Shown here in pieces: positions 1 through 64,000 of a stretch of DNA of 64,000 nucleotides. The DNA lies in assembly GCA_022539475.1 (NCBI GenBank), contig VCMS01000174.1, positions 51,847 to 115,846 on the forward strand, read 5' to 3'. This stretch comes from Gracilaria domingensis. Lineage: Eukaryota; Rhodophyta; Florideophyceae; Gracilariales; Gracilariaceae. The notes under the pieces were generated by a model. It did not search any database. It was given only the letters and a program-made list of their open reading frames with translations, and had not been told where the DNA came from. How positions within the stretch are numbered: the first letter of the stretch is position 1; every line of letters begins with the position of its first letter. The position numbers and the translations under genes were made by a program.

Positions 1-168
1 GAGAAGGCCTGGCCCAGACGCCAGTTCGGGGAGGAGAGGGAGCAACAACAGCCGGGCTCACAGTTCTACTCTTCTCGGTCCCCGATCTTTTGCCTTAGTC
101 GCGCCGCGAGCCCTGGACTGCACCCGCGATCCTGTATCTCTACGCTTGCGATCTCGACGTTTCTACCA
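1..168 (+). repeat. 3' part of the 5' LTR of an old copia element
   Basis: The window opens inside an LTR. The block ends in ...ctacca just before a primer-binding-like site (169-181) and the first gag ATG (172). A related copy lies at about 12,960-13,155, sharing runs such as gggctcacagtt, ctcttctcggtc and gcgccgcgagccc with scattered differences. The LTR start lies outside the window. The visible divergence between the copies fits an old insertion. Confidence 0.6.
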
Positions 169-181
169 GTTATGAGCCCAT
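169..181 (+). other. primer-binding-like site of the old copia element
   Basis: The sequence gttatgagcccat differs by a few bases from the site of the young element (gttatgggcccag at 2,769). That site is complementary to the anticodon stem-loop of initiator tRNA-Met, the half-tRNA primer known for Drosophila copia. The gag ATG lies inside the site, as in the young element. Confidence 0.55.
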
Positions 182-1015
182 CTCCGGGATCCTCAAAACC
201 CTTCGCTACCACAGACCAGGCGATATTCAATCCTGAAGGCGGTCTGCAGGAGTACCGAACAGATGTATCTTTCTGGGGTGAAACTATTCAAGCGGCTGCC
301 GAGAGAGGAACCGACAAACTCTACAAAACTGTGTTCGTTACTTTGGCTAGGCACTTCTATGATCGTAGATTACCCCGAGAACAAAAGTTCATGGTGGAGG
401 AAGCGCACGATAAGGGCCTCATTGATATTAAACAAGAACATCAAATTGAAGCCATTCGTCAGATTGTGATTCTCATTGCTGTAAATCCACCAATTGCTGT
501 TGTCACTCGCTTGCTATCCTTCTTCACCGATGTGATCAATGCACTCTTCATCGTAATGAAGAACTGAACGCCTTAGTTTTCCACTTTCGTGGACTTGCAG
601 CCGATCACTTGATGCATGTTGGATTGTCAACTTCTTCCAAAGTCAGCGAAGTGTTGGCCATCACTTTACTCAACAATTCCAACTTGAATGAAGAGACTCT
701 GACCAATGCTAAGCTCTCAAGTGTGCGCTTGCTGAAGCAAGACAAAGAGAGGAACCTGATCCTGAAGTGTCGATCACTAAAAGTTCTCACACTTCCACCT
801 TGGAATTCTTTGACAAGTTCAAGGCACTGTTTAACGCAGATGATGCTCTTTCGCAGACTTCCGATAACGCTACCATCGTTCGTCGCAAGGCTACCGATCT
901 GGTTTTCGGAGCTCATGATATGCTCGAGCAGTACATCGATGTGATCAACTATCTAAGAAAGAAAAATGTTGAAGAAGACCAGTCTCGCAACATATTCTCC
1001 ACTGGCCCGAGGTGA
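172..1015 (+). pseudogene. gag remnant of the old copia element
   Basis: A gag-like reading frame opens at ATG 172 and runs 131 codons to a stop at 565-567. Coding-like peptide then continues in shifted frames through about 609-770 and 767-1,015; the last piece contains FFDKFKALFNADDAL and ends at 1,013-1,015. The layout resembles the gag of the young copia element at 2,772, an alpha-helical capsid-like region without clear motifs. Frameshifts and stops make it non-functional. It is the N-terminal part of one decayed gag-pol that continues to about 10,132. Confidence 0.55.
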
Positions 1016-1499
1016 AAACTGAACCTTGACGACGCCGTAAAAGTTGTTCGCAATCGAACATTCACTCCAAAGAATACCGAAGTCATATTCGAAATCGGAT
1101 ATCGATAATATAGTCAAATACCAAGTGCAACCGTCTGTGGCTGCCTCTCAGAAGCTTCAAGGTTCTCAGGGTGACGCTTCTACTCCCAACGACACCGCTA
1201 GTTGCTCCGGGAGAGGCCAAAACTCATCCAGATGTCGCAAATAGAACAAACGTGGTGCAGACTGAAATACATGTTACTGCTACGACAGCCGTTCAAAGAC
1301 GCACCTTTGCGGCAGCTCTGACTACCAGAGACCCTCTCACGAAACAAAGCGTTTTCGGGAGGAAAAAGAAGTTGCTAATAAGGATCGATCAACCAATAAC
1401 GACGAAAAGGATTTTCGGAAGGGCTCCAGCCCCTCCCATCGCAGTCATCTCTAACTGCAGGGGAAGGAGCCCTTTCAGAACTATCCCCATCGCTTGTGG

Positions 1500-1925
1500 A
1501 CCCGAATCCAACCGTTGACCCTGGATGCCTAAGAAGCGATGGTGCCCTCTCCACCATTTCGCATTTCTGCAAGTCTCTAGAAATTGAGCTTTCCCTCGAA
1601 CAGCTGGACTGCGAACCTTTCTTGCATGGCTTTGGCGAGGCCTTCATAGACTGACAGCCAGTCTTTGCCATCTGGAAACTCTCTCGCAAGGATGAAAACG
1701 GAGTCAGCTTCCAAATACCTTTTTATGTCGTTAAAGGGTCAGAACCCATCCTCCTCGGTAACGACATCCTTTCCCGTTCCAACCTCCTTGGCGATGTAAA
1801 AGAAATCCGAGTGCCTCCCAGAATTATTGGCAACGAGAGAGACCAAGCTCTTCTCAGAACATACCATGTAGGCAAGGACCTAGATAAGCGAGCCAGGCTT
1901 CTTCTTGTCCATTTCACTATCACCC
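1500..1925 (+). pseudogene. protease-region remnant of the old copia element
   Basis: Across about 1,500-1,925 a reading with stops and shifts can be followed that contains PILLGNDILSRS, the C-terminal hallmark of retroviral-type aspartic proteases (compare ILGKDWL in gypsy elements). The region lies between gag pieces and integrase pieces, as expected for Gag-PR-INT-RT order. No intact catalytic D-[ST]-G can be read. It is a relic. Confidence 0.45.
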
Positions 1926-1926
1926 A

Positions 1927-2417
1927 ATGAAAGCGCTACTCGCAGCGCTCAAGGGGCCCTCAGCCAAGGTCAAGCTCATCGAGAACGAGGAACGCTTCGG
2001 TAAGCGGGCCCATCTCTACAACCATCTGCGTCCGCGCGAAATGAAGAAGATATGCGCACGAGATGATGTTCTCACTAGGACGCTCAAGGACCTTCTACAG
2101 GCTGCATTCGACTCCTGCACTTCCTGCGCAAGTACCGGGAGACCTCTCAGCCCCCGCAAAGCCTCCCTTGCGCGACTTTTTAAGGAGTTTAATGAACACG
2201 TGCGACTCGACTTCATGTTCGTAGCGGAACTGGGTAATCTTCCCATACTGCACATGAAGGATGCAAGCACAGGCCTATCGGTGGCATGGCTTTCCTTCTC
2301 TAAGAGCATGAAGAAGTAAGCCCACAACTTCGATCTTCGTTGGATAATGGTGCATGGCCCTCCATCTGAAGTCTCTGCAGACCCAGAATTCGATTGTGAG
2401 GAGTTCAAGGCAATGTG
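1927..2417 (+). pseudogene. integrase N-terminal part, old copia element (left of nested insertion)
   Basis: The frame 1,927-2,319 holds a zinc-binding-like region with FDSCTSCAST, matching the HHCC end of copia integrases, followed by a catalytic-core-like stretch (RLDFMFVAELG). A later reading shows LDNGAWPS before the young element interrupts at 2,417. The reading resumes at 7,682. With one copy of the 5-bp duplication removed the flanks join in frame (KAM then CANHE), so the young element landed inside this integrase core. Confidence 0.6.
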
Positions 2418-2768
2418 TGTTAGAATTGCGTGTGTTTGCGCAATTGTGACACGTACTTGTATTACGTCAGATTCTGTATGAGGTTCTTACGTGTGTGAAC
2501 TCGTGCGTGTCTACACTGAATTGCGCATATGCGGGGTTTACAGCTCTTTGTTGTTTGTGAGCTCACGGATGGTGAGCTGTCTAGATATTATCTGAGCGCG
2601 TTCGTACGAGATATAGCGCTTCTGGAAGTGCATAAATACCACTTGTTCAGGGCGCGACGGACAACAGAAGGAGGTCAAGCACAGACCATCCACTACTCCA
2701 CCGCCGCCGTGAGAAAAGTATTGTTATTAGTCTATCAGTCGTTCGTTCCCATACACCCAGCTTTCATT
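2418..2768 (+). repeat. 5' LTR of young copia element
   Basis: This 351-bp repeat begins TGTTAGAATTGCG and ends CTTTCATT, the point where sequence shared with the 3' LTR stops. The end is CATT rather than the canonical CA, so two bases may be retained from an unprocessed end. A TATA-like ATAAATA lies at 2,632-2,638. An ATG at 2,529 opens a frame that runs through the LTR into gag. Confidence 0.93.
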
Positions 2769-2781
2769 GTTATGGGCCCAG
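2769..2781 (+). other. primer-binding site matching the initiator tRNA-Met anticodon stem-loop
   Basis: Immediately after the LTR comes gttatgggcccag, complementary to CUGGGCCCAUAAC, the conserved anticodon stem-loop of eukaryotic initiator tRNA-Met. Drosophila copia primes from the same internal tRNA segment (half-tRNA priming). The first ATG downstream of the LTR (2,772-2,774) is part of the site, so the gag start codon and primer site overlap. Confidence 0.8.
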
Positions 2782-4736
2782 AAAGTTCCTCTAACAATCT
2801 GCCGACGCGCCCGCGGTTTTCTTGGGACATACGAAACGTTCCTTGGACGGATGGAAAGGGAAGCCAAGAGCAGTATGCAAACGCCGTTTCACTGTGGCAG
2901 GCTTTTCACCAGACGTTGGCCGACACCAACGATAACAAGATCAGACCAGCTGTTCAAGGCATCATGCTTCTGTCTCAACTGTTTGGTCGAGCACGAGATA
3001 TCTGCAAATCGATCCCTGCGGATACTATTCGCTCCGAGGACGGAGCCCAAGCGATTGTCGACGCTTTGTACAAGCGTGACCCCCTGGCTGTCGTCTCTGA
3101 TGTCTATCAGGATTTTTTGGCGCTCCTTAACACTAAGAGGAATGCCAACGAAAGCTTTAAGAACTTCGAATCGCGGTTCCAAGCGCATGTATCCCGTGTG
3201 AACGCCCATGGTACCGAGGCAAAATTGTCGGAAGCACTAGTGGCCTTCACTTTGTTGGCCAATTCGGATGTGGACAGCAACCAGCGTGTGTCCGTTCTCG
3301 CGAACTGTTCAGCTAAGGACCACACATTTACCTCCACGTCTAGTACCGATGACTTTCTCAAAGCCGTTTCATACGAATCTATTGCCTCCGTTCTTCGACA
3401 GTGTGACAAAGTTCGAAGCCAGTCATCGCCCTCTGCCGCGACAACCCTGTCCACCAACGCCTCTTTCGCTTCATCATCTCGCTCTGGAGGTCGCAAGGCC
3501 GCACAACGTCAGCGTATGACACCGGAGGAGATCATTGACCTCAAACAGAAGACAAAGTGTAATAGATGCGGGAAGTACGGACATTGGGCTAACGATCACC
3601 GTCGAGATGGATCGTTGAAGCCTGGATTCAAGTCAACGGACAATCCCGCTACCGGTGCCAAAGAGAACAAAAATGTGCTGACATTCAACATGGCAACGCT
3701 ACGCGAGGTAGCTAATCCCTCATCATCTCTCTTGGGAGCCGACGGTCCACTTTTGGACAATGCAGCACCATACAGTGGCATTGGTTTGGAAGAGCTGCAC
3801 ATGATCAAAGACCTGGTCCTACCGAACTGGACTGGAAACCTTGACCCGCTACCTGCGCCTGTGGCAGACAAGACGCACTGGCAATATGGATCAGGGACTC
3901 ACAGAAGCGACACGAGGCCTCTATTAGGGTCCATCATGCTCACTGGCCGCACAGACCAAGGCGAAGAAGTCAAGATCCGTCACCTCGTTATGGAGGGGTC
4001 ATCGCAGTGGGTTGTCGGACGCAACGTCACGACCCGCTGTGACATTTTGCATATGAATGATAATCTCCTAAAGTTGCCCAACACCGAAGAAGGTGGAGAA
4101 ACACCCACAATCTCTCTTCTCGACGTGGATATGCACACTTACATCCCACACTCCGTGTTTACCTGTGATCCTTTACAACTCACCACCCACGACAAGTCTA
4201 CACTCTTCTGTGCTACAGCTCATTTTGACGAAGGTCTCGCCGACAGGCCTTGGAAAGAGTTGAAGAAAATTATCGACAAAGTTCACAGACACATCTGTGG
4301 ACATTCAACCTACACGGACATCAAGTTACTTCTGCAAAGGAATGGTCTTTGGAACGAACAAGTCCGAGACTACCTTGAGAAAACTCTCGAAGAATGTACT
4401 GTTTGCCTCACAACTGCCAGGCCAAAAAAAGCCCGTAAGGTTTCTCTCAGCAGCATGAGTAGAAGTTTCAACGAGGTGGTGTGTGTTGACCATATGTACT
4501 TGGATCAGTACTGTGTAATGCACATTATGGACTCCACCACAAGGTACTCTGCTGGATGCGTCGTTGAAAACGCATCAATGGAGAGTGCGATTTACGTTTT
4601 TGATGCACACTGGATTACGCCATTCTGGTTCCCCCATACCGTCGCATTTGATCCAGCATTCAGTAACTCATTGTTTAAGCAGTTTCTAATGTTCCATCAC
4701 ATAGAAGCCCGGCCTCTAACCGCCACGGAGGCATAA
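2772..4736 (+). CDS. Gag-protease-integrase (first part) of young copia element
   Basis: The frame is open from 2,529 in the LTR; the first ATG after the LTR (MGPESSS) is the likely start. The order is a helical gag region, then a zinc knuckle CNRCGKYGHWANDH (fourth ligand His instead of Cys), then a protease-like LLDNAAPYSGIG, then the HHCC region (HRHICGH ... CTVC), then an integrase core with VCVDHMYLD and FDPAFSNSLF. The catalytic D-[ST]-G of the protease reads DNA at 3,756-3,764. The frame stops at TAA 4,734-4,736, before the integrase glutamate. Coding continues in the +1 frame from 4,738, so the product is complete only with a frameshift. Confidence 0.85.
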   Translation: MGPESSSNNLPTRPRFSWDIRNVPWTDGKGSQEQYANAVSLWQAFHQTLADTNDNKIRPAVQGIMLLSQLFGRARDICKSIPADTIRSEDGAQAIVDALYKRDPLAVVSDVYQDFLALLNTKRNANESFKNFESRFQAHVSRVNAHGTEAKLSEALVAFTLLANSDVDSNQRVSVLANCSAKDHTFTSTSSTDDFLKAVSYESIASVLRQCDKVRSQSSPSAATTLSTNASFASSSRSGGRKAAQRQRMTPEEIIDLKQKTKCNRCGKYGHWANDHRRDGSLKPGFKSTDNPATGAKENKNVLTFNMATLREVANPSSSLLGADGPLLDNAAPYSGIGLEELHMIKDLVLPNWTGNLDPLPAPVADKTHWQYGSGTHRSDTRPLLGSIMLTGRTDQGEEVKIRHLVMEGSSQWVVGRNVTTRCDILHMNDNLLKLPNTEEGGETPTISLLDVDMHTYIPHSVFTCDPLQLTTHDKSTLFCATAHFDEGLADRPWKELKKIIDKVHRHICGHSTYTDIKLLLQRNGLWNEQVRDYLEKTLEECTVCLTTARPKKARKVSLSSMSRSFNEVVCVDHMYLDQYCVMHIMDSTTRYSAGCVVENASMESAIYVFDAHWITPFWFPHTVAFDPAFSNSLFKQFLMFHHIEARPLTATEA

Positions 4737-4737
4737 C

Positions 4738-5499
4738 AAGAACGTACTGGAATCTAAGCATCGGGTCATAAGAGATATTTTCCTTCGTCTTAAGGAAAAT
4801 TCTCCCATTGGCTTTCAACAGCATCCGCGCCTGGTTATTAGTCAGGCAATTCGCATCTCCAACGATTTGTATGGCAATGATGTAATGTCTGCACACGAGC
4901 TAGCCAAGGGGTACGCACGCCCGATCGAGGCCGGTAAGGGCCCCACATTACTGCCTCAGGAACTGGAAGATGCACATACGAACCTCCTGGCCAAACGAAA
5001 GTTAACTCTCATTCTACGCTCTAAAGCCTTGAAAGAATTTCCAATGTCTATTGGTGACCTCGTACAAGTTTACATCAAACTCCAACACGAGAAGAGAGGA
5101 CGTTGGTCAGAACCAAAGCCAATACTTTCATTTGACCTCGAAGGTAGAACTATCACAGTGCCAGGTAAGGGAGGCCGAACAGTGTCAGCAGCAATCGAAG
5201 ATGTCAGACCGGCACTTCGCACAAGGGAACTAGCAACTGCTGTGCAACAGGCAATTGATGATATGGACCGAACGCTAGAAGAATCTCTTTCAGACTACCT
5301 AGATTCTTCTGAAGAAGACACACGAGAACAAGCTGACAGTTCTTCGGAAAGAATATCTGAACAACAAGCTGATACAGAAATAGAACCTGCAAGCATCGGA
5401 CCCCAATATCCCAGTATAGGTGACCAAATCGAAGTATATTGGCCTGATGACAAGCAGTTTTACGCAGGAACTGTGGCCAGACACAACCCACGCACGTAG
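4738..5499 (+). CDS. Integrase C-terminal part plus start of Tudor-like domain, young copia element
   Basis: Reading in the +1 frame from 4,738 gives NVLESKHRVIRDIF, which supplies the expected integrase glutamate, followed by the C-terminal integrase region and an acidic linker rich in Ser and Glu. From about 5,422 the frame enters a Tudor/Agenet-like module (QIEVYWPDDKQFYAGTV). The module is cut by an in-frame TAG at 5,497-5,499 and resumes on the far side (YSVNYLDGDKEVLNL). The stretch has no ATG of its own near 4,738, so expression would need the upstream frameshift. Either mutation or recoding could explain the gap. Confidence 0.7.
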   Translation, partial: KNVLESKHRVIRDIFLRLKENSPIGFQQHPRLVISQAIRISNDLYGNDVMSAHELAKGYARPIEAGKGPTLLPQELEDAHTNLLAKRKLTLILRSKALKEFPMSIGDLVQVYIKLQHEKRGRWSEPKPILSFDLEGRTITVPGKGGRTVSAAIEDVRPALRTRELATAVQQAIDDMDRTLEESLSDYLDSSEEDTREQADSSSERISEQQADTEIEPASIGPQYPSIGDQIEVYWPDDKQFYAGTVARHNPRT

Positions 5500-7308
5500 A
5501 AGTATTCCGTGAACTATCTTGATGGGGATAAGGAAGTTTTAAATCTTCAGGAAGAGAACTGGAGATATGCGTCAGATAATGGCAATGGTACGGATCCAGG
5601 AACAATCGCAGCAACAGAATCTCAGAACCAAGCCCAAGAGACTTTACAGTCTGCCGAGGTTCAACTCTCCCCTGGCCAGGAGTTGGAAAGCAAAGAGCGC
5701 GAGATAATTGCTACCTACTTTAAAGCCTTTGGTAGTCAGGAATTTATGCTTCACCAAGCTCAAGGACTGCCGCTTTATGCAACCCAGAATGCGTTCGAAA
5801 GAGAACAGAAGTCATTCATGCGTACAGTTCACGTCGTTCCTGTATCCAAAGTCCCTCGCCACGCCAACATTGTCACAAGTCATGTGTTGTACAAAGTGAA
5901 GAAGTGTGACGATGAATCCTTTACCCTCAAAGCCCGAATCGCTGTTCATGGTAATAAGGATAGAGAGAAAGACGTACTCAAGACTGATTCCGCAACTTGT
6001 CCGCCTGTTGGAATTCGGATCTTACTGTCTTTGGCCGTCATTCATAAGTGGACATTGGCAAAAATTGACTTCAAAAGTGCGTTTCTTCAGACAGAAGCCG
6101 AACGTGATGTGTATGTTATACCACCAAGAGAGTGCACGACGAGGAACCAACACTACTGGTTGCTCTTGGCAGCGGCATATGGTCTGGTTAATGCTGGTGC
6201 CAAATGGCAACAAGTGAGTGATGATGCTCTTCGCAGCTTTGGATTCATGCAGTTAGTATACGTCCCACAACTTTTCTACCTCACACATAATGGCCGGACA
6301 TGCATTCTAGCAGTGAAGGTAGTGGATGATATACTATTTGCTGGTGAGAGAAGTAAGCTTACTGAGTTGATTATGAAAATTGGAAAGCAGTATGAACTTG
6401 GCACAATTGTCTATGGCCCTGGATCGTTCAATTTTTATGGACTTCGCGTGCACCAGAAGGAAGATTACACCGTTACTATTGATGGTGAGGAGAAGCTTCA
6501 AACGTTCGAAAGCTACGTGATCAGCCGTAATCGCCGCAAGGAACTTGACAAGTGTCTAAACGCTATTGAGTCGTCTGCATTTCGTTCTGTCAATAGCTCA
6601 ATTGGTTGGTTAGGGATCGCCGCTTCTCCGTTCTGTGCACATGCTGCGAGCTACCTCCAACAGAAAGGGCCTGAACCGCTTGTCAAAGATCTTATAACTC
6701 AGATTAACCTTTTGAAGGAATTGAAAAGACGTGGCTCCCTGCTGAGTTTTCTAAGACCAAGTGGGCAGAAGGAATGTCGCGTTGTAGTGTTTTGCGACGC
6801 CAGTCGCTCTACTGATCATGGACAACTGGGATTTGTGGCCGGACTTTTATTTGGTGACCTTTCTATCGACTCCATCTTTCATACAATTTGCTGGACTTCA
6901 CACAAGTCTCGAAGACCAGTCAAGTCGATAGGATCGGCAGAAACTCTTGCAGCCGGTGAGGCTATCGACCAAGGAAAGGTTCTGTGTAACGCGTTCAAGA
7001 CTTTGTTGGGTATCCAAGTTGGATTATGGATCGTTGTCGACTCCAAAGATTTATACGTTACACTGTCTACCTGCCGTAATGCAACGGATCGGTCTATACG
7101 CGGAGATATCAGTGTCATTCGATATGACTACGAGACAAAGAAGATTGAGCGCATGATCTGGGTGCCTGGAAAATGCAACTACGGTGATCCACTGACGAAA
7201 ACGGACAGTCCGTTGGCGGAAGCTTTGCAACTATTGCTCTACTGTGGAAAGATCTCGATTGATTTCGAAGCAGCACTTCACAACAGTTCCAACAAGTCTA
7301 CTGGCTAG
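5500..7308 (+). CDS. Tudor-like end, reverse transcriptase and RNase H of young copia element
   Basis: This part is in the same frame as the previous one after the TAG. It completes the Tudor-like module, then gives a copia-type reverse transcriptase with KARIAVHGNKD, AKIDFKSAFLQTE and the catalytic pair in VVDDILFAG (Asp codons 6,325-6,330; most copia have YVDD). RNase H follows with FCDASRS, SAETLAAGEA, VDSKDLY and VPGKCNYGDPLTK. It ends 22 bp before the 3' LTR. The RT-after-integrase order places the element in Ty1/copia (Pseudoviridae). Confidence 0.85.
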   Translation, partial: KYSVNYLDGDKEVLNLQEENWRYASDNGNGTDPGTIAATESQNQAQETLQSAEVQLSPGQELESKEREIIATYFKAFGSQEFMLHQAQGLPLYATQNAFEREQKSFMRTVHVVPVSKVPRHANIVTSHVLYKVKKCDDESFTLKARIAVHGNKDREKDVLKTDSATCPPVGIRILLSLAVIHKWTLAKIDFKSAFLQTEAERDVYVIPPRECTTRNQHYWLLLAAAYGLVNAGAKWQQVSDDALRSFGFMQLVYVPQLFYLTHNGRTCILAVKVVDDILFAGERSKLTELIMKIGKQYELGTIVYGPGSFNFYGLRVHQKEDYTVTIDGEEKLQTFESYVISRNRRKELDKCLNAIESSAFRSVNSSIGWLGIAASPFCAHAASYLQQKGPEPLVKDLITQINLLKELKRRGSLLSFLRPSGQKECRVVVFCDASRSTDHGQLGFVAGLLFGDLSIDSIFHTICWTSHKSRRPVKSIGSAETLAAGEAIDQGKVLCNAFKTLLGIQVGLWIVVDSKDLYVTLSTCRNATDRSIRGDISVIRYDYETKKIERMIWVPGKCNYGDPLTKTDSPLAEALQLLLYCGKISIDFEAALHNSSNKSTG

Positions 7309-7330
7309 TAGGTTTTCGAAAATGGATTGG

Positions 7331-7681
7331 TGTTAGAATTGCGTGTGTTTGCGCAATTGTGACACGTACTTGTATTACGTCAGATTCTGTATGAGGTTCT
7401 TACGTGTGTGAACTCGTGCGTGTCTACACTGAATTGCGCATATGCGGGGTTTACAGCTCTTTGTTGTTTGTGAGCTCACGGATGGTGAGCTGTCTAGATA
7501 TTATCTGAGCGCGTTCGTACGAGATATAGCGCTTCTGGAAGTGCATAAATACCACTTGTTCAGGGCGCGACGGACAACAGAAGGAGGTCAAGCACAGACC
7601 ATCCACTACTCCACCGCCGCCGTGAGAAAAGTATTGTTATTAGTCTATCAGTCGTTCGTTCCCATACACCCAGCTTTCATT
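7331..7681 (+). repeat. 3' LTR of young copia element
   Basis: This 351-bp copy shows no difference from 2,418-2,768 by eye. It is followed directly by the second copy of the target duplication, atgtg (7,682-7,686). Confidence 0.93.
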
Positions 7682-8305
7682 ATGTGTGCGAACCACGAAA
7701 TCACCTTTGCGCCCAGACCAGCCCGGCAACAAAACAAGATAGGAATTGTAGAGTCGTAGAACGAGGCCATAAGGTACTTCATCCTGAAGTTAATGAAGGA
7801 TAGGCAGTTAACGTCCTCAAGATGGCAGGAAACTCCTTCCGATCAGGAGCTGGTCGCCAAAGCAGTCTTCCTCAAGAACATCCTCCTCGGATCCAAGTGC
7901 CTTTCCAGCTTCGAGCTAGCAAGAGGCTACAGGCCATCCCTGTGCGGTCTCACCAAAACTCGAATAGATGACGAGCTCGTGCCCGCATACCAGGAAAGGC
8001 CCGCTCGTCGTGCCCTCCATCTATTTCTCCGCAGAAGAGACTTCAAACACTTGGACAGGACCCTCCTCACTCAACGTATGTCTGTGTACTTCGTTAAAAA
8101 GGGTACGAAAGGAAGTCAATGGTATCCGAGGTTCGTCAAAAAAGTCTTCCAGCACTTCGTTATAGTCTCGTCTACTGAGGACCTTCGTGGCTACTCATAC
8201 ACAGTTGCATACGAAGACCTCAAATTGCGGCCGCGCTCCCCTCTTCTCGTAGAGCTCGAGCAAGTCGAACTCGGCTGGTCCGAGCTCTCAAAGGCGGAAC
8301 ACTAG
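7682..8305 (+). pseudogene. integrase C-terminal part, old copia element (right of nested insertion)
   Basis: The old integrase reading resumes with CANHEITFAPRPAR, which ends at a TAG (7,756-7,758), then continues in frame through RNEAIRYFILKLMKDRQ (glutamate region) and the frame 7,793-8,305 (LARGYRPSL, MSVYFVKKGTKG). It parallels the young element's region 4,738-5,400 (AHELAKGYARP). It ends at TAG 8,303-8,305. A decayed linker follows, where a Tudor-like module would be expected but is not clearly readable. Confidence 0.6.
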
Positions 8306-10132
8306 AACGTCGATATCACACAACAGAACGATGAAGAGCCAGACAATGCCCTTGTTCGCATAACCGACGACCCACTCCTGGACGACGATATCGACTTTGG
8401 ATCCAATTCGCGGAGTGGGACGATCATCCACACAGCTTCGCCTATCTCGCGAACAGTATCCATGCTCGTCCCTTCGATGCACCCTTCAACGACATATGTG
8501 ACTATTCGGCAGCTGGTTCTCCACCCTCAGGCGCTCTTCTGCTAACAGCTAGGCAGAATATTCTTAAGGATTTGTACGAGCGCTCTGGGAACGAACCTTT
8601 ACCCGAGCATCGACTGCAACGCGCTCCTCACTGGCTTTCGGACGAGGCAATCGAAAAGGAAAAGCAAAGCCACCGAGAACGAGAGTAGTACCAAGCTGTA
8701 TCGATTCGAAACTTGCCGCGAATGGCCAATCTAATCTCATCTCATCACTTCTTCGTGATTAAGCACGACGGTGAGAGCAACTTCTACAAACTAAAGTGCC
8801 GTCTTGTTCCACATGGCGACAATGACAAGAGAAAGATTATCTTTGTTCATACTGTTTGCAACGATTCGCTTGCTCGTATCGCTCGCCTCACTACTCCACT
8901 TTTCCCTCTCCCCGTTGGATGTCATATCGGCCTACCTCCAAGCCGGAGAACTGCAGCGGGACATTTACATGAGGCCCCCGCGGGAATGGTCGGACTACGT
9001 CGACGAAATCTGGAAGCTTCTAGCTCCTCCATATGGACTCGTCGAATCTGGACGGCTATGGCAACCGTGCGTTGAGGAGGGGCTCCTCGAGAAAGGTTTC
9101 ATGACCGTACCAAGCAGACCACAACTCTTCCTACGGTGGAAATCAGACAAACTTCGCCTGCTCCTAGCCAAAGTGGTGCACGACATGATATTCGCCAGAG
9201 AGTCAAACTCCGCGCAGAAGTTCCGCCAGCACTCGCATCCAAGTTCGACGTCGGAAGGTTCTCTGATGGCAGCGAAATTGTCCTCAATATACTGTTCATT
9301 AGGCAGCCTTCCGACTTCAGCATATCTTTGAGCATGGACGAGCTCCTCAGCTCAACAACTCACTCCCATACCGCTTTCGAAGACAAGGAGGAAGGAAGAC
9401 AACCACCCGTGCACGCCGTAGGAGCTCAGACACTTCCAGAGCCTAACAGGAAAGTTAAACTTCCTAGGCCACGGAATTCTTCACCAAGCGTCCTTTGTTG
9501 CCAGTAAGCTCCAGCAGAATGTCTCCAGGCTCAAAGTGAGCTAAATTCGCCACCTCAACCAAGCGCTGAGCAACATTAAGCCCATGAAGCCACAGCTGCT
9601 GTACAAACCACCCGAATCCCCAATTTCAGAGGCCGACTTCCGCACTCATGTGCTCTCTCTCGTTCAGCGACGCCGCGTCAGAAACTTCTTTATAAGAGCA
9701 GACCGGCTTTTTGTGTGGCTTGGCCTATCCAGGAGACGAGGGCACAGTCTGCCCTTTCGTAGACTGGCAGAACTCGGAACAGAGTCTAGTTTCCATCTTC
9801 TCAGCTGGCGAAGAAGTACATGCTGCTTCTCAAACTGCAGACCGGTCGATACATCTTCTCAAGACCTTGCCCTACATACTGCACCCGTTTGGCAAGGCGG
9901 CAAAGCCCATCTCTCAAATGCTCGTCGATTCCTTCGGGCTACACAGACTGTTGCACTGCTCCGGGATTCCTTCGAAGCGAAAGAGATTGATTATCTAGAA
10001 TGGGTTCCAGGTCCAAAGAATCTGGCCGACGCACTAACGAAGATCAATTCGCATGCGTTCAAGAAGCTCAAGAACATAATGGTCACAGGAGCTATACCTG
10101 CCGACGTACTAGAGCCCATGACTCCAATGTAA
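8306..10132 (+). pseudogene. RT and RNase H remnant of the old copia element
   Basis: Pieces in several frames give a degenerate copia polymerase. About 8,713-8,880 corresponds to the RT N-terminal region. Bases 8,915-9,210 contain VISAYLQAGELQRDIYMRPPREW, PYGLVESGRLW and a decayed catalytic box KVVHDMIFA (DD lost). Bases 9,584-10,132 hold RNase H pieces ending with EWVPGPKNLADALTK and a stop at 10,130-10,132. The pieces match the layout of the young element at 5,900-7,300. Multiple shifts make it non-functional. Confidence 0.65.
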
Positions 10133-10153
10133 ACGGTTCAAACAACCTTGACC

Positions 10154-11020
10154 TCAAGCTTTACTCATGTTCTTCTTAGCCTTGCGCGCTGCACTCTTCG
10201 CTGACCCATTGATCTTCCTTCTAGATCTGCCCCTACCACCGCCACACTCTACCTGTCGAAGTTCGATCACTCGGGGAAATTCCCTCGGATCACCAACGCA
10301 GCGTCGAAATGCCTCGACGCATGCACGCAATGGGTACTGCGCCACGCAATCCAGTATGTGTCGCTGATCCGTGTCGATGCACACCACATGGTCCAAGTTC
10401 CTCGAACGCAACCGCGCTAGAAAGACACCAGAACTATGCGCCAAGACCCAGCCTTTGGAGCTGTCCAACGGCTCTGTACCCAGAGCCACTCGGCGGAGAA
10501 CAACCTTATGCAGGCTTTCGTTCATCCATTTTCCTGCATTTGCGAACAAAAACAAAGCCGGCAAATCCTGATGGAGAACGCTTTCCTTTGCCTCGTCTTC
10601 GCCAAAGGTTCGTGCGAGTGCATTGGGGACAGCCTCCTGGATGCACATATTAGGTGTCATGCTTACGAGCATCCTTTCTCTTCCAAGTTCAAACTGTCGT
10701 GACTGGTCTATCTTTTCTCGCTCACCATAGGAAGAAAATCGCACTAGAACACCGATATATCTTACCCAGTAGGAGTCAAGCGAGTTCAATACACTAGGAT
10801 CTTCCCTATACTTCAGACGTACCCAATCCGTCACTGCCTCATAGCGCACATCACACTTCACTTGACCGTGCCACACTCCCTCTACACTGAGAGCATTAGC
10901 CAAACTCGAGCCTCCCAGCCACCCGAACTGAATAGGGCACCACCTCCATTGGGGTTCATCGTGGTTGCGGCCATAATACTGCGGACCGCGATACACACGC
11001 AGCCCACGCTCACCGCCCAT
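10154..11020 (-). CDS. unknown basic protein, antisense, downstream of the old copia pol
   Basis: This is an uninterrupted frame of about 288 codons from ATG 11,018-11,020, and the frame stays open further upstream. It runs opposite to the copia element and ends 21 bp past the pol stop. Visible features are many aromatic and Arg residues (VYRGPQYYGRN, PQWRWCPIQFGWLGG), a central ALFLFANAGKWMNESLHKVV, and a strongly basic C-terminus (GRGRSRRKINGSAKSAARKA) that could be a nuclear or nucleic-acid-binding tail. I do not recognise the family. It lies between pol and an LTR-like block, so it may be an accessory antisense gene of the element rather than a host gene. Confidence 0.5.
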   Translation of the reverse strand: MGGERGLRVYRGPQYYGRNHDEPQWRWCPIQFGWLGGSSLANALSVEGVWHGQVKCDVRYEAVTDWVRLKYREDPSVLNSLDSYWVRYIGVLVRFSSYGEREKIDQSRQFELGRERMLVSMTPNMCIQEAVPNALARTFGEDEAKESVLHQDLPALFLFANAGKWMNESLHKVVLRRVALGTEPLDSSKGWVLAHSSGVFLARLRSRNLDHVVCIDTDQRHILDCVAQYPLRACVEAFRRCVGDPREFPRVIELRQVECGGGRGRSRRKINGSAKSAARKAKKNMSKA

Positions 11021-12740
11021 TATGGTGTCTCTGCTGATGTATATAACTGCACGTACATCCCACTCAGTTGTGGTTGCCAATGTCTCATAAGGGCCACATC
11101 TGTGCGCTTTTGTATGCTCTTGCCGACGTTTAGGTCTTTGCTGACACCCAGCACGATTTCGATCCCAACTGTACGCACAAACTCACCGCGCGAAAGATGC
11201 GCTCGATCTCATCGAGGTGTTGTGCAAAGTATCGCTCGCGGTGGCCCTACTCCCTACGCCGGACTTTGGTGATATCGCCCATTTCCCAGGTCCGAAATTG
11301 GACTTCGACCTCAACTACAGACCAACGCCGCTTGGACCCTTTGAGTTGATGTCGGTCGGACCTCTCCGGCCTTAACCGCTGTATGCCCCCACTCGCTGGA
11401 TGATGCGAAGTTCGTTTCGGGGTCTTGTACAAGGGGTATTGATTTACTCCCAAGGGCACTGTAGAGCAATGCCTGCAAGCAGAAAAACATCACGAAGACG
11501 TTCGGGATCTTCATCTACGGAGGGCAGTCAGTGAACAGAGCCTCTCTGGAGTGTCACGGCTAGTCGGGTGTAGACCCGGGCCAAACCGTCACGACGGAGC
11601 ATAGAGAGTTGAGCAGAGAAAGCAAACCACGTGTGCGGAGTGTACCTCCTTAGAGGGTTGGTACCACAGAGTGGGTAAAAAGAGGAAAAGGGAAAGGCAC
11701 AAACGCGAGTGAGGTGGCTTCAAGAAAAAGAGGCAGAAAGGTACGGCGTACAGCCGGGGGTTCCCTGTACAGGGTCGAAACGCGACAAAAGCGGTTAACA
11801 CTCCCACGATTGGGTTTAGTAGAAGACACAGTGTAAATAGCCGAACCGTTGCCACGGGGAGTCCCTCCGATAAAGAGTTGTCCACCGCCGAAGGCGAGAA
11901 AGGCTAGAGCCGAGATCCTGAAGTAGGATCACCCGGGTTGGGGAAATTTACTGGGGGCGATGGCGTCGACGCCAGCGCGCTAAGTAGTGCGCTCACTAAA
12001 ATTTGTCAATAATATCAACTAAAACACCCACTAAATGTGACAAACGCCGACCTGTTGTAATCAACTTCCCATCAGCTCCACCGTGTCCGACAAGTCCAAA
12101 CCATCTCGATGGCAACCACTACTTATTAGTAGTCTTATACTGGTGTGTACCAGGGAAGCCCGTGAACGGGATTTATCACTAAGTCCAGCCAAAATCCTCA
12201 TATATAAGCGTTACACTACAAACACAACGGTATTTCGGCGGTGCGACGATCGCGGTGCTGGTGTTCTCAAACGCGAGCTGCCTCTAAAGCGATCCCCAGC
12301 CACTCGGCCGCCCTGTGCACTTCTACGTCTTCCAAGCTCAACCAAACTCCCGCTGCCGCCCTTGTCCCACATTTTCGACCTCCTCCAAGACACTCGCTGC
12401 CGCCGCATGGTCTCCCCGATGACTTTTGACTTTTTCCCTCTACTTTACTCTCCACTTTGTTCTTCTTCGCTGTTATGCTTCCGGTTTGTTGCTCCTTATT
12501 CGATTGTCTTTCTGCGCAATGATTTCTCACTTCGCGCGAGCCATCTCAGATCATTAAGTCGATAGACTGAAAAACCGGTCTACAGCGGTGCACGAGGCGA
12601 GAGGCTGCCGTTTTAAACAAAAGCTTAGTTGCGGCGTTTAAATATATCCAAACGACGTTGATTGCATAGTGGGCGATAGCGCTGGCTTTGCGCTTTGCAC
12701 TCGTTGCAATCACGTCCATTCGCCAGCCGCTGGTGCTGTC
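11021..12740. other. no confident gene between antisense gene and LTR-like block
   Basis: On the - strand, short open stretches (for example around 11,190-11,250, reading FAQHLDEIERIF) and a GTGAGT donor-like site at 11,186-11,181 hint at upstream exons of the antisense gene, but no consistent splice model worked. The rest (11,260-12,740) has only short, compositionally biased frames. If the old copia element extends to the LTR-like block at 12,741, this is its decayed 3' internal region. Confidence 0.4.
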
Positions 12741-13155
12741 TGTTGTAAATTTACAACGTATGAGAATTAGATATTTATTTTGTCTAACCTTTTTGTTGGA
12801 AAACTGACCGATAGTGCCCGTCTTCCCGCCAGGAGGGAGAATGTGGCAGCAGTCGAGCCTTGTTGTTTACTACCGGAGTCCTTGAGTCAGTTTAGCTGAC
12901 TCGGAGGACACGGGCAGCACTTCGTGGCGAACTCGAAAACTTGGGAAGCTTTGCCGTTCCGAACAAGAAAAATAAAGAACACCTGGCTGAGACGCAAGCC
13001 TGGGTAGAAGAGGGAACAACAACAGGGAGCAACAAAATAGGGCTCACAGTTTTACTCTTCTCGGTCTTCAATCTTTTGTTTTAGCCGCGCCGCGAGCCCT
13101 TGAAAATACCCGCCATCTTGTAGCTCTGCGCTTGTGATGCTGACGCTTCCTTTGG
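12741..13155 (+). repeat. LTR-like block, probable 3' LTR of the old copia element
   Basis: The segment starting near tgttgtaaatttacaac and running to about 13,155 shares its second half with the LTR remnant at 1-168: cacctggctgag / gcctggcccag, gagcaacaa, gggctcacagtt, ctcttctcggtc, gccgcgccgcgagccc. Identity is clearly below that of the young LTR pairs. Its start and target duplication cannot be fixed, so it could also be a solo LTR of the same family. Confidence 0.5.
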
Positions 13156-14057
13156 AATCCGAATCTTCTTACTTTCTTTCATTCCAGCTTTTCTTCGAAG
13201 TTTAACTGTACCTACAGCTTTGGATAGTCTGCTTAAAACTGATAGTATAGTTGAACTTTGCAAAAGAGGTGGAGAGCCCGGGAATTCGCAAAACGTTTCG
13301 GATTACTGACAGACGTAAACGTTTACACCAATCGCTGATTGTTAATACATGAAACGAATTGAAATTATTAAACCACTTGTACTTGTTCTGAATTATAGTG
13401 TAACAGCATGTGTAAATAAGATGTACATCTTCAGGCAGGAAGATGCCAAGAAATTGTTCACATGTTGATAGTACTTTTTTGGTGAAAACAAAACGTCTTT
13501 GGTCATTGTTCGTTGGAGTTTTTACGTTAAAGACAAGAGATACTTTACTTTACCGTATTAGGTTAACGTAGAGTACACTGTTTTAAAGTTTAACTAAAAT
13601 AATTTTTAATGATAGTACGCCGTACTCAACATTACTATATAGCGATAAAATCGCTATATTACGGTTTTTTAAGTGTACACGTTTCAAATACAATATATTA
13701 TTTGCAGAGGAAAACATAAGTTATCTCATTGAACTACTTGAATACTACCATTGCACTATTTCTTGGAAACTGAGAAGCTTATGCTCGTCAAAGAAGTAGC
13801 ATACCAATCTGGTTATAGTCCCGGAAATACAACTTTTCCCGCATATTTTGTTGTATCTTGCTACCAGTAGATCTTCATTACAAATAGTAGATGATTGCGC
13901 AAAGAAAACAGAAAGAGCTTCTTGCTGTTCATAAAGCAGCAACACAGTAAATACGAAGTAGTTTGTAGACGAGCACACATAATAAAATAAAGCAAATAGC
14001 ATTTACGTGACAAGAAGACTTTGATATCTCTTAAAGACTAAGATATTGCGCAATTCA
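13156..14057. other. AT-rich non-coding stretch with a hairpin
   Basis: I see no gene of substance. The stretch holds a foldback hairpin near 13,611-13,676 and AT-rich sequence downstream of the dead Harbinger-like transposase. Confidence 0.5.
13611..13676. repeat. foldback hairpin repeat, copy 1
   Basis: An imperfect palindrome is centred on tatagcga-taaaa-tcgctata (about 13,637-13,658) with gtacgccgtact on the left side. The same motifs (ctatatagcga, aaaatcgctata, gccgtact) recur at 18,681-18,777 in the same orientation. It looks like a small MITE-type repeat, more decayed than copy 2. Confidence 0.55.
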
Positions 14058-15340
14058 TTACAAATTTCTAGGTTCGATGTCTTCCTCATCTGACCCAAAC
14101 GGTCTGAATTGAGCGTCCATTTTTCGCTGCCTCTTTGCGCGATACTTTTGTTGGGAAAGTCTGCGTTTGGCTGTGGTGTGTTCGCCAATGGACATCAAAC
14201 GATTTCTGATTCTATTATAAAATTCCCCATCAGCGGCTCGTAGCGGATTTTCCATTACATGTGCATTTTTAAAGCTGCGCAAAATTAAAAAATATAGTCA
14301 TAAAGTGTTTCATTCCAACGACACTTCGAACCTAAAACATTCCATACCTGCGTTAAACGACCAAAATAATTTTCCACCAGCACACGATCAGAAGATACTT
14401 TAGTATTATTTTCCTCCTCTTCAAATTTTAAATGTCCATGTTGGGGTTTCTTTTTTGGATGAATAGCGCGCAGAGCCTCGGCAGCTCCTTGATAACCTTT
14501 TTCTAATAAAACAACCCAAGAATTTTGATAATTAGAAATTAAATCCCCTGTATCAATTATAAAATTCACGCCTTCGTTGTTCCGTTTCTTCATGGAAGTT
14601 TTATGCTCCTCAATATTTTAGTAAAATATATCGATGTCTGAAGTTGAACCTGGAAAGTGGGGCATTACAAAAATTGCCAACCTATTCGATAGGACAGAAA
14701 CTTCAGATTTGTAGGCATATAACTTGTGGTTTCCACCGTAATATTTTTTCCCTTCCTCCAGACTACTGGATGGTCAGAATGAGTGCTGAAAAAGAACATC
14801 GATCGCGTAGCGACAGAAAGAAAAATTTTGAAAGCCGAGATTATGCTTTAAAAGTTTTGGTATAGTCCAGCAACAGTCATTTAGAGTGACGTATTCATGA
14901 AAAATATCCTCCGCAACGGCGGTTATAAATTTGATGATAACTTCCTGAAAAGTGGATATGTTGATGTTGAACATTTGCCTCAGGAAATCCCATTTTCCGC
15001 CGTGTTTTAGAGCCGTCAACGTCATAAAAAAGAAATGTTTTTCTGCAAGAGTGAAACGTCTTCCTCTTCCAGAATTCCAGCTTTTTTTGTCAAGACGATT
15101 TACGACATCCCAAAGCTTCAAAAAGTTTATAGAAGAAAAATTTGTCATCAGAAAAATAGTTTGAGAACCATTCTGAAAATAGAACGAATCGTAAATAGGA
15201 CAGTCTGAATCATTTTTTTCATCGGAGTCCTTTACAACTATTGTAGTTGAAAAGTTTTGTAAATTCGCTTCTTGCTCTAAACGTTGAGCGGCAAGCAAAT
15301 TGATGCTTTTAGAAGCATGTTCTGAAGTTACTGGGTTCAT
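14058..15340 (-). pseudogene. dead PIF/Harbinger-like (DDE_Tnp_4) transposase
   Basis: From ATG 15,340 the - strand encodes an N-terminal region with a helix-turn-helix-like stretch (RRFTLAEKHFFFMTLTALKHGGKWDF), then RYAIDVLFQ (first catalytic Asp). After an in-frame TGA at about 14,774 it reads GGNHKLYAYKSEVSVL and PHFPGSTSDIDIF. After a TAA near 14,614 come LLEKGYQGAAEAL and RVLVENYFGRLTQVW (catalytic Glu). The second catalytic position, normally Asp in A/GDKGYxG, is Glu here. A frameshift near 14,283 precedes the basic tail. Two stops plus a shift make it a pseudogene. Terminal repeats were not found. Confidence 0.7.
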
Positions 15341-15900
15341 TTGAAGGAGGGATTATGGCGTGAGAATGTTTGCGACAAACGCAGAGAAGCTAGCTATCTA
15401 GGATTTGCTATTATACTGAGACATTTTTTAGAAGATACACTTTTCTACTAGTTCAATATGTCTATGCATTTCTACTTGTGTACAATTATTATGCTACAAC
15501 TGTCGTAATGTAGTGTTGTCATTATTCTTTACTGCAGTCTGTGTTGTTGTGACGTGGTATATTCCCGTATACCACTGTATTTCTAGGAAGAAAAGGTAAA
15601 AAACTAAAAGATAAAGCTACTACGCAACAAGTACTTATTTTCGTTGTATGTCTAGTAGCAACTCGCTCAGATTTGCACCAAAGTAAGGCCGCTGTATACT
15701 GTCAGCCTTTCTACCGGGAACTGCGGGAAAATATACTTTTTCGATACTTTTTCATTACGCCATAGAGAATATCCACGTGTGCTTTTATTTTAATCAGGGT
15801 AGACGCGTGACAATGATGATTCGCAACTGGAGACAATCACTAAAGAAAACATTTTCTTTTCAATTTTGAGTGACTGTCACCAAATGATTAAAATTAAAGT
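15341..15900. other. AT-rich non-coding stretch
   Basis: This lies upstream of the dead transposase. I see nothing beyond AT-rich sequence and short frames. Confidence 0.45.
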
Positions 15901-16110
15901 GTGACGCGCCCCGTAAGGCTCTGCAAGCTGCATTGTTGCCAGCAACGAAGGATGCGTTCCTTTGTTGAATATTGTGAAGATGCAGCGCAGAAGGGCGTGT
16001 GGAGTGTGACGCGCCCCGTAAGGCTCTGCAAGCTGCATTGTTGCCAGCAACGAAGGATGCGTTCCTTTGTTGAATATTGTGAAGATGCAGCGCAGAAGGG
16101 CGTGTGGAGA
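15901..16110. repeat. 105-bp tandem duplication
   Basis: Two adjacent 105-bp units (15,901-16,005 and 16,006-16,110) look identical, both beginning gtgacgcgccccgtaaggc. The length is a multiple of three, so frames on both strands stay open through both copies; that alone does not show coding. Lack of divergence suggests a recent duplication. Confidence 0.9.
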
Positions 16111-16200
16111 AGCATTGAAGAGGAGCGTCCGTTACGCAAAGAAAGCAGATTTTTACTAGAAGCAGCAGGAAGCCCTCAGTATCAAGCAATTAGGGCGGAC

Positions 16201-16449
16201 TCAACGCTGAATACGACGCACACCATTCAGAGTAATACGAGTCAACGGCACGTCTCCAGTTCCTACGGATTCGGCGGCGCGAATTAACTCCTGTAGCGCG
16301 GCGCGGATCCTGAAAACGGCGTCGCGGAAGCCAGCAATATAGCCCGTGCGGTAATCGTACGTGACGTTGAAGAGAATTTCGTGAATCTCGTCCACGATGG
16401 AGGCCTCCTCTGCCTCTACATCGAGGACTGAGCGGGTACGGGGTGGCAT
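16201..16449 (-). CDS. small hypothetical protein (82 aa)
   Basis: The frame from ATG 16,447-16,449 (MPPRTRSVL) to the stop at 16,201 encodes an acidic, helix-prone peptide (DVEAEEASIVDEIHEILF) followed by an Ala/Arg-rich amphipathic segment (GFRDAVFRIRAALQELIRAA). An in-frame upstream extension to 16,563 is proline/serine-rich and looks like leader sequence. I do not recognise a family. Composition is protein-like, but the length leaves real doubt. Confidence 0.3.
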   Translation of the reverse strand: MPPRTRSVLDVEAEEASIVDEIHEILFNVTYDYRTGYIAGFRDAVFRIRAALQELIRAAESVGTGDVPLTRITLNGVRRIQR

Positions 16450-18680
16450 GGGAGGTGGCAGGATAAACGATAGGTGCAAGGGTGGCTGCAGCGACTCGGT
16501 GGGATGTCTGCAAGGTGACGAAGACAGTCGGATGGCGTGATGCAGGTATATGTGCAGCACCACTCAGCAGTTGACAGAGTGGTGGCCACGTGGCAATTTA
16601 CTGGGTGCACCTGAGACATTAATCCACCAATGCATTGGGAAGGAACTGACAATTAATTAGGGAAATTGATTAATTTTCAACAAGAAATTGTTGGGAAGGA
16701 ATTAATGTCTTGTTGACAATCCACTACGAACAAAACAGCTGAGGACATGTCGGTGACATGTCCCATGGAAAGGAATTATTACTTGTCAACAAGGAGATAA
16801 CCTTACATGTCATCAATCAAATAGAAACGACTCATCGATTCGGGCAAAACTAATGGAATTTCGGACAACTTTTCTGTGGAATGGAAGGCACACGCGACCT
16901 GACCTGTCTCAATGAGAAGCTGCTTCGCGTCTATAAAGAAACGGTCAAGAGACTCATTATGGCCAGGTGGTTATGACCGCATCGAAACAGCACTTGTGCG
17001 AGGAACCAATCAAGAAACCCACACAAGACATAAATATACAAGTAGTAACTAGTGAACCCTTAGATTAGAAATACGACTAGTATGCATTCTTTGAGATTAT
17101 TCAATGGCTCATTTCTTTATATAAACCCCCCTCCGAAGAGCGATGGTCTCCAAAATCTGGAGGGGGCAGACCACCTTGACGACCTCACACACACTTCCTT
17201 TGGCAAACCCCCACCACCCTTCAGAGCAGTCTGCTCCCTCTTGCCATCAACCTTCCTACATTCAACCCAACAGTGAGCGGCTTGGTCTCCCGCTTCGCAA
17301 CTCGTCTCTACGCGGCTAGTCGTGCTGCCCTGTCTTGGGCTCGCTTGCACTTCCACGCCGTCGCTTGCAACTACCAGTACACAGTTCCGACGAACTTAGG
17401 TTGACGTTTGCGCACCCTTTGCGTTCTTTCGCTCCCCGCCCAGCTGTGGACTACTCTAGTTTGCTGTCACAGGGCTGCTGATCTTTGCTGCCTACCATAC
17501 GCTAGCAACAACAGAACGCTACGCTGCCGTCGACAACAGCACGACGGCTGGTACCCCCTAGTGTTTTGTTTCTGCAGTTGGGTTGTCACCACCCGCGCCA
17601 TTCGTTCACAAAAATGGCGTCCACAAATATGACGCTGTAGTTGCCAAGTTGACCTTTGTCATAGTATGTTCGAAGCATATACCGAGTTTTACTAATATTG
17701 TGAAGGTCATAACTTTGCTGTGACTCTTTTTTTCTCTCTTAGCAAGTATAGGTATATAGTACAGTTGTAGATCTTTGTTACTGAAATGTTTTGAGCACTT
17801 AACTCCATCCCAGCGCAAAGATAGAAGGCCGAAAAATTCAAATATAAGCCGGAAAAGGTACATATGTGCTCACTACATCTTTCTGTTTTAGTTTGTTCTA
17901 AACATTTGTCAGGGAAAAGTCCATTACATGTTGTTTTGATGTATATATGCTACCCATCAGGCTTGCTATTTCTTCAAAACTGTTTACTTTGTACAAGATA
18001 TCGACCTATGTAGTTTTGAAGAAAAGAACATATGTTGGCAACTTGAAATATGTGCAATATGTCGTTGACATATTGGACATGTCGCAACATGCCAGGCTAC
18101 TTAGCCTTAGGTTGAGAGGAATCTACCTCCGAAACTCATGTAAGGCCGTGATGCAAGGAAATTCTTCCACGTAGTATACTTAGGGTTTTTTCTTTTGACT
18201 CCTCCAAAACTCAAAAACCACCGTCTCTTAAAAATATAACGCTCAAATAACCATAATGTAAATCTTTGGTGTAAATTAAAAGCCTGTCGTTTACATTTTC
18301 TTCTTTGCGAAGGGTTTTTGCTAACTTCCCGGAGCTCCCCGCTACCGGGAAAAGCGGGAAATAGCAAAACTTTCAAAATAGTAAAAAACATATATTTTTG
18401 CGCCAATCAGTAGTCGTGAATTGTTGTAAAAGTTTCGAAATCTACTAAATCTTTGCTTACAGAGAAACAGAGACATTAGAGTGGCACGGTGTGTGCAGCC
18501 AAGATGTTCGCATATATTGCAGTAGATGTCGAGGAATCTTAAAATGTCGATGATACTCCTTCACCAAAAGTAGAACGTCTCTATCATCGAATATTTGCGT
18601 TGTTAGGTCACCAAACAAGAATATCTTGCTAGGCGATAGAATGCTCCAGTGGAGAACATGGTTCTGATTCTAAAGTAAAT
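16450..18680. other. gene-poor stretch
   Basis: Only short unsupported frames are present. Bases 16,640-17,060 (repeated ggaaggaatta and gacatgtc motifs, then a TATA-like tctataaag at about 16,931) have an LTR-like look, but no partner copy is in the window. 17,640-18,680 is AT-rich with no visible gene. Confidence 0.4.
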
Positions 18681-18777
18681 ATCATAATAACAAAACTATG
18701 CCGTACTTAACACCGCTATATAGCGACAAAATCGCTATACAACGCGGTTTAGTACGGCGTAATTTTGGTGTTATGAT
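18681..18777. repeat. foldback hairpin repeat, copy 2 (MITE-like, 97 bp)
   Basis: This is an almost fully self-complementary 97-bp element. Its ends are atcataataacaaaac and attttggtgttatgat, its middle parts gccgtactta and ttagtacggc, and its inner stem tatagcga / tcgctata around a short loop (18,727-18,730). Copy 1 lies at 13,611-13,676. The family resembles small foldback MITEs. No clear target duplication is seen. Confidence 0.75.
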
Positions 18778-20494
18778 TGGGTCTTTGAAGTCACATTAGG
18801 GAAGTCCAATAGTACTACGGTATATCTACAAATATATACATGTGTTGGGTGCAAGACACTTTTCTTTGTCGAGAACGAAGCTAAATGATAACAGATCCTG
18901 CGGAAAATACACGCTTTCCCGCTGATTTATGCCGATTTGGCCAGCCAGAATGGCAACCTTCGTTTGTCTCGTCAATAAGGTCTGGTTCACTGTCAGCAAT
19001 ATCCCCATGCTGTGTGCGTGAGGAATTTTCCTCACGCACATTTTGGATGAGATGTGCGTGAGTTGGTCCCATCTTGTCGAAGTCTGTCGACTCGCGGTCC
19101 TCTGGCTCCTTCAGGAGCTAGAGTTCCGGACCAACGAGGCCCAGTGTCCCGGCGCCCGGCGACGCTGTTCTACTGGACAACGATGGGAAGCACAGTGGCG
19201 GCCCTCGGCAGGGCTGCATGTGCGGACGGACTAACGGCCCCCGCTGGGGCTGCGTCGCGCTGGTCGTCAGAGACCGATACAAACAATAGTATAGTTGTAG
19301 AAGATAGTTTTATTAATGATTTTGATTGTTCGTAAAGTCGTTCATCGACAACTAGCTCTCTACTTAAGTACTGTTCGAGATAGCGTAAACCTGCTAAACC
19401 GCGTATCTCCCCGCTGAGCCAGATTAGTTACAGGAGCTCTAAAAAAGACGCATATGCGCCTCTAATAAATCAAATACAGTATATCCCCGATATATATCTC
19501 TCGAGAGATATATATACAGTATCCCTATCAATGCAGTTGAGGCTCCACTCCACAAAGCACAAATCTCACTCTTCTGACCACCAGGGTCCCAAAGAACCCG
19601 ACATCGAGATTCATATCTCAAACATTCTTCATCAACACATTCGCCACATCTCACTCAACGTGAGTGACGTGGTCCCGTTGGTGCGTGAGCCTCACCCAGG
19701 CGGCAAGGTGAGCTCACGCATTCCCTCACCAAACGGGACCAAATCATCACCCACATGACGAACTTCCATTCTTCGTCAGTAATCTTCGTTCGTTCGTTCT
19801 ACAGGCACGTACGTGCGCCGCCTTGTGACTTCGTTCGCGCTTCTGCGCTTGCTCGCGACAACTTCGCACCTGTCGACCGGTGCGATGGTACCGACGGAAG
19901 CCCTTCCAGCCTTACAACTCCCCTTGCGAGGCCAATACAACGCTCTCAGCTACGAGGCGGCAGCCGCACTAGCACTGGGGCGCCGTCGCGCACTTATCCC
20001 GCCGCCTCACCACGCCGTCGACCGGTCGCGTGACTGACTGGCGTGCATCATGCCGCTGCAGTAATTAGATCATACCGCGGTCTCTAGTCGCGCATAGCGC
20101 GGGCCTCGGCCACTCGCCGCCACCCGAATATGTCTGCCCGCTATCTGCTTCGTCATCACCATGACAGGCGATGGATTCGTGCTACAGCTCAAAAAGAGGT
20201 CCATCTCATCAGCTTTTGCCATCAGTACAAAGCGACCCTCTTTATTGAACTCTGTACTAGAAAGATACGCTCAATCTCATTTCTTCTGCATAATTCTAAG
20301 CTGCAGCGGCGACCATAACGGATACGAAACATTAGGCTCAACGCTCCGCATAACTTCTTCTAAACATCAGACAATCAACAGCTATCCTTTAATTCCGCTT
20401 CGGCTTCCAACTGACAACAAACCTGCTTAATGTATTCTATATACATGTAGTCTTCGAAAATGAAAGGCTTTCTTTCTTTCCGACGACTGCGAAC
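18778..20494. other. gene-poor stretch with a perfect palindrome
   Basis: I see no supported gene. A perfect 26-bp palindrome centred on ctcgag lies at 19,490-19,515 within TA-rich sequence. A short cgttcgttcgttc run lies near 19,788. GC-rich coding-like frames around 19,755-20,037 overlap in several phases and are not convincing. Confidence 0.4.
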
Positions 20495-21178
20495 CTACGA
20501 CGCCGCAATTTGAACGCCATTAGCACGATCTTCCAAAGCTTTTAAGTCCTGTTCGGATATTTTTCCTCTAGTCAGAACTGACTCCGAATGCCATGTATCC
20601 CAGCAGGTTGAGCATATTGCTTGTCGACAAATTGTGCACCAAAGTTTCTGACGATCCGCGCCCTTCTTGCGAAAACGTTTTCCGCCTACCTTAATAGTGT
20701 GTGTAAATGAACAGAGACTGCAATAAGAATCTTTAGCTTTCACTTTCCTGTGCAACTCTAGATTTGATAGTTGTCGATCTCGATCATCCACCCTGTTGTA
20801 CATGTTGACAACGTCTCTTTTGTACAACGGCGATATTTTCTCTGATTCTTCACTAACTTGGTTAGCCGGCACCATTCTGTTTCTGCTTGCTTGAGTACTA
20901 CTAGAAGAGCGATGTTCAGGAATCGCCAGTTTGTATTCTTTGGCTAGCTGTCTAGCAAAGCCAGCGGGTTGACAGCACGAAGACACATCGTGTCCTAGTT
21001 CTCTGTAACCCTTGCGCCGTTGTTCCGTGCCTCGTTCACGAGGCAGTTTTCCTTTTCTCCTAGCCAGTCCGAGACGATATACGATCCCTACATTATTAAT
21101 CTGGGGGGCGCAGAGCAATCTTCCAAGATTACTGACGATAGGATTCTCGGCACTGTTAGTGTAGCAAAGATAATTCAT
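20495..21178 (-). CDS. cysteine-rich zinc-binding protein, possible transposase C-terminus
   Basis: A single frame of 227 codons runs from ATG 21,176-21,178. The N-terminal half is basic and polar (LARRKGKLPRERGTEQRRKG). The C-terminal part carries CSLC, then CTICRQAICSTCWDTWH, i.e. CxxC...CxxCxxxxCxxCxxxxH, preceded by NMYNRVDDRDRQLSN. This Cys/His pattern near the C-terminus, after a short acidic stretch, resembles the cysteine-rich domain of piggyBac transposases; the catalytic domain is absent, so it would be a truncated or domesticated derivative. A generic zinc ribbon is the alternative. Confidence 0.45.
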   Translation of the reverse strand: MNYLCYTNSAENPIVSNLGRLLCAPQINNVGIVYRLGLARRKGKLPRERGTEQRRKGYRELGHDVSSCCQPAGFARQLAKEYKLAIPEHRSSSSTQASRNRMVPANQVSEESEKISPLYKRDVVNMYNRVDDRDRQLSNLELHRKVKAKDSYCSLCSFTHTIKVGGKRFRKKGADRQKLWCTICRQAICSTCWDTWHSESVLTRGKISEQDLKALEDRANGVQIAAS

Positions 21179-21370
21179 TGCCCTGCTAAACTCGTCGACC
21201 CCACCTTTAAGGTAGTTCTAATATACAAAGGCAGTTGGCCCTGTGAACAGTGGTTCTGGGCAATTTAGGTATCTTAGATGGCCATTATGTCCTCCAATGT
21301 TGACTATAGGTACCAAAAAATGTCCCTGAAATGGCCTTGTGGCCGGACTTAATTTTTTGGTTTTTTTTAA

Positions 21371-22618
21371 TTGGGACAGAATATGACCGCTCCGAGGTGT
21401 ATTGATTTCGAGTTGCCGTTATATAGCCAGAATGGCAGCCGGTTCTGTGCCAATATTCCCGACTACGACGTTGGCATGTTTATGTCTGTATTCTGCGCAA
21501 ACGAATATTTTTGCATCCCAGAAACGGTCCTTCGGCGCATTCGCCGTGACCTTGGGGGCCACCTGCTGCCATCAAGACCCTCATTTCTGGAATTGGTTCC
21601 CTTGTACATGCTAGTAAGCACTTCGGGGGTAAAGCGGTGTGTCACCATGGCATACGCCCTCATTCCGCTCAAACCCGCTCCCCTGATGCGTCTGATAAGG
21701 TGAAACTCCCGAAGATAACCCGAGTTTTGTCGAGCGCTGTGGTGTCTGGTGAGATGTGTGTAGTGCTGGGTCCGTCTGGGTCTGGCAGCAGCTTGTTGTT
21801 ATCTCGTGTTTCCTGTCGTTTCCTTGGTTCTAGTGTCAAATTGGACGGATATGTACATTATAACATCCAAGATAAGCTTGGTGGTGTTGCGAACCCTACG
21901 TATTACATTCAACTTCTCGACCAATGCGATGATAATATCGCACAGCTTATTGTTCGTCACACGCTAAAGTTTGCCGCCGCTTGCAAGTGGCTGGAATGGA
22001 TGCCTCATGTTGAAGCTTTACGCAGGAAGGATTTATTGCTTACTGCACGTATGTTGCACATTGAACGTGTCTTGGGTACAATTGTCGGCAATGATATTCT
22101 TCGTGGCGTCAGTGGTGGTGAGAAGAAGCGTGCTATCATTGCTGGGATGCTTATCGGGATGAATGCATGCGTAGTTTTCATGGATAATTGATCAATGAGA
22201 CTTAACAGTTCTACCACGCTTAGTATCACGAAATCTATGCGTGAGTTCGCTGACACTTCTGGAAGCCCCATGATTACATCTATGCAAGCCCCCGGAACAG
22301 ACATTTACAATGTTTTCGACACCGTATGCGTCCTCGACCAGGGTCGCGTATTCTACTTTGGACCTTGGTCCGAAGCAGAGAACTATTTCAAGAGCGTTGG
22401 CTTCTTCCGCCCGCCGCAGCGCTCTGTCCCGGAATTTGTAGATACCGTGACAAACCCTGTAATGCGCGATGAGTACCTCAAGTCAGCAGCCCATCTGTCA
22501 TCGTTGAAGCAGCCGCCTCCACTTAGGTCTCAAGAGTTTGCTGAGCGCATTGCACAGGGTGCGTTTTCCACTCAGCTTCGCGCAAAAGTAGATGATGCCG
22601 AAGCATTGGCGCCTGAAG
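21371..22618 (+). pseudogene. PDR-type ABC transporter, first nucleotide-binding domain (5' part)
   Basis: Between about 21,690 and 22,618 the + strand encodes the first NBD of a full-size PDR/ABCG transporter: LPKITRVLSSAVVSGEM, a Walker A with lysine lost (GPSGSGSSLLL), the signature GVSGGEKKRAIIAGML, a Walker B reading VVFMDN cut by TGA 22,189-22,191, then SSTTLSITKSMREFA and ITSMQAPGTDIYNVFDTV with VLDQGRVFYFGP. The region 21,371-21,690 is a less certain N-terminal part in another frame. The gene is interrupted at 22,618 by a copia element and resumes at 27,172. It once exported hydrophobic compounds across a membrane; this copy is dead. Confidence 0.8.
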
Positions 22619-22878
22619 TGATCGCAGGACGGTTGAGATTCCTTCTTTACTTTGTTCTCGTCACAGGGCCTTCCTTATATCGTGTTGTAAACCCCGCTAA
22701 ACCAACACTTGAGAGCAGGCTTCTATCACAGGGAGCCATTCTAGTGCTTATATGAGTAAAGCTCTGTAATCTATAGAACTTGAATTACGAGCGGGAAATA
22801 TCTAGCTTCTTGATAGAATACTCGTAACCAAGCCAATTCAAACTCTTACATGATCTGAGTTACGCACTACTGTCATCA
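22619..22878 (-). repeat. 3' LTR of the second copia element
   Basis: This is a 260-bp repeat paired with 26,912-27,171. The pol stop codon (22,860-22,862) lies inside it, so the last codons of pol are encoded by the LTR. Confidence 0.92.
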
Positions 22879-25800
22879 TCCCCTGCCATCATGTAAGAGT
22901 CAATAAGTCCAAGACTGTCTCGCAGAGTCCTGAAACGAGCTCTCTGTAGCGGCTTTGTCATGATGTCCGCCATCATTCTATTCGTAGACCACTGCTTCAC
23001 ATCAACTACTCCTTTGTCTACAGCGTCGTTCACAAAATGATATTTGATATCGATGTGCTTACGGCGCTTCTGTGACTTTGCCCAAGCAACCGCGCCAGAA
23101 TTGTCTTCGTAGATGACCGTCGGCTGGGCCTGAGGAAAAGAAAGTTCCGCTAGAAGACCCCGTAGCCACTTGACTTCCTTCACGCAATTCGCAAGTGCGA
23201 CAAATTCTGCTTCTGATGTTGACAACGCCACACACTTTTGCTTGGATGTTTTCCACGATATCAAACAAGGACCCAAGAAAACAACAAACCCAGAGACAGA
23301 GCGTCTATCTTCAGTAGTACTGGCCCAGTCACTGTCCGAAAATGCGTAGAGAACAGTATCCGGTTGGTCACATCGGGGATAGTTGAGTGCAAAACCCCTC
23401 GTAGCCTGCAAGTACCGCAACACTCTCTTCATCGCCATCATGTCTGTCGCAGTAGCTCTCATTTGCCTGCGGCTCAAAGCATTCACGGCAAACGAAATGT
23501 CTGGACGGGTGCGGCATGACAAGTAAAGTAGAGATCTAACTGTCTCTCTGAACGTCATCTGACTTGCTTCATCAACGAGCGGCGGATCATCAGGTGCCTT
23601 AGACGGCACCATCGGAGTATCCATTCCTTTGCAGGCGGCCATCTGCGTCTTTTGCAGCAGTGAGGCGGTTGCTGCCGATTGCCGGAGTAACAGCCGTTCA
23701 TGATTTCGAAGAAACTCGACACCAAGGAAGGAGTTAACAGGACCGAGGTCTTTCATCTCAAATTGACCATTCAGTTCCTTCTTAGTGTCAGTCACGGCCT
23801 TAATGTCTGCCGAAATTACGAGCAAATCGTCAACATACACCAAAATCCAAACTTGGCCAGCGTCAGAGTCTTTGACGAATATGCAATCCTCTGACCCCAC
23901 GGGCTGATAACCCAAATGTACGAGGGTACCCTTCCACTTCTTAGCCCATATGTGGTTGGAGTTCTTCAGACCGTAAAGGCCACGGAGTAAAAGCAACGCC
24001 TCTCCATCCTCCAAACCCAGGTCCAAACCGTTCGGGGGCTTCATGTACACTTGATCTTCTTCTTCCAACGTTCCATTCAAGAATGCGGACTTGACATCCA
24101 TCTGATGCACTTCATATCCGAGCATTGCAGCAATTGCAATTACTACCCGGACGCTCCCGTAATCGACCACAGGGGCAAAGAGGTTCTCAAGATCGCCTTG
24201 TTGGCAGCCTTTGGCGACTAGGCGTGCCTTGTACTTGTCCAGTGTGCCGTCAGCAAGTCTCTTCTTTACAAAGACGAACTTGGATTGGATGACACGGCTT
24301 CCTGGTGGGCCTCTTTCCTTGCGCCAAGTGCGGATTGTTTGCAGAGCATGCAATTCTTCTGAGATAGCCACTTTCCATTGGTCAGCTTCCGGTGATGTAA
24401 GTGCCTCAGCTATACTATGCGGGGGAACTTCATCATCATACATTGCATCGAGGTCCTCTCTTACCATCTTCGAGGCTTCATAGCGTGCTGGAGGCCTCCT
24501 CTCCCGTTCTGGGTACCTTCGGATTGGATAGTGCGTCACGAGTTCAAGTTGTTCTTCGGTCAACTCCATGGGCTCAGGGGGGCTAATTGATTCACTTCCT
24601 CCCTCCGCGGGGGCATTATTATCATTGGTCTCGGGAACCACCTCAATAGTCTTAGCACTGCCCTCCGCATCTACATCCGGTTCCTCATTACTATCCGTGG
24701 CAGATTCTTCATCATATACTACGTCTTCTTCGACAATTGGGGGCTCAGCAATTTGTCCCATGAACACCTCAAATCCAGGAAAAACAGTTTCGTTGATGCG
24801 TACATGGCGTGCCTTCATGATCCTTCCAGAAGCAATCTCATACACCCTGTAATTCCTGTAGGGTAGTGAACGAAGCAGAATACCTCGAGTAGCTTTCGGT
24901 TCTAGCTTCTTACAAACAGGTACATGCATCCATACTTCGCACCCAAAGACTTTAAGGTTGCCAACAAACGGCTTCCTTCCCGTTAGGACCTCCACTGGGG
25001 TTACTCCATCGTTCGCAGCCGAACCAATCATGTTTCTGAGATCCACCGCAGTCATAATTGCCTCTCCCAAGAATCTAGAGGGGAATCCTGCATTGCGTAG
25101 CATACTGCGTACCATGTCTAGTAGCGTCCTGTTTAGTCTCTCTGCTACACCATTCTGCTGAGGGGTATACGGCGCAGAGCTTTCCCATTGGATCCCAGCC
25201 TTCCTGAGATACTTCTTGAGCCCAATGTACTCAGGCCCGTTATCAGAATAGAGGGATTGGATGATGCAACTAAATCGCCTTTCGAACACCTTGTGGAATT
25301 CAGCAAACGATTCAAAGGCTTTCTTCTTCTTCTTCAGTAGAAATACTGTTCTGAACGAAGACCTACCATCGGTGAAAGTAATAAAATATCTGTTTCCTCC
25401 GAGACTGGGCGGGTTCAGTGGGCCACATATGTCCAAATAGATGATCTCTCCAGCCTCCAGAGAGTCATGCACCCTTTCCTTTAGATGTAGACGAGGCATC
25501 TTTCCTTCCAAACAAGGGACGCAGTCGACCCCACGATCCGGTCTTGCGTCAAGGTCTGACCCCGAGACAGAGTTCTTGCTCTTCATCAGTCTGATTTGAT
25601 TTCGGTCTGTATGGCCAAACCTTTGATGCCATAACTCTAAGCCACTTGGAGTTGAGGCATTTGCAGATCGTGCAACCTCTGGGACCTGTAGCAGCTCCAC
25701 ATTTCCGCTCACCTCGTAGAGGCCCTGTCCCATCTGTCGGACTGTAACTGAATGGGACTTGCTTGAGAGTGTACACCCGTTCTTATCAAAGGTGGTCCGG

Positions 25801-26855
25801 ATTCCGTTCCCAGCAAGGGCTGTGCAGGAAAGGAGATTGCTGTCCAAATCCGGAACATGAAGCACATTCCGTGGCGGTAGCGTGAGTCCAACTGCTTCAG
25901 GATTGTTCATCGAGAGGTTCAAATTACCGACAGACGTTGCTACAACACACCTTCCATCACCAAGGGTAATGGGCCTAGGGGTTGTTCGTCGAAAATTGTG
26001 AACCAGATTCACATCCTTCACCATATGACTGGAAGCTCCCGAGTGGATTACGAACGTCGCCTCTTCCTGAATCTCCCTTGTGACTAAAGCAAACTGCGGC
26101 AGGCTGCTACGATTGCTACCTTTCTGCTTGGATTTGCGGCACTCCCTCTTGTAGTGCCCAAACTTCCCACAGTGATAGCATTGAACGTTCGCTTTGGTAT
26201 TCAGAGCCTTTTCCGTCACATCCGACTTAGAAAACTCTCCATTTCCATCAGCGTTAGCTTCTCTGATGGTATAATCCTGTAGCAAACGGGCCGTTGCCGA
26301 TTCCCATGTCAATTCAGAGTCCTTCAATGTCTGCAGAGCACTAATTACTGCGCCATACGGAGATTCCGACGTGCTCCCAAAGCTTGCCATGAGTACAGCG
26401 ACCTGCATAGACTCCTGTATTTCACTCCCCATAGACGCCAGGCGAGTAAAGATCGATTCCATGCCGTCTATGTACTCCGACATGCTCCGTTCTCCAGTGA
26501 ACTTCATCCTATGGAGTTCGGTCTGCAACTGTACAAGTGTAGCAGTGTTAACAGTTGCGTATCTCTCTTGTAGCTTCTTGTACATCAAGAAGGGGTTCCG
26601 GCGATCTGAAGCAATTGTGCGTAGGGGTTTGTCGCCCAAAGCGTGCACAAGAAACATCCGTGCCTTGGACAACTTCAACTGGGTTTCTTCAGGTAGCTCT
26701 GATGGTTGTCGAGCACCTAATTGATCTTCACTAACCATGGAAAGAAGTTCCTTCGATTCCAATAGCGCCTCGAAGCGCATCTGCCAAAGCACAAAATCTT
26801 CACTGCGCTTTGCATGAAACCGAGGGACGCGTTTGGAACCGTCCTCTTCCATCAA
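22860..26855 (-). CDS. Gag-Pol polyprotein of the second copia element (1,331 aa)
   Basis: This is one uninterrupted frame from ATG 26,853-26,855. Order: gag (about 1-215); zinc knuckle CYHCGKFGHYKREC (226-239); protease box IHSGASSHM, where the catalytic Asp is His271 (codon CAC, 26,045-26,043); integrase HHCC (ELWHQRFGH ... CVPC); integrase core with YLDICGPL, SLYSDNGPEY and QNGVAERLNRTLL; RT with MDVKSAFLNG and YVDDLLV; RNase H with FSDSDWAS, STSEAEFVAL, YEDNSGAV and ADIMTKPL. It ends MMAGDDDSSA inside the LTR. All domains look intact except the protease aspartate, so particle maturation should fail unless protease is supplied by another copy. Confidence 0.92.
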   Translation of the reverse strand: MMEEDGSKRVPRFHAKRSEDFVLWQMRFEALLESKELLSMVSEDQLGARQPSELPEETQLKLSKARMFLVHALGDKPLRTIASDRRNPFLMYKKLQERYATVNTATLVQLQTELHRMKFTGERSMSEYIDGMESIFTRLASMGSEIQESMQVAVLMASFGSTSESPYGAVISALQTLKDSELTWESATARLLQDYTIREANADGNGEFSKSDVTEKALNTKANVQCYHCGKFGHYKRECRKSKQKGSNRSSLPQFALVTREIQEEATFVIHSGASSHMVKDVNLVHNFRRTTPRPITLGDGRCVVATSVGNLNLSMNNPEAVGLTLPPRNVLHVPDLDSNLLSCTALAGNGIRTTFDKNGCTLSSKSHSVTVRQMGQGLYEVSGNVELLQVPEVARSANASTPSGLELWHQRFGHTDRNQIRLMKSKNSVSGSDLDARPDRGVDCVPCLEGKMPRLHLKERVHDSLEAGEIIYLDICGPLNPPSLGGNRYFITFTDGRSSFRTVFLLKKKKKAFESFAEFHKVFERRFSCIIQSLYSDNGPEYIGLKKYLRKAGIQWESSAPYTPQQNGVAERLNRTLLDMVRSMLRNAGFPSRFLGEAIMTAVDLRNMIGSAANDGVTPVEVLTGRKPFVGNLKVFGCEVWMHVPVCKKLEPKATRGILLRSLPYRNYRVYEIASGRIMKARHVRINETVFPGFEVFMGQIAEPPIVEEDVVYDEESATDSNEEPDVDAEGSAKTIEVVPETNDNNAPAEGGSESISPPEPMELTEEQLELVTHYPIRRYPERERRPPARYEASKMVREDLDAMYDDEVPPHSIAEALTSPEADQWKVAISEELHALQTIRTWRKERGPPGSRVIQSKFVFVKKRLADGTLDKYKARLVAKGCQQGDLENLFAPVVDYGSVRVVIAIAAMLGYEVHQMDVKSAFLNGTLEEEDQVYMKPPNGLDLGLEDGEALLLLRGLYGLKNSNHIWAKKWKGTLVHLGYQPVGSEDCIFVKDSDAGQVWILVYVDDLLVISADIKAVTDTKKELNGQFEMKDLGPVNSFLGVEFLRNHERLLLRQSAATASLLQKTQMAACKGMDTPMVPSKAPDDPPLVDEASQMTFRETVRSLLYLSCRTRPDISFAVNALSRRQMRATATDMMAMKRVLRYLQATRGFALNYPRCDQPDTVLYAFSDSDWASTTEDRRSVSGFVVFLGPCLISWKTSKQKCVALSTSEAEFVALANCVKEVKWLRGLLAELSFPQAQPTVIYEDNSGAVAWAKSQKRRKHIDIKYHFVNDAVDKGVVDVKQWSTNRMMADIMTKPLQRARFRTLRDSLGLIDSYMMAGDDDSSA

Positions 26856-26911
26856 GACGACTGACAGGTTGAACTTTGGCTAAGTGGAGCTTGGGGGGGC
26901 GATGCTACTAC

Positions 26912-27171
26912 TGATCGCAGGACGGTTGAGGTTCCTTCTTTACTTTGTCCTCGTCACAGAGCCTTCCTTATATCGTGTTGTAAACCCCGCTAAACCAACA
27001 CTTGAGAGCAGGCTTCTATCACAGAAAGCCATTCTAGTGCTTATGTGAGTAAAGCTCTGTAATCTATAGGACTTGAATTACGAGCGGGAAATATCTAGCT
27101 TCTTGATAGAATACTCGTAACCAAGCCAATTCAAACTCTTACATGATCTGAGTTACGCACTACTATCATCA
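26912..27171 (-). repeat. 5' LTR of the second copia element
   Basis: A 260-bp repeat with the same ends as 22,619-22,878, followed by the duplication tgaag (27,172-27,176). Confidence 0.92.
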
Positions 27172-27828
27172 TGAAGTTGAGCATGATGTTCCAGAAGCGT
27201 TGCAGGCTCTTGCTCGCAAGCACAGTCTACAGAAGCCACGCCACCAGATCAAAACAATTGGGAAGCGACGAGTACGATACCTCGAAGCCAGGCGAAAGAA
27301 TCTTGCTGCAGAAATCATGCACAACCTCATTCTTTGGTCTATTCTTGGGTCTATATTCTGACAACCGCCCGATAATGCTGGCGGGGCTGCTAGCAGAGGA
27401 GGCATTATCTTCCTGAGTGTTTCGTTCATAAATCTGGCAGCATTGGCTAAGACTAACGATCGACACGCAAAGAAAACAGTGTTTGTGAAGCAAAAGGACT
27501 CGTCTTTCTTATTCTCTTGGCCTTTCAAGCTCACCATGGCTTTCTTCGATATTGTCATCGAAGCCGTTCGTTCGGCAGTCTTCATTGTTTTGATCTACTT
27601 TATTGCTGATCTAAGTATAGCAGTGGTCAGCGCCTGTTATATGCGATCCTTATAGTCACTTCACTCTCATTGATCATGATTTCGGTCACCAAGTTTCTAG
27701 TAGCGGCTATCGACGATCCGGACGCTGCGCATGGTGCTGGCGGGACTCTTACGACATTACTCGTCTTGTACGCTGGCTTTATGAAACCCACGAGTAGGAT
27801 CCAAGACTGACTGATATGGATATACTGG
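27172..27828 (+). pseudogene. PDR-type ABC transporter, first membrane domain remnant
   Basis: With one copy of tgaag removed, the reading from 22,618 continues in frame at 27,177 (EVEHDVPEALQALARK, then KNLAAEIMHNLILWSILGSIF). It meets TGA at 27,359-27,361 where Trp is expected, continues through hydrophobic segments (FFDIVIEAVRSAVFIVLIYFI), shifts frame near 27,620 (RLLYAILIVTSLSLIMISV, LLVLYAGFM) and meets TGA at 27,808-27,810, again at an expected Trp (IQD-stop-LIWIYWMDPI). This is the ABC2-type membrane domain that follows NBD1 in PDR transporters. Confidence 0.75.
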
Positions 27829-30063
27829 ATGGACCCTATTCACTATGTGTATGAAGCCATGGTCTTGAATGAATATGAAGGAATTCAATTCTCTTGCGAC
27901 TCAGAGGAGCTTCTTCGTCCTAACCCGAACATGCCACTTGAGTTCCGTGTTTGTCCCGTGACGAACGGCGAAAACTACCTGGAAAAAAACTTGGGCGTCA
28001 CTATCGACAAAATTTTTCGTTTGTTTTACTTTATTGTGCTAATTGCGTTCTTTGTACTCCTCTTTTCCGTCAGCGCTGTGGCGACGGCTCTAGCCAAGAC
28101 ATCGGGTCATGCTTTTAAGTTGCGTTCGCAGCGTTCAGAGGACGAATCATTGGAGAGCACAATCATCAACTCCACAGTCGTCGATTTGCGCGAAGAACCC
28201 AAGGGCAAAAATCGCTTCACGTTTTCTGGAGTGAAGTATACAGTGAATGACGGAAGGAAGGAGCTTTTAGCAGGTATCAATGGTCACTCGTTGAGTGGAA
28301 GGGTGGTACTGCTAATGGGAGAAAGCGGTGCGGGGAAATCGACCTTGTTGGACGTCTGTGCACTGAGAAAGACAATGAAGAGCGGAACGGCGATGGAAGG
28401 AAACGTTCGTTTGAACGGAGAACCCGTTTCGAAGGAATTGATTTCACACTTTACTGGATACTGCGAACAGAACGATATTCATATGAAAGAAACAACTGTG
28501 CGTGAGGCAGTTATATTCAGCGCCAGGTTACGGCTTCCGTCTTCTATATCAGATAAAGAGAAGTGCATTCGCGCAATGGAGACTATTGAGTTACTGGGAC
28601 TTTCGTCGTACTCTGATACTCTCGTGAAGGCCCTTGGAAGTGCGGAGTTAAAGCTGTTGACAATGGCTCTGGAAGTCGTTGCCGATCCACTAGTACTTTT
28701 TCTGGATGAACCCACTAGTGGCATATCAGCGTACAGCGCTTTAGTTGTGGCAAATGCGCTTCGCAAAATAGCAGACACAGGGACTTGCGTGGTCCGCACC
28801 GTACATCAACCGAGCAGAGAGGTGTTCAATATGTTTGACCAGCTTTTGCTTCTGAAGCGGGGCGGCAAGCAGGTCTATTTTGGAGACATCGGTGAGAATG
28901 CTGCCACCTTGACGACGTACTTCGAGTCCAACGGAGCAAACAAACTGGTAGGTGAAACAAATCCCGCCGACTGGATGCTGGATTTCATCGCAGATGAGAG
29001 TCAGAACTGGGCCGACATATGGGAGGGTAGCAAGGAGAAAGCAGATCTTGACTCAGAACTGCAGAGGTTCGAAGAATCTGATTCCGACGGTGGGAAGCAT
29101 GAACAATTTCAAGGAGTTGGCTTCGGCGTACAGTTAAGGGCGGTAATCAGCAGACTCTTCTGGAGGTATTGGGGTCTTCCGGAGTACAATTTCACAAGAG
29201 TTGTTCTCATGTTTATGATCGCTTTGATCGTCGGCGTCTTGTTTCTCCGCGAGATTGAAAACACCCAGCTTGGAGCGACACTCGCGTTCTCAGCGTTGTT
29301 TTTGACGGTGATACCTAGTAATCTGAACTCACAAAATGTGATTACGCCGACGGTTGCTGGGCGTTCGGTGTTCTACAGAGAGACTGCAGCAGGGACTTAC
29401 TCACCACTATCGTTTCATATTGCCCTGGGAATTGTTGAGCTTCCTTTCACAGCCTTTGCAACAACTGTTTTCACCTTGGTATTCTATTTTCTTGTGGGTC
29501 TTGACTCCTCAAGGTTTGGTTACTTCTTTCTGGCCGTCCAACTCATCTACAATTTCTCTGTCATGTTTGGCTTGATGCTTGCCAGCATCACTCCAGACCA
29601 AGCGCTGGGAGCCACTATTGCGAACTCTGTCATGTCTGTATTCAGTGTGTTGTCCGGTTTCTTCATTAGAAAGGAAGAGCTACGTGTGTGGTGGCGGTGG
29701 AGTACTTGGGTCAATCTGCTGTACTACTACCTGACGGGACTTGTTCAGAATTAAATGAACGATCAGCCTTTCACATGCCAACCGTCAGAGCTTGTTCGTT
29801 TTCCGTTACCCACCACAACATCCTTCGTAGACTGCGGAGACATATCACTACCAGGTCCAGGTGAACCGTACGGGAGCGTAGTCGTCAACAATGAACTGTT
29901 CTGCACGTTTTGTCCAGTTCCTAATGGGGAGGTTCTAATCCAATCATTCGGAGCAGATAACGTGAACAAATGGGTCAGCTTGGTTTCAATCGTCGTTGCC
30001 ATACTAATATGTCGTATTGTAGCAGGTATTGGTTTTTTGAAGCTGCGCTTTCTGTCTCGATAG
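27829..30063 (+). pseudogene. PDR-type ABC transporter, second half (NBD2-TMD2)
   Basis: A frame of 641 codons from 27,829 encodes MDPIHYVYEAMVLNE (typical of PDR TMD1 ends), a membrane segment (about 62-90), NBD2 with Walker A GESGAGKST (164-172), Q-loop CEQNDIHM, a degenerate signature ALGSAELKLLTMAL, Walker B VLFLDEPTSG followed by ISAYSA instead of LDAYSA, H-loop VRTVHQPSREVF, then TMD2 with about six hydrophobic segments (VLMFMIALIVGVLFL, SVMSVFSVLSGFFI). TAA at 29,752-29,754 cuts it, but the same frame continues to 30,063 with a Cys-rich extracellular part (FTCQPSE, FCTFCPVPNGE) and a final membrane segment. With the 5' half this is a dead full-size transporter. Confidence 0.85.
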
Positions 30064-30616
30064 GTTTGGTTTGAGTGAAGTGCGACCTAGAGGAGAATGC
30101 AGAGAATCACTAGTTTGATTATCATATTGGAAAGCAGTTGCGTGTGCTGCAGATGGCGCCGTGGTGGAAGACGGATTCACCTTTGCAAGAATATTCATGA
30201 ATACGGTTGAGATAAGTAGCATTTTCGTTTACATTGTTTAGTGTGCTCGTCATTTAACTTCTGCAGTTATCTCGGGTAAAGCAATGTTTTAAGTTTCTTC
30301 TCGAAGCAATGGGTTCCCAATATCCTCCTGAGTGATATCTGTCTGTATGTGGTCAATATGAAGCTCGTTGAAGAAGCCATCTCCAGCGAGAACGTTCCCA
30401 CTACCACTGGAAACCACGTGGCAAGTCGATTTGTCTATCAAAGCTACTCGAGATGCTTTGACAAACTGATGCCATAGATTCTATGGGAAACGCCTTCTAT
30501 GCCATAGAAGGCGATGCGCTGACACCAGCCGCAGACATGGTTCCGTTAATTCGCAGGCTACCATTTCTGAAGCTTTCCATAATTTTCCTAGCAGCGATTG
30601 CTTCGGAGCTGTAACT
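30064..30616. other. no gene; two adjacent short hairpins
   Basis: I see no coding region. Two back-to-back hairpins lie at 30,472-30,486 (ccatag-att-ctatgg) and 30,491-30,513 (11-bp arms cgccttctatg / catagaaggcg around one base). They share the ccatag motif. Confidence 0.55.
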
Positions 30617-31172
30617 TTAGTTGGTGTCGTGTGAGACAGGCTTCTCAATGGGCGATTGTGAGAATGGTTGATCGAGATTCATTCCCAACTCGTTCAAGAA
30701 TGGAATCTTCAAGTCTCCTCCATAGAGGTGTCTGCTCCTTCCGTAAAGAATTTTCTCATTTTCATTCAAGGCATATCTGAAAAGTCTGTCGCTGTCGGCA
30801 AGGAAAAGGGTTACACGGTATCTTGAGGTCACTGTAGTCGAAACGAAACGATGCTCTAAGACCTGAATGCACGTTTATCGACCCTTGCCCTATGACGCCA
30901 AAGAAGGGACCGTGGTCACTCAACACCAACCTGTTATCTTCCTCCAGAGACATGTTTGTCGTTGTCAGTTGGTGGTTAATGGTTTCTACTTTCTCCACGA
31001 TGGTCAAATGCTCGAGATTGACATTGTTGATTGACGCGGCCGTGGCATATCCAAAAGATAGCAGGCATCGTAAAAGCGTAGTGAGAAAGATTGAACTCCT
31101 GCTAAACCTGTTTTCTGCTTTCACCATTCTTTGGCCAACAGGAATGAGAAAGTTGATATCTGAGTGTATCAA
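30617..31172 (-). pseudogene. relic of a putative secreted protein gene
   Basis: Two overlapping frames on the - strand read as one protein broken by a shift near 30,830. The first (to about 30,830) has a hydrophobic N-terminal stretch (SSIFLTTLLRCLLSFGYATA), plausible as a signal peptide, then HGPFFGVIGQGSINVHSGLRASFRFDY. The second continues YRVTLFLADSDRLFRYALNENE to about 30,617. I do not recognise the family. The long codon-like agreement on both sides of one shift suggests a decayed gene rather than chance. Confidence 0.35.
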
Positions 31173-32109
31173 ACAACAGGCTTGGGGCGGTCCAAGCGTG
31201 AGATATCACTTCGTCAAAAAAACTGATGAACAAAGAAAGTCTAAACACGTTTCTCAAATCTTTGATGGCTTCGTGTAGCGTTTCTGGCTCAACTCTGCTA
31301 CGCTGATACCCCCGTACCGTGCGTATCCACAAAGATAATCATGATACAATGAGTGGTATCTGAAGACGCTTTTGAGATTATGCACGCTTCACGATACGCA
31401 AATCAGCAAGCTTAAGCGCGATAAAACCCAGCTGAATATACAAAACCACTACGTGTGCAAGGATACCAGGCCCGTAGACATGACGAACTAGTCCGAAAAA
31501 AGTGGTCGACTAACTAACTAACTAACGATAATTTGTACCTAGTTAGTCACTCATATGAAACGTGTCCACTGTGTACTATGTACACCGTGTAATGCGTGTT
31601 TGAGCCACCGCCTGGCTTTTAGCGAAGAAGACAAGTGATTGAGTTTAGAAGGTTTCTGTTCTAACAAATTTGTTCATACATCTCCGAAGCGATCGAAGTG
31701 AACATTATGGCCTCAATGTCAATAACGAATCTAAAATGGTCGAGCTTAATGCAGCTTTGGTGATTGAGAAGCAAGCAAGAGTAGCATCAAAAGAAGAGGC
31801 GAAAACCTGGAAAAGGTAACGAGTCTAGCACAAAGGTCTCAATATAGAGCACCCCTGTAGCTTCCATCTTACCAAGCAGCAAAAGTGTGGGAAAACCTCC
31901 AGAACGCGTTAGATGACTAATAATCTGACTAACTACCCGAAAATAGTGGTGACTAGTGACTTATTACATACCCAATGTAGTTAGTTATGTATACGGCGCT
32001 GAAGGATGCCGACGGCACCTGTGTGGATATTTTGTGTGTGATCAGTTCCTTAGCGCGAACAACAATACTTGTTACCTCGGGCAGCAATTTTGTTCAAAGT
32101 GGCAAGTAT
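31173..32109. other. non-coding, with a short (taac)n run and a dispersed imperfect repeat
   Basis: A short microsatellite (taac repeated about four times) lies at 31,511-31,526. The segment around 31,486-31,513 (actagtccgaaaaaagtggtcgact) resembles 31,930-31,953 (actacccgaaaatagtggtgact), an imperfect direct repeat about 440 bp apart. I see no gene. Confidence 0.4.
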
Positions 32110-33748
32110 CTAGGCGTGCTTTTCCAACCTCGCCGCCTTACTCAACCGCGCAGCATTAGGGCTTAGCAACTCCGATTCAAACAGGTTGTAGATGATCTGT
32201 GTGCTCGTCTGCATATCAATCATTGGAGCTCCCTCCAATATACAATCGGATTGCCCATATTTGTACCGAACAGCGGGCCCATCGCGAGCAACCAAAGATT
32301 TCCCTTCGCGTCCGTACCCCCTCCAATAGCCAAACCAGGGGGATCCGTCTTCATTACTTTTCGAAACGCTTCCTCGGCCTTGAGGAAGTTTTCGTTTGTT
32401 TCGGGTACTCGGATGTCGGGTCCAAAAACCGTCTTTGGGGTAAATGAAACATCCCCAAGTTGCGGGTGAGACTGGTTAAACTGCTCCAACAGACGCGCGA
32501 AGGCTCCACCGAAAACGCTCTTACCATCTAACTCGCATTCGGTAACTCCGTCCCATGCCATACTATGATGATCCAAGGCGTACCTGATGTCAATTTCTAG
32601 CTTGAGAGATCCATCTTCCTCCATTGTGCTCTTAGTCACGCCATACGTTGTACCAATGTTCTCTTGGAAGATTTCATCGTACTTGTACAGCGACTCCTGT
32701 TAATCTCCAAATTCGTACGTTCCCCGTGTCCATTCGAAGAATTTTGCAACTAAAGTCACTGCGTTCGCTCCCAAAGTGCCGTCATCAGGTAAGCCGGCGA
32801 CAAAGTTCCCAGCGACACGAATTGATTCACGCCCTCAAGGCGGTTTTGATCAGGGGCAGATCCATGTTGAGCGCCTTCTACATTGATATTCAAAATAACC
32901 TTCGAGAGCCCTCCACTTGCGTCAGTTTCAGAGTCCACTAGTAAAACATCTCTGTAGTACTGCGGATCATCGAAAGTAAAGTTCTTGAATGTGTCAGGTA
33001 CAGTTCTCTCGAACTCAGTAAGCGCTTCTTGAGTACCGATCACCTCAACTTCAGCCCAGTCCGGAATGGTACTGCAGTGGTTGTTAAGGGATTTGTACAT
33101 TGCTGAATCATACAAGGGTACATCGGGAGATTCTTCCATCTAATTTACAATGAAAACTGGTTGTTCACACCCCTTCTCGGCTCGAACAATCCACATGGCA
33201 TCCTAAACAACACCAAAGTCCGGTTGCTTCGTATTAGGGTCCCTCATATACACAGGAGTAGACATATCCCACTCCTCTGAAGTATCAAAAATGATCTCCA
33301 GCTACGTTGTTTCAAAAGGATCGGGGTTCTCAGTGTCGTAGTTGTGTGTGAGAGCACGGGAGATGATGAAAGCTGATACGGCCGGTCCTTTATCATCAAC
33401 ACATCCTCTGCCCACCAAAAACGCTTGAGGAGAAACAGTTCTGTCGTCATAATCTCGTTCCTCTACTTTTGGCGAGAACGGAATCCAACCATCGCCGTCA
33501 GATGCTGGAACCGTATCGAGATGGCAGATGATACTGACTTTGTGTTCAGCAGAGTCTGGACCGACACGATACCCAAACACCCAATACATGCTTTCGGCGA
33601 TCTGTTCTTCAGATGGACTATGTGTTCCATTTTTGCCGACGCCGCACCACTGAAAAGGGGTCAGCTGGTGTTTCTTCATAACGGTTTGATTGAAGTTGTC
33701 TGCGATAGAAACAATTTGTTCTCGACATTGCTTCAGTCCGGCGTGCAC
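32110..33748 (-). pseudogene. dead M20-family metallopeptidase (dipeptidase-like)
   Basis: The - strand carries M20/CNDP-like motifs in order: ICHLDTVPASDGDGW (metal-binding HxD), FLVGRGCVDDKGP (bridging Asp), IIFDTSEEWDM (catalytic Glu), VEGAQHGSAPDQNR and LAIGGGTDAKGNLWLL (substrate-binding part), then a C-terminal helix MIDMQTSTQIIYNLFESELL. Breaks: TAG at about 33,302, a further stop near 33,205, TAA at about 33,140, a frameshift near 32,760, a TAA near 32,702 and another shift near 32,235. The N-terminus is missing or lies beyond a TAG upstream. Such enzymes hydrolyse dipeptides with two zinc ions; this copy cannot. Confidence 0.8.
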
Positions 33749-34828
33749 CTATCCGCACATCGATTATGTTAAAGCGCTATATGGATAGAAGGCCGAATAT
33801 AGCCTTTAGAGCACGCCACCAATGCCACGCGTGCACGGAATGACAGTCAGCCCTGCGGCGACGCATGATCATTAGAGATAGCTGGTTTTCACACCGCGCA
33901 AGCGGACTGGTAGTCGGAGACTCGATCGTGGTGCGCGCTGTACTGCACGCCCCCAGCTGCTTCCCTGCTGCCATCCACAGCTGGCGCGCGCAGCACGTTA
34001 AACAATGTTCTGGAACGTTGTGGAAAGTGGCGAAGGCGGCCTATCGCTGCGAGCACTTGCATTGTGCAGTTTTCACCATCCATAGATCCCAACGCCGATG
34101 ATATATCTGCACGCTCTCGCTTCTGTTCAGTGTACAGCCGCCTCTTGACCACGGGAATGATGCCACCAGCATTGTCCGAGAGCCAAAACATTGACGTCCA
34201 TCGTATGGAGTCCAAAATACCCAAAAATGCAAGTGTCCATGATCGCCGTGCTACTAGGACTGCTGCTGCTTACGTTCGTAACTGTATCTCTCTCAGCTTT
34301 GCGTGCAAGAATTCTTTACTCCCGAACACCTCCGGGCCACTTTAGCAAGCATATCTCCCCTGGCTGCGGCGTAAAGCAGCTGCTCTTATATTATGAGCCT
34401 AGCGCATAAACGCTGCGCCGTTTAAGGTTCTTGCGAAGCTTCTGGTTTACACATAAGAGGAGAGACGGCATCACAAACATTATGCAAATGCCGCAGAACA
34501 ATCCTTGATCACAGAGTCGCGCTTCTGCTCTTCGTTTTGTACCAAGAAAACAATGGTCGATACAGGGGCTGTCTAGCGTTTTGTGCAGCAACAGTACACT
34601 ACGTTTACTCAAAGCTCATGAACATTGCGGTCTGTGCTACGCGCGTTTTCTGTAGTGCACGCTTCGACATTGAACACGTTGCAAGTGGTCATCTTTCGCT
34701 CACCTTCGTGCATGGGTTTTTAAAGATTTCTGAGGCTGTTAACATCAGAAAACGAAAGCGAGGTATCTTTGCTGATAAACAGAATTTGAATCTGGAACTG
34801 AGCAGTTGTAATGTCCAGCTAAAATGGG
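33749..34828. other. no supported gene
   Basis: Short frames only. One + strand frame from ATG 34,227 (MQVSMIAVLLGLLLLTF...) starts with a signal-peptide-like hydrophobic stretch but is only about 60 codons long and unsupported. Confidence 0.4.
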
Positions 34829-35869
34829 TTAGGCTTTTATCAGATCACTCTCATCATCTGAATAATCAGTTACAAAGACTTCAAGCATGATTTGCTTTGC
34901 AGTGTGTATTCCATTTTCTTCACTGCCATTCTCTTCTTCCTCAACGGTCGAATGCATTGCTGTTGGTTCTATGAGGTCGTCAGAAATACTGTGTTTAACA
35001 TCTAGTGTTAAAGTATGATCTGCCATAGAATCTGTGTCCAACAACAACATTTCATTGTTTTCAACAATGCGCCCTGACTCCGATGCATCAACAGCTAAAC
35101 CCTGACAGTCTGCGCTCATTGTGTTCACCGTAGAAGCATTTTGCCCACTGACAGGTACTAACCGGTACCCTTCTTGTGGTCCATTGGGACTTGGAATTAG
35201 AAGGTGATGAAAAATCTGAAGGGTCTTTGTTTCAGATATTACTTCATAGAGATATTCCTTGCGACTACTGCATTCAGTCTCGGGATATGTGGAACTACCT
35301 GATGATCTGTCAAATCCACAGTTGGAATCATTTATGTTTGACTCAGAAATACGAGTACTGCCGGTTGAAGGATGCGGAGCATACGTAGAGTCATCGGGAT
35401 CGGACGTGCAATCCACAGATCGTTCTGTACAGCTTTCGTCACTCTCAAGAGGCATCTCATCGCTGCGATGCCCAGTGTGAGTAGGTGATTTGGTCTGCCT
35501 TAATGCGTTCTTTCTTCCTGAATACCATGCACGACGTTTCTGTAATCTCAACGCCTTTTCCTCTCCCGATTCCATCGCCCTTTGCTTCTTTTGCCGCTGC
35601 CGCTGCTTTTCGTTTTCCCTGTTCCTTTTATGTGCTTTTGCACGCCATCGTCGTTTCCGAGTGGCTTCAGAGCTCGGCAATTTGGCTTCATTTCCGGACC
35701 CGATAGTAAGTTTATACACCACTTTTGTGGACTCATTTCTCGCTCTAATGTTCCGGAGTACTATGCGTTCTGCATCTCGAGGAACGAGTACTTTCGACAT
35801 GGAAAAGTTCGCCTCTTCTGGAATTTTCCACTCTTTATACCTTTCTGAATCGCTTGTTTGAAATGTCAT
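34829..35869 (-). CDS. unknown nuclear-type protein with basic region (346 aa)
   Basis: This is an intact frame from ATG 35,867-35,869. Residues 70-125 form a strongly basic, helix-prone region rich in Arg/Lys/Gln/Glu (ATRKRRWRAKAHKRNREN, KQRQRQKKQRAM), which could bind nucleic acid or act as a nuclear localisation signal. The middle is Ser/Thr/Asp-rich and probably disordered. The C-terminal third is acidic (VEEEENGSEENG, VTDYSDDESDLI), as in activators or chromatin-associated proteins. I do not recognise the family. A perfect 15-bp-stem hairpin lies 71 bp upstream of the start codon. Confidence 0.55.
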   Translation of the reverse strand: MTFQTSDSERYKEWKIPEEANFSMSKVLVPRDAERIVLRNIRARNESTKVVYKLTIGSGNEAKLPSSEATRKRRWRAKAHKRNRENEKQRQRQKKQRAMESGEEKALRLQKRRAWYSGRKNALRQTKSPTHTGHRSDEMPLESDESCTERSVDCTSDPDDSTYAPHPSTGSTRISESNINDSNCGFDRSSGSSTYPETECSSRKEYLYEVISETKTLQIFHHLLIPSPNGPQEGYRLVPVSGQNASTVNTMSADCQGLAVDASESGRIVENNEMLLLDTDSMADHTLTLDVKHSISDDLIEPTAMHSTVEEEENGSEENGIHTAKQIMLEVFVTDYSDDESDLIKA

Positions 35870-36855
35870 TTGGGCGCAGAACTGGTCAACTTGGATGACG
35901 TTTGTACCGCAAAGATGAACGTGCCTGCTTGCCTGACAATTTGTAACATGTCCCGCTGATGGGACATGTTACAAACCGTACTCGTACTCCCCACGTGTCA
36001 GACTGTAGCACCTCTAGCGGAACACGTTTTTCAACTGGTGGACACTTCGCGCTGTATATATTTCTCCCGACCGTTTTGACTCTGTTCCATCGTACTTGAC
36101 TACGATCATTGGTACCATCGGTATTCTCTTTGCATGTGGTCGATGACTAGCCAACATCATCGATCCATCATCTCTTGAGCGCGCCAACGTGCTCCGTACT
36201 TTGGAACTGTACATCATGTTGATATCATGTATAACTATGTTCTTGGCATACGCTGCGCATAACTTCTTTGGGATCTAGGCTGATTATCGTCAACTTGCAG
36301 TCGTATCCGATGTTGGCCTTCACATATGCGCATCTGCTATCCTCTGCTTCTCTGCTTCACGTTTGTTTTTGGTGATTGTGGGCGGCGCGTTCACGTATCA
36401 GGTCTGAGACACAGAACCATTCTTGCTTTCTATTTATGTGGGAATCACGGGTTGGCCCTATGACAAGTGTTACAATCTCAAGGGAATGACTGGTAAGGAA
36501 GTGCTTCCGGCTTTTCATTAAGCCGTGTATCTACATCTGTTCGTTCCTACATATGAGAAACAAACTATCAAAATGTACGGTTTGGCTACCTATTCTGGAA
36601 CTCGCAGCTGGCATGTTATAACGCTGTAAACAGATGAAGGGGGGAGATGGGAGCGCCTGGACCGGGCTTGCTCGATTAGACCTGATTGCTGCACAGATCG
36701 GGCAGGTCCTACGTATACGTTCGGGAGGCCATCAAAAGGTACCCGAATAACGTCCTATTGGTGCGGGTCTCAAGGTACTTCATCAGAAGTGGTGGGAAAT
36801 TGCAGCAGTAACCCAATTGTTCAATAACGACCGTACTACTAATACCAAGTCGAGG
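35870..36855. other. no gene; contains upstream hairpin
   Basis: Apart from the hairpin at 35,940-35,975 I see nothing supported between the unknown gene and the Tnp2 transposase relic. Confidence 0.45.
35940..35975. repeat. perfect hairpin (15-bp stem)
   Basis: The arms tttgtaacatgtccc and gggacatgttacaaa surround the loop gctgat. It sits just upstream of the start codon at 35,869, so it could be a regulatory dyad, but similar hairpins are scattered through this part of the window. Confidence 0.8.
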
Positions 36856-38855
36856 TTAACTTCTTATCACGCCTTGCAGAAGAACATCTGCATAGTTATC
36901 TTCTTTGTACCGAAACGGGTCAAGGTAGTACCTTCTGCCATCGAGATCCAGAAAGACGACTACTCTTTGAATGCAATTGACGTGTTCTGTGGTGATGTTT
37001 CTGCGCCCTTTCTTCTCGGAGTAGAGCAGATCAAACCCATGCTCTTCCACCATGTTCAGATCCCACTTCACATCTACAAAGACTGCGTTGACTTTCATTC
37101 CTTCAACGTCAAGTACAACCTCTATAATATCATTGACGACACCGTAGTACAAATGCCAATTATAAACCCGCCCCCCGCAATCTCCCGAAGAAGTGGGGCA
37201 TATGGATGTCTCGGGAATGAAGTGTGCGGCAACGCAATACTTCTGTCGGGCCTGGTAGGATGATCGTTTTGATCGCAGACTATGAGATTTGAGGCTTTCG
37301 ATTTTAAAGTACCCTGGTTCTCTGCTTATGGTTGCCGTTCTGAACTCTTTCATGGAGACGACGCCTGCTTTGTTCATCTGCGTCGGAAAATTATCTGAGA
37401 GAAACTGCCGCACAGCCCGCTTACGCTCGTTGTTCAGATCTTGCAACGGCGTGCCAGCTCCGTGGCAATTAGCACCGGTGTACAATGGTACGGTTCTCAC
37501 GATGGAGCTCCCATGAGTTGGACCTGAGAACGTCACAATAGTTGAAGAAGACTCCTGTACGACGTCGAAAAACGTCCTTCCATCATTTGCCAACTTGAGA
37601 GCGAGCAATTTGAAATTCTTATGGAACAAATGGGACGAAATGTTGGATGTCTGCTGTACCCGTTTTCCAATCTCTCCCAAAAGTCTTTCCACAAGGAACT
37701 GTGAGGTGACCGGGAGAGGACCACATTGCTTCAGAAGCTCCGGAAGGTGCAGTATGGTGTGTGTGGTAGGTGTCAGGCAATATAGCGAGGATCGGTCTGG
37801 ACAGAACAAACGAATGAAGACTGTGTAACATTCTTCGACTATTCTTGTCAAAACCTTATGGCTGGCAGCGTCGCAGTTATAACTGAAGCACAAGCTCACC
37901 AGCTGACGAGTCTGGTTCCATAGGTGCATAATTTGCTTATCTACATTGAAGCGATGGAAAACGGGGAGAAGGTACAACTCGGCGTGGCGCTTCAAGTCTT
38001 CGGCTTTGAAACGGGAAGGATTCTGTAAGGATAGCGGAGATCTTTCCCATGAGCTCGGAATTCCATGCGTGCAGTTCTCTAAAGCTCTGTTGATCAGGTC
38101 GAGCTTGCCTGATGTCAAACAGTACCGAGGGATTTGCGCCAGCCGTTCATGTCTTGAATGATTTGCTGTCAAAAGTCTCAGAACGTGTTTTGTCCATCCG
38201 AGCAGTACCATATGCATCACGTCATATGGAAAAGAAAAAACAAAGTCCACCGACAACTGGGACATACACGAACTTCTTTTGATGCCAGATTCCTTGATAA
38301 TCTCGCGTTTTCTTTTCTCGTCAGTCTTGCTTGACCCCAAGGCCTTCCACGCTTGATCAATCTCAGAGGTTTCTCGCTTGCCGATGCACTCCATTTTTAT
38401 TACATCACCAATTCTGTATCGCGCTCGAGAACGATTTGATCTCATCAACAACGAACGGTTCTCTAGGACGGCGCACAAGCATTGGCACTCTTTAGCTTTA
38501 ACTCTTTGCTTCTTACAAAACCGGCAGAACACTTTGCCCGTGTGCCCAACATAACCGAGGATCTTGGATGCAGCGGGCAGTCGGCAGTGAAGAAAAGGAC
38601 GAATACCTTCAGACTTCTAATCTTTCCATCATAGCAAACTGCCATTACTCCCTTTTCCAACTGCTTCAGATCCAAAATTATTTCACTTATGAAAGTGTCA
38701 AAGTACTCAGGTTCATGAGAAGAAGGAACAATAGCATGTATGAGACAATTAGAAGCCTGGCTTCTTTCTCTCGGGTTATAGTTCAAGATAGTTGATACTA
38801 TCGGCCATGTGGAAATTGGAGTACCCTTTCGGTTCTTCGTGCACTCAAAATCCAC
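36856..38855 (-). pseudogene. Tnp2-like (CACTA-type) transposase with a frameshift
   Basis: Two - strand frames (38,855-38,463 and 38,532-36,856) join across a one-base shift near 38,540 (SSVMLG... versus VGHTGKVFCRFC). The first has ISTWPIVSTILNYNPRERSQASN, HEPEYFDTF and CYDGKIRSLKVFVLFF. The second has CRFCKKQ, VDFVFSFPYDVMHMVLLGW, LTPTTHTILHLPELL and FLVERLLGEIGKR. These are characteristic of the Tnp2/DUF4218-type transposases of CACTA elements. About 690 codons remain. The frame is blocked by TAG upstream of 38,855, so the N-terminus is lost. The C-terminal 200 residues include an unassigned beta-rich region (VFVDVKWDLNMV). Confidence 0.75.
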
Positions 38856-38902
38856 TTGAAGATAACGACCGTCTGTCTCTTGTAGATGCTAGTTTTTGGC
38901 GA

Positions 38903-39002
38903 GGGTCGTCCAGAAATTGGCAAGGGTCGTCCAGTAAATTTTTTGAAAAAATATCGAGATCAATTATTTCAAAATTTGGAGATAGTTGCTTGGGTCGTCC
39001 AG
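38903..39002. repeat. three copies of gggtcgtccag near the transposase end
   Basis: The 11-mer gggtcgtccag occurs at 38,903-38,913, 38,924-38,934 and 38,992-39,002, all in the same orientation, just beyond the N-terminal end of the Tnp2 relic. Short subterminal repeats are the transposase-binding sites of CACTA elements, so these may mark the element's end. No matching set was found on the far side. Confidence 0.55.
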
Positions 39003-39494
39003 AATCGCTGTGCAGTAAATACTGCTGGGGTTTCCACTCATGCTAGTTCTTTAGTCGAGGGCTACCTGAACGGTATTTCGCGAAGTCTAGGTTTAGTTTC
39101 CATTAAGGTGCACATTACACGATACCTTCTGCGGAATGATACCCTGCAACGCATGGTATACTGGTGCTAGTACACATGATGCCCATTATGAAATCATACC
39201 GTTTTATTCGTATCTATTCCTCTATCGACCGCTTTTGCTAACCACTACTTCGCTATATTACATGTACCATTTCCCCATGATGGAGCGGTTGTAGGCGCAT
39301 TCTGCGGCAGATGCCGCAGAATGCACCTCTACCATAGTGCTGTCTCGGTAGAACAAATACGCACTCCGAGAGTATGAGGCGCGAAGCGCCTCATCCTCCC
39401 CGTTCCTCATGTAGGGAACCATGCCCAGATGCATGGTTCCCTACTTGAGGAACCTGCACCTGCAACTCGTGAGCTACGTCCGCATCAAAAGTCA
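39003..39494. other. non-coding, with a cluster of three hairpins (39,297-39,453)
   Basis: Hairpin 1, 39,297-39,324: 12-bp arms gcattctgcggc / gccgcagaatgc around agat. Hairpin 2, 39,374-39,394: 9-bp arms atgaggcgc / gcgcctcat around gaa. Hairpin 3, 39,402-39,453: 23-bp arms with one mismatch (starting gttcctcatgtaggg) around ccagat. No gene is seen. Confidence 0.8.
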
Positions 39495-40387
39495 TTTACC
39501 TGTATACGCAAGCAGGAAGTATCCATAAGTTAGTCAATGATCCGTTAGATACATTTGAAATGCGATGGAACGTACCATTGATAAAACAAAACAGAAAGGT
39601 TGCGCTAGAAAAGTCGAGGGACCTAGTAACTCCCAAACGGAAGAAGAAGCAGGAAAGCGATCGGTTAGATTACCAGCCCACCATATCATCGTAAAGCGCG
39701 AAAGGTGTCGAAGCGAGAACTCACAAGCAAGGACACCAAGAATGCCCATGCAGCAAACATACCGCAAGATGCGATAAACGAGAGAGCAGCCTATGTCCCA
39801 ACCAAGTACCAGAATCGCCTATCCCGAACAGCTAGAGATCGATCTTGAGAGACGAAATGAAATTTGTCGTTTACCTGTATACGCAAGCAGAAAGTATCCA
39901 TAAGTTAGTCAATGCTCCGTTGGATACATTTGAAATGCGATGGAATGTACCATTGATAGAGCAAAACAGAAAGGTTGCGCTAGAAAAGTCGAGGGACCTA
40001 GTAACTCGCAAAAGGAAGAAGAAGCAGGAAAAGGATCGGTTAGATTACCAGCCCACCATCATCGTAAAGCGCGAAAGGTGTCCAAGCGAGAACTCACAAG
40101 CAAGGACACCAAGAATGCCCATGCAGCAAACATACCGCAAGATGCGATAAACGAGAGAGCAGCCTATGTCCCAACCAAGTACCAGAATCGCCTATCCCGA
40201 ACAGCCAGAGACCGATCTTGAGAGACGAAATGAAATTTGTCGTTTACCTGTATACGCAAGCAGAAAGTATCCATAAGTTAGTCAATGCTCCGTTGGATAC
40301 ATTTGAAATGCGAGGGAACGTATCATTGATAGAGCAAAACAGAAAGGTTGCGCTAGAAAAGTCGAGGGACCTAGTAACTCGCAAAAG
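39495..40387. repeat. tandem repeat of about 374 bp, 2.4 copies
   Basis: Units start at tttacctgtatacgcaagca: 39,495-39,869 (375 bp), 39,870-40,242 (373 bp) and a partial third copy 40,243-40,387. They differ by scattered substitutions and small indels. On the + strand each unit can be read as DEMKFVVYLYTQAESIHKLV...RDLVTRKRKKKQ, a helical, Lys-rich peptide, but unit lengths are not multiples of three, so the frame breaks in each unit. It may be a duplicated gene fragment or a large satellite unit. Confidence 0.9.
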
Positions 40388-41039
40388 TAACCCAAAGCCT
40401 TTTTCCTGCCGTTTACATGTCGCAGAGCGCGAAGAGACGTGGTGAGGATTGGTTAGTTTAGAACAAAGATACGTAGAAGGATATGGAAGCACGTACGAAA
40501 AGACTGCACGGAAAGACTGCACGGAATTACGGATGCGGATGACGTCCGCCTTATGGAGGCGTCCATTAGGCGGACATGAAGCGTACCTCATTCTCTTCCC
40601 CGCAATCTACTTCGTAGCGAGTCCGAGGGCGGAGAAAGGTACGACGGAGCGCCGCTCGTGATCCGTGCCATCCACATCTTCGCGTTCTACTCCGGCGGAG
40701 TAGAACGCGCAACGGTAACGGTAGGTCGGACGCCGGAGGCGCGGCGGCGGCGGAGGGAAGAGATTTATTTTTCTGTGCGAGATTGGACAGGTGTAGAGCG
40801 TACAACGTTGCGAAACCACAGGTTTATAACCAGTGGTAGATAATACAAGAAGTACACCCTTGTGTTGAGGTCGACGTGTACCTACGTTCCTTTTTGAACG
40901 AAAGCACGTGATTTAAACTCAAAATATATTCTCCGTTCTCAGCTTGACGTCGATCTTTACTCTCGCTCGACCTCCTTCTCCCTTTGGACGACCTTCCCTT
41001 GCAGTCTTTGTCGTCGTTTCTCCTTCATTTCTTCTTCCC
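40388..41039. other. non-coding with two hairpins, upstream of the Plavaka-like transposase
   Basis: Hairpin 40,544-40,575 has 14-bp arms with one mismatch (gtccgccttatgga / tccattaggcggac). Hairpin 40,681-40,709 has perfect 14-bp arms (cgcgttctactccg / cggagtagaacgcg) around one base. The frame of the downstream transposase is open from 40,944, but the first 32 codons look like leader. Confidence 0.6.
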
Positions 41040-42484
41040 ATGGTCTACTACTGTACACATAAGAAGCGTGGGTGCCCCTTCGTTACTCGCCGAGGAGTCT
41101 TATCTCTTCAACAGCATGTCAACCATTGCCCGTTTCGTCTGAAAGCAGCGCTGGAAGACGACAATAGGCAGCCCATTCGGAGAAGCAAGCGTCTCAAGCT
41201 TTCCGCGCCCGCGCCCGCATCTTCCGAAACGGTCACTGCCCCTTGTCGCCTTCCCGAGCCTCCGGTGTCCGAGGACATCGTCGACCCCACTCCGTGCGCC
41301 CCTCCCATTCCGGACACTTCGCATTGTGTTTCTCCTTCCCCGGGTCCCGCGTCATTAGAGCGAGAACACGGAAGCAGTTCCCGCCCAGTGCCTTCTGAGG
41401 AGGCCCTCGGTGATTTGCATATGGATTATCTCACGGTTTGTCTGGCTTCAGTAGCTTCCAACCTTGGTCATCGTGAGGCAGACGAGCTAATTGGGCTACT
41501 TCGGGACCCGCGATTCTCGCAAAAGCGATTCAACGAGACCATAACAAGTTCCAAGCGCTGTACAGAACTGAAAAACGCCATTTTCGAGCGATACGCCTCA
41601 AAGGACGGTTTCAATCGAAGAACTGTCTCGCCAGAAGGATGTAAGTTCAGCGCCACCCTCTACACGAGAGACCCCGTTCAGACACTTGTGAAACAGCTCC
41701 AGTTGGCTAACAACGAAAACACATTCTTCCACCCTATACCTCAGACCCACTCCACGAAAATATCTCACCCCATGTCCGGCTCTCTCGCAAGAGACGCCAC
41801 CTCAAAACTTATGGAAATCGTCATGGGCTCTTTGGATAGTAGAATAGTGTGGTACTCCCAAGAAATAAGTTACAGTGAATCTTTCGTAGGTCTTCTGCAG
41901 GTATACACCGATAAGTCTTCAACAACTCTAAAGCAAACATCGGTTACCGCCTATCCTCTTCACCTCATATTTCTCAACTTCTCCGACGAGCTTCGCCGTA
42001 AGTGCATCCGTGATGACCTCACAGTAGTGGCATACTTCCCTACCACACTGATCGAGGTTTCCGCATCTGAAGCAGACGCAATGCCATTCGTTTCTAGCAA
42101 GTCCCTACGCGAGTCCAGGATGCAAATCCTTCAAGAATCTCTTCGTCAAGTCCTGGAGCCCATTCTAAATCTCACGCAGAAAGGTTTTCAGTTCATCGGC
42201 GAAGACAAACTAAGTCGAGTGTGCCATCCTCTGCTTGCAAGTTATTGCGCGGATATTCCTGAGGCTAAGGACATTCTGTCCATTCTTCATGGGACCAAAA
42301 CGGAAAGCCCGTGTCATAGATGCAAAGCCCCTCGCTCATCTTTATGCAGTCCTATTCCCACCTCATTCAACGGACGTTCTCAGAAGCACACGAAAAGCAT
42401 CCGAAAGACATACACAGCTATCTTGCAACATGCACAAAAAGACGAGGCGGAAAGACGTCCACGTCGTGCGAGGGAGAGGAGATC
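41040..42484 (+). CDS. Tnp2/Plavaka-like transposase, N-terminal part
   Basis: The likely start is ATG 41,040 (MVYYCTHKKRGCPF). It opens with a zinc-finger-like C/H cluster (CTHKKRGCPFVTRRGVLSLQQHVNHC), as in Plavaka-type transposases, then a basic and proline-rich linker and a conserved region (VWYSQEISYSESFVGLLQVYTD, LTVVAYFPTTLIEV, SPCHRCKAP). Coding is interrupted at 42,484 by a gypsy element and resumes in the same frame at 49,806. The spliced-together gene would be about 1,010 codons, close to full length for such transposases. Apart from the insertion I see no stop or shift. It would move a CACTA-superfamily DNA transposon. Confidence 0.75.
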
Positions 42485-43001
42485 TGTTAGAACACTGGGT
42501 CTGAGGTTGAGAACGTGAACGATGGTGACTGCCGAGGAGAGTTCGGGCAGTCGACCAGGGTTTATATGGAGAATCGGACCTTCGAAAATAAGGTCGTTAA
42601 CGCAGATTTCTAGAATATCCCTCAAACTAATGTGTCTATGAGTACTGGCCCTTGCGTCGGAATTAGTGTAGAAACTGTGCGTAGAAATCGACAGTGGAGT
42701 CGTCTAGAAGCTTCTAGAAGTTCCTGAAACGTGTCCATTTGTAGAAGTTCCAGCAAGGCACCGAAACTATGAAGTCAGTCATGACGTCAACTGACGAGGC
42801 AGACATCACACGTGACATGTCTTGGTAACATTATGACAACTAATGTCAAACAAAGACTCTGAGGATCATTAGGGTATCAAATCGGATCGCTAGATCACGG
42901 GGAATTCAAAGAAAGCATCAAAACATTAAATGACTAACTAAAAGCGTAGCAATATAACAAATTCAAATAAAAACATGACCAGAATTAACGAAATCCTAAC
43001 A
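42485..43001 (-). repeat. 3' LTR of gypsy element
   Basis: A 517-bp repeat. Read on the - strand it contains a TATA-like catataaac (plus-strand tttatatg at 42,561-42,568). Paired with 49,284-49,800; differences seen are one A/G and two C/T. Confidence 0.95.
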
Positions 43002-43015
43002 TCACTTCCCCCATT
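43002..43015 (-). other. polypurine tract of gypsy element
   Basis: Directly upstream of the 3' LTR on the - strand lies aatgggggaagtga, a purine run in the position of the plus-strand primer. Confidence 0.7.
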
Positions 43016-43078
43016 AAGGAGAGTCGTCCCGACTCGTTAGTTGTTGGGCGTACCATTCGGAATAGGATGATTTTCAAA

Positions 43079-43549
43079 CTATCCTGGAGGGTTAGGGAAG
43101 AGAACCATATCGGAACGCGGTTCAAACGTTATGGAAAGATCAGTATTATCTCCAAATTCGTCGATGTGTAGAATAGCACTTTCAATTGTATTCAAGAATG
43201 TATCTCCGGGGTCCGGCGAGAGGTGACCAAACTGAGATACCAGGTAAGAGAATAGGAATAGAACGAACTCTTCATGAATATCTTCAAGTGTGCCATCTTC
43301 ATAAGCTTTGAATAGCTTTCTTAGCATGATCGCATTCTCTGGGGTTAGAAATGGTCCTCGAACTTGCAGAAAGGCAAAGCAAATATGACATGAGGCCCAT
43401 GCAAGACGAAATCTATCGAAAAGTTCATCGGTAATACCATCAAACCAGGTAAGCATCCTTCGTCCCCCAAGAACTATACGACTGTAGAACTGACTGGCGT
43501 TGTCGAGTTGCAGATTGTTCGCGATGTTCGGCTGTCCGTTGTTCGTCAT
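43079..43549 (-). CDS. accessory protein of gypsy element, 3' of pol (156 aa)
   Basis: This is an intact frame (MTNNGQPNIANNL...) between the chromodomain end (43,585) and the 3' LTR. It is acidic and helix-rich (DELFDRFRLAWASCHICFAFLQV, ENAIMLRKLFKAYEDGTLEDIHEEFVLF). I recognise no domain, signal peptide or membrane segment, so an envelope is unlikely. Its position downstream of pol within an undiverged element indicates it belongs to the element. Confidence 0.6.
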   Translation of the reverse strand: MTNNGQPNIANNLQLDNASQFYSRIVLGGRRMLTWFDGITDELFDRFRLAWASCHICFAFLQVRGPFLTPENAIMLRKLFKAYEDGTLEDIHEEFVLFLFSYLVSQFGHLSPDPGDTFLNTIESAILHIDEFGDNTDLSITFEPRSDMVLFPNPPG

Positions 43550-43584
43550 TGTTGGTGATGGGTGGTTACTGGGCCCGGAGATGT

Positions 43585-44126
43585 TCAGAGGTTGTGGCTT
43601 CTTTTATACTGCTCGAGGAGGTCAAAACAGTTTTTGAGTTCGGATTCAGGGAGCCACATATTTTCGTGATCGGGATAACCAAGCCATTTGACAAGGTATT
43701 CTGACTTGCGTTTCCGTTTTCGATGATTAAGAATTGCTTCCACATCATATTCTTCTGTTGCATCAGATAATTGGATGACTGTTGGCTTGGGCTGGGGTCT
43801 TCTGAAGGTATTGTCTTCATGGTATCTTCTGAGTAGTTGGCAATGAAACACGTCATGTTTTTTTCTCTGCTTCATGACAGTCCCTATATCAAGTCGAAAG
43901 GTTACTGGGCTTACTTGTTCCGTGATTCTGAATGGACCACAGTACTTGATTCCGAGTTTGTTCCGTGGGCCTGTTTCGTCCATCTTGAGATTCTTTGTCG
44001 ATAGCATGACGTAGTCACCAACTTTTAAGTCGCAAGGCGTTCGTTTCCGATTATAGTAGCTTTCTGAGTACTTGCTTATCTTGCTGATTTGGCTCCTAGC
44101 AAGCTTGACAGCATCTGAAATACTTG
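43585..44126 (-). CDS. C-terminal end of gypsy integrase with chromodomain (shifted frame)
   Basis: In a frame shifted relative to pol, the reading is [20 protein letters not shown], then DLKVGDYVMLSTKNLKM (the GPY/F-like integrase C-terminus) and a chromodomain EYDVEAILNHRKRKRKSEYLVKWLGYPDHENMWLPESEL. Chromodomains of chromoviruses bind methylated histone H3 and guide insertion. It should be continuous with pol; a one-base indel around 44,145-44,165 separates them. Confidence 0.8.
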
Positions 44127-47100
44127 TCAGAAACTCAGAGGCGGCTTGATTCTGGGAAGTATTGCATCCATTGGTAAAACACGTGGTTCCTCTCCGTATG
44201 TGAGAAAGAATGGGGTAAATGACGTGGTAGAATTGACTGAAGAATTGTAAGCAACTTCGAATTGAATGAGGTGTTCATCCCAATTATTCTGCCTGTGGTT
44301 GACAAAACATCTGATCATCTCTTCAATCTCCTTATTCATTACTTCGGTTTGTCCATCTGTCTGTGGGTGATATGCTGATGATGGCTTTAATTTTGTGCCA
44401 AGTGATCGAAATACTTCCTTCCAGAACTTGCTCATAAATATTGAATCTCTATCGGATACTATGGAATCAGAAAGTCCATGATGACGATAGATATTCTCCA
44501 GATATAACTTGGCTGTTTCTACAGCAGTGACATTCTTGGTTGTGGGAATGATGCGTATAAGTTTCGAAAGGCGATCGACTACTACATATATGGCACTGTT
44601 TCCAGACTTAGTTCGTGGAAGTGGAGTAATGAAATCCATTGTGATATGAGACCACTTCTTCAATGGGGGTTCTAATGGCTGGAGGTATCCATGCGGCTTC
44701 TTGGTAATTGGCTTCGTCTCCTGACACTTCTGGCATGTCTTTGTGTAGGTGTACACGTCCTTTCTCAGGTTCTTCCAAAAGTAAGATTTCCAAATTCTTC
44801 TTAATGTCTTCTTAAATGCCATATGTCCTGATGAAGGGAGATCATGATTCTCGAATAAAATCTTAGTTCTGATTTCCCCACTCGGTATACATAACTTATT
44901 CTTGTAGTAGAGAAGATTTCCTTTTCGTTCAAAGGGAAGTTCCGGATTCAGGTAAGCAGCTGAAAATTCGTTGTCCTTCTTATATCCATCAGTGAATGCG
45001 CGCATATCCTTCTTGGATATTTCACAAATAAGAGATAAAGAGTTCAACGGGTTGGTTCTGGAGACTGCTTCATCTAATAGAGAGAGGTTACTAGCCAGCG
45101 GATCTTCAACATGCTTAGGATATCTTGAGAGAGCATCTGCAACTATGTTGGATTTTCCTTTGATTGGTTCGAAAGTGAAATCAAACTCAACGATCCTTTC
45201 GAGCCATCTTACTTGACGTTGGGAAAGATTTGGCTGTGTTTGCAGATACTTCAGTGGAAAATGATCTGTACGCACTTTGAAGCGTTGTCCATGTAAGTAG
45301 ACTCTCCAAACTCTTAGCGTGTCTACGACTGCAAGAAGTTCTCGCTCGTGGGCGGCGTAGCGTTGCTCGGCTGGATTCAAGGTTCTTGAATGAAATGCAA
45401 CAGGTCGGGCAATACCGTTTTCTACTTGTTCCAATACTGCTCCTAGAGCATACTGAGATGCGTCAGTGGTTACGATGATAGGCAGTTTTGGGTCAAAATG
45501 ACGGAGCACTGGTGTACTTGAAACTGCATCTTTCAGATTTTTGAAGGCGTTTTCTTGATCCCCTCCCCACTTGAATGGGTTATTTCCACACAGAGCGGTT
45601 AGTGGTTTTGATATTTCGGAGCAGTTCTTAATAAATCGTCGGTAGTAATTAACAAGTCCAAGAAAAGCTTGAACATCGGTCTTATTCTTCGGTGTTTCCC
45701 AATTTGTGATGGCTTTCACTTTTTGTTTCTCTACTGATATTCCTTCGGGTGTAACCACATGCCCGAGGTATTCAACCTCCTTCTTTAGAAATTCACACTT
45801 TGAAAGCTTCCCATACAGCTTGTGTGCACGAAGTTGGTCGAATACTTTTCTAATGTGTTCTACATGCTCCTTTACAGTTTTGCTGTAAATAAGAATGTCG
45901 TCGAGATATACCAGGACAAATTTATCCAAATGATCCTTCAGTACATTGTTCATTAAGCTCATGAAGCTTGCGGGTGCGTTGGTGAGGCCGAAAGGTAGGA
46001 CAAGAAACTCAAAATGACCATATCTAGTTCTGAAAGCGGTCAGTGGAATGGAGGTATCAGAGAGTCGAATTTGGTGGTAGCCCCACCTTAAATCGATTTT
46101 CGAAAATACTTTTGCGCCACGGAGTTGGTCAAAAATATCATCAATCCTTGGAATAGGGTAACTATTTTTGATGGTCAACTTATTGAGGGCTCGGTAATCA
46201 ATGCAAAGTCTTAGGCTCCCATCCTTCTTTGCTGCGAAAAGAACAGGGGCACCCCAAGGGCTTGAACTAGGTCGAATAAAACCTTGTTCCAAAAGTTCAT
46301 GGAGTTGCTTCTTTAGCTCTTTCAGCTCTTTATCTGACATTCGATATACGCCTTTCTTCTGAGGTGTTGCTTCAGGGGATAACTCGATATGAAAATCTTG
46401 TTCTCGGTGAGGGGGTAATCCTTTTGGTAATTTCTCTGGAAATAGGTCCTTGTACTCTTCAAGTAGTTCTTTGAGTTTATGATCATTCGCTGGTTCATAG
46501 GTTTCTTCTTTTGAAGGCCGAAGCGCTACAACAAATACAGGTAGCTTCCTTCGTATTGACTTCTTGATTGTGTTCACAGAAATTAACTTCTCGTTCTTCT
46601 TAATGTTTGCTTTGATGAAAATGGTTCTGGAATTGTGAACAAAAGATATTTCATTGGTTCGGAGGTTGATATAGGGGTTATATTCGTATAGCCAGTCTTT
46701 TCCTAAAATGACGTCATATCCGTATAATGCACATATTGCAAAGCGTCTCTTTTCTCGCAGTTCTTCAATCTGGATATCTACTCCATCTTCTCGGGTTTCC
46801 TGGAGCACAGTAATGGAACCGTTGGCCATTTCGGCTTCATAACTAGTGTCAATGGTTGGGATCTTCATGCTTTTGCAGATGGCTTTGGACAAATAACTGA
46901 TTTCGGAACCGTTATCGAACAGAGCCGTACATTTTCTGCCATTGATGAATACATATGCAAGGAGTAGTCCAACAGAGGGGGTTTCAAATGGTGACGCTAA
47001 GCGTGAGGTAAGAAGTTTATGTCTTCCATTGCTCAATATTTTTTCTTGGGTACGATGTTTATCTGCAGATTCAATGGGTACGGGGTTTGCTGGCTTAGTC

Positions 47101-47210
47101 AATGGTTGCGTTTCGATGGAATTCAGTGGGGTGCAATGGTGGTCCGGTGGAACTGACGTGGGTTCTTCAGATGACCCTGGAGTCAGTTCCTCTGGGAGTT
47201 TTTTGGGCAC
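44127..47210 (-). CDS. Pol of gypsy element: protease, RT, RNase H, integrase
   Basis: The frame is entered by a -1 shift from gag. Domains: protease with [13 protein letters not shown] (D-N-G rather than D-T/S-G) and [13 protein letters not shown] with [30 protein letters not shown] and [14 protein letters not shown]; RNase H with [17 protein letters not shown]; integrase zinc region with CQKCQETKP; catalytic core with [24 protein letters not shown] and [13 protein letters not shown]. The order RT-RH-INT places it in Ty3/gypsy. The frame stops at 44,127, just before the integrase C-terminus, which follows in another frame. Confidence 0.92.
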
Positions 47211-48055
47211 TGTTTATCGCGTGCCATGTGTCCAGGTTGTCGACAGCGGAAACAGAGTCCCAACTTTCGACAGTTCTCGCGCTCTTCCTTGGTTAACTTC
47301 TTCAGCTTCATATTTCCAATATCCATGGGTACCGGTCCTTGAGATGATCCAGAGCCGCCAGGTTGCCTGCCAAATCGCGCCTGTCCACCCCTTCGGAAAG
47401 CAGATTCCACCCGCTCAGCGTCTTTCATTGCATTAGTCAAAGATTTGTACTCATTGGTGCAAAGCTCTTTCCAGATGTAACTTTTCAAGCCTCTGGTATA
47501 TCTGTCGATTTGCTCTTCCATACTGATGTTGGGGATTTCAAGCACAATCTTGAGGAAGTCTTCATTGAACTGTTGAACATCTTTGTACTGCTTCCACTTG
47601 CTTTGTTTGTCCCGAGCAAGTTTCTCTTTGTTGACAATAGTAAATCGTTTCTGAAGATGTTCAAAGAGTTCCTCAAGGGTTTGCAGCTCCAGTCCATTTC
47701 TTTGCTGGGCGAGATACCACTCATGAGCAGCTCCACTGATGTAACTAAGCGCGATCGTTAATGCTTTGTCGTCGGGGGTTCCATCAAGATAATTGCGAAT
47801 ATGAGTGATCCAACTGTCAATGTTTTGCTTTCCAGTGAACGTTGGGGGCTTGTTGATCTTTGGATTCGTGGCTGGGCTGTCCTTATTGGCTAGGACACTG
47901 AGTGAGGTCTCGAGAGCGGATATCTTCGTTTGCGCTTCTTGCTTCAACAATTCCATCTGAGCCCGTGTTTCATCAAGCGCGCGAGCCATGCTTTGGATCA
48001 TTTGGCCTGCACGCACCTGTGGGGGTGTGCCTGGGTTGCCTTGAGGGGTCGTCAT
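47183..48055 (-). CDS. Gag of gypsy element
   Basis: The frame is open from 48,097; ATG 48,053-48,055 (MTTPQGNPG) is the more likely start. It contains a coiled-coil-like N-terminal stretch ([20 protein letters not shown]), the retrotransposon gag core ([33 protein letters not shown]) and a zinc knuckle [16 protein letters not shown] with two extra residues before the last Cys compared with the usual CX2CX4HX4C. The last codons overlap pol by 28 nt and include the slippery site. Confidence 0.9.
47198..47204 (-). promoter_or_regulatory. -1 ribosomal frameshift site A AAA AAC
   Basis: In the gag frame the codons read CCA AAA AAC, giving a canonical X XXY YYZ heptamer (A AAA AAC) inside the 28-nt gag/pol overlap. 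Pol is in the -1 frame. The same heptamer drives -1 shifting in several retroviruses. No downstream structure was modelled. Confidence 0.8.
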
Positions 48056-48206
48056 GGTATAAGCTGCGCGAACGGAGAACCTTTGAAATTGGCTCAAATC
48101 GGGGGGTTGCCAAAAGAAATTGTCTAAGTTTTCGAAAAGTGCAAATCAAGCCTCGCGCTGCCACTTTTAAAAAATTGCAATTTGCAGGTTGCAGACAAGC
48201 AGTGCC

Positions 48207-48279
48207 GCGCGCCTGGCCTAGTGGGTAGGCGGCGCCGTTGCAATTTCAGAGGTTCTAGGTTCGATTCCCTTCGCTGTAA
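48207..48279 (+). other. tRNA-like segment with A and B box in the gypsy leader
   Basis: TGGCCTAGTGGGTAGGC (48,214-48,230) matches the Pol III A box, and GGTTCGATTCC (48,258-48,268) the B box, 44 bp apart start to start as in real tRNA genes. The acceptor and T stems do not pair convincingly, so it is not a functional tRNA. It lies antisense to the element, between gag and the zinc-finger gene. It could be a captured tRNA relic or SINE head. Confidence 0.5.
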
Positions 48280-48502
48280 GTTGCAATTGCAGCCGGAGTG
48301 GTTCAATTAAGGTTTCTTCAGTTCAATTACAAAGCGTCAAGCGACTGGGAAGATAGTAAGCCCTGTACGGCGACTTCTCCCTTGACAATGCTAAGTAATA
48401 CGAACGTAGCGGAAACTGGAACACAACCACAAACGGTAGCTTATAGGGTAGAACAACCGATTCTTGGAAACTTTTGTCAACACAAGGTGTTTACGTTATA
48501 AT

Positions 48503-49156
48503 TTACTTGAAATAACGCTGTTGACGTCGGTTTTCCTTGTTGACAGCTGCTTGGTGCTTGCGTCCACCTCGGTGATCCTCGTAATGCTTCCAATTATTGA
48601 ACGAGAGTATACCACATTCGTAGCAGCCCGGTGGGGAGCGCTTGTTCTGGAGCTTGTTGCGGTGGCGGCTACCAGACAAATGTTCGCGAAGTTGCACTCG
48701 GCTATTGAAACGGAGTTCACAGTCGTCACACCTGGGGGTCTTCAAGCGACGTCGAAGGTTACGTACACGCCGTCGCTTGATTCGATCGGTGGCCACGCGA
48801 AGGATATGGATATTAGCCGCGTCGTCTATGCGGAGCAGATGACGTGGAGTACCCTCGGTAGCCTCGGTAACCGATTGGTTCCTTGAAATCGGATTGCTGT
48901 CAACAGGATCGGGTTGTTGACGAGCTGGTGACGACGGTGGTGACGGTGTGTATGAAGGTGGTGTACTCGGTTCCAAGGTGGACACGGCAGCGGAAACAGG
49001 GGTTTCGGTGGTGTTGACAGGGGGTGGCGGCGGTGGCGGCGATGACGGCGGTTCGGTGGATATTTCCGTGTTCGTATAGAACGACGGCGATGACGGCGGT
49101 ACTTGGGATCGGCGTATTGAGCTCACTGGAAACACCCAAATTGGGTCAGAAATCAA
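48503..49156 (-). CDS. zinc-finger protein carried in the 5' leader of the gypsy element (217 aa)
   Basis: This intact frame lies between the 5' LTR and gag, on the element's coding strand. The N-terminal half is Pro/Ser/Thr-rich and disordered (SSPPPPPPPVNTTETP). The C-terminal half has a basic stretch (DRIKRRRVRNLRRRLK) and two C2H2 fingers with the long spacing of U1/matrin-type fingers: CDDCELRFNSRVQLREHLSGSRH and CYECGILSFNNWKHYEDHRGGRKH. Such fingers bind RNA or DNA. A zinc-finger gene upstream of gag is not part of the standard gypsy plan. Its best guess is an RNA-binding or regulatory accessory protein, perhaps captured from the host. Confidence 0.7.
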   Translation of the reverse strand: MISDPIWVFPVSSIRRSQVPPSSPSFYTNTEISTEPPSSPPPPPPPVNTTETPVSAAVSTLEPSTPPSYTPSPPSSPARQQPDPVDSNPISRNQSVTEATEGTPRHLLRIDDAANIHILRVATDRIKRRRVRNLRRRLKTPRCDDCELRFNSRVQLREHLSGSRHRNKLQNKRSPPGCYECGILSFNNWKHYEDHRGGRKHQAAVNKENRRQQRYFK

Positions 49157-49269
49157 CAGTCAGTAAAGAGCTGGAGGTCTGTGGCTCATCCAAACCTAGG
49201 GAATTTTGTATAGCAAAATCCACTAGGGCTGGATGGTCACTCAGTTTCAAATGAGCGCAATACTTACTT

Positions 49270-49282
49270 GCGATGGCTACCA
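49270..49282 (-). other. primer-binding site of gypsy element
   Basis: Read on the - strand, TGGTAGCCATCGC starts one base after the 5' LTR. It is complementary to a tRNA 3' end ...GCGAUGGCUACCA including CCA, the normal arrangement for gypsy elements. The tRNA identity was not determined. Confidence 0.7.
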
Positions 49283-49283
49283 A

Positions 49284-49800
49284 TGTTAGAACACTGGGTC
49301 TGAGGTTGAGAACGTGAACGATGGTGACTGCCGAGGAGAGTTCGGGCAGTCGACCAGGGTTTATATGGAGAATCGGACCTTCGAAAATAAGGTCGTTAAC
49401 GCAGATTTCTAGAATATCCCTCAAACTAATGTGTCTATGAGTACTGGCCCTTGCGTCGGAATTAGTGTAGAAACTGTGCGTAGAAATCGACAGTGGAGTC
49501 GTCTAGAAGCTTCTAGAAGTTCCTGAAACGTGTCCATTTGTAGAAGTTCCAGCAAGGCACCGAAACTATGAAGTCAGTCATGACGTCAACTGACGAGGCA
49601 GACATCACACGTGACATGTCTTGGTAACATTATGACAACTAATGTCAAACAAAGACTCTGAGGATCATTAGGGTATCAAATCGGATCGCTAGATCACGGG
49701 AAATTCAAAGAAAGCATCAAAACATTAAATGACTAACTAAAAGCGTAGCAATATAACAAATTCAAATAAAAACATGACCAGAATTAACGAAATTTTAACA
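49284..49800 (-). repeat. 5' LTR of gypsy element
   Basis: This 517-bp repeat is nearly identical to 42,485-43,001. It is followed by the duplication agatc at 49,801-49,805. Confidence 0.95.
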
Positions 49801-49805
49801 AGATC

Positions 49806-51393
49806 TCAAGCGGATACTCTGATGCGTTCAAATTCCATATCTCTCATTCCTTCGTTCCTCGAAACTTCCGTAAGCCTTGGAATGATCCCGGGATTGTCTC
49901 CATACAGTCTGCTCTCATTCGACCCATTACACAACTTGCATCTCGGCATCTCAAAGCTGATAAAAACGGCCACAATCGAGAGACTGCAGTCAGACACCCT
50001 GTGCACCACAATAGGAACATCTGCATCGCGTTCATTTCGAACGATACGCACCCAACTCCTGAACCATGCAAACGCAATTCTAGCTGCCATAGAACGCGAT
50101 TCTCCTGCCAAAGGTTTACATATCGATTTCTCCACGCAGGAGAAAGGCAAATCTTTGAATGGTATCTTCACGAAAGACGGTCTCCGTAGAATGCTGGAGG
50201 CCAAAAACTACAAAGCACTTGACATGATCTTCCCCTTCATAGGAGCATTCTTTGCCATATGCTGTGGAGAACAGGACGTTGCCCCAATCACAACCGTTTT
50301 CTCTCAGTACTCGGACTTGCTTTCGACCTTATTCAGATACAATCGTGACCCGTATTGGACTGAAAGCTCTCTCCTGTGTCTCAGTTCGGAGATTGAAGCC
50401 TTCAAGCGTTCCGCAACAAAGAATCTGGCGGATTTTCATCCCTCCAGACTGGGAACTCTGAAGTTTCATCTTCTCGATCATCTCGTGGACGATATTCGCC
50501 GTCTGGGAAGTATCAGGTACTACGACGCAGGCATATACGAATATGCACACCTGCTATTTAAGAGACACTACAGAAAGACGTCCAGAAGAACAGCAACGGC
50601 TGTGGAGGAGACTATTCGCTCCATTGAGCACGGACATGTTAGAAAGCAATGGAATGGCAATACTCCTTACCAGCGTAATCCAGGTTTACTAGGAACTTCC
50701 ACACAGCTTTCTCGGTTTGCAATGAGAGGGCGTTCTTTCACTTTACGAGCTCTTCAACATTGTGTTTCAAGTATGTCCAGTTCAAAAACATGGACTGCTG
50801 TTGGAGAGATGTTCTCAAGTACGGACACAAGGTCGATTTTTGACCAAATTGGTGAACAGGCCCTTCCTCCTTTCCTCAGTCTCGTGAAAGAAACACTGGA
50901 TGAGCACTCTATTACATACTTCTCAGAAAAGACAAGGATGACTCTGGTGAATTCGGCCCTCGTGAAAGGCGGTTTCGTTCCCACTCTTGAACACTTCGAT
51001 TCGTCTTCTAAGGCACTTAAGCTGGGACGACCCAAATACCCCATCATCCAACGTGTCTTCGCTTCTCCAGCATTTGGTCCCAGTAGAAAGCCAAAGTTTT
51101 CTACTGTATTGGTAAGCGGAGAAGATTCAGAGACTTGGGTTGCCCAGGTAGTCGCTCTGATTCGAATATCTCTCCTTGATTCTTCACTTACCGCACCAGA
51201 GGTGGCATTTGTCCGGTATTTCGAGGTTTTACCCCCCGCAACAAACATCGACCTCATATTGAAATGCATATCTTTACGGTGGGCTACAAACGATGAAAAG
51301 AACCACACTCTTCCGTTCCCTCGTCATTCCAAAGCGGAGACTGTCGTAGAGTTAACTCCTTGGTACGGGATGGTTCCGGCTTCTGCACTATAG
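49806..51393 (+). CDS. Tnp2/Plavaka-like transposase, C-terminal part
   Basis: This continues the frame from 42,484 after removal of the gypsy element and one agatc copy (RRSQADTLMRS). It contains LLSFDPLHNLHLGISKLIK (conserved catalytic-region motif of Tnp2/Plavaka transposases), FHPSRLGTLKFHLLDHLVDDI, RYYDAGIYEYAHLLFKRHYRKTSRR and a C-terminal domain ending TPWYGMVPASAL. The stop is at 51,391-51,393. No other lesion is visible. It is convergent with the next gene (51,537), 143 bp away, so the transposase might belong to the same large element as the downstream cluster. Confidence 0.75.
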
Positions 51394-51536
51394 AGAGCTG
51401 TCCATGTTGTTCGATCAAACTACCCTGCTTCACCTTTTTGTCCTCCACTCCAATGGTTTCAACACCGATTCTACATCAATCGATTCTATCATGATTCAGA
51501 TGAAGGACCAACTGAGCACGTTGATCTTGTACAGCC

Positions 51537-53933
51537 TTAAACATTAAGGGCTCCATTCTCTACATGTTCACCTTGTGGTGCCTTTTCTTGTGATCCTGTG
51601 CTACTTCGGAAACCGTTCATGTCCATTTCCTTGAACTCCACATCCCCTTCCTCGCATTCACCAACGAAACAATCGCTAATAGAACCCAATCTTCGGCTCA
51701 CACTTTCAATAAAAAATTGTTCTTTCACAGTGAGGTAAAGTCTTCCGTTCGACGGCATTCGATATCCAAATGTAGTCTCTCTCATGTCATTACCAAGAAC
51801 CTTAGTCCAATCTTCCGTTGTCGTTCCAAAATTATGAAACTCGCTGGAATTGGTCCTCAAAACACGTTGCCTAACATCCCCCAGAACATTCTTTAAAAAC
51901 AGAGGTAGCAGTTGGGCAAACTTTTTTGTAAACAGTTTCTGTCTCTGGTCACTCTTTGACACATCCGTACTTAGAAGGCTCACAACCGTCAACACCCAAG
52001 CGTCCAAACGTGCGAGCAACAGTATTGTGCCATCTAAAAAGGTGCCCGTATCCTTGTCTTCCACATCATACCCAATAAACTCCTTCAGTACTTGTACCCC
52101 GACACGGTTTTGGAAGAACAAGTCTTGATCTTCCGTCGGCATATCCTTGATATTGTCCGCATTGGAGTACCTTAGACGAACAAATGGGGCTTTTCTCCAC
52201 CATGAAGTGTTCGGTACACCATTTTCGTCAAGACGCAGTATGTTCTCCTGCGCTTCCTTCAACTGCATTGTGAATTCGTCAGCATTCTCTTCTACCAGCT
52301 TTGTTCTTCTCCAAATCAGATCGTACCCCAGGAGCAGAAATAGTTTATCCCTCGTATTTCTCTTCCGAACGCCCACGACGTCACTCATGGTCTGCCGCAT
52401 TCTCTGCCTAAGGCACATATCTGCACAACGTTCCAGTATACACCTGTCGGTAAGAGATGCTTTTCTAATACCTTCCCAGCTCAACTCCTTCAACTCGCTT
52501 TCAACCATTTTCTTCAGCAAAGCATCTGGCCCCCCCTCTACCGACGGTGTGAACATGCCAAAACTGCCCAAGAGCTCCACGGGGTTTTCAGGAACCATGT
52601 ATGAACCACCCTCCTCCGGCTCAATAAGCCCTTCCCCACTCTCAGTTGCGTCTTCCACCTTCTCGGCACGGTTACCCCAATTTCGGGTGAGCGATTCACC
52701 TTCGAGCCATAGCTCACTTGTTTCTCTCCTTGCCCACGTCAGCATGTTGTGATACACTGCTCGAGCAACCCCTCGAAACACGTCGCACACCTCAATTTTA
52801 TGCTTCTTTCGACCTGTCTGCCCAGGTTCACCAGCACGTGTACTCCTATCTCCCTCCTGTTTCAGTGCCCCTCTTAGCCCTTCAATGACTAGATCCTTCT
52901 CTTCAAGCCTCTTTTCCAAAGCCGTACTCTGCTCTTGGGCGACCTTCACTAGACTTCTCCGAACCATCAAGTCCTCTTGTAGCGTCTTAACCTTTTCTTT
53001 CAAGCAATTCAGTTCATTTAAAAGATCACGTCTGTTCATATAGGTTGAATTCACACCAGTGTGGATATCTTCCGGTATTTCCCTAGCCTCTTCGGCGACA
53101 GGCCCCGGTAATGCCGCAGGATTCGGTGTTATTTCGTTATCGGAACTATCCTCATGTGCCATACCCTTAGACACGAGAGGCTGCAGGCGTTCTGTGTCCA
53201 CCCTTGGCACGGCTCCGAGCTCCAACTCCCGTGTCTGTCCTCCTCCATGGCATCGTATATCAGATGAATTGGGCCTCGTACGAGCTGCAACGGCCCCCGT
53301 TCTGGAAAGAGGGGAAGGTCGAGGAGTAACTCGTCTATCAGTTGTCTCTCGATTTCTTATTGTCTTTCTCCCTTGTCCGGACCCATTGCGAGGCATAATA
53401 CGATTCATAGCGGCCCCAGTTCTAGAAGACAGGGAGGGACGTGACGATCTTAATATACTAGGGCTCTCACGACTTCTCGTCATTGTCCCTTGTTGTCCAG
53501 ACCCACTGGGCGGCGTAACCTGCGCCCCAGTAGCTCCGGTCTTCGATATCGGCCGGGGACATGAAGGTTTTGGTGTCATACGAACCTCTTCAGTTCCAGT
53601 TGTCATGCTCTCCTGTCCTGACCCGCTGGGCCGAGTTACCTCATCTTCTTGAGGAGCAGAGACAGATGCACGATTTGCATTATCGGCAGTTGACGGCACG
53701 ACATCGTTCCCTGATCCACGAATTCTTGACGCAATCCCGGAAGACGCTCCGCTGCGAGATGGGCGAGAGAGTACTGTAGAATGACGCCCACTGACTCTCT
53801 CCTTCGTCGAGGACGACTTCCGTTTAGGAAGTGCGGTGCTTGTAGCCTGATTCGTATCATCCGATGCTCTTCTCTTCTTCTGTCCACTCTTGTTCCGCTG
53901 CGTACTATTTCGCTTTCTCGGCGTTATACCCAT
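51537..53933 (-). CDS. large unknown coiled-coil protein (about 798 aa)
   Basis: The frame is open from 54,005, but the first 24 codons derive from a G-rich tract; ATG 53,931-53,933 (MGITPRKRNS) is the likelier start. The N-terminal 250 residues are disordered and basic, with a repeating pattern of about 38 residues (RPSGSGQ, PPSGSGQ, PRNGSGQ; SKTGA, SRTGA, SRTGA). A coiled coil follows (NELNCLKEKVKTLQEDL, ALEKRLEEKDLVIEGLRGAL), then a large C-terminal globular part (LKELSWEGIRKASLTDRC, LFLLLGYDLIWRRT) with no motif I recognise. It is the distal leftward gene of the divergent cluster. A structural or DNA-packaging role would be a guess. Confidence 0.65.
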   Translation of the reverse strand: MGITPRKRNSTQRNKSGQKKRRASDDTNQATSTALPKRKSSSTKERVSGRHSTVLSRPSRSGASSGIASRIRGSGNDVVPSTADNANRASVSAPQEDEVTRPSGSGQESMTTGTEEVRMTPKPSCPRPISKTGATGAQVTPPSGSGQQGTMTRSRESPSILRSSRPSLSSRTGAAMNRIMPRNGSGQGRKTIRNRETTDRRVTPRPSPLSRTGAVAARTRPNSSDIRCHGGGQTRELELGAVPRVDTERLQPLVSKGMAHEDSSDNEITPNPAALPGPVAEEAREIPEDIHTGVNSTYMNRRDLLNELNCLKEKVKTLQEDLMVRRSLVKVAQEQSTALEKRLEEKDLVIEGLRGALKQEGDRSTRAGEPGQTGRKKHKIEVCDVFRGVARAVYHNMLTWARRETSELWLEGESLTRNWGNRAEKVEDATESGEGLIEPEEGGSYMVPENPVELLGSFGMFTPSVEGGPDALLKKMVESELKELSWEGIRKASLTDRCILERCADMCLRQRMRQTMSDVVGVRKRNTRDKLFLLLGYDLIWRRTKLVEENADEFTMQLKEAQENILRLDENGVPNTSWWRKAPFVRLRYSNADNIKDMPTEDQDLFFQNRVGVQVLKEFIGYDVEDKDTGTFLDGTILLLARLDAWVLTVVSLLSTDVSKSDQRQKLFTKKFAQLLPLFLKNVLGDVRQRVLRTNSSEFHNFGTTTEDWTKVLGNDMRETTFGYRMPSNGRLYLTVKEQFFIESVSRRLGSISDCFVGECEEGDVEFKEMDMNGFRSSTGSQEKAPQGEHVENGALNV

Positions 53934-53970
53934 GTTGTGGAGATAAACGGGGTAATGAAACGAAATTGTT

Positions 53971-54000
53971 GGGGGGGGGGAGGGGTAGGGGGGGGGGGGG
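53971..54000. repeat. poly-G tract
   Basis: Thirty bases, all G except one A and one T, lie 38-67 bp upstream of the start codon at 53,933 (poly-C on the gene's strand). It could be a promoter element or a length-variable tract. Confidence 0.85.
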
Positions 54001-54184
54001 TGCATGGTTCAGATATTCCGGGAGACTCCGCAGTTCCTGCTTTTTAAGAATTTGAGGTGCCCAATGGGTCGCAAATATCGCCGTTACAAATAGATGAAGA
54101 GCTCCAGTGTACATGTACAACGCGTATTGCAGGCAGCTGCAACATTCACAAGCATATTTACTTTCTATTCGGTACTGAACTCAT

Positions 54185-56296
54185 CTATTGCTCCAATGTC
54201 AGAGCCCAGTCCCAGGCGTACTGCTCTCCGTAGTTGAAATACAACTCTTCGCCCCTCTCAATATCTCTTACTGCTCTACAACGAAGTAGAGCATAGTTAG
54301 AAAGGTCGGACTTAAACTGTATCACGGACTTCGCTTCCACCATCTGCACATTAGCACTTCGAGTCCTGTTTGACCGGGGCTGCGATAAATCGCGATCCCC
54401 GGCATGATATCCGGCGTCGTTAATGTAGCCCCCGATACAAAAAGGCGCCGGGACAATGTACACTTCGCTCTTCTTTCTATTCTGAGCCTGTCCTGGTCTG
54501 TTCCTCAGGTGCAGAAGCTCCGTACCAGTCACAGTGACCATCATAGAAAACAACTTGTACCGCACTGAAGTTGCTCCGAGACAGCCACTTCCATACGTTA
54601 AGTGTCTTTCCTTCCGGTTCGTCAGATCCGTGTATACTAAAGTTCCATAAAAATGACAGATAGTTTCCCCAGCCAATATCTTATGTTCCGTGAACACCCC
54701 CATACCAGCACGGGGATGTCGAATCTTAGAAGATGCTACATGTAAGCGATAGCGATTGGCTTCAGCAGTCAACAGCATATGCATATCCATTAGATTCAGA
54801 GCTGCTCCGTACTTCTGGTCCCAAAGATCTACAGTATGCTGTCCACACTTGTCGACAAACTCCCAGTCCTTCCAGTATCTTCCTAGGAACTGAGTAATAT
54901 GTGCAGGCATCACTTGGTACTGGGGGTATCCAAATGGAGCCTCCCATTCAAGCCGACCTCGGTCCCGATGTGGAACCCGTTCATAAGTCGTTGAAGCAGC
55001 ATCCACCACCTCCTGTTCAACCACGATGTCATTCTTCCCCTCGCGAAGAACTTCGGCCATAAGAGTCGTTACATGGTGCTTCGCATGGCTGAAACATGGC
55101 CTGTTCTTCTCGCACCCCAAGAACTTCCTATGCTTTGTCAGCGATAGGCACGCCATACCCGTAGAAAAAGTTCCCGCGAACATGTCCATGACAAGATCAC
55201 CCGGTCTTGTGAACCGACATATCAACTCTTTCATCAACTCCCTGGACTTCTGCTCCGGTCTTATGTACTGCCTACTTGATACTGAACTACCTGGCTTATT
55301 TAACTTCCATGTCAACCACTCCTCCGCTCTCGGTTTTGGCACCCGGTCAATTACATTCCTGTTAGCCGAGAAAGTAGAAGGAATGAAATTGTTCTCCTCA
55401 AATGGAGTAAGACTGGCTTCCTCGGATGGTCGCAATCCACGCTTCACCCCATGAACGGCGTACTCCGTTACGGGCTGTATCCTAAACTTCCGTGGATTCC
55501 CTCCAACATTACTTCGATCCCGGATGAACACCAGTGGATTCCCATCCACTTTAAACGAAGGCATGAGTTCTTGCTTACCTTCGCTTCCAGCTTCATCTTT
55601 CGTACTCGCCGTTTCCGAAAGTATCCTGTGCCAAACATGAAACTGTGCCATGGCACAGAATATAATGAAGTGCCCACCTGACCGAAGCGCGGAACTTATT
55701 AAGTCAGCCGTACTGATCATGTCATCCTCACTGAAGACATCGTGAGCACTTTTCCGTTTGCTTCTCTTCCTTCGAGTGTTAGAGGGAGGGTCTGTTAGGA
55801 CAAGCTGTGCCTCACCCCATAAAATCTCACTCTGATTCACAAATGTTTCGTGTGTGTGCCTCAGGTCCTTCATGTCACAGTTGTACGCTACAAAGTGTGA
55901 CTTTCTCATCCCCTTCCACACCTTGTCCATATTCATTCGAAGAAGACTGGATATCCCCTTCATGGGCGGCTCAATACCAGTCTTTTGGATGTTGTACCCG
56001 GCAACCCGAGATTCATGCACCGCACGATTCACTGCCTTCTCGAAGTCGTCGCCGTCGGAGCTCACGAGATCTATATACTCTCGACGAGGTGGGGCTGGGG
56101 CAGACTTGGTCGAAGAAGGTTCGGCATTACCGGAAGTTTTAGGAGTTTTCGTCAGTTCAATATCGGGTTTCGCGTGAATGCCCACATTGAACCCTGCCGC
56201 ATGACGCATATCCTGTATCGGTTTCCATAGCAGCTCCGAAAAGTTCTGAAATCGTGCAGGCAACTCACCGGAGTCAGAACCAGATACGGTATCCAT
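54185..56296 (-). CDS. beta-class DNA N6A/N4C methyltransferase fused to a SET domain (703 aa)
   Basis: This is an intact frame from ATG 56,294-56,296. Residues 160-400 form a DNA methyltransferase of the beta arrangement: catalytic motif IV first (LVLTDPPSN, 169-172), the AdoMet motif later (PGDLVMDMFAGTFSTGMACL, 366-385, then KFLGCEKN). Such enzymes methylate adenine N6 or cytosine N4. The tetrapeptide is DPPS; the usual aromatic last residue is missing. Residues about 516-697 resemble a SET domain: HPRAGMGVFTEHKILAGETI, FCIGGYINDAGYHAGDR (where NHSC is expected), SANVQMVEAK, ERGEELYFNYGEQYAWDW. SET domains methylate lysines, often in histones. Upstream, the same frame continues into the preceding frame across a single TAG at 56,318-56,320. 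Confidence 0.8.
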   Translation of the reverse strand: MDTVSGSDSGELPARFQNFSELLWKPIQDMRHAAGFNVGIHAKPDIELTKTPKTSGNAEPSSTKSAPAPPRREYIDLVSSDGDDFEKAVNRAVHESRVAGYNIQKTGIEPPMKGISSLLRMNMDKVWKGMRKSHFVAYNCDMKDLRHTHETFVNQSEILWGEAQLVLTDPPSNTRRKRSKRKSAHDVFSEDDMISTADLISSALRSGGHFIIFCAMAQFHVWHRILSETASTKDEAGSEGKQELMPSFKVDGNPLVFIRDRSNVGGNPRKFRIQPVTEYAVHGVKRGLRPSEEASLTPFEENNFIPSTFSANRNVIDRVPKPRAEEWLTWKLNKPGSSVSSRQYIRPEQKSRELMKELICRFTRPGDLVMDMFAGTFSTGMACLSLTKHRKFLGCEKNRPCFSHAKHHVTTLMAEVLREGKNDIVVEQEVVDAASTTYERVPHRDRGRLEWEAPFGYPQYQVMPAHITQFLGRYWKDWEFVDKCGQHTVDLWDQKYGAALNLMDMHMLLTAEANRYRLHVASSKIRHPRAGMGVFTEHKILAGETICHFYGTLVYTDLTNRKERHLTYGSGCLGATSVRYKLFSMMVTVTGTELLHLRNRPGQAQNRKKSEVYIVPAPFCIGGYINDAGYHAGDRDLSQPRSNRTRSANVQMVEAKSVIQFKSDLSNYALLRCRAVRDIERGEELYFNYGEQYAWDWALTLEQ

Positions 56297-56317
56297 CCGT
56301 ATCCCCGAAAACTCTAT

Positions 56318-57279
56318 CTAGTTCCTCATCTGATCAGCCCGTAAGCTATAGAGGCTATCGTGGGTGCATATGGTTTCGAGGTCTGTCAAAAATTCCTTAG
56401 CCAGTATTCGGAGGTTTGTATCGCATTCATCACTCAAGGTCTCCACCGATCCACTAGTACTGCTCTGTGCCACATCCTGTGTGTTGAATCGAGTACTCTG
56501 GCTCGGCGGGGCATAACCAGACTCCCGTGTCTCTAGCGCTGTATACTTCAACGTCTGCATATTCATGTAAATGTATGGTTTCACCATGTGCTGAACGTTC
56601 GTGTATCCAAGATGAGCCGCAAAACAACTCCATGCCCATACGACCTCACTGATAGCGAATCCCAGTCGATCACAGTTGTCTTTGAAGAACGACGTAAAAG
56701 TGGGTATGTACACAGATGGTGCATGGTTCACTTTTCGTTTCTTTTTCGGTTGTTTTTTCTTCATCATTCTGATGTTGTCGTTCTCTCCCATTATATGGCC
56801 GAGGTATGATAAGTATATAACGACCTCAAATGGGTTCACAGCTGTTGGTGGGATGAACACTGTCGTCTTCAGAACCTGCTTTCTCCTGGTCATGAAATAA
56901 CCAACCAGGCATCGCACCGGTAGGTATACACCCATATCCATAGAGAGAAGAAAAAATCGCGGAGTCTCTGGTCCTCATCCCCGTTCTTCTTGTCAAGAAG
57001 CTTCGTTACAAGATATCGTTGTTCCACAGGTTTGTTATTCACAACACTCTTTCGCAGCTGTTGCAGTGTCAAGTTCTGCAGGTTCTTGGAGTTAATGGCC
57101 TCCTCAAACATCTTCCTTGCCTCCGGAATATCCTTATAGTTCTCGGCGCAGAACTCTATTAGCCCTCTAAACCCCACGTCCCGTGGCCGATCAGGGCCTC
57201 CATCGCTGTTTGCCAAAGCATCGCGAAGAACCAAGAAAAGTCTGACATATGCATGGAACGCCCGAGGCGGAGCACTCAT
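56318..57279 (-). CDS. first leftward gene of the cluster, NLS-bearing; probable N-terminal part of the methyltransferase protein
   Basis: The first frame starts at ATG 57,277-57,279 (MSAPPRAFHAYVRLF) and runs to 56,890. A second frame (56,941-56,318) overlaps and continues coding, so a one-base shift near the A-run at about 56,946-56,955 probably joins them (about 330 codons). The first part is helical (GLIEFCAENYKDIPEARKMFEEAI). The second holds a classical nuclear localisation signal (PKKKRKV) and VVWAWSCFAAHLGYTNVQHM. It ends at TAG 56,318-56,320, only 21 bp before the methyltransferase ATG and in the same frame. I recognise no domain. It is either a separate gene or the N-terminus of a protein of about 1,040 residues. 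Confidence 0.55.
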
Positions 57280-57348
57280 GTCGATAGGATGTATCTCCCT
57301 CCATCATCGGTGGAATCCATCGCTTCACCGCAAACAACGGAGGCGAGC

Positions 57349-57356
57349 CTTTAAAT
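57349..57356 (-). promoter_or_regulatory. mirrored TATA-like box, leftward promoter
   Basis: The ttTAAAgg-type box lies about 70 bp upstream of the ATG at 57,279, within the outer palindrome arm. An inverted copy of the box and about 90 bp of flanking sequence serves the rightward gene. Confidence 0.5.
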
Positions 57357-57690
57357 GGCGACTTACGCTGGGCACCCCCGCTCTCGGCAGCCCTCCCAGC
57401 GCACTGCCAGTCTCATCCGTGTCCGTGTCCGCTCCGAGCGGGAGTCCCTTCTGAGGTGGGTGTCCGTGCCGCTTCGAGCGGGTGCGATAGCGTCGCGTGT
57501 CAGCCACGTCGCGATTCGGAGGTATTGCAAAGGTCGCGTATTGTGCTAATAGTCGCGGACCAAGTGAATGTGAAGCGCTAGTTTTTTCTAGTTTGATATA
57601 TGTGCACGGCGTGTGCAGCGAAATCACTGCCGGAAGTGCCGGGAGGAGTGTTTTGGGAGGTCTCCGGAAGGCGCCGGAATGTGGCCAGAA

Positions 57691-57767
57691 CGTGCCCGCG
57701 GGCGGGGGGGTCGGTCGTGTTAGGGTAGGTACCCTAACACGACCGGACCCCCCCGCCCGCGGGCACG
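57691..57767. repeat. GC-rich hairpin 1 with TTAGGGT/ACCCTAA core
   Basis: A near-perfect palindrome: cgtgcccgcgggc... and ...gcccgcgggcacg outside, a G-run/C-run pair, then cgtgttagggta and taccctaacacg flanking the centre near 57,729. Confidence 0.88.
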
Positions 57768-57802
57768 TTTTGGGCGATTTTTTGAAAAATGTGCGATTTT
57801 AT

Positions 57803-57875
57803 GCCCGCGGGCGGGGGGGTCCGGTCGTGTTAGGGTACCTACCCTAACACGACCGACCCCCCCCCGCCCGCGGGC
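57803..57875. repeat. GC-rich hairpin 2 with TTAGGGT/ACCCTAA core
   Basis: The mirror partner of hairpin 1, with the same arms (gcccgcgggc, G-run/C-run, cgtgttagggta, taccctaacacg). The two are separated by a 35-bp AT-richer spacer (57,768-57,802). Confidence 0.88.
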
Positions 57876-58219
57876 ACGTTCTGGTCACATTCCGGCGCCT
57901 TCCCGGGACCTCCCAAAACACGCCGCCCCGCAGTGATTTCGCTACACCCGGCCGCCGGTACGTTGGCGCCGCTGTCCACGTGTATTGGCGGGAGTAGGCG
58001 GTACATGAAAGTGACTGAGTGTACTCTTGACTACTATGCAAAGCATTTGAAGAGCACGATTAAAGAGCGCGACCATTGCTCGCGTGAGTCATCATTGCGC
58101 GAACTCTACGACTCTAAAGCGTACAATCAGCGTGTGAGCGGCCACGGACAGGACACGGACGAGATTGGCATTGCGCTGGGAGGAGCCGCCGAAAGCGGGG
58201 GTGCCCAGCGTAAGTCGCC

Positions 58220-58227
58220 ATTTAAAG
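58220..58227 (+). promoter_or_regulatory. mirrored TATA-like box, rightward promoter
   Basis: The box atTTAAAg lies about 77 bp upstream of the ATG at 58,303, in the right outer arm. It is the inverted copy of the left box. Confidence 0.5.
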
Positions 58228-58302
58228 GCTCGCCTCCGTTCTTGTATCGTCCAGAGCGAGCGTATTGTTGATATACACCTTTCACTGCAATAGCTGTTCA
58301 AC

Positions 58303-60705
58303 ATGAAGCCAACTCGTGTTCGAAAGCGTACGCAAAGCATGACTCCTCGCACTCGGCGGAGCACTCGATCATTGCAAGGTGGAATGCGGGTTTCTCTGCA
58401 GATGGATATTGAGAATGAAGGAAAGGTGATAGTCGGGGAAGCGTTGTTGCATGGAATTGGAAGTGTTCTACGCCGCGAGTTGAACGGGAAGCAATTGGAC
58501 CCAGGTCTTGTGGTGGTTCATAATATTCTCATCAGTCGAAGCGGTCACACGTTCTACCCTTACCGGGCGGAGGGCCTGGATCTTCCACAATACATCCAGG
58601 ATCTCCGGACGGCCGCTCTTTGGGATGAGAAAATGATGGAACCGGTGGCAGCCAGCATTCCGGCGTCCAAGCGACGAACGGTGAGCGCTATGAGTGAGGT
58701 GATGACGCCGACAAGCCGCACGAAGCCAATTCGAAGTTCATCAACACCGAGAGGTGGCGCATCAGTAGCACCTCCGCGGGCAGGTCCTTCGTCTGTTACG
58801 AAGCGGTCTATGGAGACGAGATCATCCCCAGCTACGAAGCGGACAGGTCAAACAAAGTCTACCTCCGCTACGAAGCCCACTGCGTCGAAAAGGGCATCTC
58901 CTGCGATGAATCAGACCGTCGACACAAGGGGATCTTCTGCGTCGAAACAGACGGTTCAGCACGGGACGGCTGTGCAATAAGAGGAAGATGAGTTCATAAA
59001 AGGTCCCCTTCCAGACGCGGATGCGCATGCGCAATCCGCACAAGGAGCTGGTCCATCTGCACCCCAAACTGCACCAGAAACTGCGGAGCAGCAGGACGAT
59101 GACGTTGTGCTTCTGTCCGCAAGAATGGCACGTTCAAGTGTTTCTGGCGAGCGGTCTGGAACACAAGGGACACCTACTCGGAGCAAGACGTACAGACGAA
59201 TTCGTCAGAAGGTACCAAAGTTGAACCTCAATTACTACCGGATGGTTGTTGTTACTGTTGACATCACTCTGGTGGACACTCCGCCCAATTTACTCCGTGG
59301 AGTAAGTAAACGCCACGTTGAAGCCCTTGTGAAGAGTATGGAGGAGCGGGGGATATTGCAGTCGATGGGTTCTCCAGTGGTGGCCTTACAAGATGCTACT
59401 ACGGGAGACAGGGATATTGACAAGGGACGCCTAACGAAGAAGTGCTTCATTGTAGATGGTTTGCATCGTCTGAAAGCTATACAATATTTGGCAGCGACTG
59501 GTGCAGAGAAGTGGAAGCGATTAGCCAGGTTTTGGCGTTGCAATCTGCTGATACGAAGAGATGAGAGGCCCATTGGGATGAAGGAATTGTTATGTGTTGC
59601 TTCGTACCTCAATGAGTCGACGAGTACCATGCGAAGGATGATGTTTGCAGGCAAGATACACTCTATAGTTAGTGTGGTCGCCATTCTAATTGAAAATGTT
59701 GAGGGGGTGACGCCAGCAGACGTGGATCCTGCAGAAGTGACAGAAGTGTTGAAGGAGAGCCAACTGATTGGGACTGTGCAAGAGCGTCAGTATCTGAGAT
59801 ATGCCAATGTCGCCCTGCAACTCATGTCTCGTGAGGAAATGCTGGCCCATTTCGAGGAGATATGTGAGAGTGTGAGTGACATAGGTCTCACACATCTGTC
59901 CCATACTCCGCTATATGTTTTGGATGCCGAGGAGTTTTCCTTCATTCTTGATTGTCTTCAGATGTTTCTATTGAAGGGCAAGTCGACGAAGACGAAGCAA
60001 TGGAAAAGCTTTGAGGAGGTTCGAGGTTTCTTTTATGATAGAGCAGTGTCTCTGTTCCGCCCGGCTCGAGCAGTGAGGAATGAACTGAACGAGGAAGAGT
60101 CGATGGAAGTGTTCCTGAAACGCGAAATCAGTCTGTCTGCTCCATCGAATGAAGATGACGTCGAAGACCCAGACAACAACGCAGCTGTGAATCAGTTCCT
60201 TTTGGGACAAGTTGTGAACTTCAACACATTGCCGCGTGTTCGGAGCAGGACGAACTCAATTAGAACTGCCACGAATTCCGTTCAGAATCGATTGCGGACG
60301 ATGCTCAAGGTAATTCTGCCCCCCGCACCAGTGAAGCAGTCCGTGACGAAGAGGAGGACTCCCGCTGCTGCTGCTGCAACATCTGCCAGTGAAGAAGGGG
60401 AGCCGCGAAGAAGTGCACGAGAACGGGCGCAGGTGAGTTATAGGGAAATTGAGCACGGCCGAAATCGAGGTGCCATAGAAGTTCTGGATAGCTCTGAAGA
60501 AGAACAGCGGGCTCCGCGGAGGAAGAATCGGAGAAAGACTTTCACACAACAGATGAGATCTACTCTAAACAGCATGACACCGGATGACCTGATGTCTCAA
60601 CTAAATGAACATTGTGCTGAGAGGAAGGTCCATGAAGGTTCAGTTCGTGGCATTGGAAGAGGGAGCGAATGCAGAGAACGCAGGCAGTTCTGCATTTGTG
60701 GATGA
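58303..60705 (+). CDS. basic protein with ParB/sulfiredoxin-like domain (one in-frame stop)
   Basis: The frame from ATG 58,303 meets TAA at 58,978-58,980 but stays open on both sides, reaching 60,705 (about 800 codons). The N-terminal part has an unassigned domain (VIVGEALLHGIGSVLRREL) and a Ser/Thr/Lys-rich repeat tail (SPATKRTGQ, TSATKPTAS, SASKQTVQ) like a chromatin-binding tail. After the stop: acidic linker, then LVDTPPNLLRGVSKRHVEAL and FIVDGLHRLKAIQYL (59,447-59,490). This G-x-H-R loop marks ParB/sulfiredoxin-fold domains, which bind nucleotides and in some families cut DNA. The C-terminus is basic/acidic and disordered (ASEEGEPRRSARERAQ, RRKNRRKTF). An independent start at 59,107-59,242 is possible if the TAA is real. 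Confidence 0.65.
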
Positions 60706-62102
60706 CGAAGAGCTTCTTGCTGTGACAGTTCCACGGGTTGTCACCGTCGAGAAAGATGCTGCGCCAGACGATCAGCAAGAGACAGGTGGGGGTTCATTTG
60801 ATGACGAGTTACCTACAGCTCTTCCGGAATCTGAGGAGCACGGACTTGTTCGAGGAGACCCATATGATGGCCCACCGAACCCATCATGGTGCGGGTATGT
60901 CAGCCTGAGACCGCAGAAATGGCAAGGGAAGAACGTAATTGAGCACAAGGACCCCTGGGTCAGAGTCATTCACTTGCCGAAGGGACATAGGTCGGAGCTG
61001 CTAAGTGTCTCGAATCTCAGACATGTACACCATCTTGTCTTTTGGCATGCTGCAAGGGATGAACATCGCCTACGGGCGGAGAAATTTGGTATGCAGTATC
61101 CTCGTACTCGGCCGACAGGTATGGATGATGAAGAGGTGCTGTGGGTTGCTGCGAAAAAGCATGCCGAATTTGGGCAAATGTTCTTCGCCCGAATGCAAGC
61201 TGAGCTAAGGCAGAATGGATATTGCGTGCTTGATGGCTTTGCGACGGATAATGGTGTCCCTAAATGGGAGGAGTTGGAAGAAGTTCGGGAGTTCGGAGAT
61301 GTGTCGGGGAAGTTGGTGGACTTCTTCGAGAATGAGTATGGAGCGATGCCGGATATACGGAAAGGGGAGGAACAGAAGGTGGGTTGTAAGGTCGCGTGCT
61401 TTACTTGATATTCGAATGGGTACAATTGCTGCGGCTTTGGGACTATGGGACAATGAAAGGGAAGCTGTGAAGATGTACACTCCGAAAACTGGTGGTCGAT
61501 TTCTGGGGACGAGGAGAAAGTGCAAGCGCCAGACGCTGCACACCGACTTCAGTGGTCTGGTTAGGAAGGAAACAATGAATACTGGTAACCCCGGATACTT
61601 TGTAATGGCCTCTGGGAAAGAGGGCTTCCCTCTCTGGGTGAGCGCTGGAAGCCATCAACTGGTGGGGATGAACAACCAACAGTTGCGAGTGATGTCGGAG
61701 GTGTATCCAGCGAAGAATATAATCATCCCACCGTACTCTGTATTCGTGGGCCGTGGTGATGTGACACATGCTGGAGCAAGTGGGAAGGACAAGGTGGATA
61801 GGCCCGAGTCTATGGATTTGCTGGTTAGATACCACATGTACATGGTACCAGAGGGCTACGCACTACCTGATGCTGTTCATCGGGTGCGGGATTTCCGACC
61901 CACGTTTGTCAATGGTGACGAGGAGGAGGAGGCGGAGGATGAACTGTTGTCCGATAAGGAGGGTGGGGCGGTTGACATGGAAGAAGACCAAGTGGTCGTG
62001 GAGATTGGTGTGGAAGCGGAGGCCGGTAGAACCGAAGCGCTCGAGATTAGTAGTGATGACGATTTGCCAAAAATGAGGCTGCGAGCGCCTCGAAGTAGAT
62101 GA
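60605..62102 (+). CDS. putative 2-oxoglutarate/Fe(II) dioxygenase (one frameshift)
   Basis: Coding starts at ATG 60,605 (or as a continuation of the preceding gene, which it overlaps by 101 bp) and runs in one frame to about 61,390. It then continues in the next frame to 62,102; no good intron explains the switch near 61,380-61,400. The first part has an acidic leader and GYVSLRPQKWQGKN, then AELRQNGYCVLDGFATDNG, like the N-terminal strand of 2OG oxygenases. The second has QTLHTDFSGL (HxD: His 61,539, Asp 61,545), FPLWVSAGSHQLVG, SVFVGRGDVTHAGASG (distal His 61,767) and LLVRYHMYMVP (Arg 61,827, 2-oxoglutarate binding). The acidic tail ends LEISSDDDLPKMRL. TET/JBP-type and PhyH-like oxygenases share this layout; the exact family is uncertain. 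Confidence 0.55.
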
Positions 62103-62366
62103 GAATGAGATGATTAGTAAATTATGAGTGTCTTGCGAGTATTAAGAGTAGTATACTATTGCAAGGCTATACATATGAACATGGAAAAGGTGCGGCAGGC
62201 TGGTAATTGAACAAATTTCATACGTCTTTGGTCCAGTTGCGTCTAATTGCCACATGCCACATGCTCGGTATCGTTAACATCATCGGTGGCACCATTCAAT
62301 TCGCAATTGAACATGTAGCGTCCTAACACTTCTGAAACTGCACTTAAGGTTGCTTTTAAGAGAAGT

Positions 62367-63277
62367 ATGAAACTGAGAAGTCTATGCAATTCCTGTCTAT
62401 GCGGTACTTGTGGCAGTATGGTGACTGTATCAGGAAAAATGGCTGAGGAACAGAGAGACTTGGCGGAAATTTCACCCAATACCTTTTCTAAGTTCATATA
62501 TGCCAATGGTTACGGTATATTAAGTTCCGTTGATGGAACGTTGAGAAGAGAAGGAGAGTCAATTCCAGAAGAAGTTGTGAAGTGTATGAAGTTCATTGAC
62601 GAACGTGTTGGTTTTAGACTTGTCACAGGGGGTGATGTGGGCGACGTGGAGGGGAAAATGGAAGGACTCGGAGACTATAAGTTTGGTGTCTCGGCGAGTC
62701 ATGGAGCTTTCCTCCGTTTCTCTGACGAGAGGGAAATTAAGGCTGCATTCAATGATCACACCCTTGACCACACTGTTGACGGACTACTGTTCCTGGCAAG
62801 GGATTTGAATAGGAGGCATGGTATTGTGAATGATGATGAGAAGGGGTTCGTGGAGACCAGAAGTGATAGTGGCCTTCCCAATTTCGTGTACAACAAACTG
62901 TGGCAGTGGAGAGAAGAAGTGGATTCTGCTATTGGGGACCTGTTGCAGAAGATGGATGCGTTTGTTATCTATCCCGGGATAAAAGTCGCGAAAGTGTGGA
63001 CAAGCGATACACAAAAGGAAGCGGAGGAGCAAATCTTGTGGATAATGAACCGAGATTTATTGATACGGATGACGTCGTGACGTTCGGAAGTGCTTTGAGC
63101 GACAGGCCTTTGCATGAGGTAGGCGTGTACGGCGTTCACGTCAAAGAAGATTGTATCCCGGGTGGAGTACACAACCTGTTCGAAAGCGTGGAGGATGTAC
63201 ATTCGACAATTATGCTGGTGGCTCTGTTGTACGGCTACGAAAAAAAGCAGCACGATAAAAACCACCATGAATCATAA
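62367..63277 (+). CDS. unknown protein, rightward copy of an inverted pair (one frameshift)
   Basis: The frame from ATG 62,367 runs to 63,080, but homology to its inverted neighbour continues in another frame (about 63,037-63,277), so a one-base shift near 63,037 is likely. Features: Cys-rich start (CNSCLCGTCG), FSKFIYANGYGILSSVDG, DHTVDGLLFLARDLNRRHG, FVIYPGIKVAKVW, then RFIDTDDVVTFGSALSDRP and VYGVHVKEDCIPGGV. I recognise no family. The last 75 residues match the protein encoded at 63,330-63,605 on the other strand. Confidence 0.5.
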
Positions 63278-63329
63278 AAGGGTATTGAGATATATACGAC
63301 ACTTTTATTACTGAGATCTCATATCCTAG

Positions 63330-63995
63330 CTAAGTATTACAGGCATCGTAGCACTTGAAACAAATTCCAAGAGCATTTCTAAACCATTGACACTCGCATT
63401 TTCTGTACCCGTACAGTTCTGCCATCCTTCTGATGGTCTCATGCACGTCCTCCACCCCATCAACAAAATATGTTACCGCTGCTGGAGGGTCGTCTTCCTT
63501 CACATGAACTGCCAGGGTTGCCATTTCATATAGAGGGCCATCATTGGAAGCCTTCCCGAAAGCAACGATTAAATGTGTGTCGAACTGGGGGTCGATTTCA
63601 ACCAAGGCTAGCGCCCCACTGTTTTCGTGAAACGAATGTCCCCTATGTCACAGTTTTCATCTTGAGGGTACGCAACCAGGTTCGGAAAGGATGTCAACAC
63701 TTTTGAAATACCGGAGTTAACTTCTGTTTTCCACTTCGACAGTCCATTGTACGTGAAGTTGGGAGTCCACTGTCTTTTCTAGTGCCTCACAACTGCTTGT
63801 TGACGCTCTTCGTTGAAGTCCGTGCGATTCATTTAAGGAGAGTGCAAGTCTCGGCTGCACATCTTTCGTAGCCTTCCCTGTCAAGGTCCTGATCAATTTC
63901 CGGTACCATTGGATAATCTCACCGTGCGCCTTGGTTTCCAGAGGATCCAAAAAGTTGTTAGCCACCCAGGCTGCTCCCATGAAACTCTCCGGCAT
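63330..63995 (-). CDS. unknown protein, leftward copy of the inverted pair (one frameshift)
   Basis: From ATG 63,993-63,995 (MPESFMGAAWVANNFLDPL) the reading runs to a stop at 63,717-63,719. Coding-like sequence then continues in other phases (SKVLTSFPNLVAYPQDENCD, then GALALVEIDPQFDTHLIVAFG) to 63,330. The end PLYEMATLAVHVKEDDPPA and EDVHETIRRMAELYGYRK matches the rightward copy (PLHEVGVYGVHVKEDCIPG, EDVHSTIMLVALLYGYEK). At least one shift lies near 63,620-63,720. A terminal Cys pair (CECQW, CFKCYDAC) is present only here. The gene may begin beyond the window. Confidence 0.5.
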
Positions 63996-64000
63996 CCTCT

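Follow-up and report, generated by a model that had tools for sequence, protein, structure and literature searches.

Single epigenetic enzymes, for example SET and TET/JBP proteins, are known as transposon cargo (PMC12730594). The parts of that survey drawn on here count 11 fungal lineages of DNA transposons that bear TET/JBP genes; Plavaka is one of them, and its families have 2- or 3-bp target site duplications. Giant Plavaka repeats are also described from Amoebidium, in an account whose relevant passages mention red algal database matches (PMC11244446). In rotifers, the protein N4CMT fuses PF01555 to a chromodomain, and the portions of the report considered here describe it as being without eukaryotic homologues (PMC8885841).

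The locus described below lies in a window of 64,000 nucleotides (the whole stretch of DNA that was analyzed), which forms the end of contig C174 in a searched genome of 77.9 Mb and 680 contigs. The genome contains 14 phycobilisome-linker matches, 10 of them outside contig C680, which fits a red alga. The window holds a decayed copy of a gene in which a PF01555 amino-methyltransferase and a SET domain are joined in one polypeptide, an architecture for which we found no report in the open-licence literature, as judged by titles, the starts of abstracts and some passages.

A methyltransferase and a SET domain in one polypeptide

54185..56296, minus strand: 703-aa ORF, the C-terminal 67% of the 1045-aa methyltransferase-SET gene, holding both catalytic domains
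55094..55807, minus strand: N6_N4_Mtase domain (PF01555), ORF residues 164-401; genome-wide match C174:106940-107653
54227..54706, minus strand: SET domain (PF00856), ORF residues 531-690; genome-wide match C174:106073-106552

The earlier note on this DNA had described a protein bearing DPPS, FAGTFSTG, SANVQ and GEELYFNYGEQY, all of which are found, in the order that it gave, in a 703-aa ORF on the minus strand. Its reading of a beta-order amino-methyltransferase and a SET domain in one polypeptide is borne out both by the intact copies described below and by profile searches, in which the ORF matched the two domains rather than only one of them: PF01555 with an E value of 9.2e-16 (58.9 bits against a Pfam cut-off of 26.7) and PF00856 with an E value of 1.5e-7 (32.2 bits against 22.4). 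The methyltransferase-SET fusion is real. Among PDB sequences, the methyltransferase part matches the DpnA-type adenine methyltransferase 5hek (1.3e-8) and CcrM (4.1e-6), and the SET part of an intact copy gives a weak match to KMT2A/MLL1 (0.0041). A single-sequence AlphaFold2 model of the window protein (pLDDT 29.9) was too poor for use.

Outside this genome, a tblastn search of phages with the intact protein gave 51 records; the 20 of these that were listed match the methyltransferase part alone, with coverage not exceeding residues 505-751, or 24% of the query, and identities of 24.6-28.2%. Alignment with two phage relatives brings out a common DPP motif, Q-K-x-x-x-x-M, D-x-F-x-G and a later G-x-E. 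An origin of the entire protein from prokaryotes or viruses was also considered; a pattern scan of IMG/VR and of GTDB species genomes, which detects close relatives only, returned no relative.

Decay of the window copy

54185..57320, minus strand: decayed copy of the 1045-aa methyltransferase-SET gene, with its homologous start at about 57320; compared with intact copies, it bears an internal stop and two 1-nt deletions
56318..56941, minus strand: in-frame piece of the N-terminal part of the gene, terminated by the internal stop
56890..57279, minus strand: frame-shifted piece of the N terminus of the gene

The copy on contig C257 has a frame of 1045 aa that starts 342 codons upstream of the start of the window ORF. 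In the window, this frame is broken by a stop at codon 335, 5' of the ORF, and by two 1-nt deletions; the window copy of the gene is dead. What had been taken for a gene is the C-terminal two thirds of this dead copy; the gene itself is multicopy and belongs to a transposable element. Against the genome, the 703-aa protein gave 841 candidates, and all 63 that were scored are near-identical copies (87-100% identity), which rules out a single-copy host gene; in nine of the 63, a single open frame runs uninterrupted through 1055 codons. Of 20 copies that were read completely, four (L002, L004, L007 and L009) are intact, at 1045 aa. Separate genes for the methyltransferase and the SET domain appear unsupported, judging by the uninterrupted 1045-aa frames of the intact copies.

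The intact C257 copy shows the features that place a protein in the N6_N4_Mtase family, with PF01555 at 56.7 bits (cut-off 26.7) and a DPP[YFW] tetrapeptide, here DPPF, preceding the AdoMet motif FAGTF; PF00856 likewise exceeds its cut-off in an intact copy. The changed tetrapeptide remarked on earlier, DPPS, is indeed present in the window, but it is a defect of that copy: DPPF stands in 18 of the 20 copies, the other exception being L003 with DPSF.

The surrounding element

38870..38882, plus strand: right terminus, CGTCTGTCTCTTG, an abrupt boundary common to many copies
39491..40432: subterminal direct repeats with a spacing of about 375 bp
40947..42484, plus strand: 5' part of a Plavaka transposase gene (ORF 41040-42518, PF18759 at 1e-18), its start inferred by alignment with C359
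42485..49800, minus strand: Ty3-type LTR retrotransposon splitting the transposase gene, with 517-bp LTRs identical at 514 of 517 positions and a 5-bp duplication, AGATC
49801..51544, plus strand: 3' part of the Plavaka transposase gene (ORF 49774-51393), its end inferred by alignment with C359
51537..54005, minus strand: downstream element gene of 822 aa (867 aa in C56), with no Pfam match
57333..58243: intergenic region bearing inverted repeats, from which the methyltransferase-SET gene and the ParB-like gene diverge
58303..62102, plus strand: broken copy of a third large element gene, with the ParB-like motif DGLHRLKA and a C-terminal HTD...GDVTH...R
62367..63080, plus strand: ORF with a weak match to HAD-like hydrolases (PF08282 at 0.045, below the cut-off; 7.8e-5 in C359)

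The methyltransferase-SET gene sits inside an interval of about 22.6 kb with short inverted termini. At the right end, window position 38870, the flank differs in each of eight copies, the window included, and 39 of 40 scored genome matches stop within 15 bases of this point; in the copy on C296 the aligned stretch extends a few bases past the boundary. The left end falls outside the window; among 40 scored matches for the left stretch of C359, 39 begin within 15 bases of one point. The left terminus of C359 is CGTCTGTGTTCTGCA, and the right end read inward is CGTCTGTCTCTTGTA. Allowing up to two mismatches, the genome contains 577 left and 563 right termini, with none for the reversed-pattern controls. 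These inverted termini, CGTCTGT..ACAGACG, are neither the TGT..ACA of PlavakaA nor the CATCA..TGATG of PlavakaB. The copy on C211 contains an insertion of about 490 bp (L014, about 3774-4262), which has the right terminus of the element but unrelated sequence at its start.

Ten other copies, aligned across as much as 20 kb, are largely colinear with window positions 38870-64000, the exceptions being insertions, an internal deletion in C164 and the rearranged C465. Read in the orientation of the methyltransferase, the gene order of the long type is HAD-like ORFs, the ParB-like gene (opposite strand), the methyltransferase-SET gene, the 867-aa gene and the Plavaka transposase (opposite strand). 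Nested inverted repeats of 69-74 bp occupy window positions 57637-57932, where the alignments between copies break up.

The transposase of C359 has 1091 aa and carries the domain that defines Plavaka (PF18759, 4.5e-19). In the genome, the transposase gave 1782 candidates, of which the 42 scored are all at 97-100% identity, and 37 of these lack a stop. When 48 of the 150 scored SET matches were compared, at least 14 of the 42 transposase matches proved to have one in convergent orientation at a distance of 2678-2693 bp. The Ty3-type retrotransposon that splits the window copy of the transposase gene is young. Elsewhere in the window, pairs of direct repeats flank ORFs at 2417-7629 (at least 300 bp, 100% identity) and at 22619-27172 (261 bp, 97%); these look like other LTR-type elements.

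The ParB-like gene has a counterpart at L036:5319-7439 (plus strand), is open over 1308 codons in some of the other copies, and matches phrog_3264 in PHROG (7.3e-4). Its C-terminal HTD...GDVTH...R resembles 2OG-Fe(II) dioxygenases by motif, as seen by eye only; this part gave no Pfam family at E values up to 10 and no dioxygenase match in PHROG or PDB. In C359, adjacent HAD-like ORFs lie on opposite strands, at L036:8674-9543 (minus) and 7707-8615 (plus), with PF08282 at 1.7e-11 and 7.8e-5, respectively.

Given that large intron-poor repeats of viral origin occur in another protist, according to the part of that account considered (PMC11244446), the gene might be thought to come from an endogenous large DNA virus. 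We regard this as very improbable: the Ty3 insertion aside, the element ORFs scanned gave no capsid, packaging or polymerase family above the Pfam cut-offs; IMG/VR yielded no relative of the methyltransferase-SET, 2OG-like or transposase proteins in a scan that finds close relatives only; and the element has a transposase and short inverted termini.

Distribution and age of the fusion

With 150 scored PF01555 matches out of 328 candidates, this one genome is a large repeat-borne source of the class whose rotifer member was described, in the portions of the report considered, as lacking eukaryotic homologues (PMC8885841). The SET profile likewise gave 311 candidates, of which 150 were scored. 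A scored SET match lies downstream on the same strand for 76 of the 150 scored PF01555 matches, at a spacing of exactly 388 nt in 36 of them. The other 74 PF01555 matches have no SET partner; 27 of these are 693 or 696 nt long and probably represent a further multicopy methyltransferase family without a SET domain. Examples of this length class occur on C266, C19, C273 and C161, and on C12 and C399 in frames of more than 1000 codons. Other unpartnered matches look like members of the window family whose SET part is lost or falls outside the scored list. Conversely, 74 scored SET matches have no methyltransferase partner in the scored list, and eight of them, which score far higher than the others at 50-98 bits, are probably host genes.

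On contig C382, both profiles match at each of three places, with 445 nt between the two matches, in frames of 1169-1170 codons. The SET stretch from one of these places is 34% identical to that of the window family and reads YINH...KPNVE. Since a second, diverged lineage thus keeps the methyltransferase and SET domains in one frame, the fusion is, to judge by these sequences, old.

Constraint and catalytic motifs

In sums over every pairing of the 20 related copies, whether intact or broken, dN/dS is 0.36 overall, with 0.47 for the N terminus, 0.26 for the methyltransferase, 0.45 for the linker and 0.28 for the SET domain; part of this signal may be older than the multiplication. For the four intact copies, the corresponding values are 0.26 overall and 0.45, 0.13, 0.36 and 0.15. 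When the genes of the element are compared over 10 or 11 copies, some of them covered partly, the methyltransferase-SET gene has the lowest value of those tested (0.37), followed by the transposase (0.56), the N and C parts of the ParB-like gene (0.73 and 0.84) and the 867-aa gene (0.85). The methyltransferase and SET parts thus both look constrained.

The catalytic motifs themselves are in part unusual. AdoMet motif I reads FAGTFSTG in all 20 copies, departing from the canonical FxGxG in its second glycine, which is changed throughout; the two aligned phage relatives have FMGSG at this position. The SET domain shows the features expected of its family, namely PF00856 above the cut-off, a GxG and a catalytic end of the ELxFNYG type. 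This end is ELYF[ND]YG in 18 of the 20 copies, with a stop there in L017 and EKFYFNYG in L018. The window and C257, the two copies in which the SET start was examined, both have GMGVF together with GEELYFNYG. The missing NHSC motif pointed out in the earlier note is a genuine trait of the window subfamily: the NHxCxPN position is occupied by YINDAG in 19 of the 20 copies and by YINNAG in L010; SANVQ or SGNVQ was also read at this motif.

These alterations, present in every one of the 20 copies in the methyltransferase (FAGTF) as well as in the SET part (no NHxC), raise the possibility that one half is noncatalytic. An altered SET or methyltransferase part would then bind AdoMet, chromatin or DNA and target the other half, as does the chromodomain of N4CMT, whose related architecture is described as "histone-read-DNA-write" in the part of the report drawn on here (PMC8885841). 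We consider this unlikely, given that the dN/dS values of the two parts are nearly equal (0.26 and 0.28) and that YINH and PNV occur in the SET part of the relative on C382.

One mobile unit or a composite

The flanks and the pairing of the termini speak against the 22.6-kb interval being a single mobile unit. The 2-bp flanks match in six of seven short copies (C8 twice, C9, C19, C27 and C2, the exception being C53), where chance would give agreement in 1 in 16. Among nine long copies they match in C6, and not in C34, C359, C50, C51, C23, C5, C38 and C29; in the seven long copies with a listed methyltransferase match (all but C6 and C29), agreement is 0 of 7. Since flank agreement is 1 of 9 for long copies as against 6 of 7 for short ones, the 22.6-kb interval may not transpose as a whole. 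Pairing the exact termini listed for contigs C1-C64 gave 46 left-right pairs, of which 7 enclose a match of the partial methyltransferase list and 39 enclose none; 30 of the 46 intervals measure 10-15 kb, and none of these 30 contains such a match.

Both the flanks of the long copies and the 10-15-kb intervals, which share identical termini, would accord with the methyltransferase-SET gene being a separate element, or part of a patchwork of nested insertions, that merely lies within the 22.6-kb interval. This we judge improbable. The 11 compared copies are mostly colinear apart from the insertions, the C164 deletion and the C465 rearrangement, and the right end breaks off abruptly at the same base before differing flanks; moreover, the flank mismatch could also arise from recombination between copies or from misjoining of long repeats in an assembly with runs of N, as well as from a composite origin. 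The gene is repeat-borne, most probably with a Plavaka-type transposon as its carrier.

Possible functions of the fusion protein

Taking these observations together, we propose that the window holds a decayed gene copy from a high-copy Plavaka-type element and that the gene would encode a joint DNA and lysine methyltransferase serving anti-silencing or end labeling, a proposal to which we give an even chance. The working protein would have 1045 aa, with an N-terminal region, a beta-order amino-methyltransferase that would make 6mA or 4mC and has relatives among the enzymes of phages and bacteria, and, at the C terminus, a SET lysine methyltransferase. It is predicted to methylate amino groups of DNA and, at the very site where it does so, lysines of nucleosomes or of another protein. 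These marks might keep the copies of the element expressed and mobile against host silencing; alternatively, they might label the ends of the element for its transposase. The fusion, its multiplication and age, the constraint on both domains and the neighboring transposase are observed; we infer the catalytic activity, the substrates and the anti-silencing role. The suggestion made earlier, that one enzyme may mark DNA and chromatin jointly, agrees with the apparent constraint on both parts.

A more elaborate version, which we put forward tentatively and consider rather less probable than the simpler proposal, is that the transposon carries a mobile two-layer epigenetic system against silencing, in which a single polypeptide would write both 6mA or 4mC and a mark on nucleosomal lysine in one binding event, with the ParB-like dioxygenase as a possible eraser.

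The proximity of the transposase gene, a convergent neighbor at fixed spacing, together with the kinship of the methyltransferase to phage and bacterial DNA methyltransferases, suggests another role, in the control of transposition. The methyltransferase might mark the termini and thereby restrict the transposase to DNA that has been replicated or is its own, and the SET domain might methylate the transposase or open chromatin for excision. Dam plays such a terminus-marking role for some bacterial elements. This too seems unlikely to us, as 39 of the 46 paired termini enclose no match of the partial methyltransferase list, which makes the gene seemingly dispensable in cis.

If the joint methyltransferase that we favor is confirmed, such a fusion would tie DNA marking to chromatin marking in a very direct, physical way, and under the control of a parasite rather than of its host. 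It predicts 6mA or 4mC on these red algal elements, with a coinciding lysine mark.

Comparison with known systems

The comparisons that follow are with the published accounts as far as the parts considered here extend. The nearest parallel in architecture is N4CMT of bdelloid rotifers, which is likewise a PF01555 domain of bacterial origin in a eukaryote, with permuted order, a fusion to a chromatin domain and a link to transposons (PMC8885841). In N4CMT, however, the partner is a chromodomain, a reader, and the protein is that of a host gene that puts 4mC on transposons (PMC8885841), whereas here the partner, SET, is a writer, and the gene has multiplied along with the repeat. With the fungal TET/JBP-bearing Plavaka, EnSpm and KDZ elements, the present ones share the state of DNA transposons with a DNA-modification cargo, for which escape from silencing has been proposed; the cargo there is TET/JBP, rather than an amino-methyltransferase fused to SET, and the fungal Plavaka termini are TGT..ACA or CATCA..TGATG as against CGTCTGT..ACAGACG (PMC12730594). 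The HarbingerS and MuDR elements of Phytophthora also carry a SET histone methyltransferase as cargo (cited in PMC12730594), but they belong to other transposase families, and the parts of that source drawn on mention no fusion to a DNA methyltransferase for them. Capture of a DNA methyltransferase by a eukaryotic transposon is likewise seen in dinoflagellates and charophytes, where, unlike here, it is a C5-cytosine enzyme on a retrotransposon (PMC5890265). Finally, the giant Plavaka repeats of Amoebidium differ in that the cargo named for them, in the passages considered, is tyrosine recombinases (PMC11244446).
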